Positions 1-64,000 of a DNA stretch of 64,000 bases are shown here, piece after piece. The position numbers were made by a program, and so were the translations under genes. The notes beneath the pieces were generated by a model. It was not told where the DNA came from. It did no database searches and saw only the letters and a program-made list of their open reading frames with translations. Source of the DNA: Dorea sp. 5-2 (GTDB taxonomy: Bacteria > Bacillota > Clostridia > Lachnospirales > Lachnospiraceae); assembly GCF_000403455.2 (NCBI RefSeq), contig NZ_KE159724.1, positions 76,071-140,070 of the forward strand, in the 5' to 3' direction. The first letter of the stretch is position 1. Each line of letters begins with the position of its first letter.

Positions 1-123
1 ATTCATTGCATTTTTTGGCAATGAATAACGCGGCCGCACAAACTGGCAGATTTGTCAATAGGAATTTGGAAATTTTTTGATAAAAATATAAAAAATGTAA
101 GCCCCCCTGAAAAGTGGAGGTGA

Positions 124-381
124 AGAAAAATAAGGGAACTCTGGAAACGCAGTGATTTCAAGGGCTGTGAGTTTCCGAGAGTACTCGATGAAAGTGAAGA
201 GGTGGTTAATGTGTGTCAGGCGATTCAGGAAATAAGGAAAGAATCTGAGAAGAAAAAAGCTCAAGAAGTAGCTGGAAACTTGTACAGAATGGGACTTGAT
301 ATTGAAAAGATAGCACAGGCGGTTGGTTATGCTGTGGAAACAGTAAAAGGATGGATTGGGATTGAGGGAAGTACTCCTTAA
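124..381 (+). pseudogene. 3' remnant of an Rpn-type nuclease/putative transposase gene
   Basis: An open frame of about 85 codons with no start codon or ribosome-binding site, ending in TAA at 379-381. The end of the peptide (VCQAIQEIRKESEKKKAQEV, then a helix-turn-helix-like GLDIEKIAQAVGYAVETVKGWI) resembles the C-terminal tail of Rpn-family recombination-promoting nucleases: a charged helix followed by a small HTH. The nuclease domain is absent, so this is read as a decayed fragment. Family assignment is inference from the tail only. Confidence 0.45.
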
Positions 382-441
382 GTTAAGACATTTTTCCTGT
401 TAGCAGGAATAGAAGTAGTTCATTGAGAGAGGCTGATATTA

Positions 442-1437
442 ATGTACATTAAGAATAGAGAAGAATACTGTAAGATTCCGATTTCTGCACTGAACTTTTC
501 TACAAGAACGTTCAATTGTTTAAAGCGCGCTAATATTAGCACGCTTTATTTGCTTATTGAGAATATTGAAAATCTAGAAGAAATCCGCAACATGGGATCA
601 AAGAGTATTGCTGAAATCGATGAACTTCTCCATGTAATAGAGGCAAACGGAATATTACAACTTGATGATTTTAAAGATAAAATGAAAAGATCTGGATTAG
701 CCGTTGGGAAAAGACCATCACTTCCGGAAGAAATATTACGTCGTCCCGCATCAGATTTGGATGTTTCGGTACGGATTTGTAATTGTTTTATCATAGAGCA
801 TATTGAGACAATAGGTCAAGTGTTAGATTTTAGACCATGCAGATATTCTGCACTTGAAGAATATGGGAACCCTTTCGCAGCAACAGCTTCTGGAACAGAT
901 AGATCTTCTTTATAAACTGGGAGAAGACTATTTTAAGCCTGCTCTTATTGAGTCCGAATCGGATGAGGATGCGATGATAGAACATCAATTTGCCGAAAAG
1001 GGATTTGATTTCCCGGTAATTGACAAACTTGTTGAGCAGTTTGCTTTTAAAATTGGACATATGACAGAGTGGTTCAATCTATCTCGTCAAAGCATATATA
1101 ATGTAATTGATAAAAGGTCACCAAAACGAAAATGTAATCTGTTATTGCATGAATGTCGACAGGGTGACTTAAGCTGTATCTTTGTGTATGAAAATGAGAT
1201 TAAGTGCTTCTTCCTTGCGGACTTGCCAGAAAGCTTACAGCAGATGATAATGGATATTAATTTCCACAGATTTTCAGAACGCGAACTTTCGGGCGAAGCG
1301 GATGGAGATATTGTTTATTGCATTAAAAAACCTTATTTTATGCCCAAATATCCTGAAAAATTCAGGATAAATGCACAGCTTAGCGGGCTTTCTGCTGATG
1401 AATATGCAATTTATTTGTCAGGTTATCCCATAGTTGA
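442..1437 (+). pseudogene. RNA polymerase alpha-CTD-like protein, frameshifted and 3'-truncated
   Basis: Starts at ATG 442. The first 70 residues match an alpha-CTD helix-hairpin-helix pattern (IPISALNFSTRTFNCLKRAN ... IRNMGSKSIAEIDELL). A second copy starts near residue 103 (DLDVSVRICNCFIIEHIETI) and is interrupted by a one-base frameshift at about 841. Past an extra A the other frame restores the second hairpin (DILHLKNMGTLSQQQLLEQI). The second frame runs on with no known domain to about 1437, where homology stops at the junction with the next fragment. Such alpha-CTD-like proteins occur near mobile DNA in Clostridia; their function is unknown to me. Two lesions make it a pseudogene, though a sequencing error could explain the frameshift. 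Confidence 0.6.
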
Positions 1438-1455
1438 CTGGCTCGTCTGTCTTTG

Positions 1456-1722
1456 CTATTTATCAATTCTTCGTAACAGAATACTACACATAACAGTAGC
1501 TAAAATAAAAATCAAGAGCAGTGGCAAAAGGCTTTCAAATTTAAAAGCATTTTCCGCCAGTAGTTTATATCCCCATGTAGCCGGAAATAGTTTTCCTATT
1601 GTTTCAAACGTTTTTGGAAGTAGTTCAATAGGAAACATAATTCCAGAAAGCATGGTTGACGGCAAAAAAACAATAATAGAAAAAGAAGCAATAATTATTA
1701 CAAACAGAAAAAGAAAATAGTA
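1456..1722 (-). pseudogene. C-terminal fragment of an ABC-2 type transporter permease
   Basis: Minus-strand open frame of about 88 codons ending at 1456. The peptide contains FLPSTMLSGIMFPIELLPKT and FPATWGYKLL, then a final hydrophobic helix and RRIDK. This is the characteristic last third of ABC-2 (DrrB/YadH-type) permeases. It has no start signal and an in-frame stop just upstream near 1723, so the membrane core is missing. It abuts the truncated alpha-CTD-like gene on one side and tnpB debris on the other. Confidence 0.65.
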
Positions 1723-1734
1723 TCATGTCATGAG

Positions 1735-1884
1735 AAGATTACAAATACCAGGAAAGATTATCTGCATAAGGTTTCCCATGAGATTATCAGCGAAAACCAA
1801 GTGATAGTCTCAGAGAACTTACAGATAAAGAATATGGTAAAGAATCATCATCTGGCAAAATACGCCTGTGGAGATAGTAGGTAA
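1735..1884 (+). pseudogene. tnpB: tnpB (IS200/IS605 OrfB) remnant with internal deletion
   Basis: Fifty codons read KITNTRKDYLHKVSHEIISE, then QVIVSENLQIKNMVKNHHLAK, directly followed by YACGDSR and TAA. The first part is the conserved core around the TnpB RuvC region. The zinc-ribbon segment expected between HLAK and the C-terminus is missing, so there is an internal deletion as well as loss of the 5' end. It cannot make a functional RNA-guided nuclease. Confidence 0.7.
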
Positions 1885-1951
1885 GTGTCCTATGGGTATA
1901 CGAGGTCTATGAAGCAGGAAGCCTATTGGCTTTAGACAATGGGTAGTTTAC
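1885..1951 (+). mobile_element. IS605-type right end / omega-RNA scaffold-like 3' segment
   Basis: Directly after the tnpB stop, the GAAGCAGGAAGCC segment followed by a short imperfect hairpin and GGGTAGTTTAC matches the right end of IS605-group elements in Clostridia. In intact elements this overlaps the omega-RNA scaffold used by TnpB. No guide function is implied, since the nuclease is destroyed. The element edge lies near 1950, right where the next gene's leader begins. Confidence 0.5.
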
Positions 1952-1968
1952 AGAGAGGAATGGCTGAT

Positions 1969-3276
1969 ATGGATTATTTTAGTATAGGGCTTAATATTTT
2001 TTGCCTGATAGCTCAAGGCATTCTGCACGTTTACTTTTGTGCCAGCCTCACCGGGAAAAAACAGAAGGCATATCATTTTGTCATATACATTTTCATTTTC
2101 TGCATTTTGGACTGGATTGCAAGTAAGTTTTCTTTCCCGTGGATCATGGTGATGGGGATAGAACTGCTTATTTTGTATGGGGTAAACCGTTTTATTCTTT
2201 GCAATCGTCCCTCCGCGTCCTGGGTTGCGGCAATTCTTGCTAATTACATCTCCCAGTTTTCCTTTGGGCTTATCAACTCGGTGGAGGCGGTGATATTTCC
2301 CCATGTGACGACACCCCTGCTTTTGTACGCAATGATCACAGCGGCAACAGCGGTCTCCCTTGCCATAAGTATTGCCTGTTATACAAGCGTAGTAAAATCC
2401 ATATCGCCAGAAGAAATTGGACACATGACAAATATGGGATGCTTATTGTTTCCGGTTCTGTTTTTCTTTACCGCAGAATTGTATATCATGCAGACCTCAT
2501 ATACACAGATTTCCTATGATGTGTCTCCCGCCCTTCTGTTGGAACATACTGCGCTGCTGTTTTTGCAAGCCCTGGGGCTTGGAGCTTTACTCTGTACCTT
2601 GTATGCCTATCGTCATCTATGCCGTAGTTTACAGACCAAAGCAGAAATGCAATCTTTGTCTCAAGCAGTCCGGGCACAGAAAATATATATTGCCGAGGCA
2701 CAAACTCGCTATAAACAGACAAAAGCATTCCGCCACGATATTAAAAATCATCTTTCTGTATTGAGCGCCCTGCTTAACAATAACAAATTTGAAGAGTGCA
2801 AAGCCTATCTGCAAAAGCTTAAAACGGTCTCAACCATGTTGTCATTTCCTTGTCAGACGGGTAATTCAGTGGTGGATATTTTGCTGGGAGAAAAGTTAAA
2901 GATGGCAAAAGCAGATGGGATCGCGGTTGAGGTTTCCTTGCTCCTTCCAAACCCTTGCGGAATAGATGATTTTGATTTATGTGTGATTTTTGCTAATGCT
3001 TTGGATAATGCGATCAGTGCGTGTCAAGCCATTGAGGGAGTAAGGTCGATCCGCATCAGCGGAGAGCGGCAGGGCGACTTCTATATGCTGGCATTTGAAA
3101 ATACCTGTTCAGATAATCCGCTGCCGCCAACAGGCACCGGTCTTTCCAATATCAAAGCTGTAACAGAGAAATATCACGGTGTGATGCTGACAGAGAAAAT
3201 TGAACGGCGGTTCTCTTTGAACGTGTTGCTGAACATTTCAATACATCCAGAGAGCATTTCAATACAAAAGCCTTGA
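1969..3276 (+). CDS. GHKL-family sensor histidine kinase (AgrC/NatK-like), orphan
   Basis: A 435-residue membrane sensor kinase. The N-terminal half has about six hydrophobic helices, followed by a coiled dimerisation helix, the phosphoacceptor segment FRHDIKNHLSVLSALL, an N-box NALDNAISAC and a G-box GTGLSNI. This is the GHKL layout of AgrC-type quorum and peptide sensors, which normally signal to a LytTR response regulator. No regulator gene is adjacent; the DNA upstream is transposon debris, so the partner was probably lost. I prefer ATG 1969 (10 bases after GAGAGG) over ATG 1960, which is too close to the ribosome-binding site. The ligand is unknown. Confidence 0.8.
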   Translation: MDYFSIGLNIFCLIAQGILHVYFCASLTGKKQKAYHFVIYIFIFCILDWIASKFSFPWIMVMGIELLILYGVNRFILCNRPSASWVAAILANYISQFSFGLINSVEAVIFPHVTTPLLLYAMITAATAVSLAISIACYTSVVKSISPEEIGHMTNMGCLLFPVLFFFTAELYIMQTSYTQISYDVSPALLLEHTALLFLQALGLGALLCTLYAYRHLCRSLQTKAEMQSLSQAVRAQKIYIAEAQTRYKQTKAFRHDIKNHLSVLSALLNNNKFEECKAYLQKLKTVSTMLSFPCQTGNSVVDILLGEKLKMAKADGIAVEVSLLLPNPCGIDDFDLCVIFANALDNAISACQAIEGVRSIRISGERQGDFYMLAFENTCSDNPLPPTGTGLSNIKAVTEKYHGVMLTEKIERRFSLNVLLNISIHPESISIQKP

Positions 3277-3348
3277 AATTCCTTTTTTTCGGGGTAAACT
3301 GATAATAGCAATATCAGTTACCTGTCTTGTGGATTGGAGGAATATATT

Positions 3349-3876
3349 ATGCAGTCTATTTCTGGAATTAATTCAGGCGCGGCGAAGCCGTCTGTGCCGA
3401 TTGCTGATGTGGATGAACCGAAAAAAGTCCGGCGGCCCGAAGATGAAACCCGACCGCGCCATCAAAAACCTGTGATGGATGAATATGTTCCGGAGGAAAA
3501 ACCGGAACCAACAGGGCGTTACCGGCTGGGCAAAGACGAGGAGGGCAAGCCTAAAATCTATTTCGATGCCCCAGAGCGGGCAGAGGATGCCCCAGATGCT
3601 TCCGATGCCTCTGGTCGGGACAAAAGTGCAGAAGGGCCGGAAAGAAGCGGCTCTGACAAAGAGGGGCAAAGCTGCACCTGCAATACCGATAAGGTTGACC
3701 GTGAGATTGAAAAACTAAAAAAGCAGAAACAAGAGCTGGAGCAGCAGATCAACAGGGAAACAGATGAAAGCAAAATAGAGGATTTGAAAGCAAAATTGGC
3801 ACAGATAGAAAGAGAATTGAGCCAAAAGGACAACGACACATATAGGCGTCAGCACGCTGTATATACATACGCTTAA
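3349..3876 (+). CDS. hypothetical charged coiled-coil protein
   Basis: A 175-residue soluble protein with no recognised catalytic domain. The first two thirds are low-complexity, rich in Pro, Glu, Lys and Asp. The last 60 residues (VDREIEKLKKQKQELEQQIN onward) form a clear heptad-repeat coiled coil. The start at ATG 3349 follows GGAGG at 3336-3340. An 8-bp inverted repeat (AACTGATA/TATCAGTT) lies just upstream at about 3298-3320. Similar proteins are common in Lachnospiraceae, but I know no function. A terminator hairpin follows. Confidence 0.6.
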   Translation: MQSISGINSGAAKPSVPIADVDEPKKVRRPEDETRPRHQKPVMDEYVPEEKPEPTGRYRLGKDEEGKPKIYFDAPERAEDAPDASDASGRDKSAEGPERSGSDKEGQSCTCNTDKVDREIEKLKKQKQELEQQINRETDESKIEDLKAKLAQIERELSQKDNDTYRRQHAVYTYA

Positions 3877-3954
3877 TGTTTGCCGCACGACGGCATTCTC
3901 TACTCAAATATGAAAAAATAGTCGTTTTTTGACGGTTCATACTGTTATGCCCCA

Positions 3955-3991
3955 CGCCCGAATAGTCTTGTACTGTTCGGGCGCTTTCTTA
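3955..3991 (+). terminator. Rho-independent terminator
   Basis: Arms CGCCCGAATAG and CTGTTCGGGCG pair around a 7-base loop and are followed by a T-rich run. It ends the coiled-coil gene. Confidence 0.65.
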
Positions 3992-4095
3992 TTTCCGGAT
4001 CCAGTGACACTGGCTTCGCTGACGTTCCCCGCTCCCCGCCCCCATCTGTTCAGGTCCCCAAAATCTGAGCCGCTTTATGAACATTCTGTAAATGA

Positions 4096-4273
4096 AATCG
4101 CTAATCCCCCAGCTATGCTGGGGAGAATAGAGTAAGTTGTGACGAAGAGGATATTATAAAAAAGCCTCCTATGTTAAAATGAGAAAGGTGTCGCAAGCCA
4201 ATCTCAAGAATAGGAGGCGGTCCAAATGGACAGTAAAAGTTTATCACACACGAAATGGAAATGCCAGTACCAT
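4096..4273 (+). mobile_element. tnpA: IS200-type element remnant with tnpA start
   Basis: A subterminal hairpin CCCCAGC-TAT-GCTGGGG (4107-4123) sits about 100 bases before ATG 4226, preceded by AGGAGG. The first 16 codons (MDSKSLSHTKWKCQYH) match the N-terminus of IS200 TnpA transposases. Homology stops at 4273, before the HUH and Tyr catalytic parts. The frame continues to 4501 only as meaningless sequence antisense to the next gene. This is a left-end fossil of an IS200 element. Confidence 0.7.
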
Positions 4274-4369
4274 AATAATACGATGCTGAAACAGCCAGTC
4301 CGTAAATTTGGGGGCTGGCTGTTTCTGTATCCGTGCGGTTTGTTTTTCTGCTTATCGGGATGGTGTGAT

Positions 4370-5962
4370 TTACACAACAGCTTCTACAATGATCTTATCA
4401 CCAAACCGGATCTCTTGGATACCGGTTTTTTTGTTCTTATTAAAGTTAAAACTGATCATATAACCCTTGTCCTTATGATAATATTCCAGGTAATCAGTTA
4501 ACTGTGCCTCCCCCCTTGCGTTGTATTCGGTACCATACCATTTTTTTAGTTCAATAATGAATTGCTCCCCAAGATAATCTACGATAACATCGGTTCGCCG
4601 TGCATCTCTTGTCTGTGCCTCGATATAATAATTCCCTGTACCATTGATGATGGGCCTCAAAAACATCAGGAAGATTTTCCTGCCGTGGTTTTCAATGAAC
4701 TTATCATCATTGTCACTGTAAATGTCATTGAAATATTCTACAAATTTTTTCAGAGTCATATCCATGTCAAGCCGGCCGTCATGAATGAAGTAACTTTTAT
4801 CCCGCTGTGCCAGGGCGCCGATTTTGCTTGAAAGCTCCTCTTCTGAAAGAAAATAATTATAAAGACGCATTTCAAAGATGCGGTTTGCGATCTGTACTTT
4901 TCCGTTCTTATTGACCGCATATCCGAACATATGGGAAAGATTGATTTCCTTAGTGTCCGGGTTATATGAGAATTCCTTTCCCTGGAATAAAATAGCCTGA
5001 AACATCTGTTTCATTGACGGATATTCTTCAAGATGCCGGATCATGCTTTCGAACAATGGGACGGAATTGACTAAGAGCCTTTTTACGGCTTTCTCGATTC
5101 CGGCTTTCCCCCATGCGTCTGCCGGATTTTCACATTCATTGCCCGGAATAAGTTTTTCATCGATAAATTTGCATATTGAAGAGACCAGAACGGGATATCC
5201 GGCGGTATACTGATATATTTCTTCTGCCATAAGAGGAACGTTCATTCCCGTATGGCGGTCAGCCTCATATTCCTCCAGCATGGACATGATCTGTGCGGGT
5301 GAAAAACTCATATCCATATCAAAGTCAGCGGCAATATTCCAGGGACTATTGTATAGATGCTCCGTCTCGGGACGCAATTTTAATTTCAGGTTCTTAATGT
5401 CATATACGCCCGCAAGGATCACCGAATGGAAGATCGGCGTATTCTCACGTTCCAGATAATATCCGCGAAGCTGTGCCAGGAAATCAATAAATACCTGGTT
5501 ATTGCTTGCGCTGTCAACTTCATCGATCATCAGCACGACAGGGCGCGGACTGATCTTGCACATATCGCTTAAGCAGCCAAATAATTCGATCATGCCTGTG
5601 CTTGGAGCATCGATTTTTAAAGCCGATAACCGCTCTTCCAATTTCTCAGTATCTTCTGACGGGATCATACGGAGGGCTGCGGACAGACTTTGGGCGAAGG
5701 CTCTTGAAAATGCGGTTTCGTTTTCAAAGTTGGAGGTTGCAAGCTTTTGAAAATCCAGTGAAAAAATTATATAGTCTTTTTCTAAATACTTAGCCAGAGC
5801 CTTAAGCGTTGTGGTTTTTCCGTATTGACGCCCCCGGTTGATGATGAAATACTCCTCATTGTCAACATAAGTTTCTTTTATGATCTTCAATCTGTCGTCA
5901 AGTCTTACCATGTAGTGTTTTTGCGGATTACAGAAACCAGTGATGTTAAATCTGCGTGCCAT
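4370..5962 (-). CDS. AAA ATPase with C-terminal PD-(D/E)XK-like nuclease domain
   Basis: A 530-residue protein. The N-terminus holds a P-loop (NRGRQYGKTTTLKAL, residues about 43-57) and a Walker B strand (VVLMIDEVD, about residue 145). The C-terminal 100 residues contain TDVIVDYLGEQFIIELKKW, the D...ExK core expected of a PD-(D/E)XK fold. This is the common Clostridia and Bacteroidetes family of paired AAA plus DUF1703-like nuclease proteins. Their biological role is not established; mobile-element or defence roles have been suggested. Start at 5962 follows GGAGGG; an in-frame upstream extension lacks a ribosome-binding site. Transcribed alone, against its neighbours. Confidence 0.75.
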   Translation of the reverse strand: MARRFNITGFCNPQKHYMVRLDDRLKIIKETYVDNEEYFIINRGRQYGKTTTLKALAKYLEKDYIIFSLDFQKLATSNFENETAFSRAFAQSLSAALRMIPSEDTEKLEERLSALKIDAPSTGMIELFGCLSDMCKISPRPVVLMIDEVDSASNNQVFIDFLAQLRGYYLERENTPIFHSVILAGVYDIKNLKLKLRPETEHLYNSPWNIAADFDMDMSFSPAQIMSMLEEYEADRHTGMNVPLMAEEIYQYTAGYPVLVSSICKFIDEKLIPGNECENPADAWGKAGIEKAVKRLLVNSVPLFESMIRHLEEYPSMKQMFQAILFQGKEFSYNPDTKEINLSHMFGYAVNKNGKVQIANRIFEMRLYNYFLSEEELSSKIGALAQRDKSYFIHDGRLDMDMTLKKFVEYFNDIYSDNDDKFIENHGRKIFLMFLRPIINGTGNYYIEAQTRDARRTDVIVDYLGEQFIIELKKWYGTEYNARGEAQLTDYLEYYHKDKGYMISFNFNKNKKTGIQEIRFGDKIIVEAVV

Positions 5963-6186
5963 TCGACTTCCCTCCGTTAAATCTGAACTGTCACTTAAGA
6001 ACTGCAATCTAATTTTAACATCATACATCCGTCTTTGACAAGAGAGGGTTCCCAAATATCAGCAATATCAGCCGTCTCTATATCTTTCCCTAAATCTTTC
6101 CATTATTAGATATTGACTTTCCCGTTATGTGTAAAGTGTATAATCAAAACAAATTCTGGAATCTATGAACAGAACGGAGGGTGCGG

Positions 6187-7029
6187 ATGAAAGGAAAGGT
6201 TGATATACAGGAATTTTACAGCGTACTGGACAGTTTGTATGAGAAGAAAGAGATGGACAAGGCAGAGCCTTATATGCTTGAGGTTCTTTCAAGAGCCGGC
6301 AATCTTGAAGACCTGGAGGGCGTGGTTTCAGTCTGCAATGAACTGGGAGGGCTGTATCGCGCTATGAGGCGCACAGACGAAGCGCTCTGGACTTATGAGA
6401 AGGTGATGGAAGGGCTTGAACAGATGGGCTTGAAGGGAACGCGCAACTATGCGTCGGCGCTGATCAACCTCGGCAACGTACATATTGCCCGGAAGTCTTA
6501 TGAGAAGGCATACGACATCGACCGGCAGGCGCTTGAGATACTGGAAAGGCTTGGAGGCGAGGCATATCAGAGAGCCGCGTTATACAACAATATGAGCGCC
6601 GTCTTGCGGGAGCTTGGCAGGACGAAGGAGGCGCAGGATATGGCGCTTAGGGCAATAGAGATCATAAGAGAACTGCCGGAGTGTATGGGTGAGCTGGCGA
6701 CTTCTTACACGAATCTGGGTCAGGCGCAGGCAAAGGAATACGCCTTTTCCGACGCCAGGCAGAATCTTATGCACGCATTGCAGTTATATGAGAACAGCAG
6801 TGGAGACAGGGATATTCATTATGCGAACGCGGTGTATGCCCTTGGGAATCTGGACGACGCGCAAGGGTACTATGAGAACGCCGAGGAGAGGTATATCCGG
6901 GCGGCGAAGCTGATAGAGCGGGATTTTGGACATACCTGCGATTACGATCAGATCATGGAGGATCTACAGAGAGTCAGAAGGAAGGTGAAGAAGGTTGAAG
7001 GGAATGGAATTATCCCAGAGTTTTTATGA
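6187..7029 (+). CDS. tetratricopeptide-repeat protein
   Basis: A 280-residue soluble protein built of about five TPR units. Examples are ALINLGNVHIARKSYEKAYD, AALYNNMSAVLRELGRTKEA and ATSYTNLGQAQAKEYAFSDA. TPR arrays bind other proteins, so a scaffolding role is likely. The start at ATG 6187 is six bases after GGAGG; an in-frame GTG at 6181 is too close. It overlaps the next gene by 26 bases, so the two are probably co-translated. The upstream region has a TATAAT at about 6139. Confidence 0.8.
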   Translation: MKGKVDIQEFYSVLDSLYEKKEMDKAEPYMLEVLSRAGNLEDLEGVVSVCNELGGLYRAMRRTDEALWTYEKVMEGLEQMGLKGTRNYASALINLGNVHIARKSYEKAYDIDRQALEILERLGGEAYQRAALYNNMSAVLRELGRTKEAQDMALRAIEIIRELPECMGELATSYTNLGQAQAKEYAFSDARQNLMHALQLYENSSGDRDIHYANAVYALGNLDDAQGYYENAEERYIRAAKLIERDFGHTCDYDQIMEDLQRVRRKVKKVEGNGIIPEFL

Positions 7030-7933
7030 ATTCTGTAAGGAGCAATTATTTGCCGGCGGCTTGGAGGAGCTTCGGGGTTATGCCGCGGCAGGGCTGGTCG
7101 GTGAGGGATCGGAATGTTTTGGCTATGATGATGATATATCACAGGACCATGATTTCGGCCCGGATTTCTGTATCTGGATCCCGGAGCGGATCTATCAGGA
7201 GAACGGAGGCAGGCTGGAGGCGGCATACGACGCATTGCCTGAGACATACCGCGGATATCAAAGGAGCAGTTCAAGACAGACGCTTATCAGACGCGGTATC
7301 ATGACGGTCGAGGGATTCTACAGGAAATATACCGGAATCCTGCACATTCCGGCTGACACAAAGGAATGGTTCCAGATTCCGCAAGGTTTCCTTTCCGTTG
7401 CGACAAACGGAGCGGTATTTGAGGATCCATACGGAGAATTTACACGCAGACGGGAATATCTGCTTGCCTATTATCCAGAGGATGTGATCCGGAAAAAGCT
7501 GGCGGCAAAGACGGTAGCCATGGCGCAGGCAGGGCAATACAACTATGTACGCTGCTGTAGGAGAGGGGAATGGGAGAGCGCATATCTGGCAGGCGGAGAG
7601 TTCGTCAGAGCTGCTCTTTCTGTGATCTACCTGCTGAATAAGAAATATATGCCGTTCTATAAATGGGCGTTTCGGGGAGTGGATACGTTGACAGAGCTTC
7701 GGAATGCAGCCGTCGATCTGAAAGCCTTTGTCCGGCTGGAAGATTCATCAAAGAATGCTGTACAGAAAAGAATCCTGATAGAAAGTATATGCAATGAAAT
7801 CGTCTGTGAACTAAGGAAAAAGGGCTATTCTACAAGTAACGGCGATTTCCTTGAACCCCACGGGAATTCTATAATGAGCGGTATCCAGGACGATTGGCTT
7901 CGCAGCCTGCATGTGATGGCAGATTATGGATAG
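7004..7933 (+). CDS. DUF4037-like (nucleotidyltransferase-like) protein
   Basis: A 309-residue protein, second gene of the TPR operon. The N-terminal third carries GLVGEGSECFGYDDDISQDH (residues about 25-44), an acidic G-S-E...D-D-D-I-S-Q-D-H motif. This resembles the metal-binding motif of nucleotidyltransferase-fold proteins and matches my memory of the DUF4037 family. No substrate can be deduced. Start ATG 7004 lies inside the end of the TPR gene; its own ribosome-binding site is weak (GAAGG at about 6991), consistent with translational coupling. Confidence 0.65.
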   Translation: MELSQSFYEFCKEQLFAGGLEELRGYAAAGLVGEGSECFGYDDDISQDHDFGPDFCIWIPERIYQENGGRLEAAYDALPETYRGYQRSSSRQTLIRRGIMTVEGFYRKYTGILHIPADTKEWFQIPQGFLSVATNGAVFEDPYGEFTRRREYLLAYYPEDVIRKKLAAKTVAMAQAGQYNYVRCCRRGEWESAYLAGGEFVRAALSVIYLLNKKYMPFYKWAFRGVDTLTELRNAAVDLKAFVRLEDSSKNAVQKRILIESICNEIVCELRKKGYSTSNGDFLEPHGNSIMSGIQDDWLRSLHVMADYG

Positions 7934-7994
7934 AGTATCCCGATATATGAAAAAAGATCTTACGGCGAAAATGATAGAAAGAGAAGGAAAGAAA

Positions 7995-8597
7995 ATGGCA
8001 GAAAACAGAGAATACAACTCAAAAGACGAATTGATTAATCAGATCATCTCAGAAGAATACCGAATGTTTTCTGAGGTACAGAACATAGGCGGCCGCGCTT
8101 CCTGCCAGGATGATTATGACACGTTTTATATTATGCGGTGCGCCCAGCACAGCATTTTTGCGGAAAATACGCTGAAAAGCTATCTGCAAGACATAGAAGA
8201 CGCACAGAAGGCAGAACGAAACCTGATAACAGAAAAATATTCCTGGATGATGAAAGAAACCGATCCGGTCTGGTTTGAGGAAAAGTTGAGTCCGCATCTG
8301 CCCTGGCTTAGCCCGCGCAAGATGCGTCTGGTGGAAAGTATGACGGTTACTTTCATGAACTGTTATGAGGACGTGAAAAAGCAGTACCCCAATATGCTCG
8401 CCTGGGGACGCGATCCGTATGACAATCAGGGCGGCGCTTCTATCCGGCTGTATTTTTCCGGTGAACTTAAGACATGGTCGGAGGGGACCTTGCTGCTGGC
8501 TTGCCAGGATATCATTTCGCATCTGGAGAAACACGAAAATCCGGTGCGTATGATCTACGAGAAAATCATGGATTTTTACAGCCGCGTACTGATGTAA
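7995..8597 (+). CDS. DUF4125-family protein
   Basis: A 200-residue soluble protein, third gene of the TPR operon. Conserved-looking blocks include DYDTFYIMRCAQHSIF and LAWGRDPYDNQGGASIRLYF. The composition fits the DUF4125 family often found with TPR and DUF4037 genes in Lachnospiraceae. No catalytic role is known to me. I place the start at ATG 7995, after AGAAGGAAAG. An in-frame ATG at 7926, overlapping the previous stop, would add 23 residues and cannot be excluded. Confidence 0.6.
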   Translation: MAENREYNSKDELINQIISEEYRMFSEVQNIGGRASCQDDYDTFYIMRCAQHSIFAENTLKSYLQDIEDAQKAERNLITEKYSWMMKETDPVWFEEKLSPHLPWLSPRKMRLVESMTVTFMNCYEDVKKQYPNMLAWGRDPYDNQGGASIRLYFSGELKTWSEGTLLLACQDIISHLEKHENPVRMIYEKIMDFYSRVLM

Positions 8598-8777
8598 GAA
8601 GGCAGAAGAAGTACGGGGCAGAATTCCCGTTAGGGGAAAGGGGAAAAATCTGTAAAAACAGGAAAAAAAGGGCTGTAAGTTTTTTTAGAGCGCTGGATAG
8701 AAGGTTAACGGGGATTTTCATTATAAAAACTGCACAAAAATGCAGATAAAAATAAGTTGAAATGTACAATATTGACT

Positions 8778-8807
8778 TTGACCGATAGGGAAATGATACC
8801 TTATAAA
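8778..8807 (+). promoter_or_regulatory. candidate MerR-type promoter of the cut microcompartment operon
   Basis: TTGACC at 8778-8783 and TATAAA at 8802-8807 are 18 bp apart; reading ATAAAA gives 19 bp. A long spacer is typical of promoters that MerR-family activators remodel, and a MerR gene closes the shell operon at 21244. A rough dyad lies in the spacer (ATAGGG ... ACCTTAT). About 80 bases separate it from the first shell gene. The link to the regulator is inference. Confidence 0.5.
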
Positions 8808-8820
8808 AGGAATAAATAAT

Positions 8821-8860
8821 GTAACTGCCGGATATCAAAGACAATATCAAAGACAGTTAC
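8821..8860 (+). promoter_or_regulatory. 5' leader hairpin with two 12-nt tandem repeats in the loop
   Basis: GTAACTG (8821-8827) pairs perfectly with CAGTTAC (8854-8860). The loop contains ATATCAAAGACA twice in tandem (8832-8843 and 8844-8855). It sits in the untranslated leader of the cut operon, just before two AGGAGG-like sites at 8865 and 8877. No riboswitch class is recognised. Confidence 0.45.
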
Positions 8861-8889
8861 GTTCAGGAGGATTAAGAAAGGAGGAGACA

Positions 8890-9189
8890 ATGAGATATTA
8901 CGGCGAAGAGGCTTTGGGAATGGTTGAGACATTAGGCATGGTTCCTGCTTTAGAAGCGTGTGATAAAATGCTGAAAGCAGCTGATGTCGAATTGGTCTCG
9001 TATGAAAATGTGGGCTCTACCCTGGTGACGATTATGGTCAAGGGAGATGTTGCCGCATGCAGGGCGTCCGTTGACGCAGGAAAAAGAGCCGCGGAACAGA
9101 TAGGCAAGGTGACGGCGGTGCATGTGATACCTAGACCGATTCGGATCATCGGTGATATCGTATCCTGTCACGATGTAGACATTTATTAA
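8890..9189 (+). CDS. BMC-H microcompartment shell protein (PduA/EutM type)
   Basis: A 99-residue single BMC domain with the usual opening [20 protein letters not shown], the [13 protein letters not shown] helix and the pore-side end HVIPRP. Such proteins form hexamers that tile the facets of the polyhedral shell; their central pores pass small polar metabolites. It is the first gene of the cut operon and has a strong AAAGGAGG site. A 15-residue tail after the BMC fold ends with two His/Cys-containing segments. Confidence 0.9.
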
Positions 9190-9211
9190 TACATAGGGAG
9201 AGGGAAGACTT

Positions 9212-9523
9212 ATGGCTAAATATAATGCTTTAGGCATGATAGAGACGTTTGGTCTTGTGTTTGTACTGGAAGCCGCGGACGCTATGGTAAAGGCCGCTGA
9301 CGTGGAGCTGGTGGGCTATGAAAACACAGCTTCCGGCTATATCTCAGTACTGGTTGCAGGAGACATTGCCGCCTGCCAGAGTGCGGTAGATGCCGGCGTG
9401 AAGGCGGTGAAGGATATGGAAGGCAATCTGTACAGTTCCGTGGTGATCGCAAGCCCGCATCCGGATCTGTACAAGATCACAGAGCGTTACCGGTTGGATA
9501 AACTCCTTCCGCAGATCGATTAG
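9212..9523 (+). CDS. BMC-H microcompartment shell protein
   Basis: A 103-residue BMC-H protein (ALGMIETFGLVFVLEAADAM at the start, VLVAGDIAACQSAVDAG in the middle). It diverges from the neighbouring paralogue at the C-terminus, where HVIPRPH is replaced by VIASPHPDLYKITERYRLDK. Different pore and edge residues suggest a distinct facet or assembly role. It lies 22 bases after the first shell gene and 23 before the first aldehyde dehydrogenase, all in one operon. Confidence 0.9.
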   Translation: MAKYNALGMIETFGLVFVLEAADAMVKAADVELVGYENTASGYISVLVAGDIAACQSAVDAGVKAVKDMEGNLYSSVVIASPHPDLYKITERYRLDKLLPQID

Positions 9524-9546
9524 AACGCTTAAGGGAAGGAGACGAC

Positions 9547-11028
9547 ATGAATATTATCGACAATGATCTGCTCTCCATCCAGGAAGCCAGGATATTAGCT
9601 GAAAATGCAGCGATGGCAAAAAAACAGCTTGCCCAATTCTCTCAGGAAAAGCTCAACACCATTGTGGAAGGAATGCTTGACGCAGTAGTTATGCATCTGG
9701 GAGAACTCGCCTTATTGTCCCATGAGGAGACCGGTTATGGGAAGGCAGAAGACAAGGCTGCAAAGAATTATTTTATCTGTGAATCGGTAAGACGAAAGAT
9801 CCGCAATATGAAATGCGTCGGATTTATAGAGGAAGATGCAGATAACTGCACGGCGAAAGTGGGAGTGCCCTTAGGAGTGATCGCGGCGCTGGTGCCGTCT
9901 ACCAATCCGGTATCTACCACCATCTTCAACGCAGTGATCGCGGTAAAGGCGGGCAATGCCATTATCTTTTCCGCGCATCCAAGAGCAGTTAAGACGGTCG
10001 GAAGAACATTGGACATATTGATCAAGGCCGCCTGCGAACACGGTATGCCGGAATATGGGATCTCCTATCTGCACGCGGTGGACAGGGAAGGGACCAATAC
10101 CCTGATCAGGCATCCGGAGGTGAATCTGATCTTGAATACCGGAGTTCCTGCATTTCTGGATGAGGCGAACCGTTCCGGCAAGCCGCTGATCTACGGCGGA
10201 AGCGGAAACGGACCTGCGTTTATCGAGAGAACCGCCGATGTGAAGCAGGCAGTCAGCGACATTATCGAAAGCAAGACTTTCGATTACGGAATGGTATCTG
10301 CCGCGGAACAGTCCGTCGTAGTGGAGCGGTGTATCGAACCGGAAGTCCGGCGGGAACTGACCGCGCAGGGAGCGTACTTTATGACGGAGGAAGAATCCGT
10401 CAGATTAGGCAGGCTGCTTTACAACAGCGACGGAAGCATCAATGCGGAATTCGTCGGGATTTCTGCAAAACGTCTGGCGTCAAGAGCCGGATTTTCCGTA
10501 GACGGGCAGGTAGAATTGCTGATCGCCGAAGGGAAATACGCGCTGAGCGACAATCCATATAACAAAGAGAAGCTTTGTCCTGTGCTTGCGTACTATATCG
10601 AGGATGACTGGCAGAATGCCTGCGAGAAATGCATCGAGCTGTTATTTGCCAAGAACGGCGGGCACACGCTGGTGATCCATTCAACGGACGATTATGTGAT
10701 CCGGCAGTTTGCACTCAAAAAGCCGGTGGCGAGGGTGTTGGTCAATACTCCGGCGTCGCTTGGCAGTATGGGCGTGACTACGGCTCTGTTCCCGGCCATG
10801 ACGCTTGGAAGCGGCGTGACAGGACAGGGTATCACGTCGGAGAATGTATCGCCGCTGAATCTTGTGTATATCCGCACGGTCGGGGCAGGTATCCGGGACA
10901 GCGCATATATCAGGAGATATTGCGGTGATCAATTGGCGGAAATTAAGGAGAAACGCAAAATGGAACGTGAAGAGGGGATGCGCCTGATCAGGCGTCTGAT
11001 CGGTGAGGCGGTTTCCTCTGCATCGTAA
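9547..11028 (+). CDS. aldehyde dehydrogenase-family protein lacking the catalytic Cys (CutB-like)
   Basis: A 493-residue member of the CoA-acylating aldehyde dehydrogenase family (EutE/AdhE type). The NAD-binding region (VPSTNPVSTTIFNAVIAVKA) and the substrate-side GGSGNGPAFIERTADV are intact. The active-site segment reads SKTFDYGMVSAAEQSVVVE, whereas the paralogue at 18508 reads KTFDNGTICASEQSIIVE. The nucleophile Cys251 is thus Ser251 here (codon TCT at 10297-10299). As written it should not form the thiohemiacetal and is probably a non-catalytic or structural subunit. Choline clusters commonly encode two such proteins. It sits just upstream of cutC. The start follows AAGGGAAGGAG. Confidence 0.85.
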   Translation: MNIIDNDLLSIQEARILAENAAMAKKQLAQFSQEKLNTIVEGMLDAVVMHLGELALLSHEETGYGKAEDKAAKNYFICESVRRKIRNMKCVGFIEEDADNCTAKVGVPLGVIAALVPSTNPVSTTIFNAVIAVKAGNAIIFSAHPRAVKTVGRTLDILIKAACEHGMPEYGISYLHAVDREGTNTLIRHPEVNLILNTGVPAFLDEANRSGKPLIYGGSGNGPAFIERTADVKQAVSDIIESKTFDYGMVSAAEQSVVVERCIEPEVRRELTAQGAYFMTEEESVRLGRLLYNSDGSINAEFVGISAKRLASRAGFSVDGQVELLIAEGKYALSDNPYNKEKLCPVLAYYIEDDWQNACEKCIELLFAKNGGHTLVIHSTDDYVIRQFALKKPVARVLVNTPASLGSMGVTTALFPAMTLGSGVTGQGITSENVSPLNLVYIRTVGAGIRDSAYIRRYCGDQLAEIKEKRKMEREEGMRLIRRLIGEAVSSAS

Positions 11029-11066
11029 TAAATGAAAAACAAAAAAGAAAGTGAGGTATATGAAAA

Positions 11067-13637
11067 TTGGATATTCGTGAATTTTCTACAAAACTCGCAG
11101 AAGCAACCAGGGATATGACGCCGGCAGAGCGCCAGGCGATCCAGAAGATGTTCCAGGGAATGAGCGAGCAGATCACAAAAGAAGATCCGGCGCCGGCGTC
11201 TTGCGCGTCCGGATGTAAGGACGGATATGCAGGAACGGCAAATCACGGGACAGCTATTCCAGAAGGACCGACAGAGCGTATATTGGCTTTGAAGAGGCAG
11301 TATATGAGTTGGAAACCGTCCATCACAACACACCGTGCAAAAGCAATCACCAAGATTTACAAAGAGAATCCGGGAATGCCGAAGATCCTGCTTCGCGGAA
11401 AATGTTTCCGTTATTGCTGTGAGACGGCTCCGCTTGTGATCCAGGAGAATGAGCTGATCGTCGGCAACCCGACAGGAGCGCCGAGAGCCGGTGCATTCGC
11501 TCCCGATATCGCATGGCGGTGGATGCAGGATGAATTGGATACCATCGAGACACGTGACCAGGATCCGTTCTATATTTCACCAGAAGATAAGAAATATATG
11601 AGAGAAGTTCTGTTCCCATTCTGGGAAGGAAAATCTGTAGACGAATACTGCGAAGGCCAGTACCGTGAATGCGGCGGCTGGGAATTATCCGGCGAGTCCT
11701 TTGTATCCGATTGTTCCTATCATGCATTAAACGGCGGCGGCGATTCCAATCCGGGCTATGACGTGATCACCATGAAGAAGGGTATGATCGATATACAGAA
11801 TGAAGCCAGGGAAGCGCTGAACCATTTAAGCTACACGAATCCAGAGGATATCGATAAGATCTATTTCTACAAATCTGTGATCGATACGACCGAAGGCGTT
11901 ATGATCTATGCCCAGCGCCTCTCAGACTATGCCCGCCAGATGGCGTTAAAGGAGACGAACCCGCAGCGCAGGGCAGAGCTTGAGAAGATCGCAGAGATCA
12001 ATGCAAGAGTTCCAAAATATAAACCGGAAACCTTCTGGGAAGCGATTCAGGCAGTATGGACCATTGAATCCCTGCTTCCTGTAGAGGAAAACCAGACGGG
12101 TATGTCGATCGGCCGTGTGGACCAGTATATGTATCCGTACTATCGGGCAGATATCGACGCCGGGCGTATGAACGATTATGAGGCATTTGAGCTTGCAAGC
12201 TGTATGCTGATCAAGATGTCCGAGATGATGTGGGTAACGTCTGAGGGCGGTTCCAAGTTCTTCGCCGGATATCAGCCGTTTGTAAATATGTGCGTCGGCG
12301 GATGTACACGTTCCGGTGCAGATGCGACCAACGATCTGACATACCTGCTGATGGACGCGGTAAGACACACGAAGATCTATCAGCCGTCGCTTGCATGCCG
12401 TATCCATAATAAATCTCCTGAGAAATATCTGCGTAAGATCGTAGATGTTGTGCGTGCGGGTATGGGATTCCCGGCCTGTCATTTCGACGATACGCATATC
12501 AAGATGATGCTGGCAAAGGGCGTGTCTGTAGAGGATGCAAGAGATTACTGTCTCATGGGCTGTGTTGAGCCGCAGAAGGCAGGACGGTTATATCAGTGGA
12601 CTTCGACTTCTTATACACAGTGGCCGATCGCCATTGAACTTACGCTGAACCACGGAGTTCCGCTCTGGTACGGCAAACAGGTAACACCGGATGAAGGACC
12701 GCTTACCCAGTATCAGACTTTTGAGCAGTTCGACCGGGCTGTTAAGAACCAGATCGACTACATCACAAAATGGACGGACGTTATGACGGTGATCTCCCAG
12801 AGAGTACACAAGGAACTGGCGCCGAAGCCATTGATGTCCATTATGTATGAAGGATGTATGGAAAAGGGCTACGGAGTTGAATCCGGCGGAGCTATGTACA
12901 ATTACGGCCCGGGCGTCGTATGGTCAGGACTTGCCACCTACGCAGATTCCATGGCGGCGATCAAGAAGCTTGTATTCGAGGATAAGAAGTATACTCTGGA
13001 ACAGCTGAATCAGGCTCTTCTTGCTGATTTTGAAGGATATGAGCAGATCAGAAGAGACTGTCTGGACGCACCGAAGTATGGAAATGATGACGATTATGCA
13101 GATAGTATCTGTGCGGATATCATTCAGTACACAGAGCATGAGCATAGAAAATATAAGACCTTATTCTCACATCTGAGCCACGGTACGCTGTCAATTTCCA
13201 ACAATACACCGTTTGGTATGATGACAGGCGCGTCTGCCAACGGAAGAAAGGCATGGCTGCCTCTGTCCGACGGTATCAGCCCGACACAAGGCGCGGATTA
13301 CAAGGGACCGACGGCGATCATCAAGTCCGTATCAAAGATGGCGAACGACAATATGAATATAGGCCTGGTACATAACTTTAAGCTGATGCCGGGACTTCTT
13401 GACACAATGGAAGGCGAACAGGGATTGATCACACTGCTGCGCACGGCAAGTATGTACGGCAACGGCGAGATGCAGTTCAACTATGTGGATAACCAATCTA
13501 TGCTGGAGGCACAGAAGGATCCGGACAGCCACAGAGACCTTGTGGTACGTGTCGCAGGTTACAGCGCGTTCTTTACCGAGCTGTGCAAGGATGTTCAGGA
13601 CGAGATCATCAGCAGGACTATGCTGACAAAACTTTAG
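11067..13637 (+). CDS. cutC: choline trimethylamine-lyase, glycyl radical enzyme
   Basis: An 856-residue glycyl radical enzyme that cleaves choline to trimethylamine and acetaldehyde. Diagnostic residues are present, each offset by ten from the Desulfovibrio enzyme as I recall it: Cys499 and Glu501 in [15 protein letters not shown], Tyr218 and Asp226 in [10 protein letters not shown] (choline ammonium pocket), Thr512, Tyr516, and the radical Gly831 in RVAGYSAFF. The helix of residues 1-35 ([18 protein letters not shown]) is amphipathic, like microcompartment encapsulation peptides. The start is TTG 11067, ten bases after GTGAGG; a six-codon ATG reading frame at 11060 overlaps it. The next in-frame ATG (codon 17) would cut the conserved N-terminus. 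Confidence 0.96.
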
Positions 13638-13666
13638 ACGATTACACGGAATGAAGGAGTTCACTT

Positions 13667-14620
13667 ATGAGCGAAGTGCAAAATGAAGATATTGAACGGA
13701 AGGCAGTCATATTTAATGTGCAGAAGTATAACACATTCGACGGCCCCGGCGTCAGGACTCTGATATTTTTTCAGGGATGCCCGCTCAGATGCAAGTGGTG
13801 TGCGAATCCGGAGGGCCTTGAACGGAAATTCAAAGTGATGTTTAAGGCTGACGTATGTGTAAACTGTAATAGATGCGTTGCGGTGTGTCCGAACGGCGTC
13901 CATCAGACGTCAGCCGATACAGGCAGACATCTGATCGACCGCAGCAAGAAGTGCATCGGCTGCCGGGCGTGTGAGTCGGCTTGTCTGGTCAAGGCGCTCA
14001 ACATTGCCGGAGAGGAAAAGAGCATATCCGAGCTTCTGGATATCATAATGGAGGATAAGGACTTCTACATGATGTCAGGAGGCGGGGTGACGCTTGGCGG
14101 AGGCGAGGTGACCAGCCAGCCGGAAGCGGCAGGAAGCCTTTTGTCTGCGTGCAAGAAGTCGGGAATCGGGACCGCGATCGAGACCTGCGGTTATGTGAGA
14201 CAAGAGAATCTAAGGATGCTCGCGCCGTTTGTAGATCTGTTCCTGTTTGATATCAAGCATATCGATTCAGAACGGCATTATGAGTGGACCGGCGTCCGGA
14301 ACGAACTGATCATTGAAAATGTGAAGTGGCTTCTGGGAAATAATAAGAATGTCAAGATCAGGATGCCTCTGTTAAAAGGAGTAAACGACAGGCGTGAAGA
14401 TATTGAGGGAATCGTAAAACTACTGACGCCGTATCAGGATTACAATAATTTTAAGGGCATAGACCTGCTGCCTTATCACAAGATGGGCGTCAACAAGTAT
14501 AAACAGCTTGATATGGAATATCAGATTGAAGGAGATCCCTCTCTTTCGGCAGAAGATCTGGACAGGATCGAAAAATGGATCAGCGGGTATGATTTACCGG
14601 TAGCGGTAATCCGGCATTGA
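13667..14620 (+). CDS. cutD: choline TMA-lyase activating enzyme (radical SAM)
   Basis: A 317-residue glycyl-radical-enzyme activase. The radical-SAM cluster motif is CPLRCKWC (Cys38, 42, 45). An insert with two ferredoxin-like four-Cys motifs follows (CVNCNRCVAVCPNG and CIGCRACESACLVK), as in CutD, GlpB and HpdA activases. The glycine-rich SAM segment GGGVTLGGGEVTSQP follows. It uses SAM and an electron to abstract hydrogen from Gly831 of CutC. It is 29 bases downstream of cutC with its own GAAGGAG site. Confidence 0.95.
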   Translation: MSEVQNEDIERKAVIFNVQKYNTFDGPGVRTLIFFQGCPLRCKWCANPEGLERKFKVMFKADVCVNCNRCVAVCPNGVHQTSADTGRHLIDRSKKCIGCRACESACLVKALNIAGEEKSISELLDIIMEDKDFYMMSGGGVTLGGGEVTSQPEAAGSLLSACKKSGIGTAIETCGYVRQENLRMLAPFVDLFLFDIKHIDSERHYEWTGVRNELIIENVKWLLGNNKNVKIRMPLLKGVNDRREDIEGIVKLLTPYQDYNNFKGIDLLPYHKMGVNKYKQLDMEYQIEGDPSLSAEDLDRIEKWISGYDLPVAVIRH

Positions 14621-14633
14621 TGGAGGAAGGAAA

Positions 14634-14993
14634 ATGGGATTTCTTGACGACAGCTCCGATATAAGGAATCGGATCATTGAAGAATCGGTACCCGGGAAAC
14701 AGGTGACAATTGCACACGTGATCGCATCACCCATGCAAGATATCTATGAAAGGCTTGGGATCGAAGAGGCGGGAGCGATCGGGATTCTTACGCTTTCGCC
14801 TTATGAGACAGCGATCATTGCAGCAGATATAGCCGTGAAAGCGGCGAATGTGAAGATAGGCTTTCTGGATGGTTTTACGGAATCGGTGTTTTTAAGCGGT
14901 GATGTCCAGAGTGTGGAGACCGCTCTTGCGGCGGTCACCGATACACTGAAGAATATGCTGGGATTCACCGTTGCGCCGATCACCAGAACGTAG
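14634..14993 (+). CDS. BMC-H shell protein of EutS/PduU type
   Basis: A 119-residue permuted BMC-domain protein. The N-terminal extension RIIEESVPGKQVTIAHVIAS is the typical beta-barrel lead of EutS/PduU, followed by AIGILTLSPYETAIIAADIA and the ending FTVAPITRT. PduU-type hexamers have a plugged pore and are thought to bind enzyme tails. Located 13 bases after cutD in the same operon. Confidence 0.9.
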   Translation: MGFLDDSSDIRNRIIEESVPGKQVTIAHVIASPMQDIYERLGIEEAGAIGILTLSPYETAIIAADIAVKAANVKIGFLDGFTESVFLSGDVQSVETALAAVTDTLKNMLGFTVAPITRT

Positions 14994-15018
14994 TACGGAG
15001 CATTGGATGGAGGAGAGA

Positions 15019-15720
15019 ATGAAATTTATAACAGAATATGATCTTCGTGCCAGGTTCAATGAACAGCCTTTTACAGACTATATAATTGAGAAAAATACCC
15101 GTCTGACGCCAGGTGCAAGACAGTTTTTGTCGGATCGGAGGATTACCCTTTTGGAGGACGGTGCAGACAGAAGTGTTAAGGTGCAGGAAACGGACCGCAA
15201 ACGGATACCGGAAGCCTGCCAGGCTTGTGAAGCAGCAGATTCAAAGAAGGATTCTCTGGCAATTGCAAAGCTTCTAAGCGATGTGGAAGTTCTGGAAGCG
15301 GAATTCCTTGTCATAACGAGCCAGATCATCGAAACGGATATTGAGATCGCCGGACAGATGTCAAAAGCCGGGCATGAGTTCGGCAGGATCAAGACTCTTC
15401 TGACGGATGGAGCGGCAGATCTCAATATCAGCTTTGAGGGATGCACAGGGATGGATAAGGATCATTTCGGTAAGGACCTGGGCAATTGTTTTGACATTAC
15501 AGACTTCTATATACAGTCGCCGAACGGAAAAATAATTGTTCAGATGAATGCCCTGCGGGCTAAGATCAGAGCGATGAGGATCAGCGCTGCAGAAGCGCTG
15601 AGCGCAGACAAAGAGGAGAAGCGCCAGGAGGCAGTGACAGAGGCAGTCAATCAGATCATCAATAAATTGTCACAGCTGATATGTATGGCGGCGGGGGTGA
15701 AAACATGCAGAAGGACGTAA
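15019..15720 (+). CDS. EutT/EutQ N-domain-like microcompartment-associated protein
   Basis: A 233-residue protein opening MKFITEYDLRARFNEQPFTD, then NTRLTPGARQFLSDR. This opening is shared by the N-termini of EutT and EutQ in ethanolamine loci. The C-terminal part is helical and ends near LSQLICMAAGVKTCRR. The Cys-rich metal motif of EutT adenosyltransferases (CCxxC) is not visible, and CutC needs no cobalamin, so cobalamin adenosylation is unlikely. The start at ATG 15019 follows GGAGGA. It overlaps the EutJ-like gene by 16 bases. Role unknown; presumably shell- or cargo-associated. Confidence 0.65.
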   Translation: MKFITEYDLRARFNEQPFTDYIIEKNTRLTPGARQFLSDRRITLLEDGADRSVKVQETDRKRIPEACQACEAADSKKDSLAIAKLLSDVEVLEAEFLVITSQIIETDIEIAGQMSKAGHEFGRIKTLLTDGAADLNISFEGCTGMDKDHFGKDLGNCFDITDFYIQSPNGKIIVQMNALRAKIRAMRISAAEALSADKEEKRQEAVTEAVNQIINKLSQLICMAAGVKTCRRT

Positions 15721-16550
15721 TAGATTTCAAGTTCTGCGACGAACTTGTAGAAGAATTTAAACAGGTGGTAAAACACCCGGTCCGATCAAAGAGTTCCGTC
15801 TACTATGTGGGCGTGGATCTTGGAACTGCATGTGTAGTAACCGTGGTTCTGGATGAGAACCGCAAGCCTGTGGCAGGAGCCTATGAATATGCAGACGTGG
15901 TAAGAGACGGAATGGTCGTGGATTACATCGGAGCGGTTGATATCGTCCGCCGGATGAAAGCAGAACTGGAAGAAAAGCTCGGCGTAGAAGAATTAGTATA
16001 TGCGGCGGCGGCGATCCCGCCGGGGACAGATACCCTGGATGGAGGAGCAGTCAAGAATGTGGTGGAAGCGGCAGGCTATCTTATCACATCGCTGGAAGAC
16101 GAGTCTACTGCGGCGAATAAAGTTCTCCGTATACAGAACGGCGCGGTGGTAGATATCGGCGGCGGAACTACGGGAATATCCATCTTCAAAGACGGAAAGG
16201 TAGTATACGTGGCAGATGAGCCTACCGGAGGAACGCATTTTTCCCTGGTGTTATCCGGCGCTTACCGGAAGACCTTTGAGGAAGCAGAGCTTTTCAAGAG
16301 AGATAGGGCGAATCATAAAGAGATACTGCCTGTGTTAAAGCCTGTGATCGAGAAAGTATCCGCGATCATCAGCCGGCATATTGAAGGGTATCAGGTCGAC
16401 AGTATTTCCTTAGTCGGCGGTACCTGCTGTCTGGCGGGAATCGAAGAGATCATTGAGAAGAATACCAGGATACCAACTTATAAACCGATAGATCCCATGT
16501 TTGTGACGCCTCTGGGAATCGCATATAGTTGTACTGACAAAGAGAGATAG
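15705..16550 (+). CDS. EutJ-like actin/Hsp70-fold ATPase
   Basis: A 281-residue protein with Hsp70/actin-fold nucleotide motifs: VGVDLGTACVVTVVLDENRK (phosphate 1), VVDIGGGTTGISIF (phosphate 2) and SLVGGTCCLAGIEEII (adenosine). It lacks the Hsp70 substrate domain, as EutJ does. EutJ-type proteins accompany glycyl radical and ethanolamine microcompartments and are thought to act as chaperones for cargo or reactivation. The start at ATG 15705 follows GGGGGTGA and lies inside the preceding gene. Confidence 0.85.
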   Translation: MQKDVIDFKFCDELVEEFKQVVKHPVRSKSSVYYVGVDLGTACVVTVVLDENRKPVAGAYEYADVVRDGMVVDYIGAVDIVRRMKAELEEKLGVEELVYAAAAIPPGTDTLDGGAVKNVVEAAGYLITSLEDESTAANKVLRIQNGAVVDIGGGTTGISIFKDGKVVYVADEPTGGTHFSLVLSGAYRKTFEEAELFKRDRANHKEILPVLKPVIEKVSAIISRHIEGYQVDSISLVGGTCCLAGIEEIIEKNTRIPTYKPIDPMFVTPLGIAYSCTDKER

Positions 16551-16565
16551 GACGGCGGAGAAGAT

Positions 16566-16850
16566 ATGGAGTTTCGGATCATTAAATCCCCGACAAAAGG
16601 AACGCTTGATATATTAGAGCGTCGGAAAGGCTCAGGCAGCAAACAGACGCTTGGGCACGTGGGTGCGGTTGGGCTTGTACAGGGCAGGCTGATCGAGATG
16701 ATCGCGGCGGCGGATATCGCCGAGAAAGCGGTCGGTGTCACGGTAGAGGACATCAGAGGAAGCTGCCCGCAGAATATGATATTGCTGGCGATATTTGGAG
16801 ACACTTCTTCGGTAGAGTCTGCGATTGAGAAAATCAAGGAGAGCTTGTAA
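16566..16850 (+). CDS. small BMC-domain shell protein
   Basis: A 94-residue BMC-domain protein with a divergent start (MEFRIIKSPTKGTLDILERR). The BMC core follows: HVGAVGLVQGRLIEMIAAAD, then LLAIFGDTSSVESAIEKIKE. The central AVGLVQGRLIEMIAAADIA segment corresponds to the usual LGLIETKGLVAAIEAADAM helix. The N-terminal extension of about 30 residues and short C-terminus suggest a specialised facet position. It is immediately upstream of the vertex protein. Confidence 0.8.
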   Translation: MEFRIIKSPTKGTLDILERRKGSGSKQTLGHVGAVGLVQGRLIEMIAAADIAEKAVGVTVEDIRGSCPQNMILLAIFGDTSSVESAIEKIKESL

Positions 16851-16863
16851 GAGGTGAGGAATT

Positions 16864-17130
16864 ATGGTGACAGCGAGATTGATCGATAATATCTGGGCAA
16901 CCAGGAAATCAGAGCTTCTAAACGGCTATAAGCTGATGCTTGTTGAGATAATAGGCGGAATAGAAGCCGGTAAGAGACTGGTGGCGGCAGATGTGATCAG
17001 CGCGGGGATCGGAGACCGGGTACTTGTGGCCACGGGATCTTCTGCCCGCAGAATGTTAGAAAACGATAATATTCCGGTCGATGCAGCGATCATCGGAATT
17101 ATTGACGAGGATTGCTGTTTTGAAGAATAG
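16864..17130 (+). CDS. EutN/CcmL-type BMC-P vertex protein
   Basis: An 88-residue protein beginning MVTARLIDNIWATRKSELLN and containing GYKLMLVEI, VAADVISAGIGDRVLVATGS and AIIGIIDE. These are signatures of the EutN/CcmL/CsoS4 family, which forms pentamers that cap the twelve vertices of the shell. It is the only BMC-P gene in the locus, as expected for a single compartment. Strong GAGGTGAGG site upstream. Confidence 0.93.
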   Translation: MVTARLIDNIWATRKSELLNGYKLMLVEIIGGIEAGKRLVAADVISAGIGDRVLVATGSSARRMLENDNIPVDAAIIGIIDEDCCFEE

Positions 17131-17151
17131 AACAGGAGGTGAAAGACAAGA

Positions 17152-17826
17152 ATGAAAAGACTGATTGATGTAGCCGCTGTGAATGAGATGAAAGCAAATG
17201 GGCAGAGTATCGTCTATACAGACGGGAATACATTGCTTACGCCTGCAGCGATGGACGCGATCAACGCGAATGGCATGACGATCGAGGAAGGCGCATGTCC
17301 GGCAGCAAAGGAGACGCCGTCTGCTTCCTGCTGTCAGGATCATAAGACTGCAGCGGCAGGGGCGCCGGAAGGAGAAGTAAGCGCGGACCTGATCTTCAAA
17401 GTCCTGTCGAGCCTTTCAAAGAGCGGGCTTCTAAATGACATGCTCGCGGCATGCGGGGCGGACAGTAAGCCGTATGAGGCAGAGTACGATCCGGCAGGAT
17501 TCAAATTGATCCGCGGCAGCAGTGTCAGGACGGAGGTCTTAGACACAGGCGATCCTGCACAGGCAGGCAAGGTCAACTATAGGGAGATCATAGGCGCAGA
17601 CGACAGATCTTCCATAGCGGCGGGCATTATTACGATTGACGACGTCAACTTTGGCTGGGAAACCGAATGTCAGGAGATCTATTATATCATAAGCGGCTGT
17701 ATTACTGTTACGATCGGCGGAAAAGTATATGAAGCGAAGGCTGGCGACGTGTTCTTTATCAAGAAGGGAATCAAGTGTGCGTTTGGCGCCAAAGGACTTG
17801 GAAAGGCATTTTATGCAACATACTGA
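17152..17826 (+). CDS. EutQ-like cupin protein
   Basis: A 224-residue protein. Residues 1-50 (MKRLIDVAAVNEMKANGQSI) match the small N-terminal module of EutQ. The last 100 residues form a cupin fold (ITIDDVNFGWETECQEIYYI, then GGKVYEAKAGDVFFIKKGIK and GKAFYATY). EutQ of Salmonella has been reported to have acetate-kinase-like activity; whether that holds here is unknown, but it would fit downstream of acetyl-phosphate. Start ATG 17152 follows AGGAGGTGA. Confidence 0.8.
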   Translation: MKRLIDVAAVNEMKANGQSIVYTDGNTLLTPAAMDAINANGMTIEEGACPAAKETPSASCCQDHKTAAAGAPEGEVSADLIFKVLSSLSKSGLLNDMLAACGADSKPYEAEYDPAGFKLIRGSSVRTEVLDTGDPAQAGKVNYREIIGADDRSSIAAGIITIDDVNFGWETECQEIYYIISGCITVTIGGKVYEAKAGDVFFIKKGIKCAFGAKGLGKAFYATY

Positions 17827-17845
17827 TCAATTAGGAGGATGATAT

Positions 17846-18493
17846 ATGCAGGCTTTAGGTCTTATTGAAACCAGAGGGCTGATCGCAGCCATTGAAAGTG
17901 CGGACGCTATGCTTAAGGCGGCCGAGGTACGTCTGGTGGAAAGAACATTCGTAAAAGGCGGTATCGTCACCATTACGGTCACAGGAGATGTTGCGGCGTG
18001 CAGGGCTTCCGTGGATGCGGCGGCGTCTGCGGTTGCCAGAATGGGAGGAACGATTCTTTCCACACATGTGATCCCGCGTCCCCATGAAAGCCTTGACGGT
18101 TCGATGATCGGTTCTGTAGATCCGGTTTGGGAACAGGAAGAGATTGAGAACACAGAAGATAAATTAGAAGAAGAAGCCTTTGAGGAAGAGCCGGAAACGG
18201 CAGAAGAAGAGACCTCTAAGGAAGAGCCGGAAGCGGCCGGGGAGGAAAAACCGGATCAGAACCCGGAATCTGAGGCGAAGAAAGCAGGAGCAAACAGGGC
18301 ATATGTTGAGAGTACCGCGGAAACAGACGGGATCGACAAGGCAATTTCAGTGCTGAAACGCTCCAGAACAGCCGAGATAAGAGAAATGCTCCTTGGCGAA
18401 TATCCGGAAACGAATCTTAACAGCGAATCGGCGGCAAACATGACAAAGAGAGAAATGCTGGATTGGCTGAAAGATTTCTACACTGAATCATAG
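17846..18493 (+). CDS. BMC-H shell protein with long acidic tail and C-terminal helical module
   Basis: A 215-residue protein. Residues 1-90 are a standard BMC-H domain (ALGLIETRGLIAAIESADAM ... HVIPRPHE). A run of about 60 mostly Glu/Pro/Ala residues follows, then a folded-looking end of about 55 residues (DKAISVLKRSRTAEIREMLL ... MTKREMLDWLKDFY). PduK- and EutK-type shell proteins also carry C-terminal extensions, but an acidic linker leading to a helix pair is not one I recognise. The tail may face the lumen or cytosol and tether cargo or other shells. Confidence 0.85.
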   Translation: MQALGLIETRGLIAAIESADAMLKAAEVRLVERTFVKGGIVTITVTGDVAACRASVDAAASAVARMGGTILSTHVIPRPHESLDGSMIGSVDPVWEQEEIENTEDKLEEEAFEEEPETAEEETSKEEPEAAGEEKPDQNPESEAKKAGANRAYVESTAETDGIDKAISVLKRSRTAEIREMLLGEYPETNLNSESAANMTKREMLDWLKDFYTES

Positions 18494-18507
18494 TGAGGAG
18501 GAATATT

Positions 18508-20172
18508 ATGGATAACATGGATCTTGATCTGCGGTCCATACAGGAGGCGAGGGATCTCTGCAAATATGGTTCCGCCGCCGCCGAGCGTATTGCGAAATAC
18601 TCGGAGGATCAGATCGACAAGATTCTGCAGAATATGGTCAGAGCCGCAGAGGAACACGCGGCAGAACTGGCGCAGATGGCTGTAGAAGAGACTGGCTTTG
18701 GAAAAGTGCAGGACAAAATATATAAGAATCACGGAGCATCGACTCTGGTGTATAATTATATCAAAGATATGAAGACTCAGGGGATCATCTCAGAGGATCC
18801 TGTGAACAAGATGTTTGAGGTTGCCGATCCGGTCGGTTTGATCATGGGTATCATCCCTTCTACGAACCCGACGTCAACGGTGATCTACAAATCACTGATA
18901 GCGGTTAAGGCGAGAAATGCAATTGTGTTCTCCCCGCATCCGTCAGCGCTTAAGTGCACCTCCAGGGCTGCGCGGCTGATGGCACAGGCGGCGGTAGACG
19001 CAGGGGCGCCGTCGGATACGATCGGATGCCTGTCTATGTGTACGATGCAGGCGACGAATGAACTGATGCACAACGACGCGGTCAAGCTGATCATCGCGAC
19101 AGGCGGTCCGGGCATGGTAAAAGCTGCTTACAGTGCAGGCAAACCGGCGATCGGAGTAGGGGCGGGCAACTCTCCTTCCTATATCGAGCGTACTGCCGAT
19201 GTGAAAAAAGCTGTATCGAATATTATCGCGAGCAAGACATTTGACAACGGTACCATCTGTGCGTCGGAACAGTCTATCATAGTAGAAGAGTGCAATCATG
19301 ACGCGGTTGTTGCGGAATTGAAGGCGCAGGGAGCATATTTCATGAATCCTGATGAAGTTAAAAAGGTATGCTCTGTACTGTTTAAAAACGGCCATACTAT
19401 GAATGCGAAGTATGTGGGAAGATCTGCCAAGGTCATTGCAGACGGCGCAGGAATCAGCGTACCGGATAATACGACCGTGCTGATCGGAGCGCAAAGCGGT
19501 GTCGGAGAAGGGAATCTCCTGTCATACGAGAAGCTGACCTGCGTGCTGGGATTCTATGTTGTGCGCGACTGGCATGAGGCGTGCGAGCTCTCTATGAAGC
19601 TGCTCCAGAACGGGATCGGGCATACGATGAACCTGCATACGCAGGATGAGAAGATCGTCCGTGAATTTGCAGTAAAGCCGGCGTCGCGTATTCTTGTCAA
19701 TACCGGCGGAAGTATGGGCGGAACCGGATTAAGTACCGGGCTTGCACCGGCGTTTACGCTTGGCTGCGGAACCATGGGCGGAAGCTCCGTATCGGAGAAT
19801 GTGACGCCGCTGCATCTCATCAATAAGAAGACGGTATGCTATGGGATCAAGGATGCGGTTACTCTTGCCAGTGACGATCCGACGTTCCATGTATGCGCTG
19901 ATGTATCAGCAAAGAGCCAGACATGTTCGTCTATTCCGGCAACGCCGATCTCTTACAGTACCGGATGCAACAGCTGCGGATGTGACGCACAGTCACCGGC
20001 AAGTTTCGTCAGAAATCCGATGGCAGCGGCTCATGCGGCTTGCGTGGCGGGTACACAGACTGTCTCTGAGGACATCGACAGCAGGAAGATGGCATCGTCA
20101 GATGAAGGGATCAATCTTGAACAGTTGAAGGATATGATCAATGGGCTGGTGAATGCCATGAAGGGAGAGTAA
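18508..20172 (+). CDS. CoA-acylating acetaldehyde dehydrogenase with encapsulation tail (CutF-like)
   Basis: A 554-residue dehydrogenase converting acetaldehyde, NAD+ and CoA to acetyl-CoA and NADH. The nucleophile is present: Cys251 in KTFDNGTICASEQSIIVE. The dehydrogenase fold ends near residue 460. A Cys/Ser-rich linker follows (STGCNSCGCDAQSPASF), then an amphipathic C-terminal helix INLEQLKDMINGLVNAMKGE, which looks like an encapsulation peptide. The start at ATG 18508 follows GAGGAGGA; an in-frame GTG at 18493 overlaps the previous stop and the ribosome-binding site. It is the active partner of the Cys-less paralogue at 9547. Confidence 0.92.
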   Translation: MDNMDLDLRSIQEARDLCKYGSAAAERIAKYSEDQIDKILQNMVRAAEEHAAELAQMAVEETGFGKVQDKIYKNHGASTLVYNYIKDMKTQGIISEDPVNKMFEVADPVGLIMGIIPSTNPTSTVIYKSLIAVKARNAIVFSPHPSALKCTSRAARLMAQAAVDAGAPSDTIGCLSMCTMQATNELMHNDAVKLIIATGGPGMVKAAYSAGKPAIGVGAGNSPSYIERTADVKKAVSNIIASKTFDNGTICASEQSIIVEECNHDAVVAELKAQGAYFMNPDEVKKVCSVLFKNGHTMNAKYVGRSAKVIADGAGISVPDNTTVLIGAQSGVGEGNLLSYEKLTCVLGFYVVRDWHEACELSMKLLQNGIGHTMNLHTQDEKIVREFAVKPASRILVNTGGSMGGTGLSTGLAPAFTLGCGTMGGSSVSENVTPLHLINKKTVCYGIKDAVTLASDDPTFHVCADVSAKSQTCSSIPATPISYSTGCNSCGCDAQSPASFVRNPMAAAHAACVAGTQTVSEDIDSRKMASSDEGINLEQLKDMINGLVNAMKGE

Positions 20173-20173
20173 A

Positions 20174-20842
20174 ATGGATAATAACAGCTATAATGAGATT
20201 CTGGAGCTGTTCTTAAAAGCAGTTGAATCTGTGAAATCTTCCAACTCTGACGCATATACAGAGGATGCAAAAAAGGGATTGGTCCCGGTAGGGATCTCCA
20301 ACCGTCACGTGCATCTGACAGAAGAGGCGGTTGAGGTACTCTTCGGAAAAGACTACGTGCTTGAACGGATCAAGAATCTGTCCCAGCCGGGGCAGTTCGC
20401 CTGTAAAGAGTGCGTGACGCTGTGCGGTCCGAGAGGCGTGATCGAAAAGGTGCGGGTACTGGGGCCCACAAGGCAGCAGAATCAGGTAGAGATCCTTGCC
20501 GGCGATATGTTTAAGTTAGGCTTACAGGCGCCTCTTAGGCAGTCCGGGGATCTTGCGGAAAGCGGCGGTATCATCATGGTGGGGCCGAAGGGTTCCGTAC
20601 AGATCAAAGAAGGCGTTATCGTGGCTCAGCGGCATATACATATGAATCCTATGGAGGCAAAAGCTTACGGGGTTCATGACGGGCAGAAGGTAAAACTGGC
20701 GGTTGATGGGCCAAGGGCCGGGATCATGGACAATGTAGTAGTCCGTGCGGATGACAAAGGCGCTCTGGAGTGCCACATTGATACAGAAGAGGCAAATGCA
20801 TACTGCATTAACTCAAAAACCAAATTAATGATAATTAAATAA
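20174..20842 (+). CDS. pduL: phosphate acyltransferase PduL
   Basis: A 222-residue PduL-type phosphotransacylase converting acetyl-CoA and phosphate to acetyl-phosphate and CoA, which regenerates the lumenal CoA pool. The tandem PduL motifs are clear: VGISNRHVHLTEEAVEVLF and IVAQRHIHMNPMEAKAYGV supply zinc-binding His residues, and GPRG and GPTRQQNQVEI lie between them. Residues 1-20 (MDNNSYNEILELFLKAVESV) form an amphipathic encapsulation helix. It starts one base after the dehydrogenase stop codon. Confidence 0.93.
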   Translation: MDNNSYNEILELFLKAVESVKSSNSDAYTEDAKKGLVPVGISNRHVHLTEEAVEVLFGKDYVLERIKNLSQPGQFACKECVTLCGPRGVIEKVRVLGPTRQQNQVEILAGDMFKLGLQAPLRQSGDLAESGGIIMVGPKGSVQIKEGVIVAQRHIHMNPMEAKAYGVHDGQKVKLAVDGPRAGIMDNVVVRADDKGALECHIDTEEANAYCINSKTKLMIIK

Positions 20843-20874
20843 CAATATTATTTATAAAATAGGAGGAAATAAAA

Positions 20875-21159
20875 ATGACAAAGTATGATGCATTAGGAAT
20901 GATCGAGACAAAGGGACTGATCGGCGCGGTAGAGGCAGCAGACGCTATGGTAAAAGCGGCTAACGTTTATCTGATCGGAAGAGAATTCGTAGGCGGCGGC
21001 CTGGTTACCGTTATGGTCCGCGGAGACGTAGGAGCCGTTAAGGCTGCGACAGATGCCGGAGCCGCGGCTGCACAGAGAGTCGGCGAACTGCTCTCCGTAC
21101 ATGTGATCCCGCGTCCGCATCAGGAAGTGGAATCTATTCTTCCGACGAAAGCAGAGTAA
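20875..21159 (+). CDS. BMC-H microcompartment shell protein
   Basis: A 94-residue canonical BMC-H hexamer protein ([45 protein letters not shown]). It is probably a major facet protein, judging from its closeness to the family consensus and an excellent AGGAGGAAA site. It is the last gene before the operon terminator. Confidence 0.92.
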
Positions 21160-21168
21160 TTCATCATG

Positions 21169-21200
21169 ATCGGGCCTGCCCAAACACAGGTCCGATTTTT
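21169..21200 (+). terminator. Rho-independent terminator of the shell operon
   Basis: ATCGGGCCTG (21169-21178) pairs with CAGGTCCGAT (21187-21196; one G-U pair), followed by TTTT. It separates the BMC structural operon from the regulator, alcohol dehydrogenase and permease genes. Confidence 0.8.
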
Positions 21201-21243
21201 AAAAGGCGCTGGAAATCAGGATAAAAGGAATCGTGTGGTGAGG

Positions 21244-22086
21244 ATGAGGGAAAACAAGAAAAAATTATATTCTATTGGCGAGGCTAGTAAGATCTGTAAT
21301 GTCTCTACAAAAACACTGCGTTTCTATGACAAGATGGGTGTTGTAACACCGGATTACGTGAGCGAAGAGAACGGATACCGTTATTACAGCAGTATCACGC
21401 TGCTGAAAATTCCTGTGATCAAATATTATAAGCAGCTGGGGTTTAAACTGGAGGAGATGGTAGGACTTCTGAATGGGGAATCTTATCATGGTATGGAGGA
21501 TAATTTCCGTAAGAAAATAATAGAACTGAGCCGGGCAGAGCAGGAGATCCATAAGAGCTATGTGTCTGTGAACGACTGGTATGAGTTGATCCGGGAAGCA
21601 AAGACGGTATCCGCCCAGGCTGAGTGTCCGGTATGTATTAAATATCTGCCTACTCAGGAATATGCGTATCTGGATCAGGAGTTTTCCTATAACTACAGAG
21701 ACGCCGTGATCAATATACCATGGACGGATTACCTTTCCAGTATGAATTGTTCCATTACCGGTCCGATCATCATAGAATATCCTTCCATGCAGGACAAGAT
21801 GGAAGGAGTCTGCCGCACTGCACGGATCATGCAGCGGATCGTCGGGACTTGTGACAGACGGACGAACATCCTTGTCATGAAAGGACAGATGGTGGCGTCC
21901 CTCTATCATTTGGGCGGTTATGACAACATTAAGGAGAGCTATCAGAAGATCCTGGAATATATTGAGAAGCAGGGATATGTCTGCAAAGAAAGATCGATAG
22001 AACGGTATGTATTGGATTACTGGACATCGGAGATCCTGGATGAATTTGTGACAGAAATCATTATTCCGATCTGTAAAAAAGCATGA
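21244..22086 (+). CDS. MerR-family transcriptional regulator with GyrI-like C-terminal domain
   Basis: About 280 residues. The winged-helix MerR DNA-binding domain is at the N-terminus (YSIGEASKICNVSTKTLRFY, then YYSSITLLKIPVIKYYKQLG). A 40-residue coiled linker and a C-terminal region of about 150 residues, resembling GyrI-like effector-binding domains, follow. It likely senses choline or a product and activates the long-spacer promoter at 8778. Start is uncertain: ATG 21244 is used, but in-frame GTGs at 21235 and 21238 are better spaced from AAAAGG at about 21222. A longer frame back to 21166 would read through the terminator and is rejected. Confidence 0.8.
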   Translation: MRENKKKLYSIGEASKICNVSTKTLRFYDKMGVVTPDYVSEENGYRYYSSITLLKIPVIKYYKQLGFKLEEMVGLLNGESYHGMEDNFRKKIIELSRAEQEIHKSYVSVNDWYELIREAKTVSAQAECPVCIKYLPTQEYAYLDQEFSYNYRDAVINIPWTDYLSSMNCSITGPIIIEYPSMQDKMEGVCRTARIMQRIVGTCDRRTNILVMKGQMVASLYHLGGYDNIKESYQKILEYIEKQGYVCKERSIERYVLDYWTSEILDEFVTEIIIPICKKA

Positions 22087-22117
22087 TTTTAGACAGCGAA
22101 AGAAAGGAGGAGTTGAT

Positions 22118-23251
22118 ATGGAAGAATTTACTATGAACACAAGAATATATATGGGCGAAGATTCCTGCGAAAAAATAAGTGAATTTGAGATAAAGCGCGC
22201 ATTTATCTTCTGCGATCCTTTCATGAAACAGTCAGGAAAAACCGATCTGATCGTGACAAAGCTAGCCAAGATGCGTGTGGAATACTATATTTTTGCAGAC
22301 GTAGTTTCGGATCCTGACATGGCGGTGATACAAAAGGGATTGAATCAGCTGAATGCTTTCAAACCGGATACAGTGTTCGCCTTTGGCGGCGGTTCTGCCA
22401 TTGATACGGCTAAGGCGGTCGTACATCTGTATGCCAAGATGCATGATATCGCAAGACCTTGCATCATCGCGGTCCCGACCACAAGCGGGACCGGAAGTGA
22501 AGTGACTGCGTTTGCGGTGGTTTCAGACAGGGAAGCGGGAATTAAATATCCGCTGATCGATTCCCGGATGATACCGGATGCGGTATTCTTAGATCCGAAG
22601 CTTACGTCCACCGTACCGCCGTCCATCACGGCGGATACTGGAATGGATGTGCTTACGCATGGACTTGAAGCCTTTGTTTCCACGGATGCCAATGATTTTA
22701 CCGACGCTATGGCGGAGAAGTCCATACGGACGGTCTGGGATTATCTGGAACGCTGTGTGGCGAGCGGGGATGATATGGATGCAAGAGCCCATATGCATAA
22801 CGCGTCCTGCATGGCGGGCATGGCGTTTAATGCGGCTTCACTTGGAATCTGCCACAGTATGGCGCACGCGCTGGGGGCACAGTTCCATCTTCCGCATGGG
22901 CGCTGTAATGCGGTGCTTTTACCCATCGTTATCGAATATAACGCCGGACTTGAAATACCGGGTGAGACAGACGCGCTTTTGCGTTATCTGGATATTGCAA
23001 GGCTTCTTGGGATCTCTGCCGGAACGAATAAAGCGACGGTCCACCTTATGGTACGCCAGATCCGCAGTCTCATGAGCCGGATCGGCATTCCGGTCCATTT
23101 TGCAGAACTGAATATCGATGCTGACAGCTATCTGCGATCGATCGACGTTATGGCAGAGAACGCACTGAAAGACCGTTGTACTGCGACCAATCCCAGAGTA
23201 CCGACGGCGGAGCACATCAAGCGGCTGTATAAGAAGCTTTATCAGTCGTAA
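22118..23251 (+). CDS. iron-containing alcohol dehydrogenase (EutG/CutO-like)
   Basis: A 377-residue group III alcohol dehydrogenase. GGGSAIDTAK is the NAD-binding glycine-rich turn. The metal ligands are Asp177, His181, His246 and His260 (MDVLTHGLEAF, HSMAHALG, HLPHGRCNAVLLP), with the spacing normal for the family. In the cut locus it would reduce acetaldehyde to ethanol and recycle NADH from the acylating dehydrogenase. The AAAGGAGGAG site lies six bases before ATG 22118. The iron-ADH family is broad, but position supports the role. Confidence 0.9.
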   Translation: MEEFTMNTRIYMGEDSCEKISEFEIKRAFIFCDPFMKQSGKTDLIVTKLAKMRVEYYIFADVVSDPDMAVIQKGLNQLNAFKPDTVFAFGGGSAIDTAKAVVHLYAKMHDIARPCIIAVPTTSGTGSEVTAFAVVSDREAGIKYPLIDSRMIPDAVFLDPKLTSTVPPSITADTGMDVLTHGLEAFVSTDANDFTDAMAEKSIRTVWDYLERCVASGDDMDARAHMHNASCMAGMAFNAASLGICHSMAHALGAQFHLPHGRCNAVLLPIVIEYNAGLEIPGETDALLRYLDIARLLGISAGTNKATVHLMVRQIRSLMSRIGIPVHFAELNIDADSYLRSIDVMAENALKDRCTATNPRVPTAEHIKRLYKKLYQS

Positions 23252-23276
23252 AAAACAGCATTAGGAGGAAAATATA

Positions 23277-24233
23277 ATGACAGTAGACAAATCACATTCC
23301 ATTGGTATCTGGTCAGGTATCATATCTGGCCTTACATATGGGATCTATACGACACTCGTTATGGTGGCAGGTTATTATGAGCCCCTGGTAACGGCGGCGG
23401 GACTGCTTGCGGCGCCCTATGTGTGTTCCGGGTTAAACGACCTGTTCGCGGGAATCTGGCTTTCTATATATAATATAAAGAGGGGGCGGATGGCGGAGGT
23501 ATGGCAATGCCTGAAAACCCGGCCGGGACAAATGATCGTCCTTGGTTCTCTGCTCGGCGGCCCCGTAGCAAACGGAGCCTATCTGGTAGGATTGGCCCTT
23601 GCCGGAGCCTATGCGATCCCGATCTCTGCAACATGCAGTCTCTTCGGCGCTATCTTCTCATGGATATTCTTAAAGCAGAGGCCTACGAAGAGAGTAGTGG
23701 CAGGTATGATCATCTGTGTGTCGGGCGCTATCATCATTAACTGGGTGGAACCGGAAGGAACGAAGAACTTTACTCTCGGTATCATCTGCGCCCTGATCGC
23801 GGCGATCTGCTGGGGACTTGAAGGGATGTTCTCAAGCTCCAGCGGTGAAGAGCTGGAACCGGAGATATCCGTGAATCTGCGTGAATTGATCTCCGGTATC
23901 GTGGATCTGGCGATCATCGTTCCGGCCGTCAAAGCATTGTCGCTCCTTGCGGGAACCTTACAGGCGGGGATCCCGGTTATCTGGCTCCTTGTGGCGGGGC
24001 TTTCTGCCGCGGTTTCATTCCTTACCTGGTATAAGAGCAATGCCTTGGTTGGATGCGCCATCGGAATGTCGCTGAATGTAACTTATGCATTCTGGGGAGT
24101 ATTATTCTGCGTATTATTCCTTGGACAGGAATTGACGGTTACGATCGTCGCAGGATCTATCATTATCGTTCTCGGCGCCGTGCTTGTTACGATGAATCCG
24201 CTGGATCTGTTCCGGAAGAATCAGAGCGCATAA
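23277..24233 (+). CDS. DMT-superfamily (EamA-type) transporter
   Basis: A 318-residue membrane protein with ten hydrophobic helices in two similar halves, the EamA/DMT arrangement. Examples are VLGSLLGGPVANGAYLVGLA in the first half and LGIICALIAAICWGLEGMF at the half junction. It is the last gene of the cut locus before a terminator. Choline uptake or trimethylamine or ethanol export are all conceivable; DMT substrates cannot be read from sequence. Confidence 0.8.
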   Translation: MTVDKSHSIGIWSGIISGLTYGIYTTLVMVAGYYEPLVTAAGLLAAPYVCSGLNDLFAGIWLSIYNIKRGRMAEVWQCLKTRPGQMIVLGSLLGGPVANGAYLVGLALAGAYAIPISATCSLFGAIFSWIFLKQRPTKRVVAGMIICVSGAIIINWVEPEGTKNFTLGIICALIAAICWGLEGMFSSSSGEELEPEISVNLRELISGIVDLAIIVPAVKALSLLAGTLQAGIPVIWLLVAGLSAAVSFLTWYKSNALVGCAIGMSLNVTYAFWGVLFCVLFLGQELTVTIVAGSIIIVLGAVLVTMNPLDLFRKNQSA

Positions 24234-24248
24234 TTGAATTATGAAATA

Positions 24249-24277
24249 CCCTGAAGCAAGTTTGTTTCGGGGTTTTT
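24249..24277 (+). terminator. Rho-independent terminator at the end of the cut locus
   Basis: CCCTGAAGCAA pairs with TTGTTTCGGGG (two G-U pairs) around a two-base gap plus stem end, then TTTTT. The following 260 bases to cdd are AT-rich, with no gene or convincing promoter pair that I can see. Confidence 0.75.
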
Positions 24278-24541
24278 GACTTTCATGCAGAGAATGAATT
24301 TTCTATTTATGAAATTAGGCTTATAAAAAATAAAGTTCAATCCGATATACTAAATTAAGAAATTATATTGATCCATTGACAATGATGAAAAATAGCAAGC
24401 GAAGTTATTAGGATCAGAACGTTTAGATCACAAAACTTCTTGTCCGGAAGTAAGAATAGAATGGATCGAACAAAGAAGTAATGCAATGAATTTCTATGGA
24501 AATGACACTGTTTAAAAGACAAATACAGGAGGAAGACAAAG

Positions 24542-24961
24542 ATGACCAACGCAGAATTGATCCTGGAAGCTAAAAAAGCCAGAGAACGTGCATATGTCCC
24601 ATATTCGCATCACAGTGTAGGCGCGGCTCTTGTTACCAAGAGTGGGAAGATCTATCATGGATGTAATATAGAGAATGCAGCATATGGCCCTTCAAACTGT
24701 GCGGAAAGGACTGCATTTTTCCGAGCAGTGTATGAGGGGGAAAGAGAGTTCGCTAAGATTGCTATTGTAGGCGGAATGGAAGGAAGCGATGGAAATGCGC
24801 CGTGTGCGCCGTGTGGTGTCTGCCGTCAGGTAATGATGGAATTCTGTGATCCCGAGACGTTTAAGATCGTTCTGGCTGACGGAGAAGACGGGCAGTCAGA
24901 GTATACATTGAAGGAAATGCTGCCGCTGGGGTTTGGACCGGATAATCTGGATAAACCATAA
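24542..24961 (+). CDS. cdd: cytidine deaminase
   Basis: A 139-residue homotetrameric-type cytidine deaminase for pyrimidine salvage (cytidine or deoxycytidine to uridine forms). The zinc and catalytic motif is CNIENAAYGPSNCAERTAFF, with the proton-shuttling Glu in CAE. The second zinc motif is PCAPCGVCRQVMMEF. Length is typical of the short Bacillus-type enzyme. AGGAGGAAG precedes ATG 24542. It is monocistronic, with its own terminator, and unrelated to the cut locus. Confidence 0.95.
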   Translation: MTNAELILEAKKARERAYVPYSHHSVGAALVTKSGKIYHGCNIENAAYGPSNCAERTAFFRAVYEGEREFAKIAIVGGMEGSDGNAPCAPCGVCRQVMMEFCDPETFKIVLADGEDGQSEYTLKEMLPLGFGPDNLDKP

Positions 24962-24962
24962 G

Positions 24963-25010
24963 ACGGCAGGGCTGTCGGACCATGTGAGGGGGCAGCTCTG
25001 CCGTTTTTTT
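24963..25010 (+). terminator. Rho-independent terminator of cdd
   Basis: ACGGCAG at 24963-24969 pairs with CTGCCGT ending at 25003, with extra pairing inside (GGCTG/CAGCT), followed by eight T. It also lies before the convergent acetyltransferase gene. Confidence 0.85.
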
Positions 25011-25029
25011 TGAGGATTTAACGGATCGA

Positions 25030-25614
25030 TTATTTATTCTCTCTTATAATCCGGCAAGGATTACCGTAGGCGATCGTATTGTCCGGAATATCTTTGGTTA
25101 CGACGCTTCCGGCGCCGATCACCACATTATCGCCAATGGTGACGCCTGGCAGGATTATCGCTCCGCCGCCGATCCATACATTATTTCCGATCGTAACCGG
25201 AGCCGTCTGCGTTTTACAGAATTCAAAAGAACCGTTTTCTTTGAGGGCTCCGAACCGGTCAGAGGCGTTGGTTGGATGGAATGCCGTATAGATCTGTACA
25301 TTAGGAGCGATCAGTGCGTTATCTCCGATCCGAATGATGTTGTCATCCAGAAATGTACAGTTCATATTCACTTCACAATTATTACCGAAATAAATGTTAT
25401 TGCCATAGTCCGCAAAAAACGGCGACGTTATCCAGAGGTTTTTTCCTTTTCCTCCCAGTAAGCTGCTTAAGATCCTTTCTTTTGCTTCTGCATCTGCAGA
25501 ATCGGTATGATTATAATCCCTTATCAAGTCCTTTGCTTTATGCCATTGAGTCAATAGTTCTGTGTCGCCGCAATCATATAGCAGCCCTGCTAACATCTTT
25601 TCCCGTTCTGTCAT
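25030..25614 (-). CDS. maa: maltose/galactoside-type O-acetyltransferase
   Basis: A 194-residue left-handed beta-helix acetyltransferase using acetyl-CoA. The N-terminal Mac-type cap ([20 protein letters not shown]) precedes hexapeptide repeats ([57 protein letters not shown]). His in TAFHPT is the family's catalytic base. The acceptor sugar may be maltose, galactoside or another; the symbol is by family. The start at 25614 follows GGAGGAAGATC on the minus strand. Confidence 0.88.
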
Positions 25615-25636
25615 GATCTTCCTCCGTGAATTCCGA

Positions 25637-25665
25637 ATTTATTCTCAATAGTACCATATTGTCAA
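25637..25665 (-). promoter_or_regulatory. candidate promoter of the acetyltransferase gene
   Basis: On the minus strand, TTGACA (25660-25665) and ATAAAT (25637-25642) are 17 bp apart, about 25 bases before the start codon. Confidence 0.5.
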
Positions 25666-25930
25666 TTAAGGATATGGTGTTGGCTTTCATTATACAGTAA
25701 TAGACGGTTAAAGGGAATAGTGCTTATGTAGATAGATCTATAGTTTTTATCATATATAAGGGGAAAAAGAAATGGCCGCCACTACTCGCTCATCTTAAAC
25801 AGATACAGTTAAGCATGGGATTAGATAGTCATCTTGCCGTACATATCTTTACTTTAAAAACTTTTACCATACATCAGATGACTTAAGACGTTCTCTAAAC
25901 GTCTTTGATGAAAAAGTAGAATAATACACA

Positions 25931-25970
25931 AAAACAAGTGGTCATTTGCAAAGATGATCACTTGTTTTTT
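25931..25970. terminator. bidirectional hairpin terminator
   Basis: AAACAAGTGGTCAT pairs with ATGATCACTTGTTT (one G-T wobble), with A-rich and T-rich flanks, so it could stop transcription from either side. The DNA between 25670 and 25930 holds no gene I recognise. A small hairpin AAGACGTT/AACGTCTT lies at about 25885-25905. Confidence 0.6.
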
Positions 25971-25995
25971 GTGCAAAAATCAGAAAAAGAAATAA

Positions 25996-26068
25996 ATACA
26001 TCTGATGTATTGAATGAAAAATATGAAAACTATATAATCTAACCACAATAACATAAGACATCAGATGT
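25996..26068 (+). promoter_or_regulatory. kdgK promoter with paired palindromic operators
   Basis: TTGAAT (26010-26015) and TATAAT (26033-26038) are 17 bp apart. A perfect 15-bp palindrome ATACATCTGATGTAT (25996-26010) abuts the -35, and ACATCAGATGT (26058-26068) lies just after the likely transcription start. A third near-copy is at 25871. The spacing and similarity suggest a repressor, perhaps GntR or LacI type, that responds to the sugar acid. No regulator gene is adjacent. Confidence 0.7.
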
Positions 26069-26110
26069 TATGAAACGAAATCGTATGAAGAGGAAGGAAG
26101 GATAAAAACC

Positions 26111-27208
26111 GTGAACCTAAATTTAAAACCGAAAAAAGAATGTACATTTGACGTAGTATCCCTTGGCGAGGTCATGCTGAGACTTGACCCGGGCGAGGGC
26201 AGGATCCGCACAGCAAGAAGCTTCCGTGCATGGGAAGGCGGCGGAGAATACAACGTAGTCCGCGGCTTAAGACGCTGTTTCGGTATGAAGACAGCTGTGA
26301 TCACAGCTTTTGCAGAGAACGAGATTGGTATGTTAATGGAAGACTTCATCTTGCAGGGCGGTGTGGACACATCCCTGATCAAGTGGATGAAAACAGACGG
26401 AATCGGAAGAATCTGCCGCAACGGCTTGAACTTTACAGAGAGAGGATTCGGTATCCGCGGTGCGGTAGGTTGCTCTGACCGTGCCAATACTGCCATCTCC
26501 AAAGCAACTCCTGAAGATTTTGATTTTGAATATATCTTCGGTGAGCTGGGAGTGCGCTGGCTGCATACGGGCGGGATTTATGCTGCTTTATCCGAGCAGT
26601 CCTGTGAGACTATCATTTCTGCGGTCAAGACAGCCAAGAAGTATGGTACGGTCGTATCTTACGACCTGAACTACCGTCCGTCCATGTGGAGCGCCATCGG
26701 AGGTCTTGAAAAGGCTCGGGAAGTGAATAAAGAAATTGCCGGATATGTGGATGTCATGATCGGAAATGAAGAAGACTTTACCGCATATCTTGGCTTTGAG
26801 ATCGAAGGAAATGACAAGAATCTAAAAGAGCTGAATCTGGACGGATATAAGAAAATGATCAACCATGCGGCAGAGGTTTATCCGAACTTCAAGGCAGTTG
26901 CGACGACCCTCCGCGAGGTAAAAACAGCTACGGTCAACGACTGGAGCGCGATCTGCTGGGCAGATGGGGAAGTCTGTCAGTCCGATGATTACAAAGGGTT
27001 GGAGATCATGGATCGCGTAGGCGGGGGAGATTCTTTTTCATCCGGACTGATCTACGGCCTTATGATAACCGGAAACGCACAGACAGCGGTAAATTATGGA
27101 GCGGCGCACGGAGCACTCGCCATGACCACGCCGGGAGATACCACGATGGCAAGTAAAAAGGAAGTAGAAGCTATTATGAGGGGCGCGGGGGCACGTGTAA
27201 AGAGATAA
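26111..27208 (+). CDS. kdgK: 2-dehydro-3-deoxygluconokinase-like PfkB sugar kinase
   Basis: A 365-residue ribokinase-fold (PfkB) enzyme. The N-terminal signature is VVSLGEVMLRLDPGEGRIRT. The ATP-side motif is RVGGGDSFSSGLIYGLM, where Asp in GGGDS is the catalytic base. The family member closest in pattern is KDG kinase, which makes KDPG from KDG in pectin and uronate breakdown. The start is GTG 26111 after GGAAGGAAGG. It is longer than typical (about 310-340) through a C-terminal extension. No KDPG aldolase gene is in view. Confidence 0.75.
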   Translation: MNLNLKPKKECTFDVVSLGEVMLRLDPGEGRIRTARSFRAWEGGGEYNVVRGLRRCFGMKTAVITAFAENEIGMLMEDFILQGGVDTSLIKWMKTDGIGRICRNGLNFTERGFGIRGAVGCSDRANTAISKATPEDFDFEYIFGELGVRWLHTGGIYAALSEQSCETIISAVKTAKKYGTVVSYDLNYRPSMWSAIGGLEKAREVNKEIAGYVDVMIGNEEDFTAYLGFEIEGNDKNLKELNLDGYKKMINHAAEVYPNFKAVATTLREVKTATVNDWSAICWADGEVCQSDDYKGLEIMDRVGGGDSFSSGLIYGLMITGNAQTAVNYGAAHGALAMTTPGDTTMASKKEVEAIMRGAGARVKR

Positions 27209-27224
27209 CTTCTTATTATGTTCA

Positions 27225-27467
27225 TTAACTGTACAGCCTTGCCGCTTCCATGAACCAGTCTACATGGGTAAGTGGTGTAGAAGCCAGGAGATCGCAGCCT
27301 GCCGCAAGGATGAAGCCGTGTCTGGATGTTCTGCCGATATTGATCACTCTCTTGATCTCATTAAAAATGATCTCTTTGCTGCCGTTGAGTACGATGTTTA
27401 CAGGGTCAACATTTCCCGTGATGATAAAATCCTCACCCATCTCCTCAACGGCTTCTTTCAGATTGAT
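27225..27467 (-). pseudogene. C-terminal fragment of a uroporphyrinogen decarboxylase-like methyltransferase
   Basis: The minus-strand frame runs from the junction at 27467 to a stop at 27225. It reads INLKEAVEEMGEDFIITGNV, then INIGRTSRHGFILAAGCDLL and STPLTHVDWFMEAARLYS, the usual C-terminal end of URO-D/MtaA-like corrinoid methyltransferase proteins. No start and no N-terminal three quarters are present. It is cut at the same point where the plus-strand permease fragment begins. Confidence 0.75.
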
Positions 27468-27628
27468 CTATGTCGACAACGACGCTGGTCATGTATGCGT
27501 ATCAGCTTACCTTTAAGAATGGGAAAGCCGGATATGGTATGGCGGTAACCAATGTCCTGATGCTGATGATGTTGGTTATCGCGTTGTTCCAGCAAAGATA
27601 TATGAGACGTGATGTTTCTGAGATATAA
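27467..27628 (+). pseudogene. C-terminal fragment of a sugar ABC transporter permease (MalF/UgpA type)
   Basis: A 53-codon frame (TLVMYAYQLTFKNGKAGYGM, then a hydrophobic helix and QQRYMRRDVSEI) ending in TAA at 27626. This is the last helix and tail of a MalF-type permease. It normally precedes the MalG-type gene, which indeed follows after 13 bases. An in-frame stop (TGA 27464) directly precedes the homology, marking the deletion junction with the uroporphyrinogen-decarboxylase-like fragment. Confidence 0.8.
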
Positions 27629-27641
27629 GGAGGAGCATGAT

Positions 27642-28364
27642 ATGAAGAAACTATTACGTATAGGCAGTGACATATTGCTTTGGGGATTGATCTTGATCTG
27701 TGTTCTCCCGTTTGTATATATGCTCCTGATGTCTTTCCGGAGTACGGTAAATGCATATGATTTTCGGTTCGGCATCTCGAACCTTACTATAGAGCAATAT
27801 GTGACGATATTTGAGGATCCGGTGTTTGTGCGGTACTTTTTCAACAGTGTCTATGTGGCTGGAGCAGGGGTGATCCTGACGCTTCTGGTTCCGTCAAAAG
27901 CAATCATGGTCCCGCTTTATATCGTAGTTAAGGGATTGGGATGGATCAATACGTATAAGGCGCTGATCTTGCCGATTCCGACGGCATTCGGTGTATTTCT
28001 CATGCGTCAGACTATTCTGGGGATTCCGGAGGAGTTGATCGAATCGGCGAAATTGGATGGCGCTTCGGATGTGAAGATACTCTGGAAGATCATTCTGCCG
28101 CTTACCAGGTCCGCTATGATGACACTTTCCATCGTGACGTTTATCGGGGCATGGAATAATTTCCTGTGGCCTCTGATCGTCGCGACGAAAGATGAGATGC
28201 GTACGCTTCCCTTGGCTCTTACTACGATGAAGACACAGTATGAGATAGATGTGGGGCTTTTAATGGCTTGTGCTGTGGTCTCTTTTGTACCGACTTTTAT
28301 TGTATATCTTGTACTGCAGTCGAAATTCGAAGAAGGGGTTGCCTTGAGCGGCCTGAAGGGATAG
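27642..28364 (+). pseudogene. MalG-type sugar ABC permease with an internal in-frame deletion
   Basis: A 240-residue protein, against about 275 for the family. The N-terminus (CVLPFVYMLLMSFRST) and the EAA-loop region (ELIESAKLDGASDVKILWKI) are intact. Between NSVYVAGAGVILTLL and VPSKAIMVPLYIVVK about 30 residues are missing: the usual segment with the second and third helices around AAYAFAR. The reading frame is kept, but a membrane helix is lost, so function is doubtful. With a truncated partner upstream and no binding protein or ATPase nearby, the transporter is broken. Confidence 0.7.
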
Positions 28365-28397
28365 AAAGGATTGCTTTTCCGCCTGTACGGGTGAAAT

Positions 28398-28437
28398 GTC
28401 ATTCAAGGGACGGAACAACTTCCGTCTCTTGAATGAC
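28398..28437. terminator. bidirectional terminator hairpin
   Basis: GTCATTCAAGGGACGGAA pairs with TTCCGTCTCTTGAATGAC (one mismatch or wobble) around a four-base loop. It lies between the convergent permease remnant and the ABC-2 permease gene. Confidence 0.75.
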
Positions 28438-28470
28438 GTTTATGCTGCTGGTTTTCGGCAGAGAATCCGG

Positions 28471-29310
28471 CTAATTCAGATTCAGCTTTTTCTGCATCAG
28501 CAGATAGGTAACCGTATAGGCGCCGATTGCCAGGATGATCTCCAATACAAGCGAAAATAGAAATAATCTTGCATACACCTGATAGATCACGCCGTCGTTC
28601 ACCATCATTACAAAAGAACTCTCATCCGCCGCGTGGATGAAGGTCGACATGGAATAGGCCGAGCCTGCAATGCTGCTGATGATACTGACAATGGTATTGA
28701 TGACAAAGTAGACGACCACCGCTCCAAGCACCCTGTGATTAGAAAACAACTGGCCGATCGTAATGGATACATAGATGAGTACAACGTTGCTGACTGCCGA
28801 AACGATAAACAGGACAGCGAACGCAAGCAGGATCTTCCCATAGCCTGTGGAAGCAGGAAAGCCCATGGCGCTCAGCAGTTCATCCCAGTAAGATGAGAAG
28901 CTGTCTAGAACCGGCCGTGTCAGAACCAGGATAAATAAGCTAAGGATGACCATCATCATATCAAGCAGCATCCATACACTTCCGGAGACTGTCTTGGAAA
29001 TCAACAGCTGTCCCCTTGTGACGGGGAGCGTATGGGTCAGGTAGCCTTCGTCGGAGTACAGATTCTTGTAAAAACAGATTGCAATCATCAGCATTGTCCC
29101 GAATACTGCCGTCATGAATAATATCACATATATAATAATTCCGATTATCGTTGCGATAGCGCCTGCATTAGAAAGCCTGCCGGGATCGCTCATAAGCCTT
29201 CCGACAAACAGAAGTCTTCCCAGAACTGCGGTAATCAAAAGCATCGCGTGGATCACGATCAGATAACGGCTTAACGCCTTAAAATCATATTTTATCAATT
29301 TTCTTAACAT
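28471..29310 (-). CDS. ABC-2 type permease of a GntR-regulated ABC transporter
   Basis: A 279-residue membrane protein with six hydrophobic segments (e.g. TAVLGRLLFVGRL, IIIYVILFMTAVFGTMLMIA). It also has the soluble segment FYKNLYSDEGYLTHTLPVTR, found in permeases of YtrBCD-like exporters. It overlaps the upstream ATPase gene by 7 bases, so the two are translationally coupled. The substrate is unknown; such systems usually respond to cell-envelope stress or antimicrobial peptides. Confidence 0.8.
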   Translation of the reverse strand: MLRKLIKYDFKALSRYLIVIHAMLLITAVLGRLLFVGRLMSDPGRLSNAGAIATIIGIIIYVILFMTAVFGTMLMIAICFYKNLYSDEGYLTHTLPVTRGQLLISKTVSGSVWMLLDMMMVILSLFILVLTRPVLDSFSSYWDELLSAMGFPASTGYGKILLAFAVLFIVSAVSNVVLIYVSITIGQLFSNHRVLGAVVVYFVINTIVSIISSIAGSAYSMSTFIHAADESSFVMMVNDGVIYQVYARLFLFSLVLEIILAIGAYTVTYLLMQKKLNLN

Positions 29311-30005
29311 CTGAATACCTCCCTGAATAACATATCTACGGATTTCTTCTGCTCCATACGGATATCATCTACCGATGCGTTTAATACCATCTGGCCGTTT
29401 TGCAGGAACAGTACGCGGTCCAGGATATTTTCAATGTCTGAGATCAAATGAGTAGACAGCAGAATTGTTGCGTTCTCATTATAATTGGTAAGGATCGTAT
29501 TTAAAATATAGTCTCTGGAAGCCGGATCGACGCCGCCGATCGGTTCATCCAGAACATAGAGGGAAGCGTCCCTGCTCATCACCATGACCAGTTGTACTTT
29601 CTCCCTTGCGCCTTTGGATAGTGTACGAAGCTTCGCGTGAAGTTCAATGCCCAACGCCTCTAGCATCTGTTCGGCACGATTTCTTTGGAAGTCCTCATAA
29701 AAATCTTCAAAATAAGAAATCAGATCGGCAACCTTCCAGGAAGGCGTAAGATAAGTGCGTTCCGGCAGATAAGAGACAATCTTCTTCGTCTCTGCGCCTG
29801 GTGTGCTGCCGTCGATGTGGATATAGCCCTCCGTAGGAACCAGCAGATCATTGATCAGCTTGATCAGGGTAGTTTTCCCGCTGCCGTTCGGACCAAGAAG
29901 TCCTATGATCTGTCCGCGTTCCAGGGACAGATTCAGGTTCGATAATGCCATACGTCCGTTACTATAGGATTTTGACAGGCCGTAACATTCTAAAATAGGT
30001 TTCAT
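29304..30005 (-). CDS. ABC transporter ATPase (YtrB-like)
   Basis: A 233-residue ABC ATPase. Walker A is GLLGPNGSGKTTLIKLI. The signature motif is degenerate (LSKGAREKVQLVMVM instead of LSGGQ), as in YtrB and EcsA types. Walker B is ASLYVLDEPIGGVDP, and the switch His is in LLSTHLISD. It couples ATP hydrolysis to the adjacent ABC-2 permease. Its start overlaps the stop of the GntR gene by 4 bases. Confidence 0.9.
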   Translation of the reverse strand: MKPILECYGLSKSYSNGRMALSNLNLSLERGQIIGLLGPNGSGKTTLIKLINDLLVPTEGYIHIDGSTPGAETKKIVSYLPERTYLTPSWKVADLISYFEDFYEDFQRNRAEQMLEALGIELHAKLRTLSKGAREKVQLVMVMSRDASLYVLDEPIGGVDPASRDYILNTILTNYNENATILLSTHLISDIENILDRVLFLQNGQMVLNASVDDIRMEQKKSVDMLFREVFRC

Positions 30006-30376
30006 GCTTTCCGTTCCTCCTTTAATTTTTCATTCAAAAGCGTCAGTATCTCGTCGTCTTTTAGTCCGAGATTATGCATGTTTTCGACAAATTCTGCGAG
30101 ATAGCGTCCCGCCCGTTCCTTCTTAAGTTCTTTTAGCAATTCTTCATCCTCCGTAATAAATCGTCCGCTGGTTCGCTGGGAGTATACCAGGCCGCCCCGT
30201 TCCAGCTCGGATAACGCCTTTTGCATCGTGTTCGGGTTCACGGCGGCTTCAACTGCCAGTTCCCGTACGGAAGGCAGCTTGTCGCCCGGTCTGTACCTGC
30301 CTGAGATAATGTCCCTCTGAATCCGTTCCATTATCTGTAGATAGATCGGTATGTTATTATCCAGATTCCATGTCAT
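30002..30376 (-). CDS. GntR-family (YtrA subfamily) transcriptional regulator
   Basis: A 124-residue regulator. The winged HTH is IYLQIMERIQRDIISGRYRP, then KLPSVRELAVEAAVNPNTMQ and SELERGGLVYSQRTSGRFIT. A short C-terminal helical tail lacks an effector domain, which defines the YtrA subgroup. It probably represses its own ABC operon. I choose the start at 30376 (seven bases from AGGAGG) over 30382, which is too close. Confidence 0.88.
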   Translation of the reverse strand: MTWNLDNNIPIYLQIMERIQRDIISGRYRPGDKLPSVRELAVEAAVNPNTMQKALSELERGGLVYSQRTSGRFITEDEELLKELKKERAGRYLAEFVENMHNLGLKDDEILTLLNEKLKEERKA

Positions 30377-30442
30377 CGTCATACCTCCTGTTCGATTGTT
30401 GAATTGTATTAAGATAATAATATAATAATACATTGGTACAGT

Positions 30443-30481
30443 TTTTACAAGCCGAAAATCAAATATTTTCGGCTTGTAAAA
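30443..30481. terminator. perfect 17-bp inverted repeat, hairpin or operator
   Basis: TTTTACAAGCCGAAAAT (30443-30459) and ATTTTCGGCTTGTAAAA (30465-30481) are exact complements with a five-base loop. T-rich and A-rich flanks allow a bidirectional terminator. Its right arm also contains the -35 of a candidate rightward promoter. Confidence 0.6.
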
Positions 30482-30502
30482 GTGAAGATTCTACATTATA
30501 CT
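30474..30502 (+). promoter_or_regulatory. candidate promoter ahead of the 169-bp palindrome and FMN dehydrogenase gene
   Basis: TTGTAA (30474-30479) and TATACT (30497-30502) have exact 17-bp spacing. Transcription would start near the first base of the palindromic element at 30506. Confidence 0.45.
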
Positions 30503-30505
30503 GAA

Positions 30506-30674
30506 CCTAGTACAACGAATATTAAGTAATTGGCAGTTTGACTTGCCTATTTTCCTGATAGCACTACTCCCCAAGCCTCGACGTAGCCACCGCTACGCCT
30601 GCGTTTGTGAAGCAGCGCTCTCAGAAAAATATTCTGCGTCAAACTATCCAAAACTTAATTTTCGTTGTACTAGG
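30506..30674. repeat. 169-bp imperfect palindromic element (MITE-like)
   Basis: The left arm opens CCTAGTACAACGAATATTAA and the right arm closes as its near-complement, TTAATTTTCGTTGTACTAGG. Matching continues inward for about 55-60 bases (AGTTTGAC/GTCAAACT, ATTTTC/GAAAAAT). A smaller GC-rich hairpin (CGTAGC-CACC-GCTACG) sits in the centre. No reading frame is present. It has the shape of a small non-autonomous mobile or highly structured RNA element; no target duplication is clear. Confidence 0.65.
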
Positions 30675-30799
30675 AACTGTTTAAAGATAACTTTTAAATA
30701 GTGCGCAGGATTTTTCTTCGAGAGTGCCGATCGAAATCAGGCGCATAGCTGCACGGGTGAAGTGCTTATTCTTATTAAGAAAGATGGAGGATGATAGAT

Positions 30800-31813
30800 A
30801 TGGTATATGAGGAAGTATTGGCGAATGCAAGGACATGCGTAGGGGAGATCTGCAAGGCTTGTCCGGTATGTAACGGCAAGGCATGCGGCGCAAGGATACC
30901 GGGACCCGGCGCGAAGGGGACAGGGACCGTAGCGATCCAAAACTACGAAGCATGGCAGAAATTATGTGTGAATATGGATACGATCTGTGAGAATAAGGCG
31001 GTAGATCTGTCGTTTGAAATATTTGGGCAGACTTTTAAGGCGCCGGTCTTTGCCGCGCCGATCGGGGCGATGAAGCTTCATTATGGAGATAAATACGATG
31101 ACCTGGAATATAATGATATTTTGGTATCGGCATGCGCCGGCACAGGAATCGCTGCATTTACAGGCGACGGAACCAATCCGGCGGTTATGGAAGGAGCGAC
31201 GAAAGCGATCAAGGCGGCGGGCGGCAAGGGGATTCCGACGGTGAAGCCGTGGGATGTGAATACGCTTGCCGAGAAGTTTGCACTGGTGAAGGAATCCAAT
31301 GCATTTGCCTGTGCGATGGATGTGGACGCGGCAGGCCTGCCGTTCCTTAAGAATCTGACTCCGCCGGCAGGCAGTAAGTCTGCGGCAGAGCTTAAGGAGA
31401 TCATTGAGAAGGCGGGCGTGCCATTTATCCTTAAGGGGATCATGACGGTGAAGGGCGCGTTAAAGGCAAAGGAAGCAGGCGCTTCTGCGATCGTAGTGTC
31501 CAACCACGGAGGACGTGTGCTGGATCAGTGTCCGCCGACTGCCGAGGTACTGCCGGAGATCGCGGACGCGGTCGGAAAGGATATGAAGATCTTCGTGGAC
31601 GGCGGGATCCGTTCCGGAGTGGACGTATTCAAGGCGCTGGCTCTTGGCGCGGATGCGGTACTGATCGGGCGTCCGTATGTGACGGCGGTGTACGGAGGAG
31701 CTGCCGACGGTGTGGAAGCCCTTACGGCAAAATTGATCTCTGAGTTAGAGGATGCGATGGCGATGTGCGGCGCGCATTCTTTGAAAGAGATTACGAGAGA
31801 TATGGTAAGATAG
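30800..31813 (+). CDS. FMN-dependent alpha-hydroxy-acid dehydrogenase
   Basis: A 337-residue TIM-barrel flavoprotein of the lactate/glycolate oxidase family. VFAAPIGAMKLHYGD is the FMN phosphate-side start. Lys in FILKGIMTVKGAL binds the flavin. IVVSNHGGRVLDQCPPTAEV carries the catalytic His and Arg. IFVDGGIRSGVDVFKALALG and VLIGRPYVTAVYG bind phosphate. The N-terminus is atypical, with Cys-rich CVGEICKACPVCNGKACG possibly holding a metal or Fe-S site. The electron acceptor is unknown; in an anaerobe it is likely a dehydrogenase. Start ATG 30800; ATG 30791 abuts GGAGG. Confidence 0.85.
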   Translation: MVYEEVLANARTCVGEICKACPVCNGKACGARIPGPGAKGTGTVAIQNYEAWQKLCVNMDTICENKAVDLSFEIFGQTFKAPVFAAPIGAMKLHYGDKYDDLEYNDILVSACAGTGIAAFTGDGTNPAVMEGATKAIKAAGGKGIPTVKPWDVNTLAEKFALVKESNAFACAMDVDAAGLPFLKNLTPPAGSKSAAELKEIIEKAGVPFILKGIMTVKGALKAKEAGASAIVVSNHGGRVLDQCPPTAEVLPEIADAVGKDMKIFVDGGIRSGVDVFKALALGADAVLIGRPYVTAVYGGAADGVEALTAKLISELEDAMAMCGAHSLKEITRDMVR

Positions 31814-31816
31814 TGC

Positions 31817-32878
31817 ATGAAAAATCTGAATGAAGATATCAAATCCGGAAGATTCAAGAATGTTTATCTTCTGTACGGGGAAGAGGCGTATTTGAAGAAG
31901 CAGTATAAGGATCGGCTGACGAAAGCCATGCTGCCGGACGGGGATACGATGAACTATGCCTATTACGAAGGAAAAGGAACCAATCCGGCAGAGATCATAG
32001 ATCTGGCGGAGACGATGCCCTTTTTTGCCGAACGGCGGCTGATCGTAGTGGAGAATTCGAATTTCTTTAAGAACGCGGCGCCTGAACTTGCCGATTATAT
32101 GAAGAATATACCGGAGACCACGTGCTTTCTGTTCGTGGAAAATGAGGTGGACAAGCGCGGGAAGATGTATAAAGCGGTGAAGGAGAAGGGACGCATCGTC
32201 GAGATGGGACGTCAGGATGAGAAGACCCTACTCTATTGGATCGCGGGTAACGTTAAGAAAGAAGGGCGGCAGATCAAGGAATCTACCGCCCGTTATCTGG
32301 TATCTAAGACCGGGACGGATATGGAGAATCTGGAGAAGGAATTGGAGAAGCTCTTTTCCTATACCCTGCCGGATGTAAACGTGTCCGCCTCGGACGGGGC
32401 GGTTATTTTGGAAAGCGGGGATGGAAAAGAGCCTGGAAAAGCAGAGCGTGCAGAGAAGACAGAGATTACGGTAGAGGATATTGACGCCATCTGCACGACT
32501 CAGATTTCCAATAAGATCTTCGACATGATCGAGGCTGTGGCGGCAAAGAGGCAGAAAGAAGCTTTGAATTATTATTACGACCTGCTTGCGTTAAAAGAGC
32601 CGCCCATGCGTATCCTCTATCTTCTGGCGCGGCAGTTCAGGCTGCTGTTGGAGGTGAAGGATCTGTTGGAGCGTGGCAATGATAAAGCGCAGATCGCAAA
32701 GACAGCAAAGCTTCATCCGTTCGTGGCGGGCAAATATATGAAGCAGTGCAGGACTTTCGGAAGAGCGGAGCTTTGTGAGATCATGGAGGAAGCCGCAAGT
32801 ACGGAAGAGATGGTGAAGACCGGGCGGCTGAATGACGTGATGAGTGTGGAGATATTCATCGTGAAGTTCAGCGCTTAA
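31817..32878 (+). CDS. holA: DNA polymerase III delta subunit
   Basis: A 353-residue clamp-loader delta subunit. It opens VYLLYGEEAYLKKQYKDRLT (degenerate AAA N-terminus) and has TCFLFVENEVDKRGKMYKAV, RYLVSKTGTDMENLEKELEK (domain II) and DIDAICTTQISNKIFDMIEA. The C-terminal collar domain LLARQFRLLLEVKDLLERGN completes the family layout. It opens the sliding clamp within the clamp loader. It starts three bases after the FMN dehydrogenase stop. Confidence 0.93.
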   Translation: MKNLNEDIKSGRFKNVYLLYGEEAYLKKQYKDRLTKAMLPDGDTMNYAYYEGKGTNPAEIIDLAETMPFFAERRLIVVENSNFFKNAAPELADYMKNIPETTCFLFVENEVDKRGKMYKAVKEKGRIVEMGRQDEKTLLYWIAGNVKKEGRQIKESTARYLVSKTGTDMENLEKELEKLFSYTLPDVNVSASDGAVILESGDGKEPGKAERAEKTEITVEDIDAICTTQISNKIFDMIEAVAAKRQKEALNYYYDLLALKEPPMRILYLLARQFRLLLEVKDLLERGNDKAQIAKTAKLHPFVAGKYMKQCRTFGRAELCEIMEEAASTEEMVKTGRLNDVMSVEIFIVKFSA

Positions 32879-32934
32879 ATTAAAGTAGATTTTATTTATA
32901 AATATCAGACGAAGAAGTAAGGGGAACGATAGCA

Positions 32935-34749
32935 GTGGCAGGAATAGATCAGAGTAAGATTCGTAATTTTTGTATTATCGCACATATTGACCATGGGAAA
33001 TCCACCCTGGCTGACCGGATCATTGAGATGACCGGGCTTCTGACCAGCCGGGAGATGCAGTCTCAGGTTCTGGATAACATGGAGCTTGAGCGGGAGAGAG
33101 GGATCACCATTAAGGCGCAGGCGGTGCGTATCGTATATCAGGCGAAGGATGGGGAAGAGTATATCTTTAACCTGATCGATACGCCGGGACATGTGGACTT
33201 CAATTATGAGGTGTCCAGAAGCCTTGCGGCATGCGACGGGGCGATCCTTGTCGTGGACGCGGCGCAGGGCGTGGAGGCGCAGACGCTTGCCAACGTCTAT
33301 CTGGCGCTGGATCATGACCTGGATGTGATGCCGGTGATCAATAAGGTCGATCTTCCGAGCGCAGAGCCGGAACGGGCGATCGAAGAGATCGAGGATATCA
33401 TCGGGATTGAAGCTATGGATGCTCCGCAGATCTCGGCGAAGACCGGGTTGAATGTAGATGAAGTATTAGAGCAGATCGTGGAGAAGATCCCGGCGCCGGG
33501 AGGCGATCCGGCAGCGCCTCTGCAGGCATTGATCTTTGATTCTTTATATGACTCATATAAGGGAGTGATCGTATTCTGCAGGATAAAAGAAGGAACGGTG
33601 AAGAAAGGAACGCCGATCCTGATGATGGCTACGGGAGCGAAGGCGGAAGTTGTTGAAGTAGGTTATTTTGGCGCAGGACAGTTTATTCCTTGTGAGGAAT
33701 TGAGCGCTGGTATGGTGGGGTATATCACGGCAAGCCTTAAGAATGTGAAGGACACCCGTGTCGGAGATACGATTACAAATGCGTCGGATCCGTGTGCAGA
33801 GCCGCTTCCGGGATATAAGAAGGTGAATCCCATGGTATACTGCGGCATGTATCCGGCAGACGGAGCCAAGTATCCGGATCTTCGCGACGCACTGGAGAAA
33901 TTGCAATTGAACGATGCGTCTTTACAGTTTGAGCCGGAGACGTCTATTGCGTTGGGATTCGGCTATCGCTGCGGATTCCTGGGACTGCTCCATCTGGAGA
34001 TCATCCAGGAGCGTTTGGAGAGAGAGTATAATCTGGATCTGGTGACGACGGCTCCGGGTGTTATCTATAAGGTGCATAAGACCAACGGTGAGGTGATCGA
34101 GCTGACCAATCCGTCCAATCTTCCCGATCCATCGGAGATAGAATATATGGAAGAGCCTATGGTGAAGGCGGAGATCATGGTCACATCGGAATTTATCGGG
34201 GCGATCATGGATCTCTGTCAGGAGCGCAGGGGCGTCTATGACGGGATGGAGTATATGGAAGAGACCCGGGCGGTGCTTCGGTATCACCTGCCGCTGAATG
34301 AGATCATCTATGATTTCTTTGATGCATTGAAGTCACGTTCCAGAGGATATGCATCTTTTGACTATGAGATGGACGAGTATGTGCAGTCGGATCTGGTGAA
34401 GTTAGACATCCTGATCAACAAAGAAGAAGTGGATGCCTTATCCTTCATCATCCATGCGGATACTGCCTATGAGCGCGGCCGTAAGATGTGTGAGAAGCTT
34501 AAGGAAGAAATCCCGAGACAGCTCTTCGAGATTCCGATCCAGGCGGCGATCGGCAGCAAGATCATCGCAAGAGAGACGGTTAAGGCGATGCGTAAGGACG
34601 TGCTTGCCAAGTGCTACGGCGGAGATATCAGCCGTAAGAGGAAGCTTCTGGAGAAACAGAAGGAAGGTAAGAAGCGGATGCGCCAGGTGGGCAATGTAGA
34701 GATTCCGCAGAAGGCATTTATGAGTGTGCTGAAGCTGGATGATAAATAA
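32935..34749 (+). CDS. lepA: elongation factor 4 (LepA)
   Basis: A 604-residue translational GTPase acting on the ribosome. G1 [14 protein letters not shown]3 [17 protein letters not shown]4 [16 protein letters not shown] and G5 SAKTG are all present. The LepA-specific C-terminal region [22 protein letters not shown] and the end [11 protein letters not shown] are intact. The start is GTG 32935 after AAGGGGAACG. holA and hemW neighbours are a common Clostridia arrangement. Confidence 0.97.
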
Positions 34750-34753
34750 TAGG

Positions 34754-34804
34754 ATACCCTCAATGTATGAAAGAGCATGTGATATTTTGTGCATTTGAGG
34801 GTAT
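34754..34804 (+). terminator. weak hairpin between lepA and hemW
   Basis: ATACCCTCAATG and CATTTGAGGGTAT pair with one bulge over a 27-base loop. The following T-tract is poor, so readthrough to hemW is likely. Confidence 0.4.
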
Positions 34805-34879
34805 ATTTGTAGGTATATTTGCAGGTAAGCGGGCTTGGAGATCCCGAGAGACTCTCAGGATATGAGGAAGGAGCGGGGC

Positions 34880-35992
34880 ATGAAACCTTTAGAATTATAT
34901 ATACATATTCCTTTTTGTATTCAGAAGTGTCTATATTGTGATTTCCGATCGGCGCCTTCTACCAAAGAAGAGCGGCAGGAGTACGTGTTGGAACTTTGCA
35001 GGCAGATCCGTACTTACAGGAAGACGGCGGGAGATTATCACATCGTCAGTATTTTTGTAGGCGGCGGGACACCTTCTATATTGGAAGGAGAGCAGATCCG
35101 CGGGATTTTTGGTGCGATTCGGGATACCTTTGTAGTTGACGAAGACGCGGAGATCACGATCGAGATGAATCCGGGGACGGTGACGGAAGAAAAGCTGAAA
35201 GTGTATCGTGAGGCTGGGATCGATCGCCTGAGCATCGGTCTTCAGTCGGCAGAGAATGAAGAGTTGAAGATATTGGGAAGGATTCATACGTATGAAGAAT
35301 TTCTTGATACGTATCGCCTGGCAAGGGAGATGGGGTTTGGGAATGTGAATGTAGATCTGATGTCGGCAATTCCGGGGCAGACGGCGGCAGGATGGGAGAA
35401 AACGCTGCGGAAAGTCGCAGGATTAAGACCGGAGCATATCTCTGCATACAGCCTGATCATCGAAGAAGGAACGCCGTTTTATGAAAAATACGGCAAAGCG
35501 CGGGATGACGCAGATGCTCTAAGGGACGATCCGCTGCCGGATGAGGAAGAAGAGAGGCAGATGTACCGAAGTACGAAGAAGATCCTGGGTGAATATGGTT
35601 ATCAGCAGTATGAGATATCCAACTATGCGTTGCCGGGGTATGAGTGCAGGCATAATCTGGGCTACTGGGATCGGACAGAATACCTGGGGATTGGGTTAGG
35701 GGCGTCGTCGCTTCTTCATAACCGGAGATGGGATTTCGGAGAGGAGCCGGTGGCTTTAAGTATACAGGAACAGATGGAAGAGTATATGTTTCTGGGACTT
35801 CGGAAGACGGAGGGCGTGTCGAGATCGAAGTTTGCAGGAGAATTTGGACGTGGGTTGGATGAGGTTTACGGAAATGTGCTGAGAAAGATGTATGAATTGG
35901 GGTTGCTGGAAGAGACGGGTGATCTTGTACGGTTGACGGAACGGGGGATTGATGTCAGTAATATGGTGATGTGTGAGTTTTTGTTGGGATAG
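34880..35992 (+). CDS. hemW: HemW-type radical SAM protein (coproporphyrinogen dehydrogenase-like)
   Basis: A 370-residue radical-SAM protein. Cluster motif CIQKCLYCDF (CX3CX2C) lies near residue 14, followed by GGGTPSILEGEQIRGIF, EMNPGTVTEEKLKVYREAGI and RLSIGLQSAENEELKILGRI. It matches HemW, a heme chaperone rather than the true HemN oxidase (HemN has an extra Cys and an N-terminal arm). The start at ATG 34880 follows GGAAGGAGCGGGG. The downstream lepA-hemW order is conserved in Firmicutes. Confidence 0.9.
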   Translation: MKPLELYIHIPFCIQKCLYCDFRSAPSTKEERQEYVLELCRQIRTYRKTAGDYHIVSIFVGGGTPSILEGEQIRGIFGAIRDTFVVDEDAEITIEMNPGTVTEEKLKVYREAGIDRLSIGLQSAENEELKILGRIHTYEEFLDTYRLAREMGFGNVNVDLMSAIPGQTAAGWEKTLRKVAGLRPEHISAYSLIIEEGTPFYEKYGKARDDADALRDDPLPDEEEERQMYRSTKKILGEYGYQQYEISNYALPGYECRHNLGYWDRTEYLGIGLGASSLLHNRRWDFGEEPVALSIQEQMEEYMFLGLRKTEGVSRSKFAGEFGRGLDEVYGNVLRKMYELGLLEETGDLVRLTERGIDVSNMVMCEFLLG

Positions 35993-36068
35993 ACGGCAGA
36001 ATCCTGATGTCGGATCGATAAATCCTGGCGTTGTTATTTGATCTTGAAGATTAAAGGAGAAAGATGAG

Positions 36069-36395
36069 ATGAAGTGTACAAAATGTGGAAAAGAGATAAA
36101 GGACGGAGTGAAATTCTGCCCTCATTGCGGTGAGGAGGTAAAAGAAGTAAAGAAAGCGAAATTCTGCATGAAATGTGGCAGTAAATTACAAGAAGGGGCT
36201 GTGTTTTGTTCTAAGTGTGGCGCAAGTATCAGTACGGTACAGGAACGGGAAGCAATTGCGAAGCCTCCAAAGCAAGTTAAGAGCGGTCTCGGAAACTCTT
36301 TAAGCCCGAATTTCCGCTCTTTTTTCATGTTCTTCTTTTTTGCTTTCCTCCATATCCCGGAAAACATTTTTGTTAAATTTTCAAAAAAGTATTGA
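36069..36395 (+). CDS. double zinc-ribbon protein, 3' end probably replaced
   Basis: The first 60 residues carry two zinc ribbons: CTKCGKEIKDGVKFCPHCGE and FCMKCGSKLQEGAVFCSKCG. After about residue 72 (KPPKQVKSG) the frame runs through a terminator hairpin (36279-36325) and hydrophobic low-complexity sequence. The real protein's membrane or effector part therefore appears lost and the stop at 36393 is accidental. Full-length relatives continue with transmembrane helices. It borders the IS on its right. Confidence 0.6.
   Translation: MKCTKCGKEIKDGVKFCPHCGEEVKEVKKAKFCMKCGSKLQEGAVFCSKCGASISTVQEREAIAKPPKQVKSGLGNSLSPNFRSFFMFFFFAFLHIPENIFVKFSKKY
36279..36325 (+). terminator. Rho-independent terminator inside the zinc-ribbon frame
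   Basis: AAGAGCGG (36279-36286) pairs with CCGCTCTT (36314-36321), followed by a T run. It probably belongs to DNA that replaced the gene's 3' part. Confidence 0.6.
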
Positions 36396-37951
36396 CATAT
36401 AAGTCAAAATGTGCGGCGCGTTTGGTGACCATATACGCCAGTCACCAAACGCGCCCCTTGTAGTTAAGAAGCGTCTGTGCCCCACGCACAACACTAAACT
36501 ACTAGGAGGTGCACTTTATGATCAAGTACTGGCAGTCCATGCAAGATTACAAGTACTTTCTCACCGAATCCAAAGTCCATTTTGATTCCTCTGAAAGAAA
36601 CCGGCTCCATACGGAGCTTTGGAAACCATGGCAGAAGCTCCGGCTTTTCGATTCCGATAAGGCCATGGAGTTCCTTTTGCCCTTTTACTCCAACACTGGC
36701 AGGCCCGCTAAGAACCAGCCGCAAATCTTAAGGTCTTTTATCCTTTTCTTTCTTCTATTTTCAGAAGGTTTGGTCAAGCTATCCCTTACCCTTTGGGTCG
36801 ACAGGCTCAAACACGACCGCCTCCTTGCCGCCCTCATCGGCTGCACTACGGATTCCCTGCCTCCCCTCGGTTCTTATTTTGACTTCATGGACAGGCTCTG
36901 GACTGCACCGCCAACGGACTTATATGCGCGGGACAAACTGCTTCCGGCTTCCTGGAACACCAAAAAGCCGCATAAGCCCAATGGCAAAAAACAGAAAGCA
37001 CAGGAGGCAAAGCCCAAAATCACAGAATCTATCGAAAAACGGCTCATGAGCGGGAAGGATATCCCTTTTAACTTTGAAGGGCGGCTGCAGCGCTTCTTCT
37101 ATCATGTGGCTGTCCTGCCTTCCATGGAATCCGGCCTCATACCAAGGGAACACCTTACGGTTTCCGGAGACGGCACCGCCGTGCATACCCATGCCTGCCC
37201 ACGCGGGCACCACAGGGTTGGCGCACCGGAAGGCCTGCGCCATTTCCCCGACCCCGATGCTTCCTGGGGCTGGGACAGCGACCTGGAAAAATATTACTTC
37301 GGCTACACTTTGTTCCAATTATCCTGCTATAACAGTGAACTCAGGACAGATATCCCCCTGCTTCTGCGTTTTACCAGCGCAAGGCGGCATGATTCGGTCA
37401 ATTTCCTTGCCGCTTTCCATGAACTGGAAAAACATATGCCGGCTGTTTCCACCTCGAATATGTGCCTGGATTCTGCAATGGACAATTACCCCACCTACCG
37501 GATCCTTAAAAACAGGGGAATACGGGCCTTCATCGACCTGAACGACAAATGCGGCCGGCCAAAAACAATTCCTGATACCATCACCATTGACAAAGATGGG
37601 ACTCCTCTATGTCAGGAAAAACTGCGCATGAAACCTAACGGTTATGACAGATCCAGCGGTTACCTCATGTGGCGCTGCCCCTATGGGAAAGAACACTGTT
37701 CCAAATGTAAAAACTCCTGCACCGATTCCAAATATGGGAGAGTCGTCAAGACCCGGCCCGAATGGGATATCCGGCTTTACACCGACGTCCCCCGCGGCAC
37801 AGTTGCTTATAAGAAGATCTATAACCAGCGCACCTCCACAGAACGGATCAACAACCGCATCCTCAATGATTACGGACTGCACCGTATGTTCATACACACA
37901 AAGGAGCATTATTCTTTCATGACAACCAAGTTATCTGAGATCTCAGATAAC
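36390..37951 (+). mobile_element. insertion sequence, right end probably rearranged
   Basis: Contains one DDE transposase gene with a leader. The leader holds TTGACATATAAGTCAA (a dyad) at about 36393 and a 14-bp perfect hairpin GCGCGTTTGGTGAC/GTCACCAAACGCGC at about 36416-36455, which would block readthrough transcription into the transposase. I could not identify matching terminal inverted repeats. The right side fuses with an XRE gene at a 22-bp palindrome (37930-37951). Boundaries are approximate. Confidence 0.6.
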
Positions 37952-38044
37952 ATGGTGTTCATCAACCGATACATTAAACATTGTGATGAGTTGAAGAAAC
38001 AGCTCTATGCTTGGATACTGCCCCTCGTTCTCGACTGCTTGTAG
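36518..38044 (+). CDS. DDE transposase, C-terminus probably altered by the junction
   Basis: A 508-residue transposase. Likely catalytic acids are Asp in LTVSGDGTAVHTH, Asp in CLDSAMDNYPTYRILKNRGI and Glu in YNQRTSTERINNRIL, in the arrangement of IS4/IS1182-like DDE enzymes. It has a Cys cluster, CPYGKEHCSKCKNSC. After HYSFMTT (about 37925) the sequence no longer looks like this family, and the codons overlap the antisense XRE gene. The original C-terminus was therefore probably lost. Start ATG 36518 after AGGAGGT. Subfamily not assigned. Confidence 0.75.
   Translation: MIKYWQSMQDYKYFLTESKVHFDSSERNRLHTELWKPWQKLRLFDSDKAMEFLLPFYSNTGRPAKNQPQILRSFILFFLLFSEGLVKLSLTLWVDRLKHDRLLAALIGCTTDSLPPLGSYFDFMDRLWTAPPTDLYARDKLLPASWNTKKPHKPNGKKQKAQEAKPKITESIEKRLMSGKDIPFNFEGRLQRFFYHVAVLPSMESGLIPREHLTVSGDGTAVHTHACPRGHHRVGAPEGLRHFPDPDASWGWDSDLEKYYFGYTLFQLSCYNSELRTDIPLLLRFTSARRHDSVNFLAAFHELEKHMPAVSTSNMCLDSAMDNYPTYRILKNRGIRAFIDLNDKCGRPKTIPDTITIDKDGTPLCQEKLRMKPNGYDRSSGYLMWRCPYGKEHCSKCKNSCTDSKYGRVVKTRPEWDIRLYTDVPRGTVAYKKIYNQRTSTERINNRILNDYGLHRMFIHTKEHYSFMTTKLSEISDNMVFINRYIKHCDELKKQLYAWILPLVLDCL
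37930..37951. repeat. 22-bp perfect palindrome at the IS / integrative element junction
   Basis: GTTATCTGAGA followed by TCTCAGATAAC reads the same on both strands with no loop. It lies exactly where transposase homology ends and XRE homology begins. Confidence 0.8.
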
Positions 38045-38173
38045 ATGTCTGGGATTGTAATCAATGATGTTTGCAAGCTGTTCTCTGGTTACGCCTTTAG
38101 CTTCACGGGCTTTTTTAATTGCTAGTCCTAACGGTCTAAAATCAAAGTCAAAATCATTATTCCTTTTGTCCAT
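37943..38173 (-). CDS. XRE-family HTH regulator, probably 3'-truncated
   Basis: A 76-residue Cro/CI-type DNA-binding protein. The HTH is LGLAIKKAREAKGVTREQLA, then NPRHLQAVENEGQYPSIELF. Close relatives on conjugative and mobilizable elements of Clostridia continue for about 40 more residues after MFNVSVDE; here the frame ends HHVI at the palindrome junction. It is divergent from the HTH/response regulator operon, with two inverted repeats between them that could be its operators. Confidence 0.7.
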   Translation of the reverse strand: MDKRNNDFDFDFRPLGLAIKKAREAKGVTREQLANIIDYNPRHLQAVENEGQYPSIELFLQLITMFNVSVDEHHVI

Positions 38174-38258
38174 AAAATCACCACCTATATTTTGAATTAT
38201 TTCCCTTTATATTTTACAGAGATGTGGTATCTCATTGAACGATGTGAAATCTCTTACA

Positions 38259-38279
38259 ACAAGAGATTTAATCTCTTGT
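38259..38279. promoter_or_regulatory. 21-bp palindrome, candidate XRE operator
   Basis: ACAAGAGAT-TTA-ATCTCTTGT is a perfect inverted repeat in the divergent intergenic region between the XRE gene and the HTH/two-component operon. A related half-site (GAAATCTCTTAC) lies just upstream. Confidence 0.55.
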
Positions 38280-38309
38280 AATAGGTGATATTGCTACTTG
38301 CTTGTATAG

Positions 38310-38338
38310 TTGATATTATTCGTTTAAACGGATATAAT
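38310..38338 (+). promoter_or_regulatory. promoter of the HTH/two-component operon with a palindrome in the spacer
   Basis: TTGATA (38310-38315) and TATAAT (38333-38338) are 17 bp apart. The perfect palindrome CGTTTAAACG (38321-38330) is central in the spacer, a placement suited to repression by a dimeric regulator. Confidence 0.7.
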
Positions 38339-38366
38339 ATATACAGCATAGATAAGGGGGTCAGCG

Positions 38367-38558
38367 ATGTTTGAGTACATGACAGCACAGGAAGCCGCCG
38401 AGCTTTGGGGAATATCTGTACGGCGGGTGCAACGACTTTGCAAAGAAAATCGAATAGAGGGAGTATTAAATGTAAATCGGGTATGGCTTATTCCGAAAGG
38501 TACAAGAAAACCTTTAGATAAGCGGAGAAAATCTGAAAGAGGTGGTATTTGTGAATAG
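38367..38558 (+). CDS. small excisionase/MerR-like HTH protein
   Basis: A 63-residue DNA-binding protein. The winged HTH MTAQEAAELWGISVRRVQRL and VLNVNRVWLIPKGTRKPLDK match the helix-turn-helix domain-17/excisionase group seen on integrative elements. It overlaps the response regulator start by 8 bases. It may control excision or the operon. The ribosome-binding site is AAGGGGG. Confidence 0.75.
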   Translation: MFEYMTAQEAAELWGISVRRVQRLCKENRIEGVLNVNRVWLIPKGTRKPLDKRRKSERGGICE

Positions 38559-39255
38559 TAAAATATTATTGGTAGATGATGAAAAAGATATTGTTGATTT
38601 GATGGAAGAAGTGCTATGGCAGGATGGCTTTCAGAATATTCAAAAAGCATATACAGGTATGGATGCGTTGGAAATGTGCAGAGAGTTTCAGCCAGACGTA
38701 ATTGTACTGGATATTATGCTTCCCGATATTGACGGTATAGAAGTTTGTAAAAAAATACGTGAATTTTCAATATGTTCTATTCTTTTTCTTTCTTCAAGGA
38801 ATGATGATATTGATAAAATACTTGGGCTGTCAAGTGGTGGAGATGATTATATAACAAAACCTTTCAGTCCACGGGAAATTGTGTTCCGAATTAAAGCACA
38901 GCTTCGCCGTCAGCAATATCAGACTACCGCACAGACAGATAATAAAAATATGGTCATCGTTGATGCCCTGTCATTAGATAAAGATAGTAGCCGTATCTAT
39001 AAGGACGGAAAAGAAATCAGTCTGACAGGACGAGAATTTTTGCTCCTATCGTATTTCATGGAAAATGCGAATAAGATTATCAGCAAAGACCGTTTGTATG
39101 AGCAGGTCTGGGGAGAAAGCGGCGGTATTTGTGATAATACGATTATGGTTCACATCCGACATCTTCGTGAGAAGATTGAAGAAACGCCTTCAAATCCCAA
39201 GTTGCTTATAACGGTCAAAGGCTTAGGCTATAAATTAAAGAAAAGAGTTGATTAA
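38551..39255 (+). CDS. OmpR/PhoB-family response regulator
   Basis: A 234-residue regulator. The receiver domain has ILLVDDEKDIVDLMEEVLWQ, phosphoacceptor Asp in VIVLDIMLPDIDG, and Lys in DYITKPFSPREI. The C-terminal winged helix follows (LTGREFLLLSYFMENANKII, then IMVHIRHLREKI and KGLGYKLKK). Start is GTG 38551 after AAAGAGGTGG; an in-frame GTG at 38542 is too close. It is paired with the kinase that starts one base after its stop and probably controls the downstream ABC transporter. Confidence 0.92.
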   Translation: MNSKILLVDDEKDIVDLMEEVLWQDGFQNIQKAYTGMDALEMCREFQPDVIVLDIMLPDIDGIEVCKKIREFSICSILFLSSRNDDIDKILGLSSGGDDYITKPFSPREIVFRIKAQLRRQQYQTTAQTDNKNMVIVDALSLDKDSSRIYKDGKEISLTGREFLLLSYFMENANKIISKDRLYEQVWGESGGICDNTIMVHIRHLREKIEETPSNPKLLITVKGLGYKLKKRVD

Positions 39256-40668
39256 ATGAAAAAATCTGGTTATCGCTCCATATTACATATATATTTGATG
39301 TTTTTTCTGACACTGCTTATTGTGATAGGATTTGCAGCTTTCTTTATCCTTTCCATGATTACAGTCCGTACCCCTGCTGATTCTATCGCAAGAAGCGATT
39401 ATCCAATGGAATTTACGAGAGAGTTTGGGGAACAGATTATTTTTATAGATGACATTCCTCAAATCAAGCAGTCTGGTTTGGAATCATTGCAATCAAATCA
39501 AGCGGGGATACAGATATTAAACGACAGCGGGCAGGAAATAGCTGCTTATCAAAAGCCTCAAAATACAAAAGTCTTTTATTCTGACGCTGAGCTTTTGCAG
39601 ATTTACCAGACAGGACATATAGGGGAAAATCAGATAACATCGTTTATTGGAACTATAACACATAACGGAAAGGATTACACATACATTATTTACTTTCCTT
39701 TGAATATATCAAAAATTACTATGTATCTGAATGGTGATAGATTTACAGCAGGAAAATCAATCATATTATGGTGTATAAGTGCTGTATTTTTTATAATTCT
39801 TATATCTGGATTTATATATGGTTTTTGGATAACGAAAACCATAAACCGTATGTCCGTATCCATTAAAAATATTGCGGGGCGTTCTTATATGCCTATATCA
39901 AATAATGGAGTTTTTAATGATGTGTTTGAAAGTTTGAATGATTTAGACATGGAAATCAGGGCAAGTGATAACTTAAAAGAGCAGACAGAAAAGATGCGGA
40001 AGGACTGGATTGCAAACATTACCCATGATTTGAAAACGCCATTATCTCCTATAAAGGGATATGCAGAAGTGCTATCTGAACAAGATATTACATCTGGTGA
40101 AAAGGTAAAAAGATATTCCAATGTGATACTGAAAAATGTATCTTATATAGAATCTCTGATTGATGATTTAAAGCTGACTTACCAGTTGGAGAATGGTATG
40201 ATTCCCATTAAGCGTGAAGAACAGAATTTTGTTGGTTTTTTAAGAGAACTTGTGATTGACATTTTGAATAATCCAGAGTACGAAAATCGTATCATTCATT
40301 TTGATTCTGCGAGAGAAAATATTATGTTTTCTTTTGACCGCAAATTATTGACACGGGCTTTTCAAAATCTGATTGTGAACGCTTTTGTACATGGGAGTGA
40401 AGATACAGAGGTAACGATACAGATTTCAGTAATGGACAATATCATGGAGGTCATTGTTTCTGACAATGGGAACGGTATGTCCCCTTATGAAACAAACCAT
40501 CTCTTCCAGAGGTATTATCGGGGGACAAATACAGAAAAGAAAACAGCAGGAACGGGGTTAGGGCTTGCCATAACGAAAAGTATTATTGAAGCACAAGACG
40601 GCACTATTATGGTGGAAAGCGTAAGTGGTATTGGAACTGATTTTAAAATCCGTTTTCCTATCTCTTAA
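39256..40668 (+). CDS. sensor histidine kinase
   Basis: A 470-residue kinase. There are two transmembrane helices (residues about 10-30 and 170-195) around an extracytoplasmic domain of about 135 residues, then a HAMP-like stretch. The HisKA box is WIANITHDLKTPLSPIKGYA. The N-box is NLIVNAFVHGSE, and the G-boxes are VSDNGNGMSPYE and GTGLGLAITKSIIEAQDG. The large sensor domain suggests detection of an external signal such as an antimicrobial peptide; the ligand is unknown. Confidence 0.92.
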   Translation: MKKSGYRSILHIYLMFFLTLLIVIGFAAFFILSMITVRTPADSIARSDYPMEFTREFGEQIIFIDDIPQIKQSGLESLQSNQAGIQILNDSGQEIAAYQKPQNTKVFYSDAELLQIYQTGHIGENQITSFIGTITHNGKDYTYIIYFPLNISKITMYLNGDRFTAGKSIILWCISAVFFIILISGFIYGFWITKTINRMSVSIKNIAGRSYMPISNNGVFNDVFESLNDLDMEIRASDNLKEQTEKMRKDWIANITHDLKTPLSPIKGYAEVLSEQDITSGEKVKRYSNVILKNVSYIESLIDDLKLTYQLENGMIPIKREEQNFVGFLRELVIDILNNPEYENRIIHFDSARENIMFSFDRKLLTRAFQNLIVNAFVHGSEDTEVTIQISVMDNIMEVIVSDNGNGMSPYETNHLFQRYYRGTNTEKKTAGTGLGLAITKSIIEAQDGTIMVESVSGIGTDFKIRFPIS

Positions 40669-40700
40669 GGTTAATTAAGGTTGCCAGCAAGTGAGATTAA

Positions 40701-40746
40701 GGTTGATAGCTTATTATTTGAATTGTAATAGCTATCAGCCTTTTTT
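40701..40746 (+). terminator. terminator or attenuator between kinase and FMN-binding gene
   Basis: GGTTGATAGCT (40701-40711) pairs with AGCTATCAGCC (40730-40740; one wobble), followed by TTTTTT. It separates the regulatory genes from the transporter genes and may attenuate their expression. Confidence 0.7.
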
Positions 40747-40771
40747 GTGTTTTACGGATGGAGGTGAAGAA

Positions 40772-41158
40772 ATGAGATTAAAAGTAAAAAAAGGTATTCC
40801 AATATTGATTACCGTTGTTATTACGTTATTGGTGGGATTTGTGTTGATGGCATTTATGTTACGTCCCCAAGTATTGGATATAAAGGATGTTGATTTCAAT
40901 ACGATTGCTGACGGAGAGTACATAGGAATATGCCAGAATAAAATACTCCTCGCTGTTGTCAAAGTCCATGTGAAAGACCATGAAATAAGCGATATTGAAA
41001 TTTTAGAGCATAAGGATTCTTATATGGAACAGGCAAAACAAATTGCTGATGATGTATGTTCCAATCAATCTTTAGAAGTTGACGCTATTTCTGGTGCAAC
41101 ATTGACAAGCAAGACAGTATTGAAGGCAATTGAAAACGCATTAACAGAGAATCAATAA
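40772..41158 (+). CDS. membrane-anchored FMN-binding domain protein
   Basis: A 128-residue protein. One N-terminal transmembrane helix (ILITVVITLLVGFVLMAFML) anchors an extracytoplasmic FMN-binding domain. Its signature DAISGATLTSKTVLKAIENA contains the SGAT(T)S motif, where Thr can bear covalent FMN. It probably transfers electrons outside the membrane. Its placement before an FtsX-type permease is shared by several Firmicute operons, but the link between flavin and transport is not understood. Start follows GGAGGTGAAG. Confidence 0.82.
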   Translation: MRLKVKKGIPILITVVITLLVGFVLMAFMLRPQVLDIKDVDFNTIADGEYIGICQNKILLAVVKVHVKDHEISDIEILEHKDSYMEQAKQIADDVCSNQSLEVDAISGATLTSKTVLKAIENALTENQ

Positions 41159-41189
41159 TGATTTTCTACGAAAGAAAGCAGGTGTGAAT

Positions 41190-43670
41190 TTGAAGATTGT
41201 TTTGAAATACATTCTCACGAATGTAAAAGAAAGAAAAACACGGACTATCGTTATGATGCTGTCAATACTGCTTTCCACTGTACTATTATTCGTTTCTTTT
41301 TCAATCGGCACGTCCTATGAAAACGCACAACGAAAAATGGCTCGTGGAATTGCGGGAACTGCAACGGTGTCCGTCAGCCCAAAGGATGCAAATCATGTTG
41401 TGGATTTAAACGACATTCCAGAATTATCTTCCGTACAGACTAAGGTTGGTTTGTTAAAGGGGAGAGCTTTGTATCACGAAAATGGATATTATGAAACAAT
41501 TGATTTGATAGCTTCTGACCTAACGCTCTTAAATCAAATAAATAAACCCCGATTAGTGGATGGCGGAGAAATCAATGATTTTACGGGAAATCAGATTATT
41601 TTGCCAGACCGTTTTACTTCAAAATACGGAATTGAAAAGGGTGATACCGTTACGCTTCAGATTGGCGGCATTCCTATCTCGTTTGAAGTAGCCGAAATTG
41701 CCTGTTATGATACCGTTTTTTTAAGGCATACCAGAGGGGCAACAGCTCTACTTCCAAAATCTACACTGGGGGAAATCTTACAATATGAAAAGGGGTACAG
41801 TGAGATTTTAATTGAGCCTGCTATGGGTGTTTCTACGGATGAGTTGATAGACACGTTATTGAAAGAGCTTTCCGACAGTTCCCTTGTTGTATCAAAAATT
41901 GTAAATGAAACCCAGATAGCTACTGATGCAAGGCAAAAATCAATGCCATTTTTTCTCATTAGTTTCTTTTCCTTAACAATGAGTGTTTTTATCATTTACA
42001 GCAGTTATAAGGTTATTACATTAGACCGCTTACCCATAATTGGAACATTCCGTAGTATTGGGGCAACCCAAAAAACAGTAACCCGTATTCTGATGCTTGA
42101 AAGTGCTTTGTATGGCTGTATCGGAGGTATCATAGGGATTCCGCTTGGTATTGGTGCTTTAAAACTGATTTTACAAGGCATGGGAGATTCTTTGTCGCAG
42201 GGAATAGAAATTCCAGTGGTTATTACTGGAACAGCGGTTTTGCTATCCTTTGGAGTTGCGGTTACTGTTTCAATGCTCAGTGCATGGATTCCCGTCCGAC
42301 GTGCAAGCAGATTGCCAATTAAGAGTGTGATTTTGGGTGTTATAGAAGAAAGGCATATGCCAAATCGCTTTATTGCTATTATTGGAGTTCTGCTGTTTGC
42401 TGTATCCGTAATTTTGCCAAATGTTGCTTCTGGAGGGATGTTGTATCTTGCAGGAGGTTTTTCCTTATTAGGATTGATAGTTGCAACAATCTTAGTTATT
42501 CCGCTTATTGCCAATCTTCTCTCCAAATGTCTGGAGCGTGTGTATGCAGTCATTTGGGGAAATGAGGGGATGTTAGCATCAAGAAACATGAGGGACAACA
42601 AAAATATAACGCAAAATATAAGTTTGCTGTTTATCAGTATTTCCGCTGTCATTGCGATTATGGTGGTTGGAAATTTTGTCAACACGTACATCACAGATGT
42701 ATTTAACGGAGCTGAGCTTCAAGGATTTGCAGATGGGGAAATGAATCGTGATTTTGTTGGTCAAATCGAGAAAATGGACGGCATTGAAAAGGTATTGCCA
42801 GTTTATGTTTTCAACCATGAAATGCAATGTGAGGGTATCGTATTTTCCCGTCTGGAAGCAACGGACAATTTGGAGTGGTACAATTCTATGTTGAATCTGC
42901 ACTATACAAAAAAAGACATGGAAAGTTTTGCTGTTTCTGAGTTTTCAAAGACACGTTCTATTGTTTTGAGTGAGGATTGTTTAAAGCGGACTGACTTTAG
43001 GATTGGCGATATTGTGACATTGGCGAATGGTGTGGGGAGCAATTCTTATGCCATAGTCGGCAGTTTTAAGTCAAGGGCGACTGATGTGGAAGCAATTATC
43101 CCGTCCGCTTATGCTGTTTCAGATTTTGGTGCTTCAAATTATAACTTTTTAGCATATACCGCTGCAGACCCAGATTCTATTATGGTTCAGATACGGGATT
43201 TATTCGGCAGTATGCAAAATTGGAGCAGAACTGTTGAAGAATTTAACACAGATGCTCTTTCTACGGTAGGAGCTTTTTTGAAGCCAATGCATAGTATGAC
43301 GTATTTTATTTTGTTACTTGCTGCTGTTGGTATTGTCAATAACCTGCTGATTAATTATATGCAGAAACGACGTACGATTGCAATGTACAAATCAGTTGGT
43401 TTGAGTAACAGGCAGAATATAAAAATGACACTCATTGAAAGTTTTACTTCTGGAACGATTGGAGCATTCGTTGCTGTAACAGTATCTTATCTGGAAATCC
43501 AAACTATCTTTCTGGTAGCGGGACCAAAAATTTCAATGCTGCCAGAATTAGATTTCAAGGTTTTCCTATCGGCTGGTGCGATGGGCGTTTTGATTACTTT
43601 GATAGGTTCTGTTGTTCCGATTATAAAAAGCAGAAAAATGAAGTTAGTGGAAGAAATAAAGTTTGAATAA
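41190..43670 (+). CDS. FtsX/MacB-type ABC transporter permease
   Basis: An 826-residue permease. It has an N-terminal transmembrane helix, a large external domain, and two FtsX-type three-helix blocks (FLISFFSLTMSVFIIYSSYK near residue 255, and the C-terminal ILLLAAVGIVNNLLINYMQK). The two-block design resembles LolC/BceB-like exporters that remove lipoproteins or antimicrobial peptides. The start is uncertain: TTG 41190 is best spaced from CAGGTG; GTG 41184 would add two residues. It pairs with the following ATPase. Confidence 0.85.
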   Translation: MKIVLKYILTNVKERKTRTIVMMLSILLSTVLLFVSFSIGTSYENAQRKMARGIAGTATVSVSPKDANHVVDLNDIPELSSVQTKVGLLKGRALYHENGYYETIDLIASDLTLLNQINKPRLVDGGEINDFTGNQIILPDRFTSKYGIEKGDTVTLQIGGIPISFEVAEIACYDTVFLRHTRGATALLPKSTLGEILQYEKGYSEILIEPAMGVSTDELIDTLLKELSDSSLVVSKIVNETQIATDARQKSMPFFLISFFSLTMSVFIIYSSYKVITLDRLPIIGTFRSIGATQKTVTRILMLESALYGCIGGIIGIPLGIGALKLILQGMGDSLSQGIEIPVVITGTAVLLSFGVAVTVSMLSAWIPVRRASRLPIKSVILGVIEERHMPNRFIAIIGVLLFAVSVILPNVASGGMLYLAGGFSLLGLIVATILVIPLIANLLSKCLERVYAVIWGNEGMLASRNMRDNKNITQNISLLFISISAVIAIMVVGNFVNTYITDVFNGAELQGFADGEMNRDFVGQIEKMDGIEKVLPVYVFNHEMQCEGIVFSRLEATDNLEWYNSMLNLHYTKKDMESFAVSEFSKTRSIVLSEDCLKRTDFRIGDIVTLANGVGSNSYAIVGSFKSRATDVEAIIPSAYAVSDFGASNYNFLAYTAADPDSIMVQIRDLFGSMQNWSRTVEEFNTDALSTVGAFLKPMHSMTYFILLLAAVGIVNNLLINYMQKRRTIAMYKSVGLSNRQNIKMTLIESFTSGTIGAFVAVTVSYLEIQTIFLVAGPKISMLPELDFKVFLSAGAMGVLITLIGSVVPIIKSRKMKLVEEIKFE

Positions 43671-43683
43671 TGGAGGACAGGAA

Positions 43684-44370
43684 ATGAAATCAATTACTGG
43701 CAATATTGCTATTGAGGGAAAAAATATAGTCAAGGATTTTGAACTTGGCAATACAACGACAAGGGTGTTAAAAGATGTTTCAATAAAAGTCTTAAAGGGC
43801 GAATTTGTTTCTATTATGGGTCAGTCTGGCTCTGGAAAAAGCACTCTTCTATATATTTTAGGAGGTCTGGATACTCCAACCAGAGGAACAGTTACCATGA
43901 ATGGGATAGACATATCTAAATTCAATGATGAAAAGATGAGTAAAATCAGACGGCAGAAAATTGGGTTTGTTTTTCAGTTTTATAACCTTATTCCCAACTT
44001 GAATGTAGAGGAAAATATCATGCTGCCCTTGTTGTTGGATGGAAAGAAAACACGGGATTATAGAAAGCAGCTTGATGAAATTTTGGAAGTCGTGGGATTA
44101 ACTGACAGAAGAAAGCATACACCGAGGGAACTGTCGGGAGGTCAGCAGCAAAGAGTCGCCATAGCCCGTGCTTTAATCGGCAATCCAGAAATCTTGTTTG
44201 CAGATGAACCGACAGGGAATTTAGACAGTGCGACAGGTGCTGAAATTATGGATTTATTACGAGCAATTAACAGAGATAGCGGACAGACAATTCTTATGGT
44301 AACACATTCTCCAGAAGCGGCGAAAAGCAGCAATCGGGTGATTACAGTAAAAGATGGAATGATTGTTTAG
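43684..44370 (+). CDS. ABC transporter ATPase (LolD/MacB/BceA type)
   Basis: A 228-residue ATPase. Walker A is SIMGQSGSGKSTLLYILGGL. The Q-loop is FVFQFYNLIPNLNVEENIML. The signature is ELSGGQQQRVAIARALIGNP. Walker B is ILFADEPTGNLDSATGAEIM and the switch is MVTHSPEAAK. This group drives mechanotransmission with FtsX-type permeases rather than classical transport. It starts 13 bases after the permease. It is the last gene of the two-component/FMN/ABC block. Confidence 0.93.
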   Translation: MKSITGNIAIEGKNIVKDFELGNTTTRVLKDVSIKVLKGEFVSIMGQSGSGKSTLLYILGGLDTPTRGTVTMNGIDISKFNDEKMSKIRRQKIGFVFQFYNLIPNLNVEENIMLPLLLDGKKTRDYRKQLDEILEVVGLTDRRKHTPRELSGGQQQRVAIARALIGNPEILFADEPTGNLDSATGAEIMDLLRAINRDSGQTILMVTHSPEAAKSSNRVITVKDGMIV

Positions 44371-44648
44371 CCAGATAGATAAATAACATAGCATGGACAA
44401 GCCCTTCAAATAAAAAAAACAGTGTTTTGACGGGCTATATCTTCATGCCCAAATGAAAATATCTTTACCCTTCAGACTTGTTTTTAGTTTGGAGGGATTT
44501 TTATTGCCTGCAAGCAGCGACTTCTATTTACATATACCATATAAGGGATGGACGGATAACCCGTTAAAAAAATCCGTGTCAGAACAAGGGGGCTTTGCAC
44601 CTCAAAACTAGAAGTCAAATCTCTACATATTGGAAGTGAAATCACCAT

Positions 44649-44684
44649 AAACCGTAAAGGTCTAACAACCTTTGCGGTTTTTCT
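44649..44684 (+). terminator. Rho-independent terminator
   Basis: AAACCGTAAAGG pairs with CCTTTGCGGTTT, followed by TTCTTTT. The preceding 44371-44648 stretch contains no gene I recognise. Confidence 0.75.
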
Positions 44685-44749
44685 TTTGTCGATTTTTGCA
44701 GGAATACGTCGTAGGGCAGTTTCTGGCGTTGGATGCCGTTCACCGCCTG

Positions 44750-44784
44750 CCAATCTGGATTTTCAAAAAAATTCAGATTGGAGG
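44750..44784 (+). promoter_or_regulatory. hairpin that can mask the sigma-like gene's ribosome-binding site
   Basis: CCAATCTG (44750-44757) pairs with CAGATTGG (44774-44781). The last bases belong to the GGAGG site (44780-44784) of the gene starting at 44793, so the fold would reduce translation. Confidence 0.45.
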
Positions 44785-44792
44785 TAAAAAGA

Positions 44793-45221
44793 ATGTCATT
44801 CAACTATGGCAGAGAAGAAAGGAAATGGCGGCTCTGGAAAGAAGCCGAGGAAAAGCAGTTACGGAACTTGGGTGTCAACGAGGACACTATCGAGCAGCTC
44901 CACACTCATGATTGGGAGGTCTTTAATTCTGACAGGAGGTATTACCGCAGACTAAAAGATGCAGGTACATATCTTGAGGAAGTTGTCGAAGATACGACAC
45001 AGCCCGAAGTGAAAACAGTTGAGGATTTTTTGGATAATATTGAAAATCAGCAACTGTATCAAGTTTTGATTAAGGTGGACAGGCTTACCCTGCAAATTGT
45101 TGTAATGAAAATACAAGGGTATTCTACCCATGAAATCGCACCACGGCTCAACATCACGGAAAAAGCCATTTATAGGAGATTAGACAGGCTCAAAGAAAAA
45201 ATAAAAAAATTTTTAAAGTAG
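44793..45221 (+). CDS. sigma-70-like factor of an integrative element
   Basis: A 142-residue protein. The C-terminal HTH DRLTLQIVVMKIQGYSTHEI then APRLNITEKAIYRRLDRLKE is a sigma region 4-like domain. The N-terminus (FNYGREERKWRLWKEAEEKQ) is the usual lead of the small sigma-like ORFs in Tn916/Tn1549-type elements. It probably controls mobility genes. Start at ATG 44793. Confidence 0.8.
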   Translation: MSFNYGREERKWRLWKEAEEKQLRNLGVNEDTIEQLHTHDWEVFNSDRRYYRRLKDAGTYLEEVVEDTTQPEVKTVEDFLDNIENQQLYQVLIKVDRLTLQIVVMKIQGYSTHEIAPRLNITEKAIYRRLDRLKEKIKKFLK

Positions 45222-45249
45222 AGGGGAAAATCAGGCTTCCCCAAGGACT

Positions 45250-45285
45250 ACTGGGTGAGAGGACAAAAACTCTTACCCAGTTTTC
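45250..45285 (+). terminator. Rho-independent terminator
   Basis: ACTGGGTGAGAG pairs with CTCTTACCCAGT, followed by TTTC. It ends the sigma-like gene and precedes the structured noncoding segment. Confidence 0.75.
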
Positions 45286-45345
45286 TTTATGTGGTGAAAA
45301 CGGGACAGCTCTTTGACAACTGAATACTCATTCGTCAAACACTTC

Positions 45346-45470
45346 CTCTTTGCGATTGTGAGAGCATAAGCGTGTACAGCGGTACGCCATGACCTGCCGA
45401 AAGGCAACGAGCGGTAAATACCGACTGGAAATATCGGGCAGCTCCCGATTCCGCCATGACCCGCAAAGAG
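45346..45470 (+). ncRNA. candidate structured RNA or transfer-origin-like segment in the integrative element
   Basis: A closing stem CTCTTTGCG (45346-45354) / CGCAAAGAG (45462-45470) encloses several hairpins: GCGT...ACGC near 45370-45387, TGCC-GAAA-GGCA with a GNRA loop (45395-45406), CGGT-AAAT-ACCG (45412-45423) and ATCGGG-CAGCT-CCCGAT (45433-45449). GCCATGACC occurs twice. The strand is assumed from neighbouring genes. The rest of 45471-45779 has further small stems (CTGTC/GACAG, GTCAG/CTGAC) and no convincing gene. Whether this is RNA or an oriT-like DNA structure is open. Confidence 0.4.
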
Positions 45471-45779
45471 AATAATGGTACTCCCGTCTTGAATGATTAT
45501 AGCATTAGGCGGCTCTGTCAGACCGACAGTTGGGGTGGAATTCCCGTGGCGTCAGTTCGCTGCTGACCGTTTGGCGACTTCCCTGCGTTACAACGCATTG
45601 GCATTTTCGGGGTGTCGAGGACAAATAGAAAATGCTTTCTATCATAAAGCCAGATGCAAGGCGGTCTATGGAAACAGGGCTTGTTTTACGCTTTCCCGAC
45701 CTTAAATACTTCCTTGCGTCTGGCTGCTACATAGGCAGGATATATCTGCCTAAATCCAGATAGGAGGTAGATAGATATT

Positions 45780-46163
45780 ATGGAAAGAAAAATTAAGCGT
45801 GGCGACATATACTACGCAGAGCTTAATCCCGTTGTCGGCTCGGAACAGGGTGGCACACGTCCCGTACTTATCATTTCCAATGATATAGGAAACAGGCACA
45901 GCCCGACAGTGATTATTGCTGCCATTACAAGCAGGGTGCAGACAAAAGCGAAACTGCCGACACATACCGCAGTAAAGGATTTTGAGGGGCTTGATAAGGA
46001 TTCCATTGTCCTGCTTGAGCAAATCCGAACAGTAGATAAGAAAAGGCTGAAACAGCATATGGGCATGATGCCCGTTGAAATTATGGCAAGGGTTGATAAG
46101 GCTCTTGCCATTAGTTTATCCATGAAACAACAGAAAGCGGGGTGCAGCAATGGAACAGAATAA
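45780..46163 (+). CDS. mazF: MazF/PemK-family mRNA interferase toxin
   Basis: A 127-residue toxin fold: [40 protein letters not shown] and [20 protein letters not shown]. Arg in EQIRT and the Ser/Thr residues of VIIAAITS are the expected catalytic and binding region. Its length is normal. No MazE-like antitoxin is next to it; the following 52-residue peptide overlaps its 3' end by 14 bases but does not look like MazE. MazF relatives on integrative elements often stand alone like this. Confidence 0.88.
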
Positions 46164-46308
46164 GGAGCAGAATTTTGTACATTACAGCATCCAATTCGCA
46201 TGTTTGCAGAAGCTGAAAAAAAGAAGTTTAATTACGGTAGATGAATACGAAGCCATAAAAAAGCGGCTTATGAGTGATTACAATGTCGTTACGAACCTTG
46301 CGGCTTGA
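46150..46308 (+). CDS. small SHOCT-like protein
   Basis: A 52-residue protein; the segment [20 protein letters not shown] then RLMSDY matches the SHOCT helical motif (short C-terminal domain, a probable oligomerisation element). It overlaps mazF by 14 bases and is followed by the recombinase gene. The same trio of MazF, SHOCT-like peptide and serine recombinase recurs on clostridial integrative elements. Confidence 0.7.
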
Positions 46309-46341
46309 CATTCATCAATAAATATTTTGGAGGTAAATCAT

Positions 46342-48126
46342 ATGAGTGATGTGCAGGTAATCAAAGCAAACCGTAGTGAAAACCGTATCCGTGGCAGAAA
46401 GGTCGAAGTGTTGAGGGTAGCCGCCTATTGCCGTGTCAGCACGGATAGTGAAGACCAGCTCAACAGCTATAAGTCACAGGTCACATATTATACGGATTTG
46501 ATTAAAAAGAAACATGAATGGACACTGGCAGACATATACGCTGACGAAGCCATAACAGGCACGCAGGTGGCGAAGCGTGAGGATTTCCAGAGAATGATTA
46601 ACGACTGTATGAATGGGGATATTGATATGGTAATTACAAAATCCATTTCAAGATTTGCCAGAAACACACTGGACACTCTGAAATATGTCCGTATGCTGAA
46701 AGAGAAAGGCATTGCCGTTTTCTTTGAAGATGAAAATATCAATACCTTAACGATGGACGGCGAGTTGCTGTTAGTGGTACTAAGCTCCGTTGCACAGCAG
46801 GAAGTTGAGAACATTTCTTCTAATGTAAAAAAGGGGTTGAAGATGAAAATGCAGCGAGGGGAGCTTGTGGGTTTTCAAGGATGTCTGGGATATGACTACC
46901 ATAAAGATACGAAAAGCATATCCGTAAATGAAAAGGAAGCTGAAATTGTAAGGTATATCTTCAATCGGTATATTGAGGGTGCAGGCTGTACAGTCATCGG
47001 AAACGAACTGGAAAACTTAGGATACAAGACAAAGTACGGAAGTTCAAAATGGGTGCAGTCCACAGTAATCGGCATCATCAAAAATGAGAAATACAAAGGC
47101 GACCTGCTTTTAGGAAAGACATTTACAGTTGACCCGATTTCAAAAAGACGGTTGGAGAACTTTGGTGAAGAAGATAAGTTTTATATCCGTGACCATCACG
47201 AAGCGATAGTCAGTGAGGAAATTTTTGAGGAAGCACAGAAGATACTTGCAAAGCGGAACACAAACCGCAATGTGCATCAAGAAGGGCAGAAAAGAAATAA
47301 GTTCAGCAGGAAATATGCTTTTAGCTGCATGATAAAATGTGGATTTTGCGGCGGCACTTTATCACGGAGAAACTGGCACAGCAGTTCCGCATATACCAAG
47401 ACAATCTGGCAGTGTGTTAAAGCCACCAAGCATGGGAAAAGGCATTGCCCTCATTGTAAGGGAATCCCCGAAGAAGTGATTGAAAAAGCCTTTGTAAAGA
47501 GCTATCAGCTTTTATGCACAGACCAACAGGAGGTTGTCGATGAGTTCCTGCAAAAAGTTGAGGGTATTCTTAATGACGATACTTCTCTGAAGTGTCTGCC
47601 TAAGATTGGAAAGGAAATGGCTGACCTGCACAGGCGAAAGGAAAAGCTACTTGATTTAAGGCTTGATAATAATATCGACAGGGACATTTACGAAAAGAAG
47701 AACCAAGAGCTGTCCGACCAGTTGAAGAAGCTCCAAGAGGAACAGCAGCAGTTGATGGAGTTAAGCGAGAATCAGGAAAACACCAGAACACGGTTAAGGG
47801 AGTTCAGAAAAGTCTTAGGCTCTGGGGAGATACTGGAGAGCTTCGACAGGGTTGTTTTTGAGAGTGTGGTTGAAAAAATAATCATCGGAGGTTATAATGA
47901 TGAGGGAGTGGAGGAGCCTTTGAAGATAACCTTTGTGTATAAAACTGGTATCCACTCTAATTTTAATGGTAAAGATTTTAAGCCAAAGCGTAAAAACGCT
48001 ACGGCTGTACATAATGACGCAGAATTGTGTTCCTATACGAGTGACGAGGCTGAAAAATTGTGTTTACATAGTAGCTCCGACACATGTAGAGACGGTTGTA
48101 ATACTTTCCCACAAAAAACCCGATAG
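46342..48126 (+). CDS. large serine recombinase (TndX/resolvase type) of an integrative element
   Basis: A 594-residue recombinase. The catalytic Ser33 is in AAYCRVSTDSEDQLNSYKSQ, and the resolvase arginines follow (RFARNTLDTLKYVRML). A recombinase domain (GYKTKYGSSKWVQSTVIGII) and a zinc ribbon (MIKCGFCGGTLSRR ... HCPHCKG) precede a coiled C-terminus. The last 25 codons run into an rlmD-like gene in another frame, so the enzyme's tail is encoded across its attachment site. Start ATG 46342 follows GGAGG. It probably drives integration and excision. Confidence 0.92.
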   Translation: MSDVQVIKANRSENRIRGRKVEVLRVAAYCRVSTDSEDQLNSYKSQVTYYTDLIKKKHEWTLADIYADEAITGTQVAKREDFQRMINDCMNGDIDMVITKSISRFARNTLDTLKYVRMLKEKGIAVFFEDENINTLTMDGELLLVVLSSVAQQEVENISSNVKKGLKMKMQRGELVGFQGCLGYDYHKDTKSISVNEKEAEIVRYIFNRYIEGAGCTVIGNELENLGYKTKYGSSKWVQSTVIGIIKNEKYKGDLLLGKTFTVDPISKRRLENFGEEDKFYIRDHHEAIVSEEIFEEAQKILAKRNTNRNVHQEGQKRNKFSRKYAFSCMIKCGFCGGTLSRRNWHSSSAYTKTIWQCVKATKHGKRHCPHCKGIPEEVIEKAFVKSYQLLCTDQQEVVDEFLQKVEGILNDDTSLKCLPKIGKEMADLHRRKEKLLDLRLDNNIDRDIYEKKNQELSDQLKKLQEEQQQLMELSENQENTRTRLREFRKVLGSGEILESFDRVVFESVVEKIIIGGYNDEGVEEPLKITFVYKTGIHSNFNGKDFKPKRKNATAVHNDAELCSYTSDEAEKLCLHSSSDTCRDGCNTFPQKTR

Positions 48127-48433
48127 CGTAATCAATGTAAAAGTGGAGTTTGGCGAGGGTGAGGGAAAAGTGCCGCTTGATAATATCGCTAAGAGAGCCG
48201 CAGCATATAAGCCAAAAGAGCGTGTTACATACAAGATGATTAAGGAATACATAGAAGCGAAGTATGGCTTCAAAGTACATACCGCATATATTGCAGAGGT
48301 TAAAAGGGATTTAGGATTGCCGATGTATGATGCTCCGAATGCGGTAGAGGAATTGAAACAACCGAGGAAACATCCGACAGTGGAGAAAGTAGAAGCGATA
48401 AAGGATGCTTTGAAGCATTTTGAGATTTTTTAA
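48071..48433 (+). pseudogene. 3' fragment of an rlmD/rumA-like 23S rRNA uracil methyltransferase gene (att site)
   Basis: The frame contains THVETVVILSHKKPDS, the conserved C-terminal signature of RlmD/RumA enzymes, then a tail typical of Clostridia (KMIKEYIEAKYGFKVHTAYI ... VEAIKDALKHFEIF). There is no start and no SAM domain. The 3' end of this gene is a frequent target of integrative elements. The crossover probably lies within GACACATGTAGAGAC (48079-48093), which overlaps the recombinase's end. The 5' part of the gene is not in this window. Confidence 0.7.
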
Positions 48434-48445
48434 GTTGAAAACGAA

Positions 48446-48473
48446 TTGTTACATCCGCTAATTTATGTATAGC
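48446..48473 (+). promoter_or_regulatory. weak candidate promoter of the ThiC-like pair
   Basis: TTGTTA (48446-48451) and TATAGC (48468-48473) with 16-bp spacing, about 40 bases before the start. Poor match; listed as the best candidate. Confidence 0.3.
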
Positions 48474-48513
48474 AGTTGTAATTGTTAGACGGCAAGATAT
48501 GGAGGATTTGAGT

Positions 48514-49764
48514 ATGGAAAAATTTCTTTCTTCATATAAGGAAAATAAAAAATTATTTTTAGGGGATACAGATTCATATACCGTGATACAGAATGGGTAT
48601 ACGGAAGAAGATTTGATTTATAAAATAAAAATGGCGGTATTATTATATGATGTTGTTTTTATACCCGCAGCATATATGTGGCAATCTGAGCAAATGAAAG
48701 AAGTTATGTATAAAATTCAATCATTGATATTGACGGAAAATGTTTTACCAATAATAAGGAAAAGTAAAGAAACACGTGATATTAAAGATTATTTTGAAAA
48801 ACGTCAAAATGAAACAAAAGAATTTAAGAATATGGAAGTATATAAAATTCCGAGTTTGGCAACGGAAATAGCAGATTCTGATGACAAAAAAGACATGAAT
48901 TTTTTAAATAACTTAAATTGTTGCCTACACTTAGAGGAAAAATCAGTTAAAGAAGAGTTTATAAATTTGTGGAAAAATGACCTTTCTAATAGTGCTGACA
49001 TTAATGCAATATCTATGATACTATATAGAAGTAATACTGATTTTTTGCATTACAATTCTATTTTGTATGAGTTAAAAAATGGTGTTGATTATACTAATTT
49101 TTCTAGAAGTACATTAATTGATTATATTTTAAAATTGGATATTTCAAAGGATGTAAAGTTGAGGATTCAGGAAAGAATATCATGGCTATATTTAAGAGCA
49201 AATGCTAAAGCTAGCCAAAGTGATTTTTTTATTTCGAAGTCAGTTGATAATACGTTGGTATATAGAGCGAATGTAGATATTTATATAGAGTTACTGAAAA
49301 ATTTTGGTATAAGCAAAATGATGATTCAGGCTTTGACAGTAGAAGAATTGATACGAATTAAATATTCACCTGAATACTTGAATTTTATTAGTAGCTATAA
49401 TGAGCTTGTGGAAAATATATATTATGAACAGAATAATTTAGTTGAAAAGACAAACAAACGTATAAATACAATGTTGCTTCATGAAAATGTTAAACGCAAA
49501 ATTTATAGTAAGTTACCAGCTATTTATGGGGTGTCGGGTACGATTTTTGTCGGTCTAATAGTTAATTATTTTTCTAGTAGTGTTATTAATGATATTGCGT
49601 TTGGTGTTTCGGGCGGAGTAGCCTTATCTTCGTATATTTTAAAAAAATTGGAACTTGTCAATAAGTCAGTTTCCAATACATCCTTTTTGGATTTTAAAGA
49701 ATATATACTAAAAGAAGAATATAAGAAAAAAATGCAAACATGTATTAATGGAGTGATATTATGA
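48514..49764 (+). CDS. unknown membrane protein coupled to a ThiC-like enzyme
   Basis: A 416-residue protein with no domain I recognise. The first 330 residues are soluble and helical (e.g. EEDLIYKIKMAVLLYDVVFI). Near residues 335-385 two hydrophobic helices occur (AIYGVSGTIFVGLIVNYF, and INDIAFGVSGGVALSSYIL), so the C-terminus is membrane-inserted. Coding DNA is very AT-rich compared with both flanks, a sign of recent transfer. The start is ATG 48514; the in-frame ATG 48499 includes the GGAGGA site. Its stop overlaps the next start (ATGA), so the two proteins are probably made in fixed ratio and act together. Confidence 0.75.
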   Translation: MEKFLSSYKENKKLFLGDTDSYTVIQNGYTEEDLIYKIKMAVLLYDVVFIPAAYMWQSEQMKEVMYKIQSLILTENVLPIIRKSKETRDIKDYFEKRQNETKEFKNMEVYKIPSLATEIADSDDKKDMNFLNNLNCCLHLEEKSVKEEFINLWKNDLSNSADINAISMILYRSNTDFLHYNSILYELKNGVDYTNFSRSTLIDYILKLDISKDVKLRIQERISWLYLRANAKASQSDFFISKSVDNTLVYRANVDIYIELLKNFGISKMMIQALTVEELIRIKYSPEYLNFISSYNELVENIYYEQNNLVEKTNKRINTMLLHENVKRKIYSKLPAIYGVSGTIFVGLIVNYFSSSVINDIAFGVSGGVALSSYILKKLELVNKSVSNTSFLDFKEYILKEEYKKKMQTCINGVIL

Positions 49765-50891
49765 AAACTAGATATAACGAATATAATGATATTGATATTT
49801 TGAAGAAAAGAATTCAAGACAACGAAGTGGTTTTTTTAAAAGGTAATAGATTTGACACTCTTGCAGGAAAAGGGTTGCAGCTAAAAATAAATAGTTCAGT
49901 AGGTTTAAGCGATGAAAGTCAATTTCAAAATGAGGTAGATAAAATATCTAAAATAGCAAGTTTTGATGTTTTGCCAGATATTATGATGGATTTAAGTATT
50001 ATTTCTGTAAAAAATCCGATATATCAAATAGTTCAAGAAAAAATAGGATGTCCTGTGGGGACGGTGCCTGTATATGTATGTTTTGACAGTAAGAAAGGAA
50101 TAGATAAGAATAAGTTTTTAGAAGAAATAGAGAAACAGGCACAAAATGGCGTATCATTTATGACATTACATTTTACAGCTATAGATGAAATATATAGAAA
50201 AACAATGAAAAGAAATATTTCTGTTATTAGTAGAGGCGGAAGTTTAGTGCTTCGAGATTTATATTTAAATAAACGAAAACAAAATTTCTTGTTGGAATAT
50301 TTCGATGATATTTGTAAAATATTAAAAAATAATTCTGTAGTAGTGAGTGTTGGCACAACTTTTAGACCATCAACTTTATACGATGCATTGGATAAGATTC
50401 AATTAAGTGAAATTAAAATGCAAAAAGACATAATAAAATTATTGCGTAAAAGAGGAATACCTGTAATGATGGAAGGTGTCGGGCATATATCTTTGAATGA
50501 TTTGAAGAAATATGTTAAGTTAATTAGGGAAGATTTCTATATACCTTTTATGCCATTGGGACCAATCCCTACGGATAGAGCGATTGGGTGGGATCATGTA
50601 TCTGCCGCAATAGGAGCTTCCTATATGGCTTTATTAGATGGAGCAGACATCATTAATGCAGTTACAAGAGAAGAGCATACTGGAGGTGTGCCAAATACAA
50701 ATTCGATTTATGAAGCTATAAAATCTGCGCAGGTAGTTGTTAATTCTATAAATGATGTTAGATTTTTTGAACAATATAATAAAGTGCAGGATGGTAGAAA
50801 AACTAATTGTATGGGAATTATAAAAGAGGATATTGGATGCGAAAGGTGTAAAGAAGAATGTCCATTCCTTTTAAATAAGCCATTAGAATAA
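49761..50891 (+). CDS. divergent ThiC/BzaF-family radical SAM enzyme
   Basis: A 376-residue protein clearly related to ThiC (HMP-phosphate synthase) and BzaF. GCPVGTVPVYVCFD, FMTLHFTAIDEIYRKTM, ISRGGSLVLRDLYLNKRKQN, VMMEGVGHISLNDLKKYVKL, MPLGPIPTDRAIGWDHVSAA and NAVTREEHTGGVPNTNSI align in order. The two zinc His of the family map to His242 (EGVGH) and His306 (REEHTGG), 64 apart as in ThiC. The C-terminal cluster motif is CERCKEEC (Cys360, 363, 367), CX2CX3C instead of the family's CX2CX4C. The ThiC N-terminal domain is absent. No thiamine or cobamide genes are nearby. The substrate is unknown. Confidence 0.8.
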   Translation: MKTRYNEYNDIDILKKRIQDNEVVFLKGNRFDTLAGKGLQLKINSSVGLSDESQFQNEVDKISKIASFDVLPDIMMDLSIISVKNPIYQIVQEKIGCPVGTVPVYVCFDSKKGIDKNKFLEEIEKQAQNGVSFMTLHFTAIDEIYRKTMKRNISVISRGGSLVLRDLYLNKRKQNFLLEYFDDICKILKNNSVVVSVGTTFRPSTLYDALDKIQLSEIKMQKDIIKLLRKRGIPVMMEGVGHISLNDLKKYVKLIREDFYIPFMPLGPIPTDRAIGWDHVSAAIGASYMALLDGADIINAVTREEHTGGVPNTNSIYEAIKSAQVVVNSINDVRFFEQYNKVQDGRKTNCMGIIKEDIGCERCKEECPFLLNKPLE

Positions 50892-51236
50892 AAGTTGCAG
50901 GATGAGGATAGATGGAATATCGACAAGAAAAATTAAATATTTTATGAGAATATATCAATTAAAGGAAAAATATTGAGTTGATTACAAATTATATAATGGT
51001 TAAGATTTGATGAAATATGGGAAGGGATATTGTAGAAAAAGTGTATAAGTAAATAGTAATGGACTGCTAAAACTTGTGGGAAAAGGGATACACGAACGGT
51101 ATTTGTACTGTAAAAATATTGTCCATATTTCCGCGATTTTGTGGGGATATGTTTTGATTTGGTACTCATGTGGAGACGGTAGTTCTACTGTCAAAAGCAA
51201 ATAAATAAAAGGCCCGGAAACGGCTTGAAATAAAGG
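50892..51236. other. AT-rich intergenic stretch without a recognisable gene
   Basis: 345 bases between the ThiC-like gene and the terminator. Minus-strand frames of 60-75 codons have no ribosome-binding sites or similarity that I recognise. It may hold the 3' untranslated region of the pair. Confidence 0.5.
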
Positions 51237-51285
51237 GATTCCGAAAGACTACCCTGACGAGGGTGGTCTGCCGGAATCTTTTTTT
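51237..51285. terminator. strong Rho-independent terminator
   Basis: GATTCCG...CGGAATC outer stem with inner AGACTACCC/GGGTGGTCT pairing and a six-base loop, followed by seven T. It isolates the ThiC-like pair from the restriction-modification operon. Confidence 0.85.
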
Positions 51286-51432
51286 GCGTTACTGACAATA
51301 GTTCTGGCCACTGAAAAACACATAGTCGAGGCTGAATAACTACTTTTTTACAGGGCGAGACTACAGAACTACTGAACAGAATAGTCCAGAGAATATAATT
51401 TAGTATGCAAATACCAAAATATAAAACAGGGC

Positions 51433-51462
51433 TTGACAAAGATATACACCTTATGCTATTCT
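51433..51462 (+). promoter_or_regulatory. candidate promoter of the restriction-modification operon
   Basis: TTGACA (51433-51438) and TATTCT (51457-51462) with 18-bp spacing, about 48 bases before the first gene's start. Confidence 0.5.
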
Positions 51463-51509
51463 GTATTCAGTGAAAGTAACTTAACTCGTATATCAGGAGA
51501 TTGAGAACG

Positions 51510-53120
51510 ATGAATAAAGATCAAGGAAGAAAGATTATGGAATACTGGGATCTTATGAGAGGGGCAGTCAGGCAAGATGATTACATTGCTGCCACTGTGC
51601 TTATAAGTGAGGTCAAGAATAGAACTTTAAAGACTGAAGTGCAGGAAACACCAGACTCAGTTTATACAACGCTTTTGGAAGTTGCTGACGAACTGCATAT
51701 TATAAATCCGTTCTCTGATAAGGAAAGATTCTTCTTTATCTATCAAGAAGGAAAACAACTTGAGAGGATGGACTGGGAAGGGGCAATTGATAAAGTTGCG
51801 CGCTTTTCAAGAATGCCTATCCTCCCTGCTCCGATTGTCAAGGTTTATGAGGAGCGCTTCTCGGTCAAGCCGGAATCAGTCCTTATAGCTGAAGCAGAGA
51901 AGTTCGTCCCTAATCTTCTTCGTATCGTTGACGAAAACATTAATTCGAGTTTTACGTTAACAACGCAGAATGCGACTTATGCGAAGGCGCTGGAATATGT
52001 GTTCACTGATTATGATAACGTCGAAGTGGTGCTGACGGATATCTACCAGTATGGTTTTGTTAACAAGAGATTTGATCTGATTTTCTCATGTCCGAACATG
52101 GGCGGTAGAACACTGGCAGAGGATAAAACCTTCATGTGCAGAGAGTTTGATATGGTAGCGCTTGAAAATTTGTCTCTCCACCTCAACAGTGGAGGACGTT
52201 TAGTAATAACACTGCCGGGAAGGATAACGTTTGCGTCCGGAAAAGTCAGCGATCTTCGACAGTTCATTCAGACGAGTTACACAATAAAAGAGATTGCTGA
52301 ACTGCCAGAAGGGTCGCTTGAATTTACAGGTATCAAGGTATATCTGCTTGATATTGAAAACACTCGTCCGGGAGACGACGATATCATCATTCGCAGATAT
52401 ACGGCCGGTGATCGAAAGACACGGAGGTCAGCGGTTACTTCTCTTGAGGTTACAGATGATACCTTTGTGATGCTTGACGAACTTGAGGAGCAGGGGGATT
52501 GGAGCATTGATCGCATCTTTGCTCAACAGGATGAAGAATACCTAAACTTTCAGAAGTCCGGGATTCGAAAGGAGTTAATCGGAAACGTTGCTCAAGTGTT
52601 CAGAGGCAAGGCTGTTAATAAGAAAGACCCTGCTGGGAATATCGGCGTTGTTAATATTTCCAATATTGGCGACTACGACATAGATTATGAGGGATTGGAT
52701 CACTTACAGGAAGAGGAACGAAAGGTGGCAAATTACCTTTTGCAAGAAGGCGATGTTCTTCTGCCGGCGAGAGGAACAGCGATTCGTACAGCGGTCTTCC
52801 ATGAACAGACATATCCGTGTATAGCATCCTCTAATGTCATCGTAATAAGACCGGATCAGAAAAACCTCGACGGATATTACCTGAAGGTGTTTTTGGATAG
52901 TCCGATAGGAAACAAGATGATAAGTGGCGCTCAGCAAGGAATGACTGTAATGAATATCAGCTATAAGGACTTGAATGTGCTTGAGGTACCACTTCCGAGT
53001 ATAAAAAAGCAACAAGCGGTAGTCACAGAGTATCAAGATGAATTAAAGAAATACAGAGAAACGGTAGCGGCTGCCGAGCAACGTTGGTGCGAAGTTCTTA
53101 AAAAGCTGCAGACGTTTTAA
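51510..53120 (+). CDS. degenerate type I methylase-like domain fused to an HsdS target-recognition domain
   Basis: A 536-residue protein. Residues about 110-290 follow the Rossmann part of HsdM-type N6-adenine methylases (FVPNLLRIVDENINSSFTLT ... KRFDLIFSCPNMGGRTLAED ... LSLHLNSGGRLVITLPGRIT). Motif I (DPACGTGG) is absent, and the NPPF/Y catalytic motif reads SCPNMGG (residues 193-199). Residues about 350-536 form a single HsdS-type recognition domain (LIGNVAQVFRGKAVNKKDPA ... QQGMTVMNISYKDLNVLEVP) with a terminal coiled coil. It is likely a specificity subunit rather than an active methylase. Start ATG 51510 after AGGAG. It precedes the ARH-HsdM gene by 16 bases. Confidence 0.75.
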   Translation: MNKDQGRKIMEYWDLMRGAVRQDDYIAATVLISEVKNRTLKTEVQETPDSVYTTLLEVADELHIINPFSDKERFFFIYQEGKQLERMDWEGAIDKVARFSRMPILPAPIVKVYEERFSVKPESVLIAEAEKFVPNLLRIVDENINSSFTLTTQNATYAKALEYVFTDYDNVEVVLTDIYQYGFVNKRFDLIFSCPNMGGRTLAEDKTFMCREFDMVALENLSLHLNSGGRLVITLPGRITFASGKVSDLRQFIQTSYTIKEIAELPEGSLEFTGIKVYLLDIENTRPGDDDIIIRRYTAGDRKTRRSAVTSLEVTDDTFVMLDELEEQGDWSIDRIFAQQDEEYLNFQKSGIRKELIGNVAQVFRGKAVNKKDPAGNIGVVNISNIGDYDIDYEGLDHLQEEERKVANYLLQEGDVLLPARGTAIRTAVFHEQTYPCIASSNVIVIRPDQKNLDGYYLKVFLDSPIGNKMISGAQQGMTVMNISYKDLNVLEVPLPSIKKQQAVVTEYQDELKKYRETVAAAEQRWCEVLKKLQTF

Positions 53121-53136
53121 AGGAGGATATCATTAA

Positions 53137-55554
53137 ATGATTGGAGCAATTATCGGAGACATCGTCGGGTCTCGTTTTGAATGGAATAATATCAAGAGTA
53201 AGGACTTCGAATTCCTTACATATAAATGCTTCCCTACTGACGACAGCATTATGACACTGGCTCTGGCGCAGGCTATTCTGGTTAGCAAAGTCGATTACAG
53301 TGATCTGCCAAAGAATGCAGTTGAATGTATGCAGTCTGTTGGCCGCAATTATCCTGACTGCGGATATGGCGGGGGCTTCCGTAAATGGATGTTCTCTGAC
53401 GATCCTAAGCCTTATAACAGCTATGGCAACGGAGCGGCCATGCGTGTAAGTGCAGCAGGTTTTGCAGCAAACAGTATTGAAGAGGCTAAGGATATAGCTA
53501 AGAAGATAACCGAAGTAACACATAACCATCCTGAAGGTATTAAGGGTGCGGAGGCAACAGCCGTGGCTATTTATATGGCCAAGACAGGCAGCAGCCTCCT
53601 GGAAATCAGGGATTATATCGATAAGAATTACTACCCGATGAACTTCACTCTGGATGGAATCAGAGCTACATACAAGTTCAACGAGACTTGCCAAGATACT
53701 GTTCCGCAGGCACTTATGGCATTCTTTGAATCGACAGATTTTGAGGATGCGATCAGGAATGCAATCTCTATCGGTGGCGACAGTGATACATTGGCTGCCA
53801 TCTGCGGAGGAGTAGCTGAGGCGTACTATGGTGTTCCCTCGGAGATAAGAAAGCATGCTCTCACCTTCTTAGATAAGCAGCTTCTCAAGATTCTGATTGC
53901 CTTTGAGAATAAATATCCGCCTGTGATGGAGAAGAAGGTCGGCGATATTAGTGTGCCGGTAGAACGTAAAACCGAACGAAAAGTTAAAGGTTCAGAACGC
54001 GAGACAATGATGGAAGAGGCTTTCCAGGCTGCCGATGACGATACTGAGGCGGCTGAGCTTACAAAAGAAGAAACCACAAGTCGCCAGCTTTTTAATCATC
54101 TGTTTGAGGCTTGCAATATTCTACGTGGCCCTATTAATCAGGACGAGTTTAAGAGCTATGTGACGCCGGTCCTGTTCTTTAAACGCATATCAGATGTTTA
54201 TGACGAAGAGTACGAGGAGGCATTGGAGTTTTCTGGAGGCGATGTTGAGTACGCAGAAGCTGAGGATATGCATTCTTTCGTAATACCTGATGGCTGCCAT
54301 TGGAATGATGTTCGTATGGTAAGTCAGGATGTCGGAAAAGCGATTGTTAAGGCGATGACTGGCATTGAAAAGGCAAATCCAGATACTCTGTCCGGTGTTT
54401 TCAGCAGCTTTGATGATGCAACCTGGACCGATAAGAATAAACTTACCGATGAGCGCCTTAAGAATTTGATTGAACATATGTCGCTTATCAAGGTTGGTAA
54501 CAAGAATTATTCTGCAGATATCATGGGCGACAGCTACGAATTTCTTATAAAGAAGTTTGCGGACATGTCGAAGAAAAATGCCGGAGAGTTCTATACACCG
54601 AGAACTATTGTAAAGCTGATGGTGGATTTGCTTGATCCTAAGCCCGGTGAAACTGTTTATGATCCTGCCTGTGGCACAGGTGGAATGCTTATCGAAGCGA
54701 TACATCATATGAATAATGACAGACTCGCTTACGGTAGGATTTTTGGACAGGAGAACAATCTCTCTACCTCGGCCATTGCTCGAATGAATTTGTATCTGCA
54801 CGGTGCAAAGGATGTTCAGGTTAAGCAGGGAGATACGTTAAGAAATCCGCTGTTCCTCGAAAAAGGGAAACTTAAGACCTTTGACTGCGTACTTGCAAAT
54901 CCTCCCTTCGGTATGGAAAAGTGGGGAGCGGGCCAGTTTGAGTCGGATCAGTACGGACGTAATATGTGGGGATGCCCTTCAGATTCCAGTGCGGATTTTG
55001 CATGGCTGCAGCACATGATTAAATCTATGGACCCGAAGACTGGCCGATGCGCAGTCGTTCTTCCACAAGGAGTGCTATTCCATTCAGGAAAAGAAGGAGA
55101 CATTCGAGAACAGCTTGTTCGCTCGGATAAGTTGGAAGCGGTTATTACTTTGGCAAGCGGCGTGTTCTATAGCACCGGTGTATCCGCCTGCATTCTGTTC
55201 CTCAATAACAAGAAGGAGCATAAACACAAGGGCAGAATTTGTCTGATCGATGGAACAGAGGTTTACACACCACAGCGAGCACAGAATATTATCTCGCCGG
55301 ATAACGTGAAGACTCTTTATAAGTTCTATACCGACTATGTAGATGTTATCGAAAAGTGCAAGATCGTTACGATTGATGACGTGGGGAAAGGCGGCTTTGA
55401 GCTTAGTGTTAAGAAGTATATCGAGCAGAAAGCCAAAGAAGTAATACCACATGAAAAGGTATTGATGGCATATTACGAAGCACTTATGAAGGTTCGTAAG
55501 TCCGAGGAGAAAATGAGAAATCTGCTCATCGAAGGAGGGTATGTTAATGAGTAA
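53137..55554 (+). CDS. ADP-ribosylglycohydrolase-HsdM fusion, type I DNA methyltransferase
   Basis: An 805-residue fusion. Residues 1-265 are an ADP-ribosylglycohydrolase (ARH/DraG) domain with its metal motifs intact: PTDDSIMTL (Thr34-Asp35-Asp36), SYGNGAAMRVSAAG, EVTHNHPEGIKGAEA and GGDSDTLAAICGG (213-225). A charged linker of about 45 residues leads to a full HsdM from about residue 310: SRQLFNHLFEACNILRG, SAM motif VYDPACGTGGMLIEA (Asp509-Gly516) and catalytic NPPF (588-591). The frame is continuous; internal ATGs at 54006/54009 lack a ribosome-binding site. The ARH part predicts removal of ADP-ribose from a protein or nucleic acid; the HsdM part predicts N6-adenine methylation. I know no described system with this fusion. 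Confidence 0.85.
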   Translation: MIGAIIGDIVGSRFEWNNIKSKDFEFLTYKCFPTDDSIMTLALAQAILVSKVDYSDLPKNAVECMQSVGRNYPDCGYGGGFRKWMFSDDPKPYNSYGNGAAMRVSAAGFAANSIEEAKDIAKKITEVTHNHPEGIKGAEATAVAIYMAKTGSSLLEIRDYIDKNYYPMNFTLDGIRATYKFNETCQDTVPQALMAFFESTDFEDAIRNAISIGGDSDTLAAICGGVAEAYYGVPSEIRKHALTFLDKQLLKILIAFENKYPPVMEKKVGDISVPVERKTERKVKGSERETMMEEAFQAADDDTEAAELTKEETTSRQLFNHLFEACNILRGPINQDEFKSYVTPVLFFKRISDVYDEEYEEALEFSGGDVEYAEAEDMHSFVIPDGCHWNDVRMVSQDVGKAIVKAMTGIEKANPDTLSGVFSSFDDATWTDKNKLTDERLKNLIEHMSLIKVGNKNYSADIMGDSYEFLIKKFADMSKKNAGEFYTPRTIVKLMVDLLDPKPGETVYDPACGTGGMLIEAIHHMNNDRLAYGRIFGQENNLSTSAIARMNLYLHGAKDVQVKQGDTLRNPLFLEKGKLKTFDCVLANPPFGMEKWGAGQFESDQYGRNMWGCPSDSSADFAWLQHMIKSMDPKTGRCAVVLPQGVLFHSGKEGDIREQLVRSDKLEAVITLASGVFYSTGVSACILFLNNKKEHKHKGRICLIDGTEVYTPQRAQNIISPDNVKTLYKFYTDYVDVIEKCKIVTIDDVGKGGFELSVKKYIEQKAKEVIPHEKVLMAYYEALMKVRKSEEKMRNLLIEGGYVNE

Positions 55555-57040
55555 GAAAATCACACAAGAAGAGCTTGAATCATATCTTTGGGGTTCGGCT
55601 GTCCTCCTGAGAAATCATATTGATGCAGGAGCTTATAAGCAGTACATATTCCCTTTGTTATTTTTCAAACGCCTTAATGACGTGTACGAGGAAGAAACAC
55701 AAAATGCAATAAATAATAACGGTCCTGAAGCTGCTGATTGGGAGGAAACCCACAACTATACAATTCCCGATGGCGCACATTGGGATGATGTTAGAAACGT
55801 TCCTGAAAATGTGGGTAAGGCAATCCAAGCTGCATTTCGGGCGATAGAAAGTGCAAACAGCGACAAGCTGACAGGGATTTTTGGAGATGGTACCTGGACC
55901 AATAAAAGACGTCTCCCTGATCGCCTTTTGAAAGATTTGCTTGAACACTTTAGTGCTAAGACTCTCTCAATTGAGAACTGCCCTGAAGATGAACTGGGAC
56001 AGGGATACGAATATTTGATTAAGCAGTTTGCTGATGACAGCGGACATACAGCTCAGGAGTTTTATACTAACAGAACTGTGGTGCATCTTATGACGGAGAT
56101 GTTGAAGCCAGAATCAGGAGAAGCCATTTATGATCCTACCTGTGGAAGTGCCGGTATGTTGATCTCCGCGATATCATACTTGAAGGATCAGAAAAAAGAG
56201 TGGAGAAATGTCTCCCTTTATGGGCAGGAAATAAATGCTCTGACAGCGGCTATTGCAAGAATGAATCTGTTCCTTCACGGCATAGAGGATTTCCAGATTG
56301 TAAATGGTGATACGCTTGCAGCGCCAGCGTTTATTGAGCGGGGCAAACTGAAAACCTTCGACCTGGTACTGGCGAATCCTCCGTACTCTATCAAGGAGTG
56401 GAGCCGCGATGCCTTCTCAGCAGATAAGTATGGTCGTAACTTTCTGGGTGTTCCTCCGCAGGGACGTGCTGACTACGCCTTCTTACAGCACATTATAAAG
56501 AGCCTGGACGAGAAAACGGGTCGATGTGCAATACTCTTCCCTCACGGAGTTCTGTTCCGTAATGAGGAAAGTGACATGCGAGAGAAGCTGGTAAGAGGCG
56601 ACTACGTTGAATGCGTTATCGGGCTTGCTCCGAACCTGTTTTATAACTCACCAATGGAGGCATGTATTGTGATTTGTCGCATGAATAAAGCAGTAGAGCG
56701 TCGAGGAAAGGTCCTGTTTATTAATGCAGTTAATGATGTGGAACGAAAGAATGCACAGAGTTATCTGACAGATACTCATATAAAGAGAATTGCAGATGCT
56801 TATGCTGCTTACAAGAATGACGATGGTTTTGCACATGTGGCGTCAATAAAAGATATCGAGGAAAACAATTTCTCGTTGAGCATTCCATTGTATGTGAAGC
56901 CGGCTGTCGATGAGTCCGCGGTAGATACATATACATTACAGCAACACTATGAAAGCTGGAGAGCATCTTCGGAACGAGCTCTCAAATACTATACGCTATT
57001 GAACGAAATGATAAAGAAAGGCGGTGAGGCGGATGTCTAA
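55547..57040 (+). CDS. hsdM: type I restriction-modification methyltransferase subunit HsdM
   Basis: A 497-residue HsdM. The N-terminal helical domain (LESYLWGSAVLLRNHIDAGA YKQ) precedes the catalytic domain with SAM motif IYDPTCGSAGMLISA and catalytic NPPY (LVLANPPYSIKEW). It is a separate paralogue of the HsdM half of the upstream fusion, without an ARH domain. Start ATG 55547 is seven bases after AAGGAGGG; ATG 55541 is too close. Its end overlaps the half-HsdS start by 8 bases. Confidence 0.92.
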   Translation: MSKKITQEELESYLWGSAVLLRNHIDAGAYKQYIFPLLFFKRLNDVYEEETQNAINNNGPEAADWEETHNYTIPDGAHWDDVRNVPENVGKAIQAAFRAIESANSDKLTGIFGDGTWTNKRRLPDRLLKDLLEHFSAKTLSIENCPEDELGQGYEYLIKQFADDSGHTAQEFYTNRTVVHLMTEMLKPESGEAIYDPTCGSAGMLISAISYLKDQKKEWRNVSLYGQEINALTAAIARMNLFLHGIEDFQIVNGDTLAAPAFIERGKLKTFDLVLANPPYSIKEWSRDAFSADKYGRNFLGVPPQGRADYAFLQHIIKSLDEKTGRCAILFPHGVLFRNEESDMREKLVRGDYVECVIGLAPNLFYNSPMEACIVICRMNKAVERRGKVLFINAVNDVERKNAQSYLTDTHIKRIADAYAAYKNDDGFAHVASIKDIEENNFSLSIPLYVKPAVDESAVDTYTLQQHYESWRASSERALKYYTLLNEMIKKGGEADV

Positions 57041-57617
57041 GGTTTTATTGGGTGATGTTGCTCATGAGCATAAGGAGACCTGCAAGGGAAGCAAAGATGG
57101 ATATCCTATCGTAGGCTTGGAACATTTGATTCCTGAAGAGATCACCCTCACGACGTGGGATGAAGGAAGCGAGAATACCTTTACAAAAATGTTCCGTAAG
57201 GGCAATGTGCTGTTCGGTCGCCGTCGTGCTTATCTTAAGAAGGCTGCAGTTGCACCGTTTGACGGAATATGCTCCGGTGATATTACAGTTATTGAGGCTG
57301 ACCCGGATAAGATACTTCCTGATCTTCTGCCGTTTATTATTCAGAACGATGATCTGTTTGATTTTGCGGTAGGAAAGTCTGCCGGCTCACTTTCGCCACG
57401 TGTAAAGTGGGAGCATCTCAAGAATTATGAATTTGAGCTGCCGGATATGGATAAGCAGAAAGAGCTTGCAGAGCTTCTGTGGGCGATTGATGATACGAAG
57501 AAGTCCTATCAAGAATTGATCGCAGCGACAGATGAATTGGTGAAATCTCAATTTATCGGGCCCGCTGATCATAAGCGATTAACGGTCTATGGCGCTTCCG
57601 AGAGGAGGTGTGCTTAA
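57033..57617 (+). CDS. hsdS: half-size HsdS specificity subunit (single TRD)
   Basis: A 194-residue protein with one target-recognition domain (VLLGDVAHEHKETCKGSKDG ... RKGNVLFGRRRAYLKKAAVA ... SAGSLSPRVKWEHLKNYEFE) and a spacer coiled coil ending ATDELVKSQF. At KSQFIG the sequence leaves the family and ends 21 residues later. The break falls exactly at the TCTCAATTTAT repeat (57546), so it looks like a product of cassette recombination. It may dimerise as a half-subunit or be a truncated remnant. TAATG overlap with the next hsdS. Confidence 0.82.
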   Translation: MSKVLLGDVAHEHKETCKGSKDGYPIVGLEHLIPEEITLTTWDEGSENTFTKMFRKGNVLFGRRRAYLKKAAVAPFDGICSGDITVIEADPDKILPDLLPFIIQNDDLFDFAVGKSAGSLSPRVKWEHLKNYEFELPDMDKQKELAELLWAIDDTKKSYQELIAATDELVKSQFIGPADHKRLTVYGASERRCA

Positions 57618-58756
57618 TGGCAAAATATCGATTTGATCAGATAGCTATAAACAGTACAGAAAAGAAAAAGCCAGTTGAGGAAGATCGCTTCACATACCTC
57701 GGGTTGGAGCATTTAGATTCGGGTAGTCTGAAAGTCTCCCGGTTCGGTTCCGAAGTGGCTCCAATTGGAGAAAAACTTATCATGCATAAGGGTGATGTGC
57801 TTTTCGGTAAGCGAAGAGCGTACCAGAAAAAAGTTGCTATTGCACCGTTTGACGGTATTTTCTCAGCTCATGGTATGGTGTTAAGGCCGAAAGAAGATGT
57901 GATAGATAAGGACTTTTTCCCGCTATTCATTAGCTCCGATTACTTCTTGGATGCGGCAATAAAGATATCGGTGGGTTCACTTTCTCCGACAATTAATTGG
58001 CGCGACTTGAAGGAACTTGAATTTGAGCTTCCTGACCTTGATACACAACGACGCCTTGCCGCTGTTTTATGGTCGATGAACGAGACGATGGATTCTTATA
58101 AAGAACTGATTGCAGCTACGGATGAACTCGTTAAGTCTCAATTTATGGAGCAGTTTAAGGAGCTGATAAATCATCCCGACGCATGTTCAAAGATTGAGGA
58201 TGAATGTACTGTATTTGCCGATGGCGATTGGATTGAAAGCAAGGATCAGTCAGAAGAAGGAATTAGGTTAATTCAGACAGGGAATATAGGAAACGCACAG
58301 TATTTAGACAAGGGAGAAAGGGCGAGATATATCACGGAAGATACATTTGATAGGCTGAATTGTACTGAGGTCAAAGCAAATGATATTTTGATTTCCCGTT
58401 TACCTGATCCGGTAGGAAGGGCCTGCATAGTGCCAGAAGGACTTGGAAAGTGCATTACAGCCGTTGACTGTACTATCGTGCGTTTGGGTTCAAGAATTCT
58501 GCCTGAGTACTTTATAGCGTATACTCTTTCTCCGTTTTATATGATGCAGGTTGCGTCGAGAGAAACAGGAAGCACTCGGAAAAGAATAAGCAGAAAGAAC
58601 CTTGGCATATTGAAAATTCCAGTGCCGACGATTGCAGAACAGGAGACCTTTGCATCGGTTGTTAGACAGAGCGATAAATCAAAATTTGAAATGGAACAAG
58701 CGCTCTCAGAGCTGACTGCTACCTATAAACGTATCATAACAGAAAACCTTGGCTAA
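57617..58756 (+). CDS. hsdS: HsdS specificity subunit (two TRDs)
   Basis: A 379-residue S subunit. TRD1 (residues 1-150, with KGDVLFGKRRAYQKKVAIAP), a central coiled coil ending ATDELVKSQFMEQF, TRD2 (about 190-340, with RLIQTGNIGNAQYLDKGERA and ETGSTRKRISRKNLGILKIP), and a second conserved helix. It sets the two-part DNA target of the HsdM2S complex. The repeat TCTCAATTTATGGAGCAGTT (58136-58155) at the TRD1/TRD2 boundary recurs at 60331. TRD1 resembles the TRD of the preceding half-gene. Start ATG 57617 after AGGAGGT. Confidence 0.92.
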   Translation: MAKYRFDQIAINSTEKKKPVEEDRFTYLGLEHLDSGSLKVSRFGSEVAPIGEKLIMHKGDVLFGKRRAYQKKVAIAPFDGIFSAHGMVLRPKEDVIDKDFFPLFISSDYFLDAAIKISVGSLSPTINWRDLKELEFELPDLDTQRRLAAVLWSMNETMDSYKELIAATDELVKSQFMEQFKELINHPDACSKIEDECTVFADGDWIESKDQSEEGIRLIQTGNIGNAQYLDKGERARYITEDTFDRLNCTEVKANDILISRLPDPVGRACIVPEGLGKCITAVDCTIVRLGSRILPEYFIAYTLSPFYMMQVASRETGSTRKRISRKNLGILKIPVPTIAEQETFASVVRQSDKSKFEMEQALSELTATYKRIITENLG

Positions 58757-58830
58757 GAAATAAGGTCATGAAGTTTCCTCCGGCTCGTGAGGATACCGGA
58801 AACGGAGGAACAGAAAAGGAGGAAACTATC

Positions 58831-59808
58831 ATGATCAGTCAAGTAATAACCAAGATCCAGGATGAACTTAGCAGCATCCTGGATGAGAATCAAAAGAAAT
58901 GCCTTTCGGAGGTACTACAAAAGTATCTAACTCCTCTTGAAGAAGGAGAGAAGAAAGACACAACTGAGAAAAATGACATGCTACCGGTTTTCATAGCCGC
59001 AAAGCGTGTCGAGGGATGTTCAGAAAAATCCCTCCGCTACTACGAATCTACAATCCGGAATATGCTTGAAAGCATAGGTAAACCGGAATGTCAGATAACA
59101 ACAGAGGACCTTCGCTCATACCTCGACACTTACCAGCGTCGAGGAACTGTGAGTAAAGTAACCCTCGATAATGTGAGACGCATCCTGTCCAGTTTCTTTG
59201 CCTGGCTCGAAGATGAAGATTATATCGTCAAGAGCCCGGTGAGAAGGATTCATAAAGTTAAAACCGGAAAAACGGTAAAAGAAACCTATACAGACGAATC
59301 ACTGGAGCTGATGCGGGATCATTGCGAAAACACTCGTGACCTTGCGATGATTGACCTTTTGGCCTCGACAGGGATTAGAGTTGGAGAGTTAGTAAAGCTC
59401 AATCGTAATGACGTGGACTTTGACAACAGGGAATGTATTGTTTTTGGAAAGGGCAATAAGGAACGAAAAGTATACTTTGACGCTCGAACAAAAATCCATT
59501 TGCAGCGATATCTGGCTGAAAGGACAGATCAGAACGATGCTCTGTTCGTATCACTGCTTAAGCCGTTTGATCGTTTACAGATCAGTGGTGTGGAAATCCG
59601 TCTCCGCAAAATTGGACGGGAGCTTAATTTCCAGAAGGTACATCCGCATAAGTTTCGCAGAACGCTGACTACGATGGCAATAGATAAAGGTATGCCGATA
59701 GAACAAGTGCAGCAGCTTCTTGGTCACCAGAGCATTGATACTACACTGCAGTACGCTATGGTGAATCAGAATAATGTGAAGGAATCGCATCGAAAGTTCA
59801 TCGGATAG
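58831..59808 (+). CDS. tyrosine recombinase (Xer/phage-integrase type) within the hsdS cluster
   Basis: A 325-residue integrase. The N-terminal SAM-like core-binding domain is FIAAKRVEGCSEKSLRYYES. The catalytic domain has Arg in LLASTGIRVGELVKLNRNDV, HxxR in VHPHKFRRTLTTMAID, and His and nucleophile Tyr in LLGHQSIDTTLQYAMV. Its place between expressed and silent specificity cassettes matches hsdS-shuffling recombinases known from other type I systems. The likely substrate is the short repeat at TRD boundaries. Start ATG 58831 after AAAGGAGG. Confidence 0.9.
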   Translation: MISQVITKIQDELSSILDENQKKCLSEVLQKYLTPLEEGEKKDTTEKNDMLPVFIAAKRVEGCSEKSLRYYESTIRNMLESIGKPECQITTEDLRSYLDTYQRRGTVSKVTLDNVRRILSSFFAWLEDEDYIVKSPVRRIHKVKTGKTVKETYTDESLELMRDHCENTRDLAMIDLLASTGIRVGELVKLNRNDVDFDNRECIVFGKGNKERKVYFDARTKIHLQRYLAERTDQNDALFVSLLKPFDRLQISGVEIRLRKIGRELNFQKVHPHKFRRTLTTMAIDKGMPIEQVQQLLGHQSIDTTLQYAMVNQNNVKESHRKFIG

Positions 59809-59819
59809 CTGTTTGCAAT

Positions 59820-60359
59820 TCTCAATTTATCGAGATGTTCGGAGACCCTAAAAATAGTGATGATGCAGTAAGCTTTGAGACAGCTTTCACGATAAGAGAT
59901 GATTTGCGAAAACCTATTAATGACGCAGTTCGATCTGAAATGCATACTGGACAGCTATATCCATACTATGGAGCAAACGGCCAAGTAGACAGCATTAATG
60001 AATATCTTATGGATTGTGATGCGATTTGCCTTGCTGAAGATTATGGTGCATACGGTGCTAGAGAGCATACATCATACATCGTTTCAGGGAAATGCTGGGT
60101 AAATAACCATGCTCATGTCCTTATTCCGAAAGAATGTTGTGACATTGAGTTCGCAAATGTTTATTTCCGAATATTGGACATGACGGAGTATGTGAACGGT
60201 ACAACGCGACTTAAGCTCACGCAGGCAAAGATGAAAATGTTACCTATGATCTTGCCTTCCTTGGATGAACAGAGAGAGTTTGCGAGCTTTGTTCAGCAGA
60301 GCGAAAATTTGCTGCTCGGATGTGTTCAAATCTCAATTTATGGAGCAGTTCGATCTTGA
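59820..60359 (+). pseudogene. silent HsdS cassette 1 (one TRD, no start)
   Basis: Begins inside the repeat with SQFIEMFGDPKN, the usual HsdS spacer motif. One TRD follows (YYGANGQVDSINEYLMDCDA, EDYGAYGAREHTSYIVSGKC, MTEYVNGTTRLKLTQAKMKM) with a conserved helix. No ribosome-binding site or start codon precedes the repeat. Its reading frame ends just past the next repeat, out of frame with it. It is best read as a donor for recombination with the expressed genes. Confidence 0.75.
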
Positions 60360-60990
60360 AAAATCAAGGCAAAACGGTTGGCAAATTATGCCCCTGAAAG
60401 ATGCAGTTGAGAAGCCTATGAGTGGCGAGTGGGGCTCTGATGATAAGGATGGCACAGGTATTAAGGTGCTTCGGACAGCTAATTTCACAGACGCGGGTGT
60501 CATTGATTATTCTGAGGTGGTCACAAGGCAGATCGATCCTAAGAAACTTGAAAGCAAGGCAATGAAAGAGGGTGACATTCTGATTGAAAAATCAGGGGGA
60601 TCTGACACTAAGCCGGTTGGTAGAGTAGTGTTCTACACAGGAACTGCAGGAGAATACCTATTTAATAACTTTACTTCGGTGCTGCGTCCAAAGAATACAC
60701 TGGACATACTCAAGCGATACTTATTTCAGTTTATGTATGTTTCGTACTGGAATGGTGGTACACGGTTATATGAAAACAAAACGACAGGGCTTCATAATTT
60801 GAGGTTAAATGAATACCTTGAGGGAACAGACATACCGGTTCCGCCGATGGAGGTGCAAAAAGCATTTGTTGAATTTTTAGAGCAGAGCGATAAATCAAAA
60901 TATTTACTACAAAATTGGTATGAGATAATGAATCAAATAGACAGGAGGTTACTCACATGTTTAATGAAGACAACACGACTGAGCAGATGA
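60331..60990 (+). pseudogene. silent HsdS cassette 2 (one TRD, no start)
   Basis: Begins with the repeat (SQFMEQFDLEKSRQNGW). A TRD follows (MPLKDAVEKPMSGEWGSDDK, EGDILIEKSGGSDTKPVGRV, YWNGGTRLYENKTTGLHNLR) with a spacer helix (VQKAFVEFLEQSDKSKYLLQ). It has no own start and ends inside the hsdR start region (overlap of 34 bases). A second donor cassette, in the same orientation as the expressed genes. Confidence 0.75.
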
Positions 60991-63866
60991 TTATATCTAC
61001 GCTCAAGAAAAATGGCTGGGAGTACATCTCAGCAGACGACCTTGACAGAGAAGAAAGCGATGTCATGGTGGAGTCTATGGTGCGTGATGCACTTATTAGA
61101 CTCAATCCCGAAATTGCAGAGGATGAATCACGTGCTGATGAGATCATATATAAGCTTCGCACTCTTTTCCTCTCAACAAATGCGCAAAACCTTGTCACCC
61201 AGAATGAAGCCTTCAAACAGATGGTTTTTGAGAAGAACTCATATCCATTTGGTGAGGACGGCAAGCAGGTGTCAATCGACTTCTTTGGTACTGAAATTAA
61301 TGGCAAGCTGGACCGGAACCAGTATGTTGTTACGAATCAGTGGGTTTATCCGAAGAAGGAAGGCGGTAAACGTCTGGATATCGTTCTTCTGGTGAATGGC
61401 TTCCCATTTGCTATCGGTGAGCTGAAGACACCGGTCCGTGCAGCTATCACATGGCTGGACGGAGCACAGGACATAAACAAATACGAGCAGAGTATTCCGC
61501 AGATGTTTGTAACGAACGTATTTAACTTCGCTACAGAGGGTAAATGCTATCGTTATGGCTCCGTCTGCATGCCGGCTGCAAAGTACGGTCCTTGGCATAC
61601 AACTGATGATAAGTCGGATGGCTCTTTGGCAGCAGTACAGACGAGCGTGCAGGATATGATCACGAAGTATAAGATCATGGACCTGTTCCAGTTCTTTACC
61701 CTTTATGCGACCGACAGCAAGTATCGTAAATACAAGGTCATTGCCCGCTACCAGCAGTATGAAGGAGCGAACATGATCATCGAACGTGTACGTGCGGGAT
61801 ATCCGAAGAAGGGTCTTATCTGGCACTTCCAGGGCTCCGGTAAATCATACCTTATGGAGTTTGCCGCTGTTAAGCTTCGTATGCTGCCGGACCTTAAGAA
61901 TCCTACTGTTATCATTGTCGATGACCGTCTGGATCTGGAGTCGCAGATTACAGCACAGTTCCATTCTTCTGACGTCGGAAACCTGGAGTCTGCATCGACA
62001 AGAGACCAGCTTATGACGATGCTACGTCAGGATATCCGTAAGATTATTATCACGACCATCTTCCGCTTCCAGGAAGTAACCGGTGAGCTCAGCCCGCGTG
62101 ACAACATCATCGTAATGGTCGATGAGTGCCACAGGACGCAGGAAGGTGACCTCGGTATCAAGATGAGAACGGCCCTGCCGAACGCATTCTTCTTCGGTAT
62201 GACAGGTACACCTATCAACCGTCTGGACAAGAATACGTTTGCAACATTCGGTGCAACTGAGGACCGCAGCGGATATATGAGCAAGTATTCCTTCTCAGAT
62301 TCTATCCGCGACCATGCTACACTGCCTCTTAACTTTGAGCCGGTACCGGTTGACCTTCGTGTGGACAGAGATACGATGGACCGCGAGTTTGATATCTTGA
62401 CACGCGACCTGCCGGATTCCGATAAGGCAGAGCTTTCCAAGCGTGTTAATATGCAGGCCATCATGTACAACGAGAAGCGTATTCATAAGGTCTGCGCACA
62501 TATTGCAAAGCATTTCACTGAGAAGATCCGTCCGAACGGATACAAGGCGCAGGTGGTTGTTTACGACCGTCCTTGCTGCCTTAAGTATAAAGCGGAGTTG
62601 GATAAGCTCCTGGGCGAAGAATGCTCGACAATCGTCATGGATACTAACGATGATAAGGCTGACGAGTACAAGAAGTATCGCCGTTCAAAGGATGAGGAAG
62701 CTAAGGTGCTCGATCGCTTCAGAGACCCTAACGATCCGCTTGAGATTGTTATTGTAACGGCTAAGCTATTGACCGGTTTCGATGCTCCTATCCTTCAGGT
62801 TATGTACCTGGATAAGCCGATGAAAGACCACACCCTGTTGCAGGCGATCTGCCGTACAAACCGTACCTTTGATGAAGGTAAGACTCACGGCCTGATTGTC
62901 GACTATATCGGTATCTTCGATAACGTGGCCAAGGCACTCGACTTCGACGAAGGTAGCATGAAGAAGGTCATTACAAACATCGAGGAAGTAAAGAAGCAGA
63001 TTCCGGCGCTCCTTAGAAAGTGCCTCAGCTACTTCATGGGTGTTGACCGTACCGTAGATGGCTGGGAAGGCTTGATGGCTGCGCAGGAATGCCTGCCTAC
63101 CAATGCCGAGAAGGATAAGTTCGCCGCGGACTATCAGGTCCTTAACCGCGCATGGAACGCAGTCTCCCCTGATCCGATGCTTTCACCTATCCAGGCCGAT
63201 TACGTATGGCTGACTAAGGTGTTTGAATCCGTAAAGCCTACCAACGGCGGTGGCGGACTCATCTGGGCTGCGCTCGGACCTAAGACGATGGAGATAGTAA
63301 ATTCCAACATGGATGTCGGCGAAGTACATGAGGACGAGGAGATTCTTTCTCTTGATGCAGAGCTCATCGATGCCTTTATCGAAAAACATAAAGGCGCGAA
63401 GAATGCAGCGAAGAAGGTCGAGATTGACCTTGTGGCTCGTATTCATAAGCATTCCGATGATCCGAAGTTCATGCGCTTAGGCGATAAGCTGGAGAAGCTC
63501 CGTGAGCAGCACGAGCAGGGTCTGATTAACAGTATCGAGTTCCTGAAGATGCTGCTTGAGCTCGCAAGAGAAGCAGCACAAGCTGAGAAGGAAGTCGTAC
63601 CGGAGGAAGAAGTCGACAAGGGCAAGGCAGCACTTACCGAACTTTTCAACGGTGTGAAGAATACCAATACACCTGTCATTGTTGAGCGTATCGTTACGGA
63701 CATTGACGATATCGTAAAGATCGTCCGCTTCGATGGTTGGCAGAATACGACTGGCGGTCGCCAGGAAGTAAAGAAGGCACTCCGCAGTGTCGTATGGGTA
63801 AAATACAAGATTAAGGATAAGGAAGTATTCGATAAGGCATACAGTTATATTGAACAGTACTATTAA
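60957..63866 (+). CDS. hsdR: type I restriction endonuclease subunit HsdR
   Basis: A 969-residue HsdR. The nuclease core is GGKRLDIVLLVNGFPFAIGE then LKTP (D...ExK). Translocase motifs follow: Walker A WHFQGSGKSYLMEF, Walker B MVDECHRTQEGDLG, motif III FFGMTGTPINRL, and motifs V/VI VTAKLLTGFDAPILQVMYLD and LLQAICRTNRTFDEGK. The C-terminal helical domain is intact. It translocates DNA and cuts when unmodified targets stall it. Start ATG 60957 after AGGAGG, overlapping silent cassette 2. One HsdR serves two HsdM genes here. Confidence 0.95.
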   Translation: MFNEDNTTEQMIISTLKKNGWEYISADDLDREESDVMVESMVRDALIRLNPEIAEDESRADEIIYKLRTLFLSTNAQNLVTQNEAFKQMVFEKNSYPFGEDGKQVSIDFFGTEINGKLDRNQYVVTNQWVYPKKEGGKRLDIVLLVNGFPFAIGELKTPVRAAITWLDGAQDINKYEQSIPQMFVTNVFNFATEGKCYRYGSVCMPAAKYGPWHTTDDKSDGSLAAVQTSVQDMITKYKIMDLFQFFTLYATDSKYRKYKVIARYQQYEGANMIIERVRAGYPKKGLIWHFQGSGKSYLMEFAAVKLRMLPDLKNPTVIIVDDRLDLESQITAQFHSSDVGNLESASTRDQLMTMLRQDIRKIIITTIFRFQEVTGELSPRDNIIVMVDECHRTQEGDLGIKMRTALPNAFFFGMTGTPINRLDKNTFATFGATEDRSGYMSKYSFSDSIRDHATLPLNFEPVPVDLRVDRDTMDREFDILTRDLPDSDKAELSKRVNMQAIMYNEKRIHKVCAHIAKHFTEKIRPNGYKAQVVVYDRPCCLKYKAELDKLLGEECSTIVMDTNDDKADEYKKYRRSKDEEAKVLDRFRDPNDPLEIVIVTAKLLTGFDAPILQVMYLDKPMKDHTLLQAICRTNRTFDEGKTHGLIVDYIGIFDNVAKALDFDEGSMKKVITNIEEVKKQIPALLRKCLSYFMGVDRTVDGWEGLMAAQECLPTNAEKDKFAADYQVLNRAWNAVSPDPMLSPIQADYVWLTKVFESVKPTNGGGGLIWAALGPKTMEIVNSNMDVGEVHEDEEILSLDAELIDAFIEKHKGAKNAAKKVEIDLVARIHKHSDDPKFMRLGDKLEKLREQHEQGLINSIEFLKMLLELAREAAQAEKEVVPEEEVDKGKAALTELFNGVKNTNTPVIVERIVTDIDDIVKIVRFDGWQNTTGGRQEVKKALRSVVWVKYKIKDKEVFDKAYSYIEQYY

Positions 63867-63887
63867 TTCGGAGGAGGCAAATGCTTA

Positions 63888-64000
63888 GTGGCATATAAGA
63901 GTTTTAAGGAATACATCGAGAACAATTATAGCGAGCTTCTGAGGAATGAAATAGAGGGCTTTGTTCAAGAGCACCATGATGGGCAGGGATTTCATTCACT
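63888..64000 (+). CDS. start of an unknown gene, cut by the window end
   Basis: GTG 63888, ten bases after GAGGAGG, opens a frame of 37 codons (AYKSFKEYIENNYSELLRNE, then IEGFVQEHHDGQGFHS) that runs off the window. It follows hsdR by 21 bases, so it is probably part of the same operon. An ATG at 63881 opens only a five-codon frame. No domain can be recognised from this stub. Confidence 0.55.
   Translation, partial: MAYKSFKEYIENNYSELLRNEIEGFVQEHHDGQGFHS

What the first reader, a model, noticed from the sequence alone, without database searches (positions are those of the whole stretch)
53137..55554. ADP-ribosylglycohydrolase fused to a type I DNA methyltransferase
One uninterrupted 805-codon frame joins a complete ARH/DraG domain, with its TDDS, NGAAMR, THNHPE and GGDSDT metal/active-site motifs intact, to a complete HsdM with DPACGTGG and NPPF. 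ARH enzymes remove ADP-ribose from proteins or nucleic acids; HsdM methylates adenine. A fusion suggests the restriction-modification complex is gated by ADP-ribosylation, for example protecting itself or host DNA from a phage or host ADP-ribosyltransferase. I know no described system of this type.
Basis: partly seen in the sequence, partly recalled or inferred. Interest (0 to 1): 0.87.

Follow-up and report, generated by a model that had tools for sequence, protein, structure and literature searches.

The report
ADP-ribose-removing domain fused to restriction methylase
In several groups of Bacillota, a DNA restriction-modification system with two different methylases carries an enzyme domain predicted to strip ADP-ribose tags, perhaps so that viruses cannot switch the defence off by tagging it.

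Summary
Window 53137-55554 is one 805-codon frame: an ARH/DraG domain (residues 1-260), a linker and a full HsdM. Eighteen further loci carry the fusion (13 complete frames), so it is no assembly artefact. The proposed metal and catalytic residues are intact in every fused copy that reaches them; measurable pairs show strong purifying selection on both domains. (1) The gene is the M1 (NPPF, m6A) subunit of a two-methylase type I system; the next gene is M2 (NPPY, predicted m4C), and each best matches its namesake in the PacII M1M2S structure. (2) A protein with a degenerate methylase domain and half a specificity subunit lies upstream in 15 of 17 assessable fused loci. (3) The ARH is exchanged as a module; relatives are fused to HD, SseB, GNAT or DUF6508 domains, and the first two are listed in print as partners in proposed host systems against viral ADP-ribosylation. 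Best reading: a restriction complex with a built-in de-ADP-ribosylating guard against phage transferases. Activity, substrate and phenotype are untested. The paper searches showed no such fusion; REBASE and the 2016 paper on m4C type I systems could not be read.

The parts
53121..53126 (+). ribosome-binding site AGGAGG, 10 nt before the start codon of the fusion
   Evidence: read directly from the sequence
53137..55554 (+). ARH-HsdM1 fusion, 805 aa: predicted ADP-ribosyl hydrolase joined to the m6A (NPPF) methylase subunit M1
   Evidence: ORF; Pfam; best PDB hit for the methylase half 7vru_A, PacII M1 by its motifs; fold match
53137..53916 (+). ARH/DraG domain, residues 1-260; proposed metal/catalytic residues E15, T34, D35, D36, D215, D217, T218 and H129
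   Evidence: Pfam PF03747 119.9 bits; alignment to ARH3 structures; conservation counts
53917..54075 (+). linker, residues 261-313, fast evolving
   Evidence: dN 0.20-0.96 against the window in 10 pairs
54076..55551 (+). HsdM1: HsdM_N and N6_Mtase domains; AGEF at 482-485 and NPPF at 588-591
51501..53120 (+). HsdSx: degenerate N6-methylase domain (SCPN here at the NPPF/NPPY place; NPIF or SxPx forms in relatives) plus one target-recognition half of an S subunit, 539 aa
   Evidence: TRD half matches PDB 8vsq/8vsr Esub1 at 135 bits; present in 15 of 17 assessable fused loci, window counted
55541..57040 (+). HsdM2, NPPY methylase subunit, predicted m4C; overlaps the end of the fusion gene by 14 bp
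   Evidence: best PDB hit 7vru_B, PacII M2 by its motifs, 581 bits
57024..57617 (+). S1: half specificity subunit, 197 aa
   Evidence: Methylase_S
57608..58756 (+). S2: specificity subunit with two target-recognition domains, 382 aa
   Evidence: Methylase_S, two stretches
58768..59808 (+). tyrosine recombinase (Xer type) inside the specificity cluster
   Evidence: PF00589, NF040815
59835..60359 (+). S3: partial specificity gene
   Evidence: Methylase_S
60265..60990 (+). S4: partial specificity gene
   Evidence: Methylase_S
57538..60346 (+). four direct copies (71-100% alike) of a 24-nt repeat (57538, 58128, 59812, 60323) in the specificity cluster, candidate recombination sites
   Evidence: the repeat finder
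60957..63866 (+). HsdR, 969 aa, restriction and translocation subunit
   Evidence: HSDR_N, SWI2_SNF2, T1R_D3-like; TIGR00348 477.7 bits against cut-off 284.55

Best explanation
This is a mobile type I restriction-modification system of the non-canonical m6A/m4C (M1M2S) kind, in which the m6A subunit M1 carries an N-terminal, probably active ADP-ribosyl hydrolase. Shown here: the anatomy, its conservation and the selection on it. Inferred from families: M1 makes m6A, M2 makes m4C, S recognises, R cuts; the ARH domain hydrolyses ADP-ribose from a macromolecule with a di-metal centre. Inferred mechanism: phages (and rival elements) ADP-ribosylate host proteins in infection; the tethered hydrolase keeps the restriction complex and its nearby partners free of ADP-ribose, so restriction and methylation survive the attack. 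It would be an anti-counter-defence module built into the restriction enzyme. The upstream HsdSx protein is probably an auxiliary DNA-binding subunit of the same system.
For: Fusion in 19 loci with the window, 14 complete. E15, T34, D35, D36 intact in 17 of 17 fused copies that reach them; D215, D217, T218, H129 in 19 of 19. Window against L005: dN/dS 0.026 for ARH, 0.016 for M1. M1 matches PacII M1 (461.9 bits) over PacII M2 (401.4); M2 matches PacII M2 (581) over M1 (425.1). The stand-alone copy L017 stays under constraint (against fused L005 dN/dS 0.12 at dS 0.25), so the hydrolase is useful without the methylase. Of 7 related clostridial ARHs in long frames scanned, 3 carry SseB (L093, L095, L096) and 1 HD_4 (L090); these are partners that PMC9503650 section 3.8 (read) lists for ARG-centred host systems proposed to oppose viral ADP-ribosylation. 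Pfam recognised no ADP-ribosyltransferase among 9 window genes and 13 genes lying before the fusion in L003, L006, L008, L067, L072, L075, the pattern that paper uses to infer an outside opponent. The close stand-alone ARH L016 lies next to an AIPR phage-resistance gene.
Against: No activity, substrate or phage phenotype was measured. PMC9503650 gave no occurrence of the words restriction-modification or methylase, so the link to type I systems is mine. The transferase search was partial: Pfam on the genes named, DarT in the genome; other ART families were not excluded (uninformative). The Nudix/WYL regulators and phosphatases of the ARG-centred systems were not seen here. Of the 7 proteins, two (L091, L094) show no second domain and L044 has DUF6508 under its cut-off. 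T128 of the TH motif that PMC9503650 calls conserved is Ser in 5 of 19 fused copies. Nothing shows that phages of these hosts modify type I enzymes. The ARH is exchanged independently of M1, so its tie to this enzyme may be loose.
Confidence: 0.42

Rival explanations
1. The ARH domain acts on DNA: it removes ADP-ribose from bases or DNA ends so that sites modified by a DNA-targeting transferase can be recognised, methylated or repaired.
For: The domain is tethered to a DNA methylase that holds DNA in a central tunnel in the PacII structure (paper abstract). That some ARH enzymes act on ADP-ribosylated nucleic-acid ends is recalled, not from a call.
Against: No DarT match in the genome. PMC9503650 states that characterised ARG members act on ADP-ribosylated proteins or OAADPr. 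I saw no evidence tying DNA ADP-ribosylation to these loci.
Confidence: 0.15
2. Host-controlled switch: a resident transferase ADP-ribosylates M1, R or S to turn the system off, and the ARH domain turns it on, as DraT and DraG do for nitrogenase.
For: The DraG model is the third family by score on the fusion (66.8 bits) and DraG is the textbook reversible pair (recalled).
Against: The score is far below the DraG cut-off of 337.05 bits; no transferase was recognised among the genes scanned, and the cassettes occur in many hosts, so they would need a partner of their own.
Confidence: 0.13
3. The ARH domain degrades a soluble ADP-ribose derivative (an immune or stress signal) and is merely docked on the methylase.
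For: PMC9503650 notes ARG members that act on OAADPr and says contextual evidence suggests a wider range of substrates.
Against: The same paper argues from phyletic patterns that ARG prefers macromolecular adducts. A soluble signal needs no tether to a DNA enzyme.
Confidence: 0.1
4. The ARH domain is catalytically idle here and serves as an ADP-ribose sensor or as a scaffold.
For: Other enzyme folds are known to have become sensors (recalled). T128 varies to Ser in 5 of 19 fused copies.
Against: E15, T34, D35, D36, D215, D217 and T218 are kept in every fused copy that reaches them, whereas unfused copies show a few losses (E15 in 2 of 23, D217 in 1 of 23).
Confidence: 0.1
5. Passenger: an ARH gene next to hsdM fused by chance and is kept because the methylase is selected.
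For: At least one likely loss: L014, without ARH, is sister to the fused L007 (100/96).
Against: ARH dN/dS 0.026 and 0.044 in the two pairs printed where it can be measured, a stand-alone copy remains constrained, and ARH modules have been swapped while kept.
Confidence: 0.1

Closest known systems
PacII and other non-canonical m6A/m4C type I systems (M1M2S; PDB 7vru, 7vs4; PMC9613975: outline, abstract and 12 passages seen)
   Same: Two unlike HsdM subunits; NPPF with AGEF in M1, NPPY in M2, S and R subunits; each window methylase matches its PacII namesake best; the fusion model's best fold match is PacII M1.
   Different: PacII M1 is a 499-aa chain in the PDB matched only by our residues 317-802, so it has no ARH domain. 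Window M2 has AQEF in place of AAEF. I saw no counterpart of HsdSx in the passages of that paper.
ADP-ribosylglycohydrolases (PF03747; ARH3, DraG, MJ1187, Lmo0067)
   Same: Family score, TDD and GGDSDT metal motifs, glutamate of the active site.
   Different: About 260 residues against chains of 297-366 residues in the solved relatives; far below the DraG and Tri1 equivalog cut-offs; fused to a DNA methylase.
ARG-centred host systems proposed to counter viral ADP-ribosylation (PMC9503650, section 3.8 read)
   Same: ARH domain without a recognised transferase partner; subfamily relatives fused to SseB or HD domains, both listed there.
   Different: No Nudix/WYL regulator or phosphatase among the window genes scanned; here the partner is a type I methylase, a word not found in that paper.
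Esub1 (PDB 8vsq; 8vsr is titled Co-crystal structure of Prx with Esub1)
   Same: The C-terminal 180 residues of HsdSx match it at 135 bits; fold TM-score 0.80-0.85 by target length.
   Different: Esub1 chains have 198-206 residues, without the degenerate methylase domain; what Esub1 does was not found in the held papers.

Membership tests
m6A/m4C type I R-M system (M1M2S) | M1 with NPPF and AGEF | tested here: met
   NPPF 588-591, AGEF 482-485; best match PacII M1
m6A/m4C type I R-M system (M1M2S) | M2 with NPPY and AAEF | tested here: inconclusive
   NPPY present; AQEF in place of AAEF
m6A/m4C type I R-M system (M1M2S) | S with two TRDs and an HsdR in the same locus | tested here: met
   S2 has two Methylase_S stretches; HsdR passes TIGR00348
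m6A/m4C type I R-M system (M1M2S) | m6A on one strand and m4C on the other at one site | not testable with these tools
   needs long-read methylation data
ADP-ribosylglycohydrolase (PF03747) | curated family score | tested here: met
   119.9 bits against 26.2
ADP-ribosylglycohydrolase (PF03747) | metal and catalytic residues | tested here: met
   aligned to ARH3 (residue roles recalled); 17 of 17 and 19 of 19 fused copies
ADP-ribosylglycohydrolase (PF03747) | hydrolysis of an ADP-ribose bond | not testable with these tools
   enzyme assay needed
DraG equivalog (TIGR02662) | curated cut-off 337.05 bits | tested here: not met
   66.8 bits
Tri1 ADP-ribosylarginine hydrolase (NF041672) | curated cut-off 490 bits | tested here: not met
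   31.9 bits
MADS (MAD2 methylase, NF047738) | curated cut-off 720 bits | tested here: not met
   90.1 bits
hsdM equivalog (TIGR00497) | curated cut-off 242.75 bits | tested here: not met
   192.2 bits for M1, 198.7 for M2; the Pfam HsdM domains pass
ARG-centred anti-viral-ADPr system | ARH without a coupled transferase | tested here: inconclusive
   none recognised by Pfam in 9 window genes and 13 upstream genes of relatives; no DarT match in the genome; other ART families not excluded
ARG-centred anti-viral-ADPr system | Nudix or WYL regulator, phosphatase or chaperone partner (each frequent, not universal, in that paper) | tested here: not met
   none among the 13 window genes scanned with Pfam

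The most novel reading that the evidence does not exclude
A restriction-modification enzyme with its own de-ADP-ribosylating domain: an anti-counter-defence module fused to the subunit which, in PacII, binds S first and starts assembly of the complex. It would make these the first restriction systems known to me that resist inactivation by phage ADP-ribosyltransferases, and would imply that phages of gut Bacillota disarm type I systems by ADP-ribosylation.
Probability: 0.35. Interest if true: 0.88.

Novelty: new variant of a known kind. Interest (0 to 1): 0.62.

Why it matters
Type I systems are among the best-studied bacterial defences, and DNA mimics such as Ocr and ArdA are known to block them (PMC9613975, passage). 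Host answers to phage ADP-ribosylation are only predicted so far (PMC9503650). A conserved, movable fusion of an ADP-ribosyl hydrolase to a type I methylase ties the two fields together and gives a single-residue test (hydrolase-dead, methylase-intact) of whether ADP-ribosylation is used against restriction. The HsdSx protein that usually travels with it is a second unexplained part.

Tried and rejected
Assembly error or chance fusion: rejected by 18 further loci. Always two separate genes: rejected; in the unfused-M1 loci run through BLAST (L014, L015, L018-L028, L076) no ARH match stood beside M1. Separate translation of HsdM from an internal start: no AGGAGG before the linker ATGs. Membership in DraG, Tri1 or MADS: scores far below cut-offs. 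Plasmid or phage cargo: no record holds 80% of the fusion in one place (0 of 3493 matching plasmid records; 0 of 145 matching phage records). A resident DarT partner: no match (its control rang in 1 of 14 genomes). PF03496 gave nothing, but no control rang either, so it says nothing. One Macro-domain match lies on another contig. HsdSx as a factor of the nearby serine recombinase was considered, because that recombinase stands upstream of HsdSx in the window and in L012; not pursued, since BLAST with the window copy found it in no other HsdSx locus, though several of those have little flank. HsdSx and ARH as one unit: not borne out, HsdSx distances follow M2 (r 0.62) and M1 (0.54) at least as well as ARH (0.48). 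Identity of Esub1: two paper searches found nothing relevant, nor did two on cassette recombination; only the PDB titles are known. The 2016 paper that defined m4C type I systems (recalled) is not held under the DOI I tried.

Rows dropped and limits: L011 was left out of the M1 tree because its contig begins inside M1; L013 fell out because under 200 M1 residues are left; L020 fell out because its gene scored better against M2 than M1. L050 and L057 in that tree are distant HsdM with very long branches and carry no weight. Loci duplicating others were skipped. The scan uses six peptide patterns and finds close relatives only, so its counts are no prevalence. The genome searches scored at most two or four candidates per genome. 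Alignments A1 and A2 and the distance comparison use some of the loci only (10 of 19 fused systems).
Full report
OBSERVATION. The frame 53137-55554 (+) encodes 805 aa without interruption. Pfam finds ADP_ribosyl_GH at 1-233, HsdM_N at 320-448 and N6_Mtase at 459-767, all far above cut-offs. AGGAGG precedes the first ATG by 10 nt and none precedes the ATGs in the linker, so the two domains are most likely made as one chain.

IT RECURS. A pattern scan of the genome-contig collection (84,980 species genomes by its description), which reaches close relatives only, gave 28 loci: 11 with the fusion (L002-L010, L012, L013), 13 with an unfused HsdM1-like gene, 3 with the ARH alone (L016, L017, L029) and one (L011) whose contig begins inside HsdM1. 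IMG/VR added L061, L062, L063 and L067 (L060 repeats the window's operon, L064 and L065 repeat L011 and L007). With the window that is 19 fused loci, 14 of them complete frames; L010 and L062 are 98% identical over 1419 bp. In an even sample of the window's family the fusion is in 4 of 348 genomes, in the class sample in 2 of 391, the window's genome counted in both. Record titles place fused genes in Lachnospiraceae, Eubacterium, Ruminococcus, Phascolarctobacterium, Veillonellaceae, Selenomonadales and Streptococcus anginosus J4206 (truncated there); nearly all named records are metagenome assemblies. It is rare but widespread in Bacillota.

WHAT THE METHYLASE IS. The operon has two complete HsdM genes. 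M1 (in the fusion) has AGEF and NPPF, M2 (55541-57040) has AQEF and NPPY. In the PDB, M1 matches 7vru_A (461.9 bits) better than 7vru_B (401.4), and M2 matches 7vru_B (581) better than 7vru_A (425.1); the alignments show AGEF and NPPF in chain A, AAEF and NPPY in chain B, so A is PacII M1 and B is M2. PMC9613975 (outline, abstract and passages seen) describes such systems: M1 with NPPF makes m6A, M2 with NPPY makes m4C, one of each sits on one S, and M1 binds S first. The AlphaFold2 model of the fusion (mean pLDDT 81, pTM 0.62, 16 sequences) has PacII M1 as its best structural match. The pTM and the spread of the five models (81 to 67) leave the orientation of the ARH open, and no ARH structure is among the 50 listed matches, which the methylase fills.

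WHAT THE ARH IS. By sequence the domain is closest to ARH3-type, MJ1187, 2cwc, Lmo0067 and DraG structures. Alignment places E15 at the catalytic glutamate and T34-D35-D36 and D215, D217, T218 at the metal site (residue roles recalled from ARH3 literature). Fused copies keep E15, T34, D35 and D36 in 17 of 17 (two are cut) and D215, D217, T218 and H129 in 19 of 19; T128 is Ser in 5 of 19. Of 23 ARH copies without HsdM, E15 is changed in 2 and D217 in 1. dN/dS between window and L005 is 0.026 for ARH, 0.086 for the linker and 0.016 for M1; most other pairs are saturated at synonymous sites.

ORIGIN AND EXCHANGE. In a 42-row ARH tree, the 19 fused copies form one neighbourhood (94/90) with four rows lacking HsdM inside it (L016, L017, L033, L034); the label needs 4 changes, against a mean of 14.0 for shuffles. 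In a 33-row M1 tree (18 fused) it needs 3, against 11.1; L014, without ARH, is sister to the fused L007 (100/96), which looks like a loss. ARH and M1 do not share one history: L006 and L067 are 90% alike in ARH but 67% in M1 (dN 0.057 against 0.274). Across 10 systems, M1 and M2 distances agree closely (r 0.81) while ARH and M1, one polypeptide, agree less (r 0.47, Mantel p 0.02), and HsdSx follows M2 (0.62) and M1 (0.54) as well as ARH (0.48). So the ARH seems to be swapped at the linker as a module. The stand-alone L017 ends in linker-like sequence (by eye) and lies at dS 0.25 from the fused L005 with dN/dS 0.12, so it has stayed under constraint without the methylase.

A COMPANION GENE. HsdSx (51501-53120) has a degenerate methylase domain (SCPN at the catalytic motif) and one target-recognition half. 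It stands upstream in 15 of 17 fused loci where this can be judged, directly or with a few genes between; it is missing in L008 (10 kb searched) and L075 (4.4 kb), which are sisters in the M1 tree (98/98), so the fusion does not depend on it. It was not found in four unfused relatives: L014, L015 and L076 (about 10 kb upstream each) and L082 (genome G483, in the sample). In 348 family genomes HsdSx is found in 4, three of them next to the fusion; the fourth, G631, is a 27% relative without it. Its TRD half matches Esub1, a chain crystallised alone and with a protein called Prx. Genes between HsdSx and the fusion vary: an HNH protein (L006), a Schlafen-group helicase and a weak SRA match under its cut-off (L067), a DUF2971 protein (L072). 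This looks like a slot for defence genes.

MECHANISM. The commitment is that the ARH removes ADP-ribose put on the complex or its neighbours by phage transferases. The anatomy and selection are shown. That it hydrolyses ADP-ribose is inferred from the family. That the target is protein, and the opponent a phage, rests on PMC9503650 section 3.8 (read), which infers such a role for ARH systems without a transferase partner and lists SseB and HD partners. I find SseB (L093, L095, L096), HD_4 (L090), GNAT (L042) and DUF6508 (L037) fused to members of the same clostridial ARH subfamily, and two long frames (L091, L094) without a recognised partner. Against it: no activity data, an incomplete search for transferases, and no regulator or phosphatase among the window genes scanned.

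NOVELTY. Four paper searches paired ARH names with HsdM, restriction-modification, type I restriction, DNA methylase or DraG. No title or abstract start in the listings (20 of 47 papers shown) names such a fusion. Six papers were opened by word search: in PMC3321955, PMC3900703 and PMC3482391 the ARH passages concern separate genes or an immunity protein; PMC5198162 has no ADP-ribos- word; PMC9503650 has no restriction-modification or methylase; PMC9613975, has no ADP-ribos- word. The others were seen as listings only. The library is open-access only; REBASE and the 2016 paper on m4C type I systems (recalled; not held) could not be read, so prior notice of the fusion is possible. Each half is of a known kind, and the combination is a new variant of the m6A/m4C type I system.

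Noticed in passing
57024-60990; L007 against L065; L011: Split and duplicated specificity genes around a Xer-type tyrosine recombinase, with four direct copies of a 24-nt repeat: a probable shuffling system for target specificity. L007 and L065, otherwise 100% identical, differ at the end of their S gene, and L011 holds a 1.7-kb direct duplication with two recombinase genes.
   Followed up: partly
46327-48126 and L012:6210-8042: A large serine recombinase (related to cassette chromosome recombinases) lies upstream of HsdSx in the window, and a 61% identical one in S. anginosus J4206, where genes that look like conjugation genes follow (recognised by eye); the cassette probably rides integrative elements.
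   Followed up: partly
45780-46163: PemK/MazF-like toxin gene next to the serine recombinase; no antitoxin was looked for.
   Followed up: no
48499-50891: A 421-aa protein without any Pfam match, overlapping by 4 bp the start of a short ThiC-family radical SAM protein (376 aa, below the NCBIfam ThiC cut-offs): an odd pair upstream of the operon.
   Followed up: no
L090, L093, L095, L096, L037, L042: Relatives of this ARH in Clostridia are fused to HD_4, SseB, DUF6508 or GNAT domains: a modular ADP-ribose-processing family.
   Followed up: partly
L006:5937-9982, L067:2254-5870, L003:9336-9977, L072:4954-5925: A variable slot between HsdSx and the fusion holds a protein of about 210 aa without Pfam match (three loci, alike by eye), a 785-codon frame without Pfam match, an HNH protein, a weak SRA match, a Schlafen-group helicase and a DUF2971 protein.
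   Followed up: partly
L016:2665-3519: A stand-alone ARH 92% identical to the window's sits beside an AIPR gene and keeps residues like the first part of the linker, suggesting descent from a fused gene.
   Followed up: partly
L060 (IMGVR_UViG_2563367178_000010): A contig 100% identical to the window's proteins from the fusion to HsdR is filed as viral in IMG/VR; it may be a mobile element rather than a phage.
   Followed up: no
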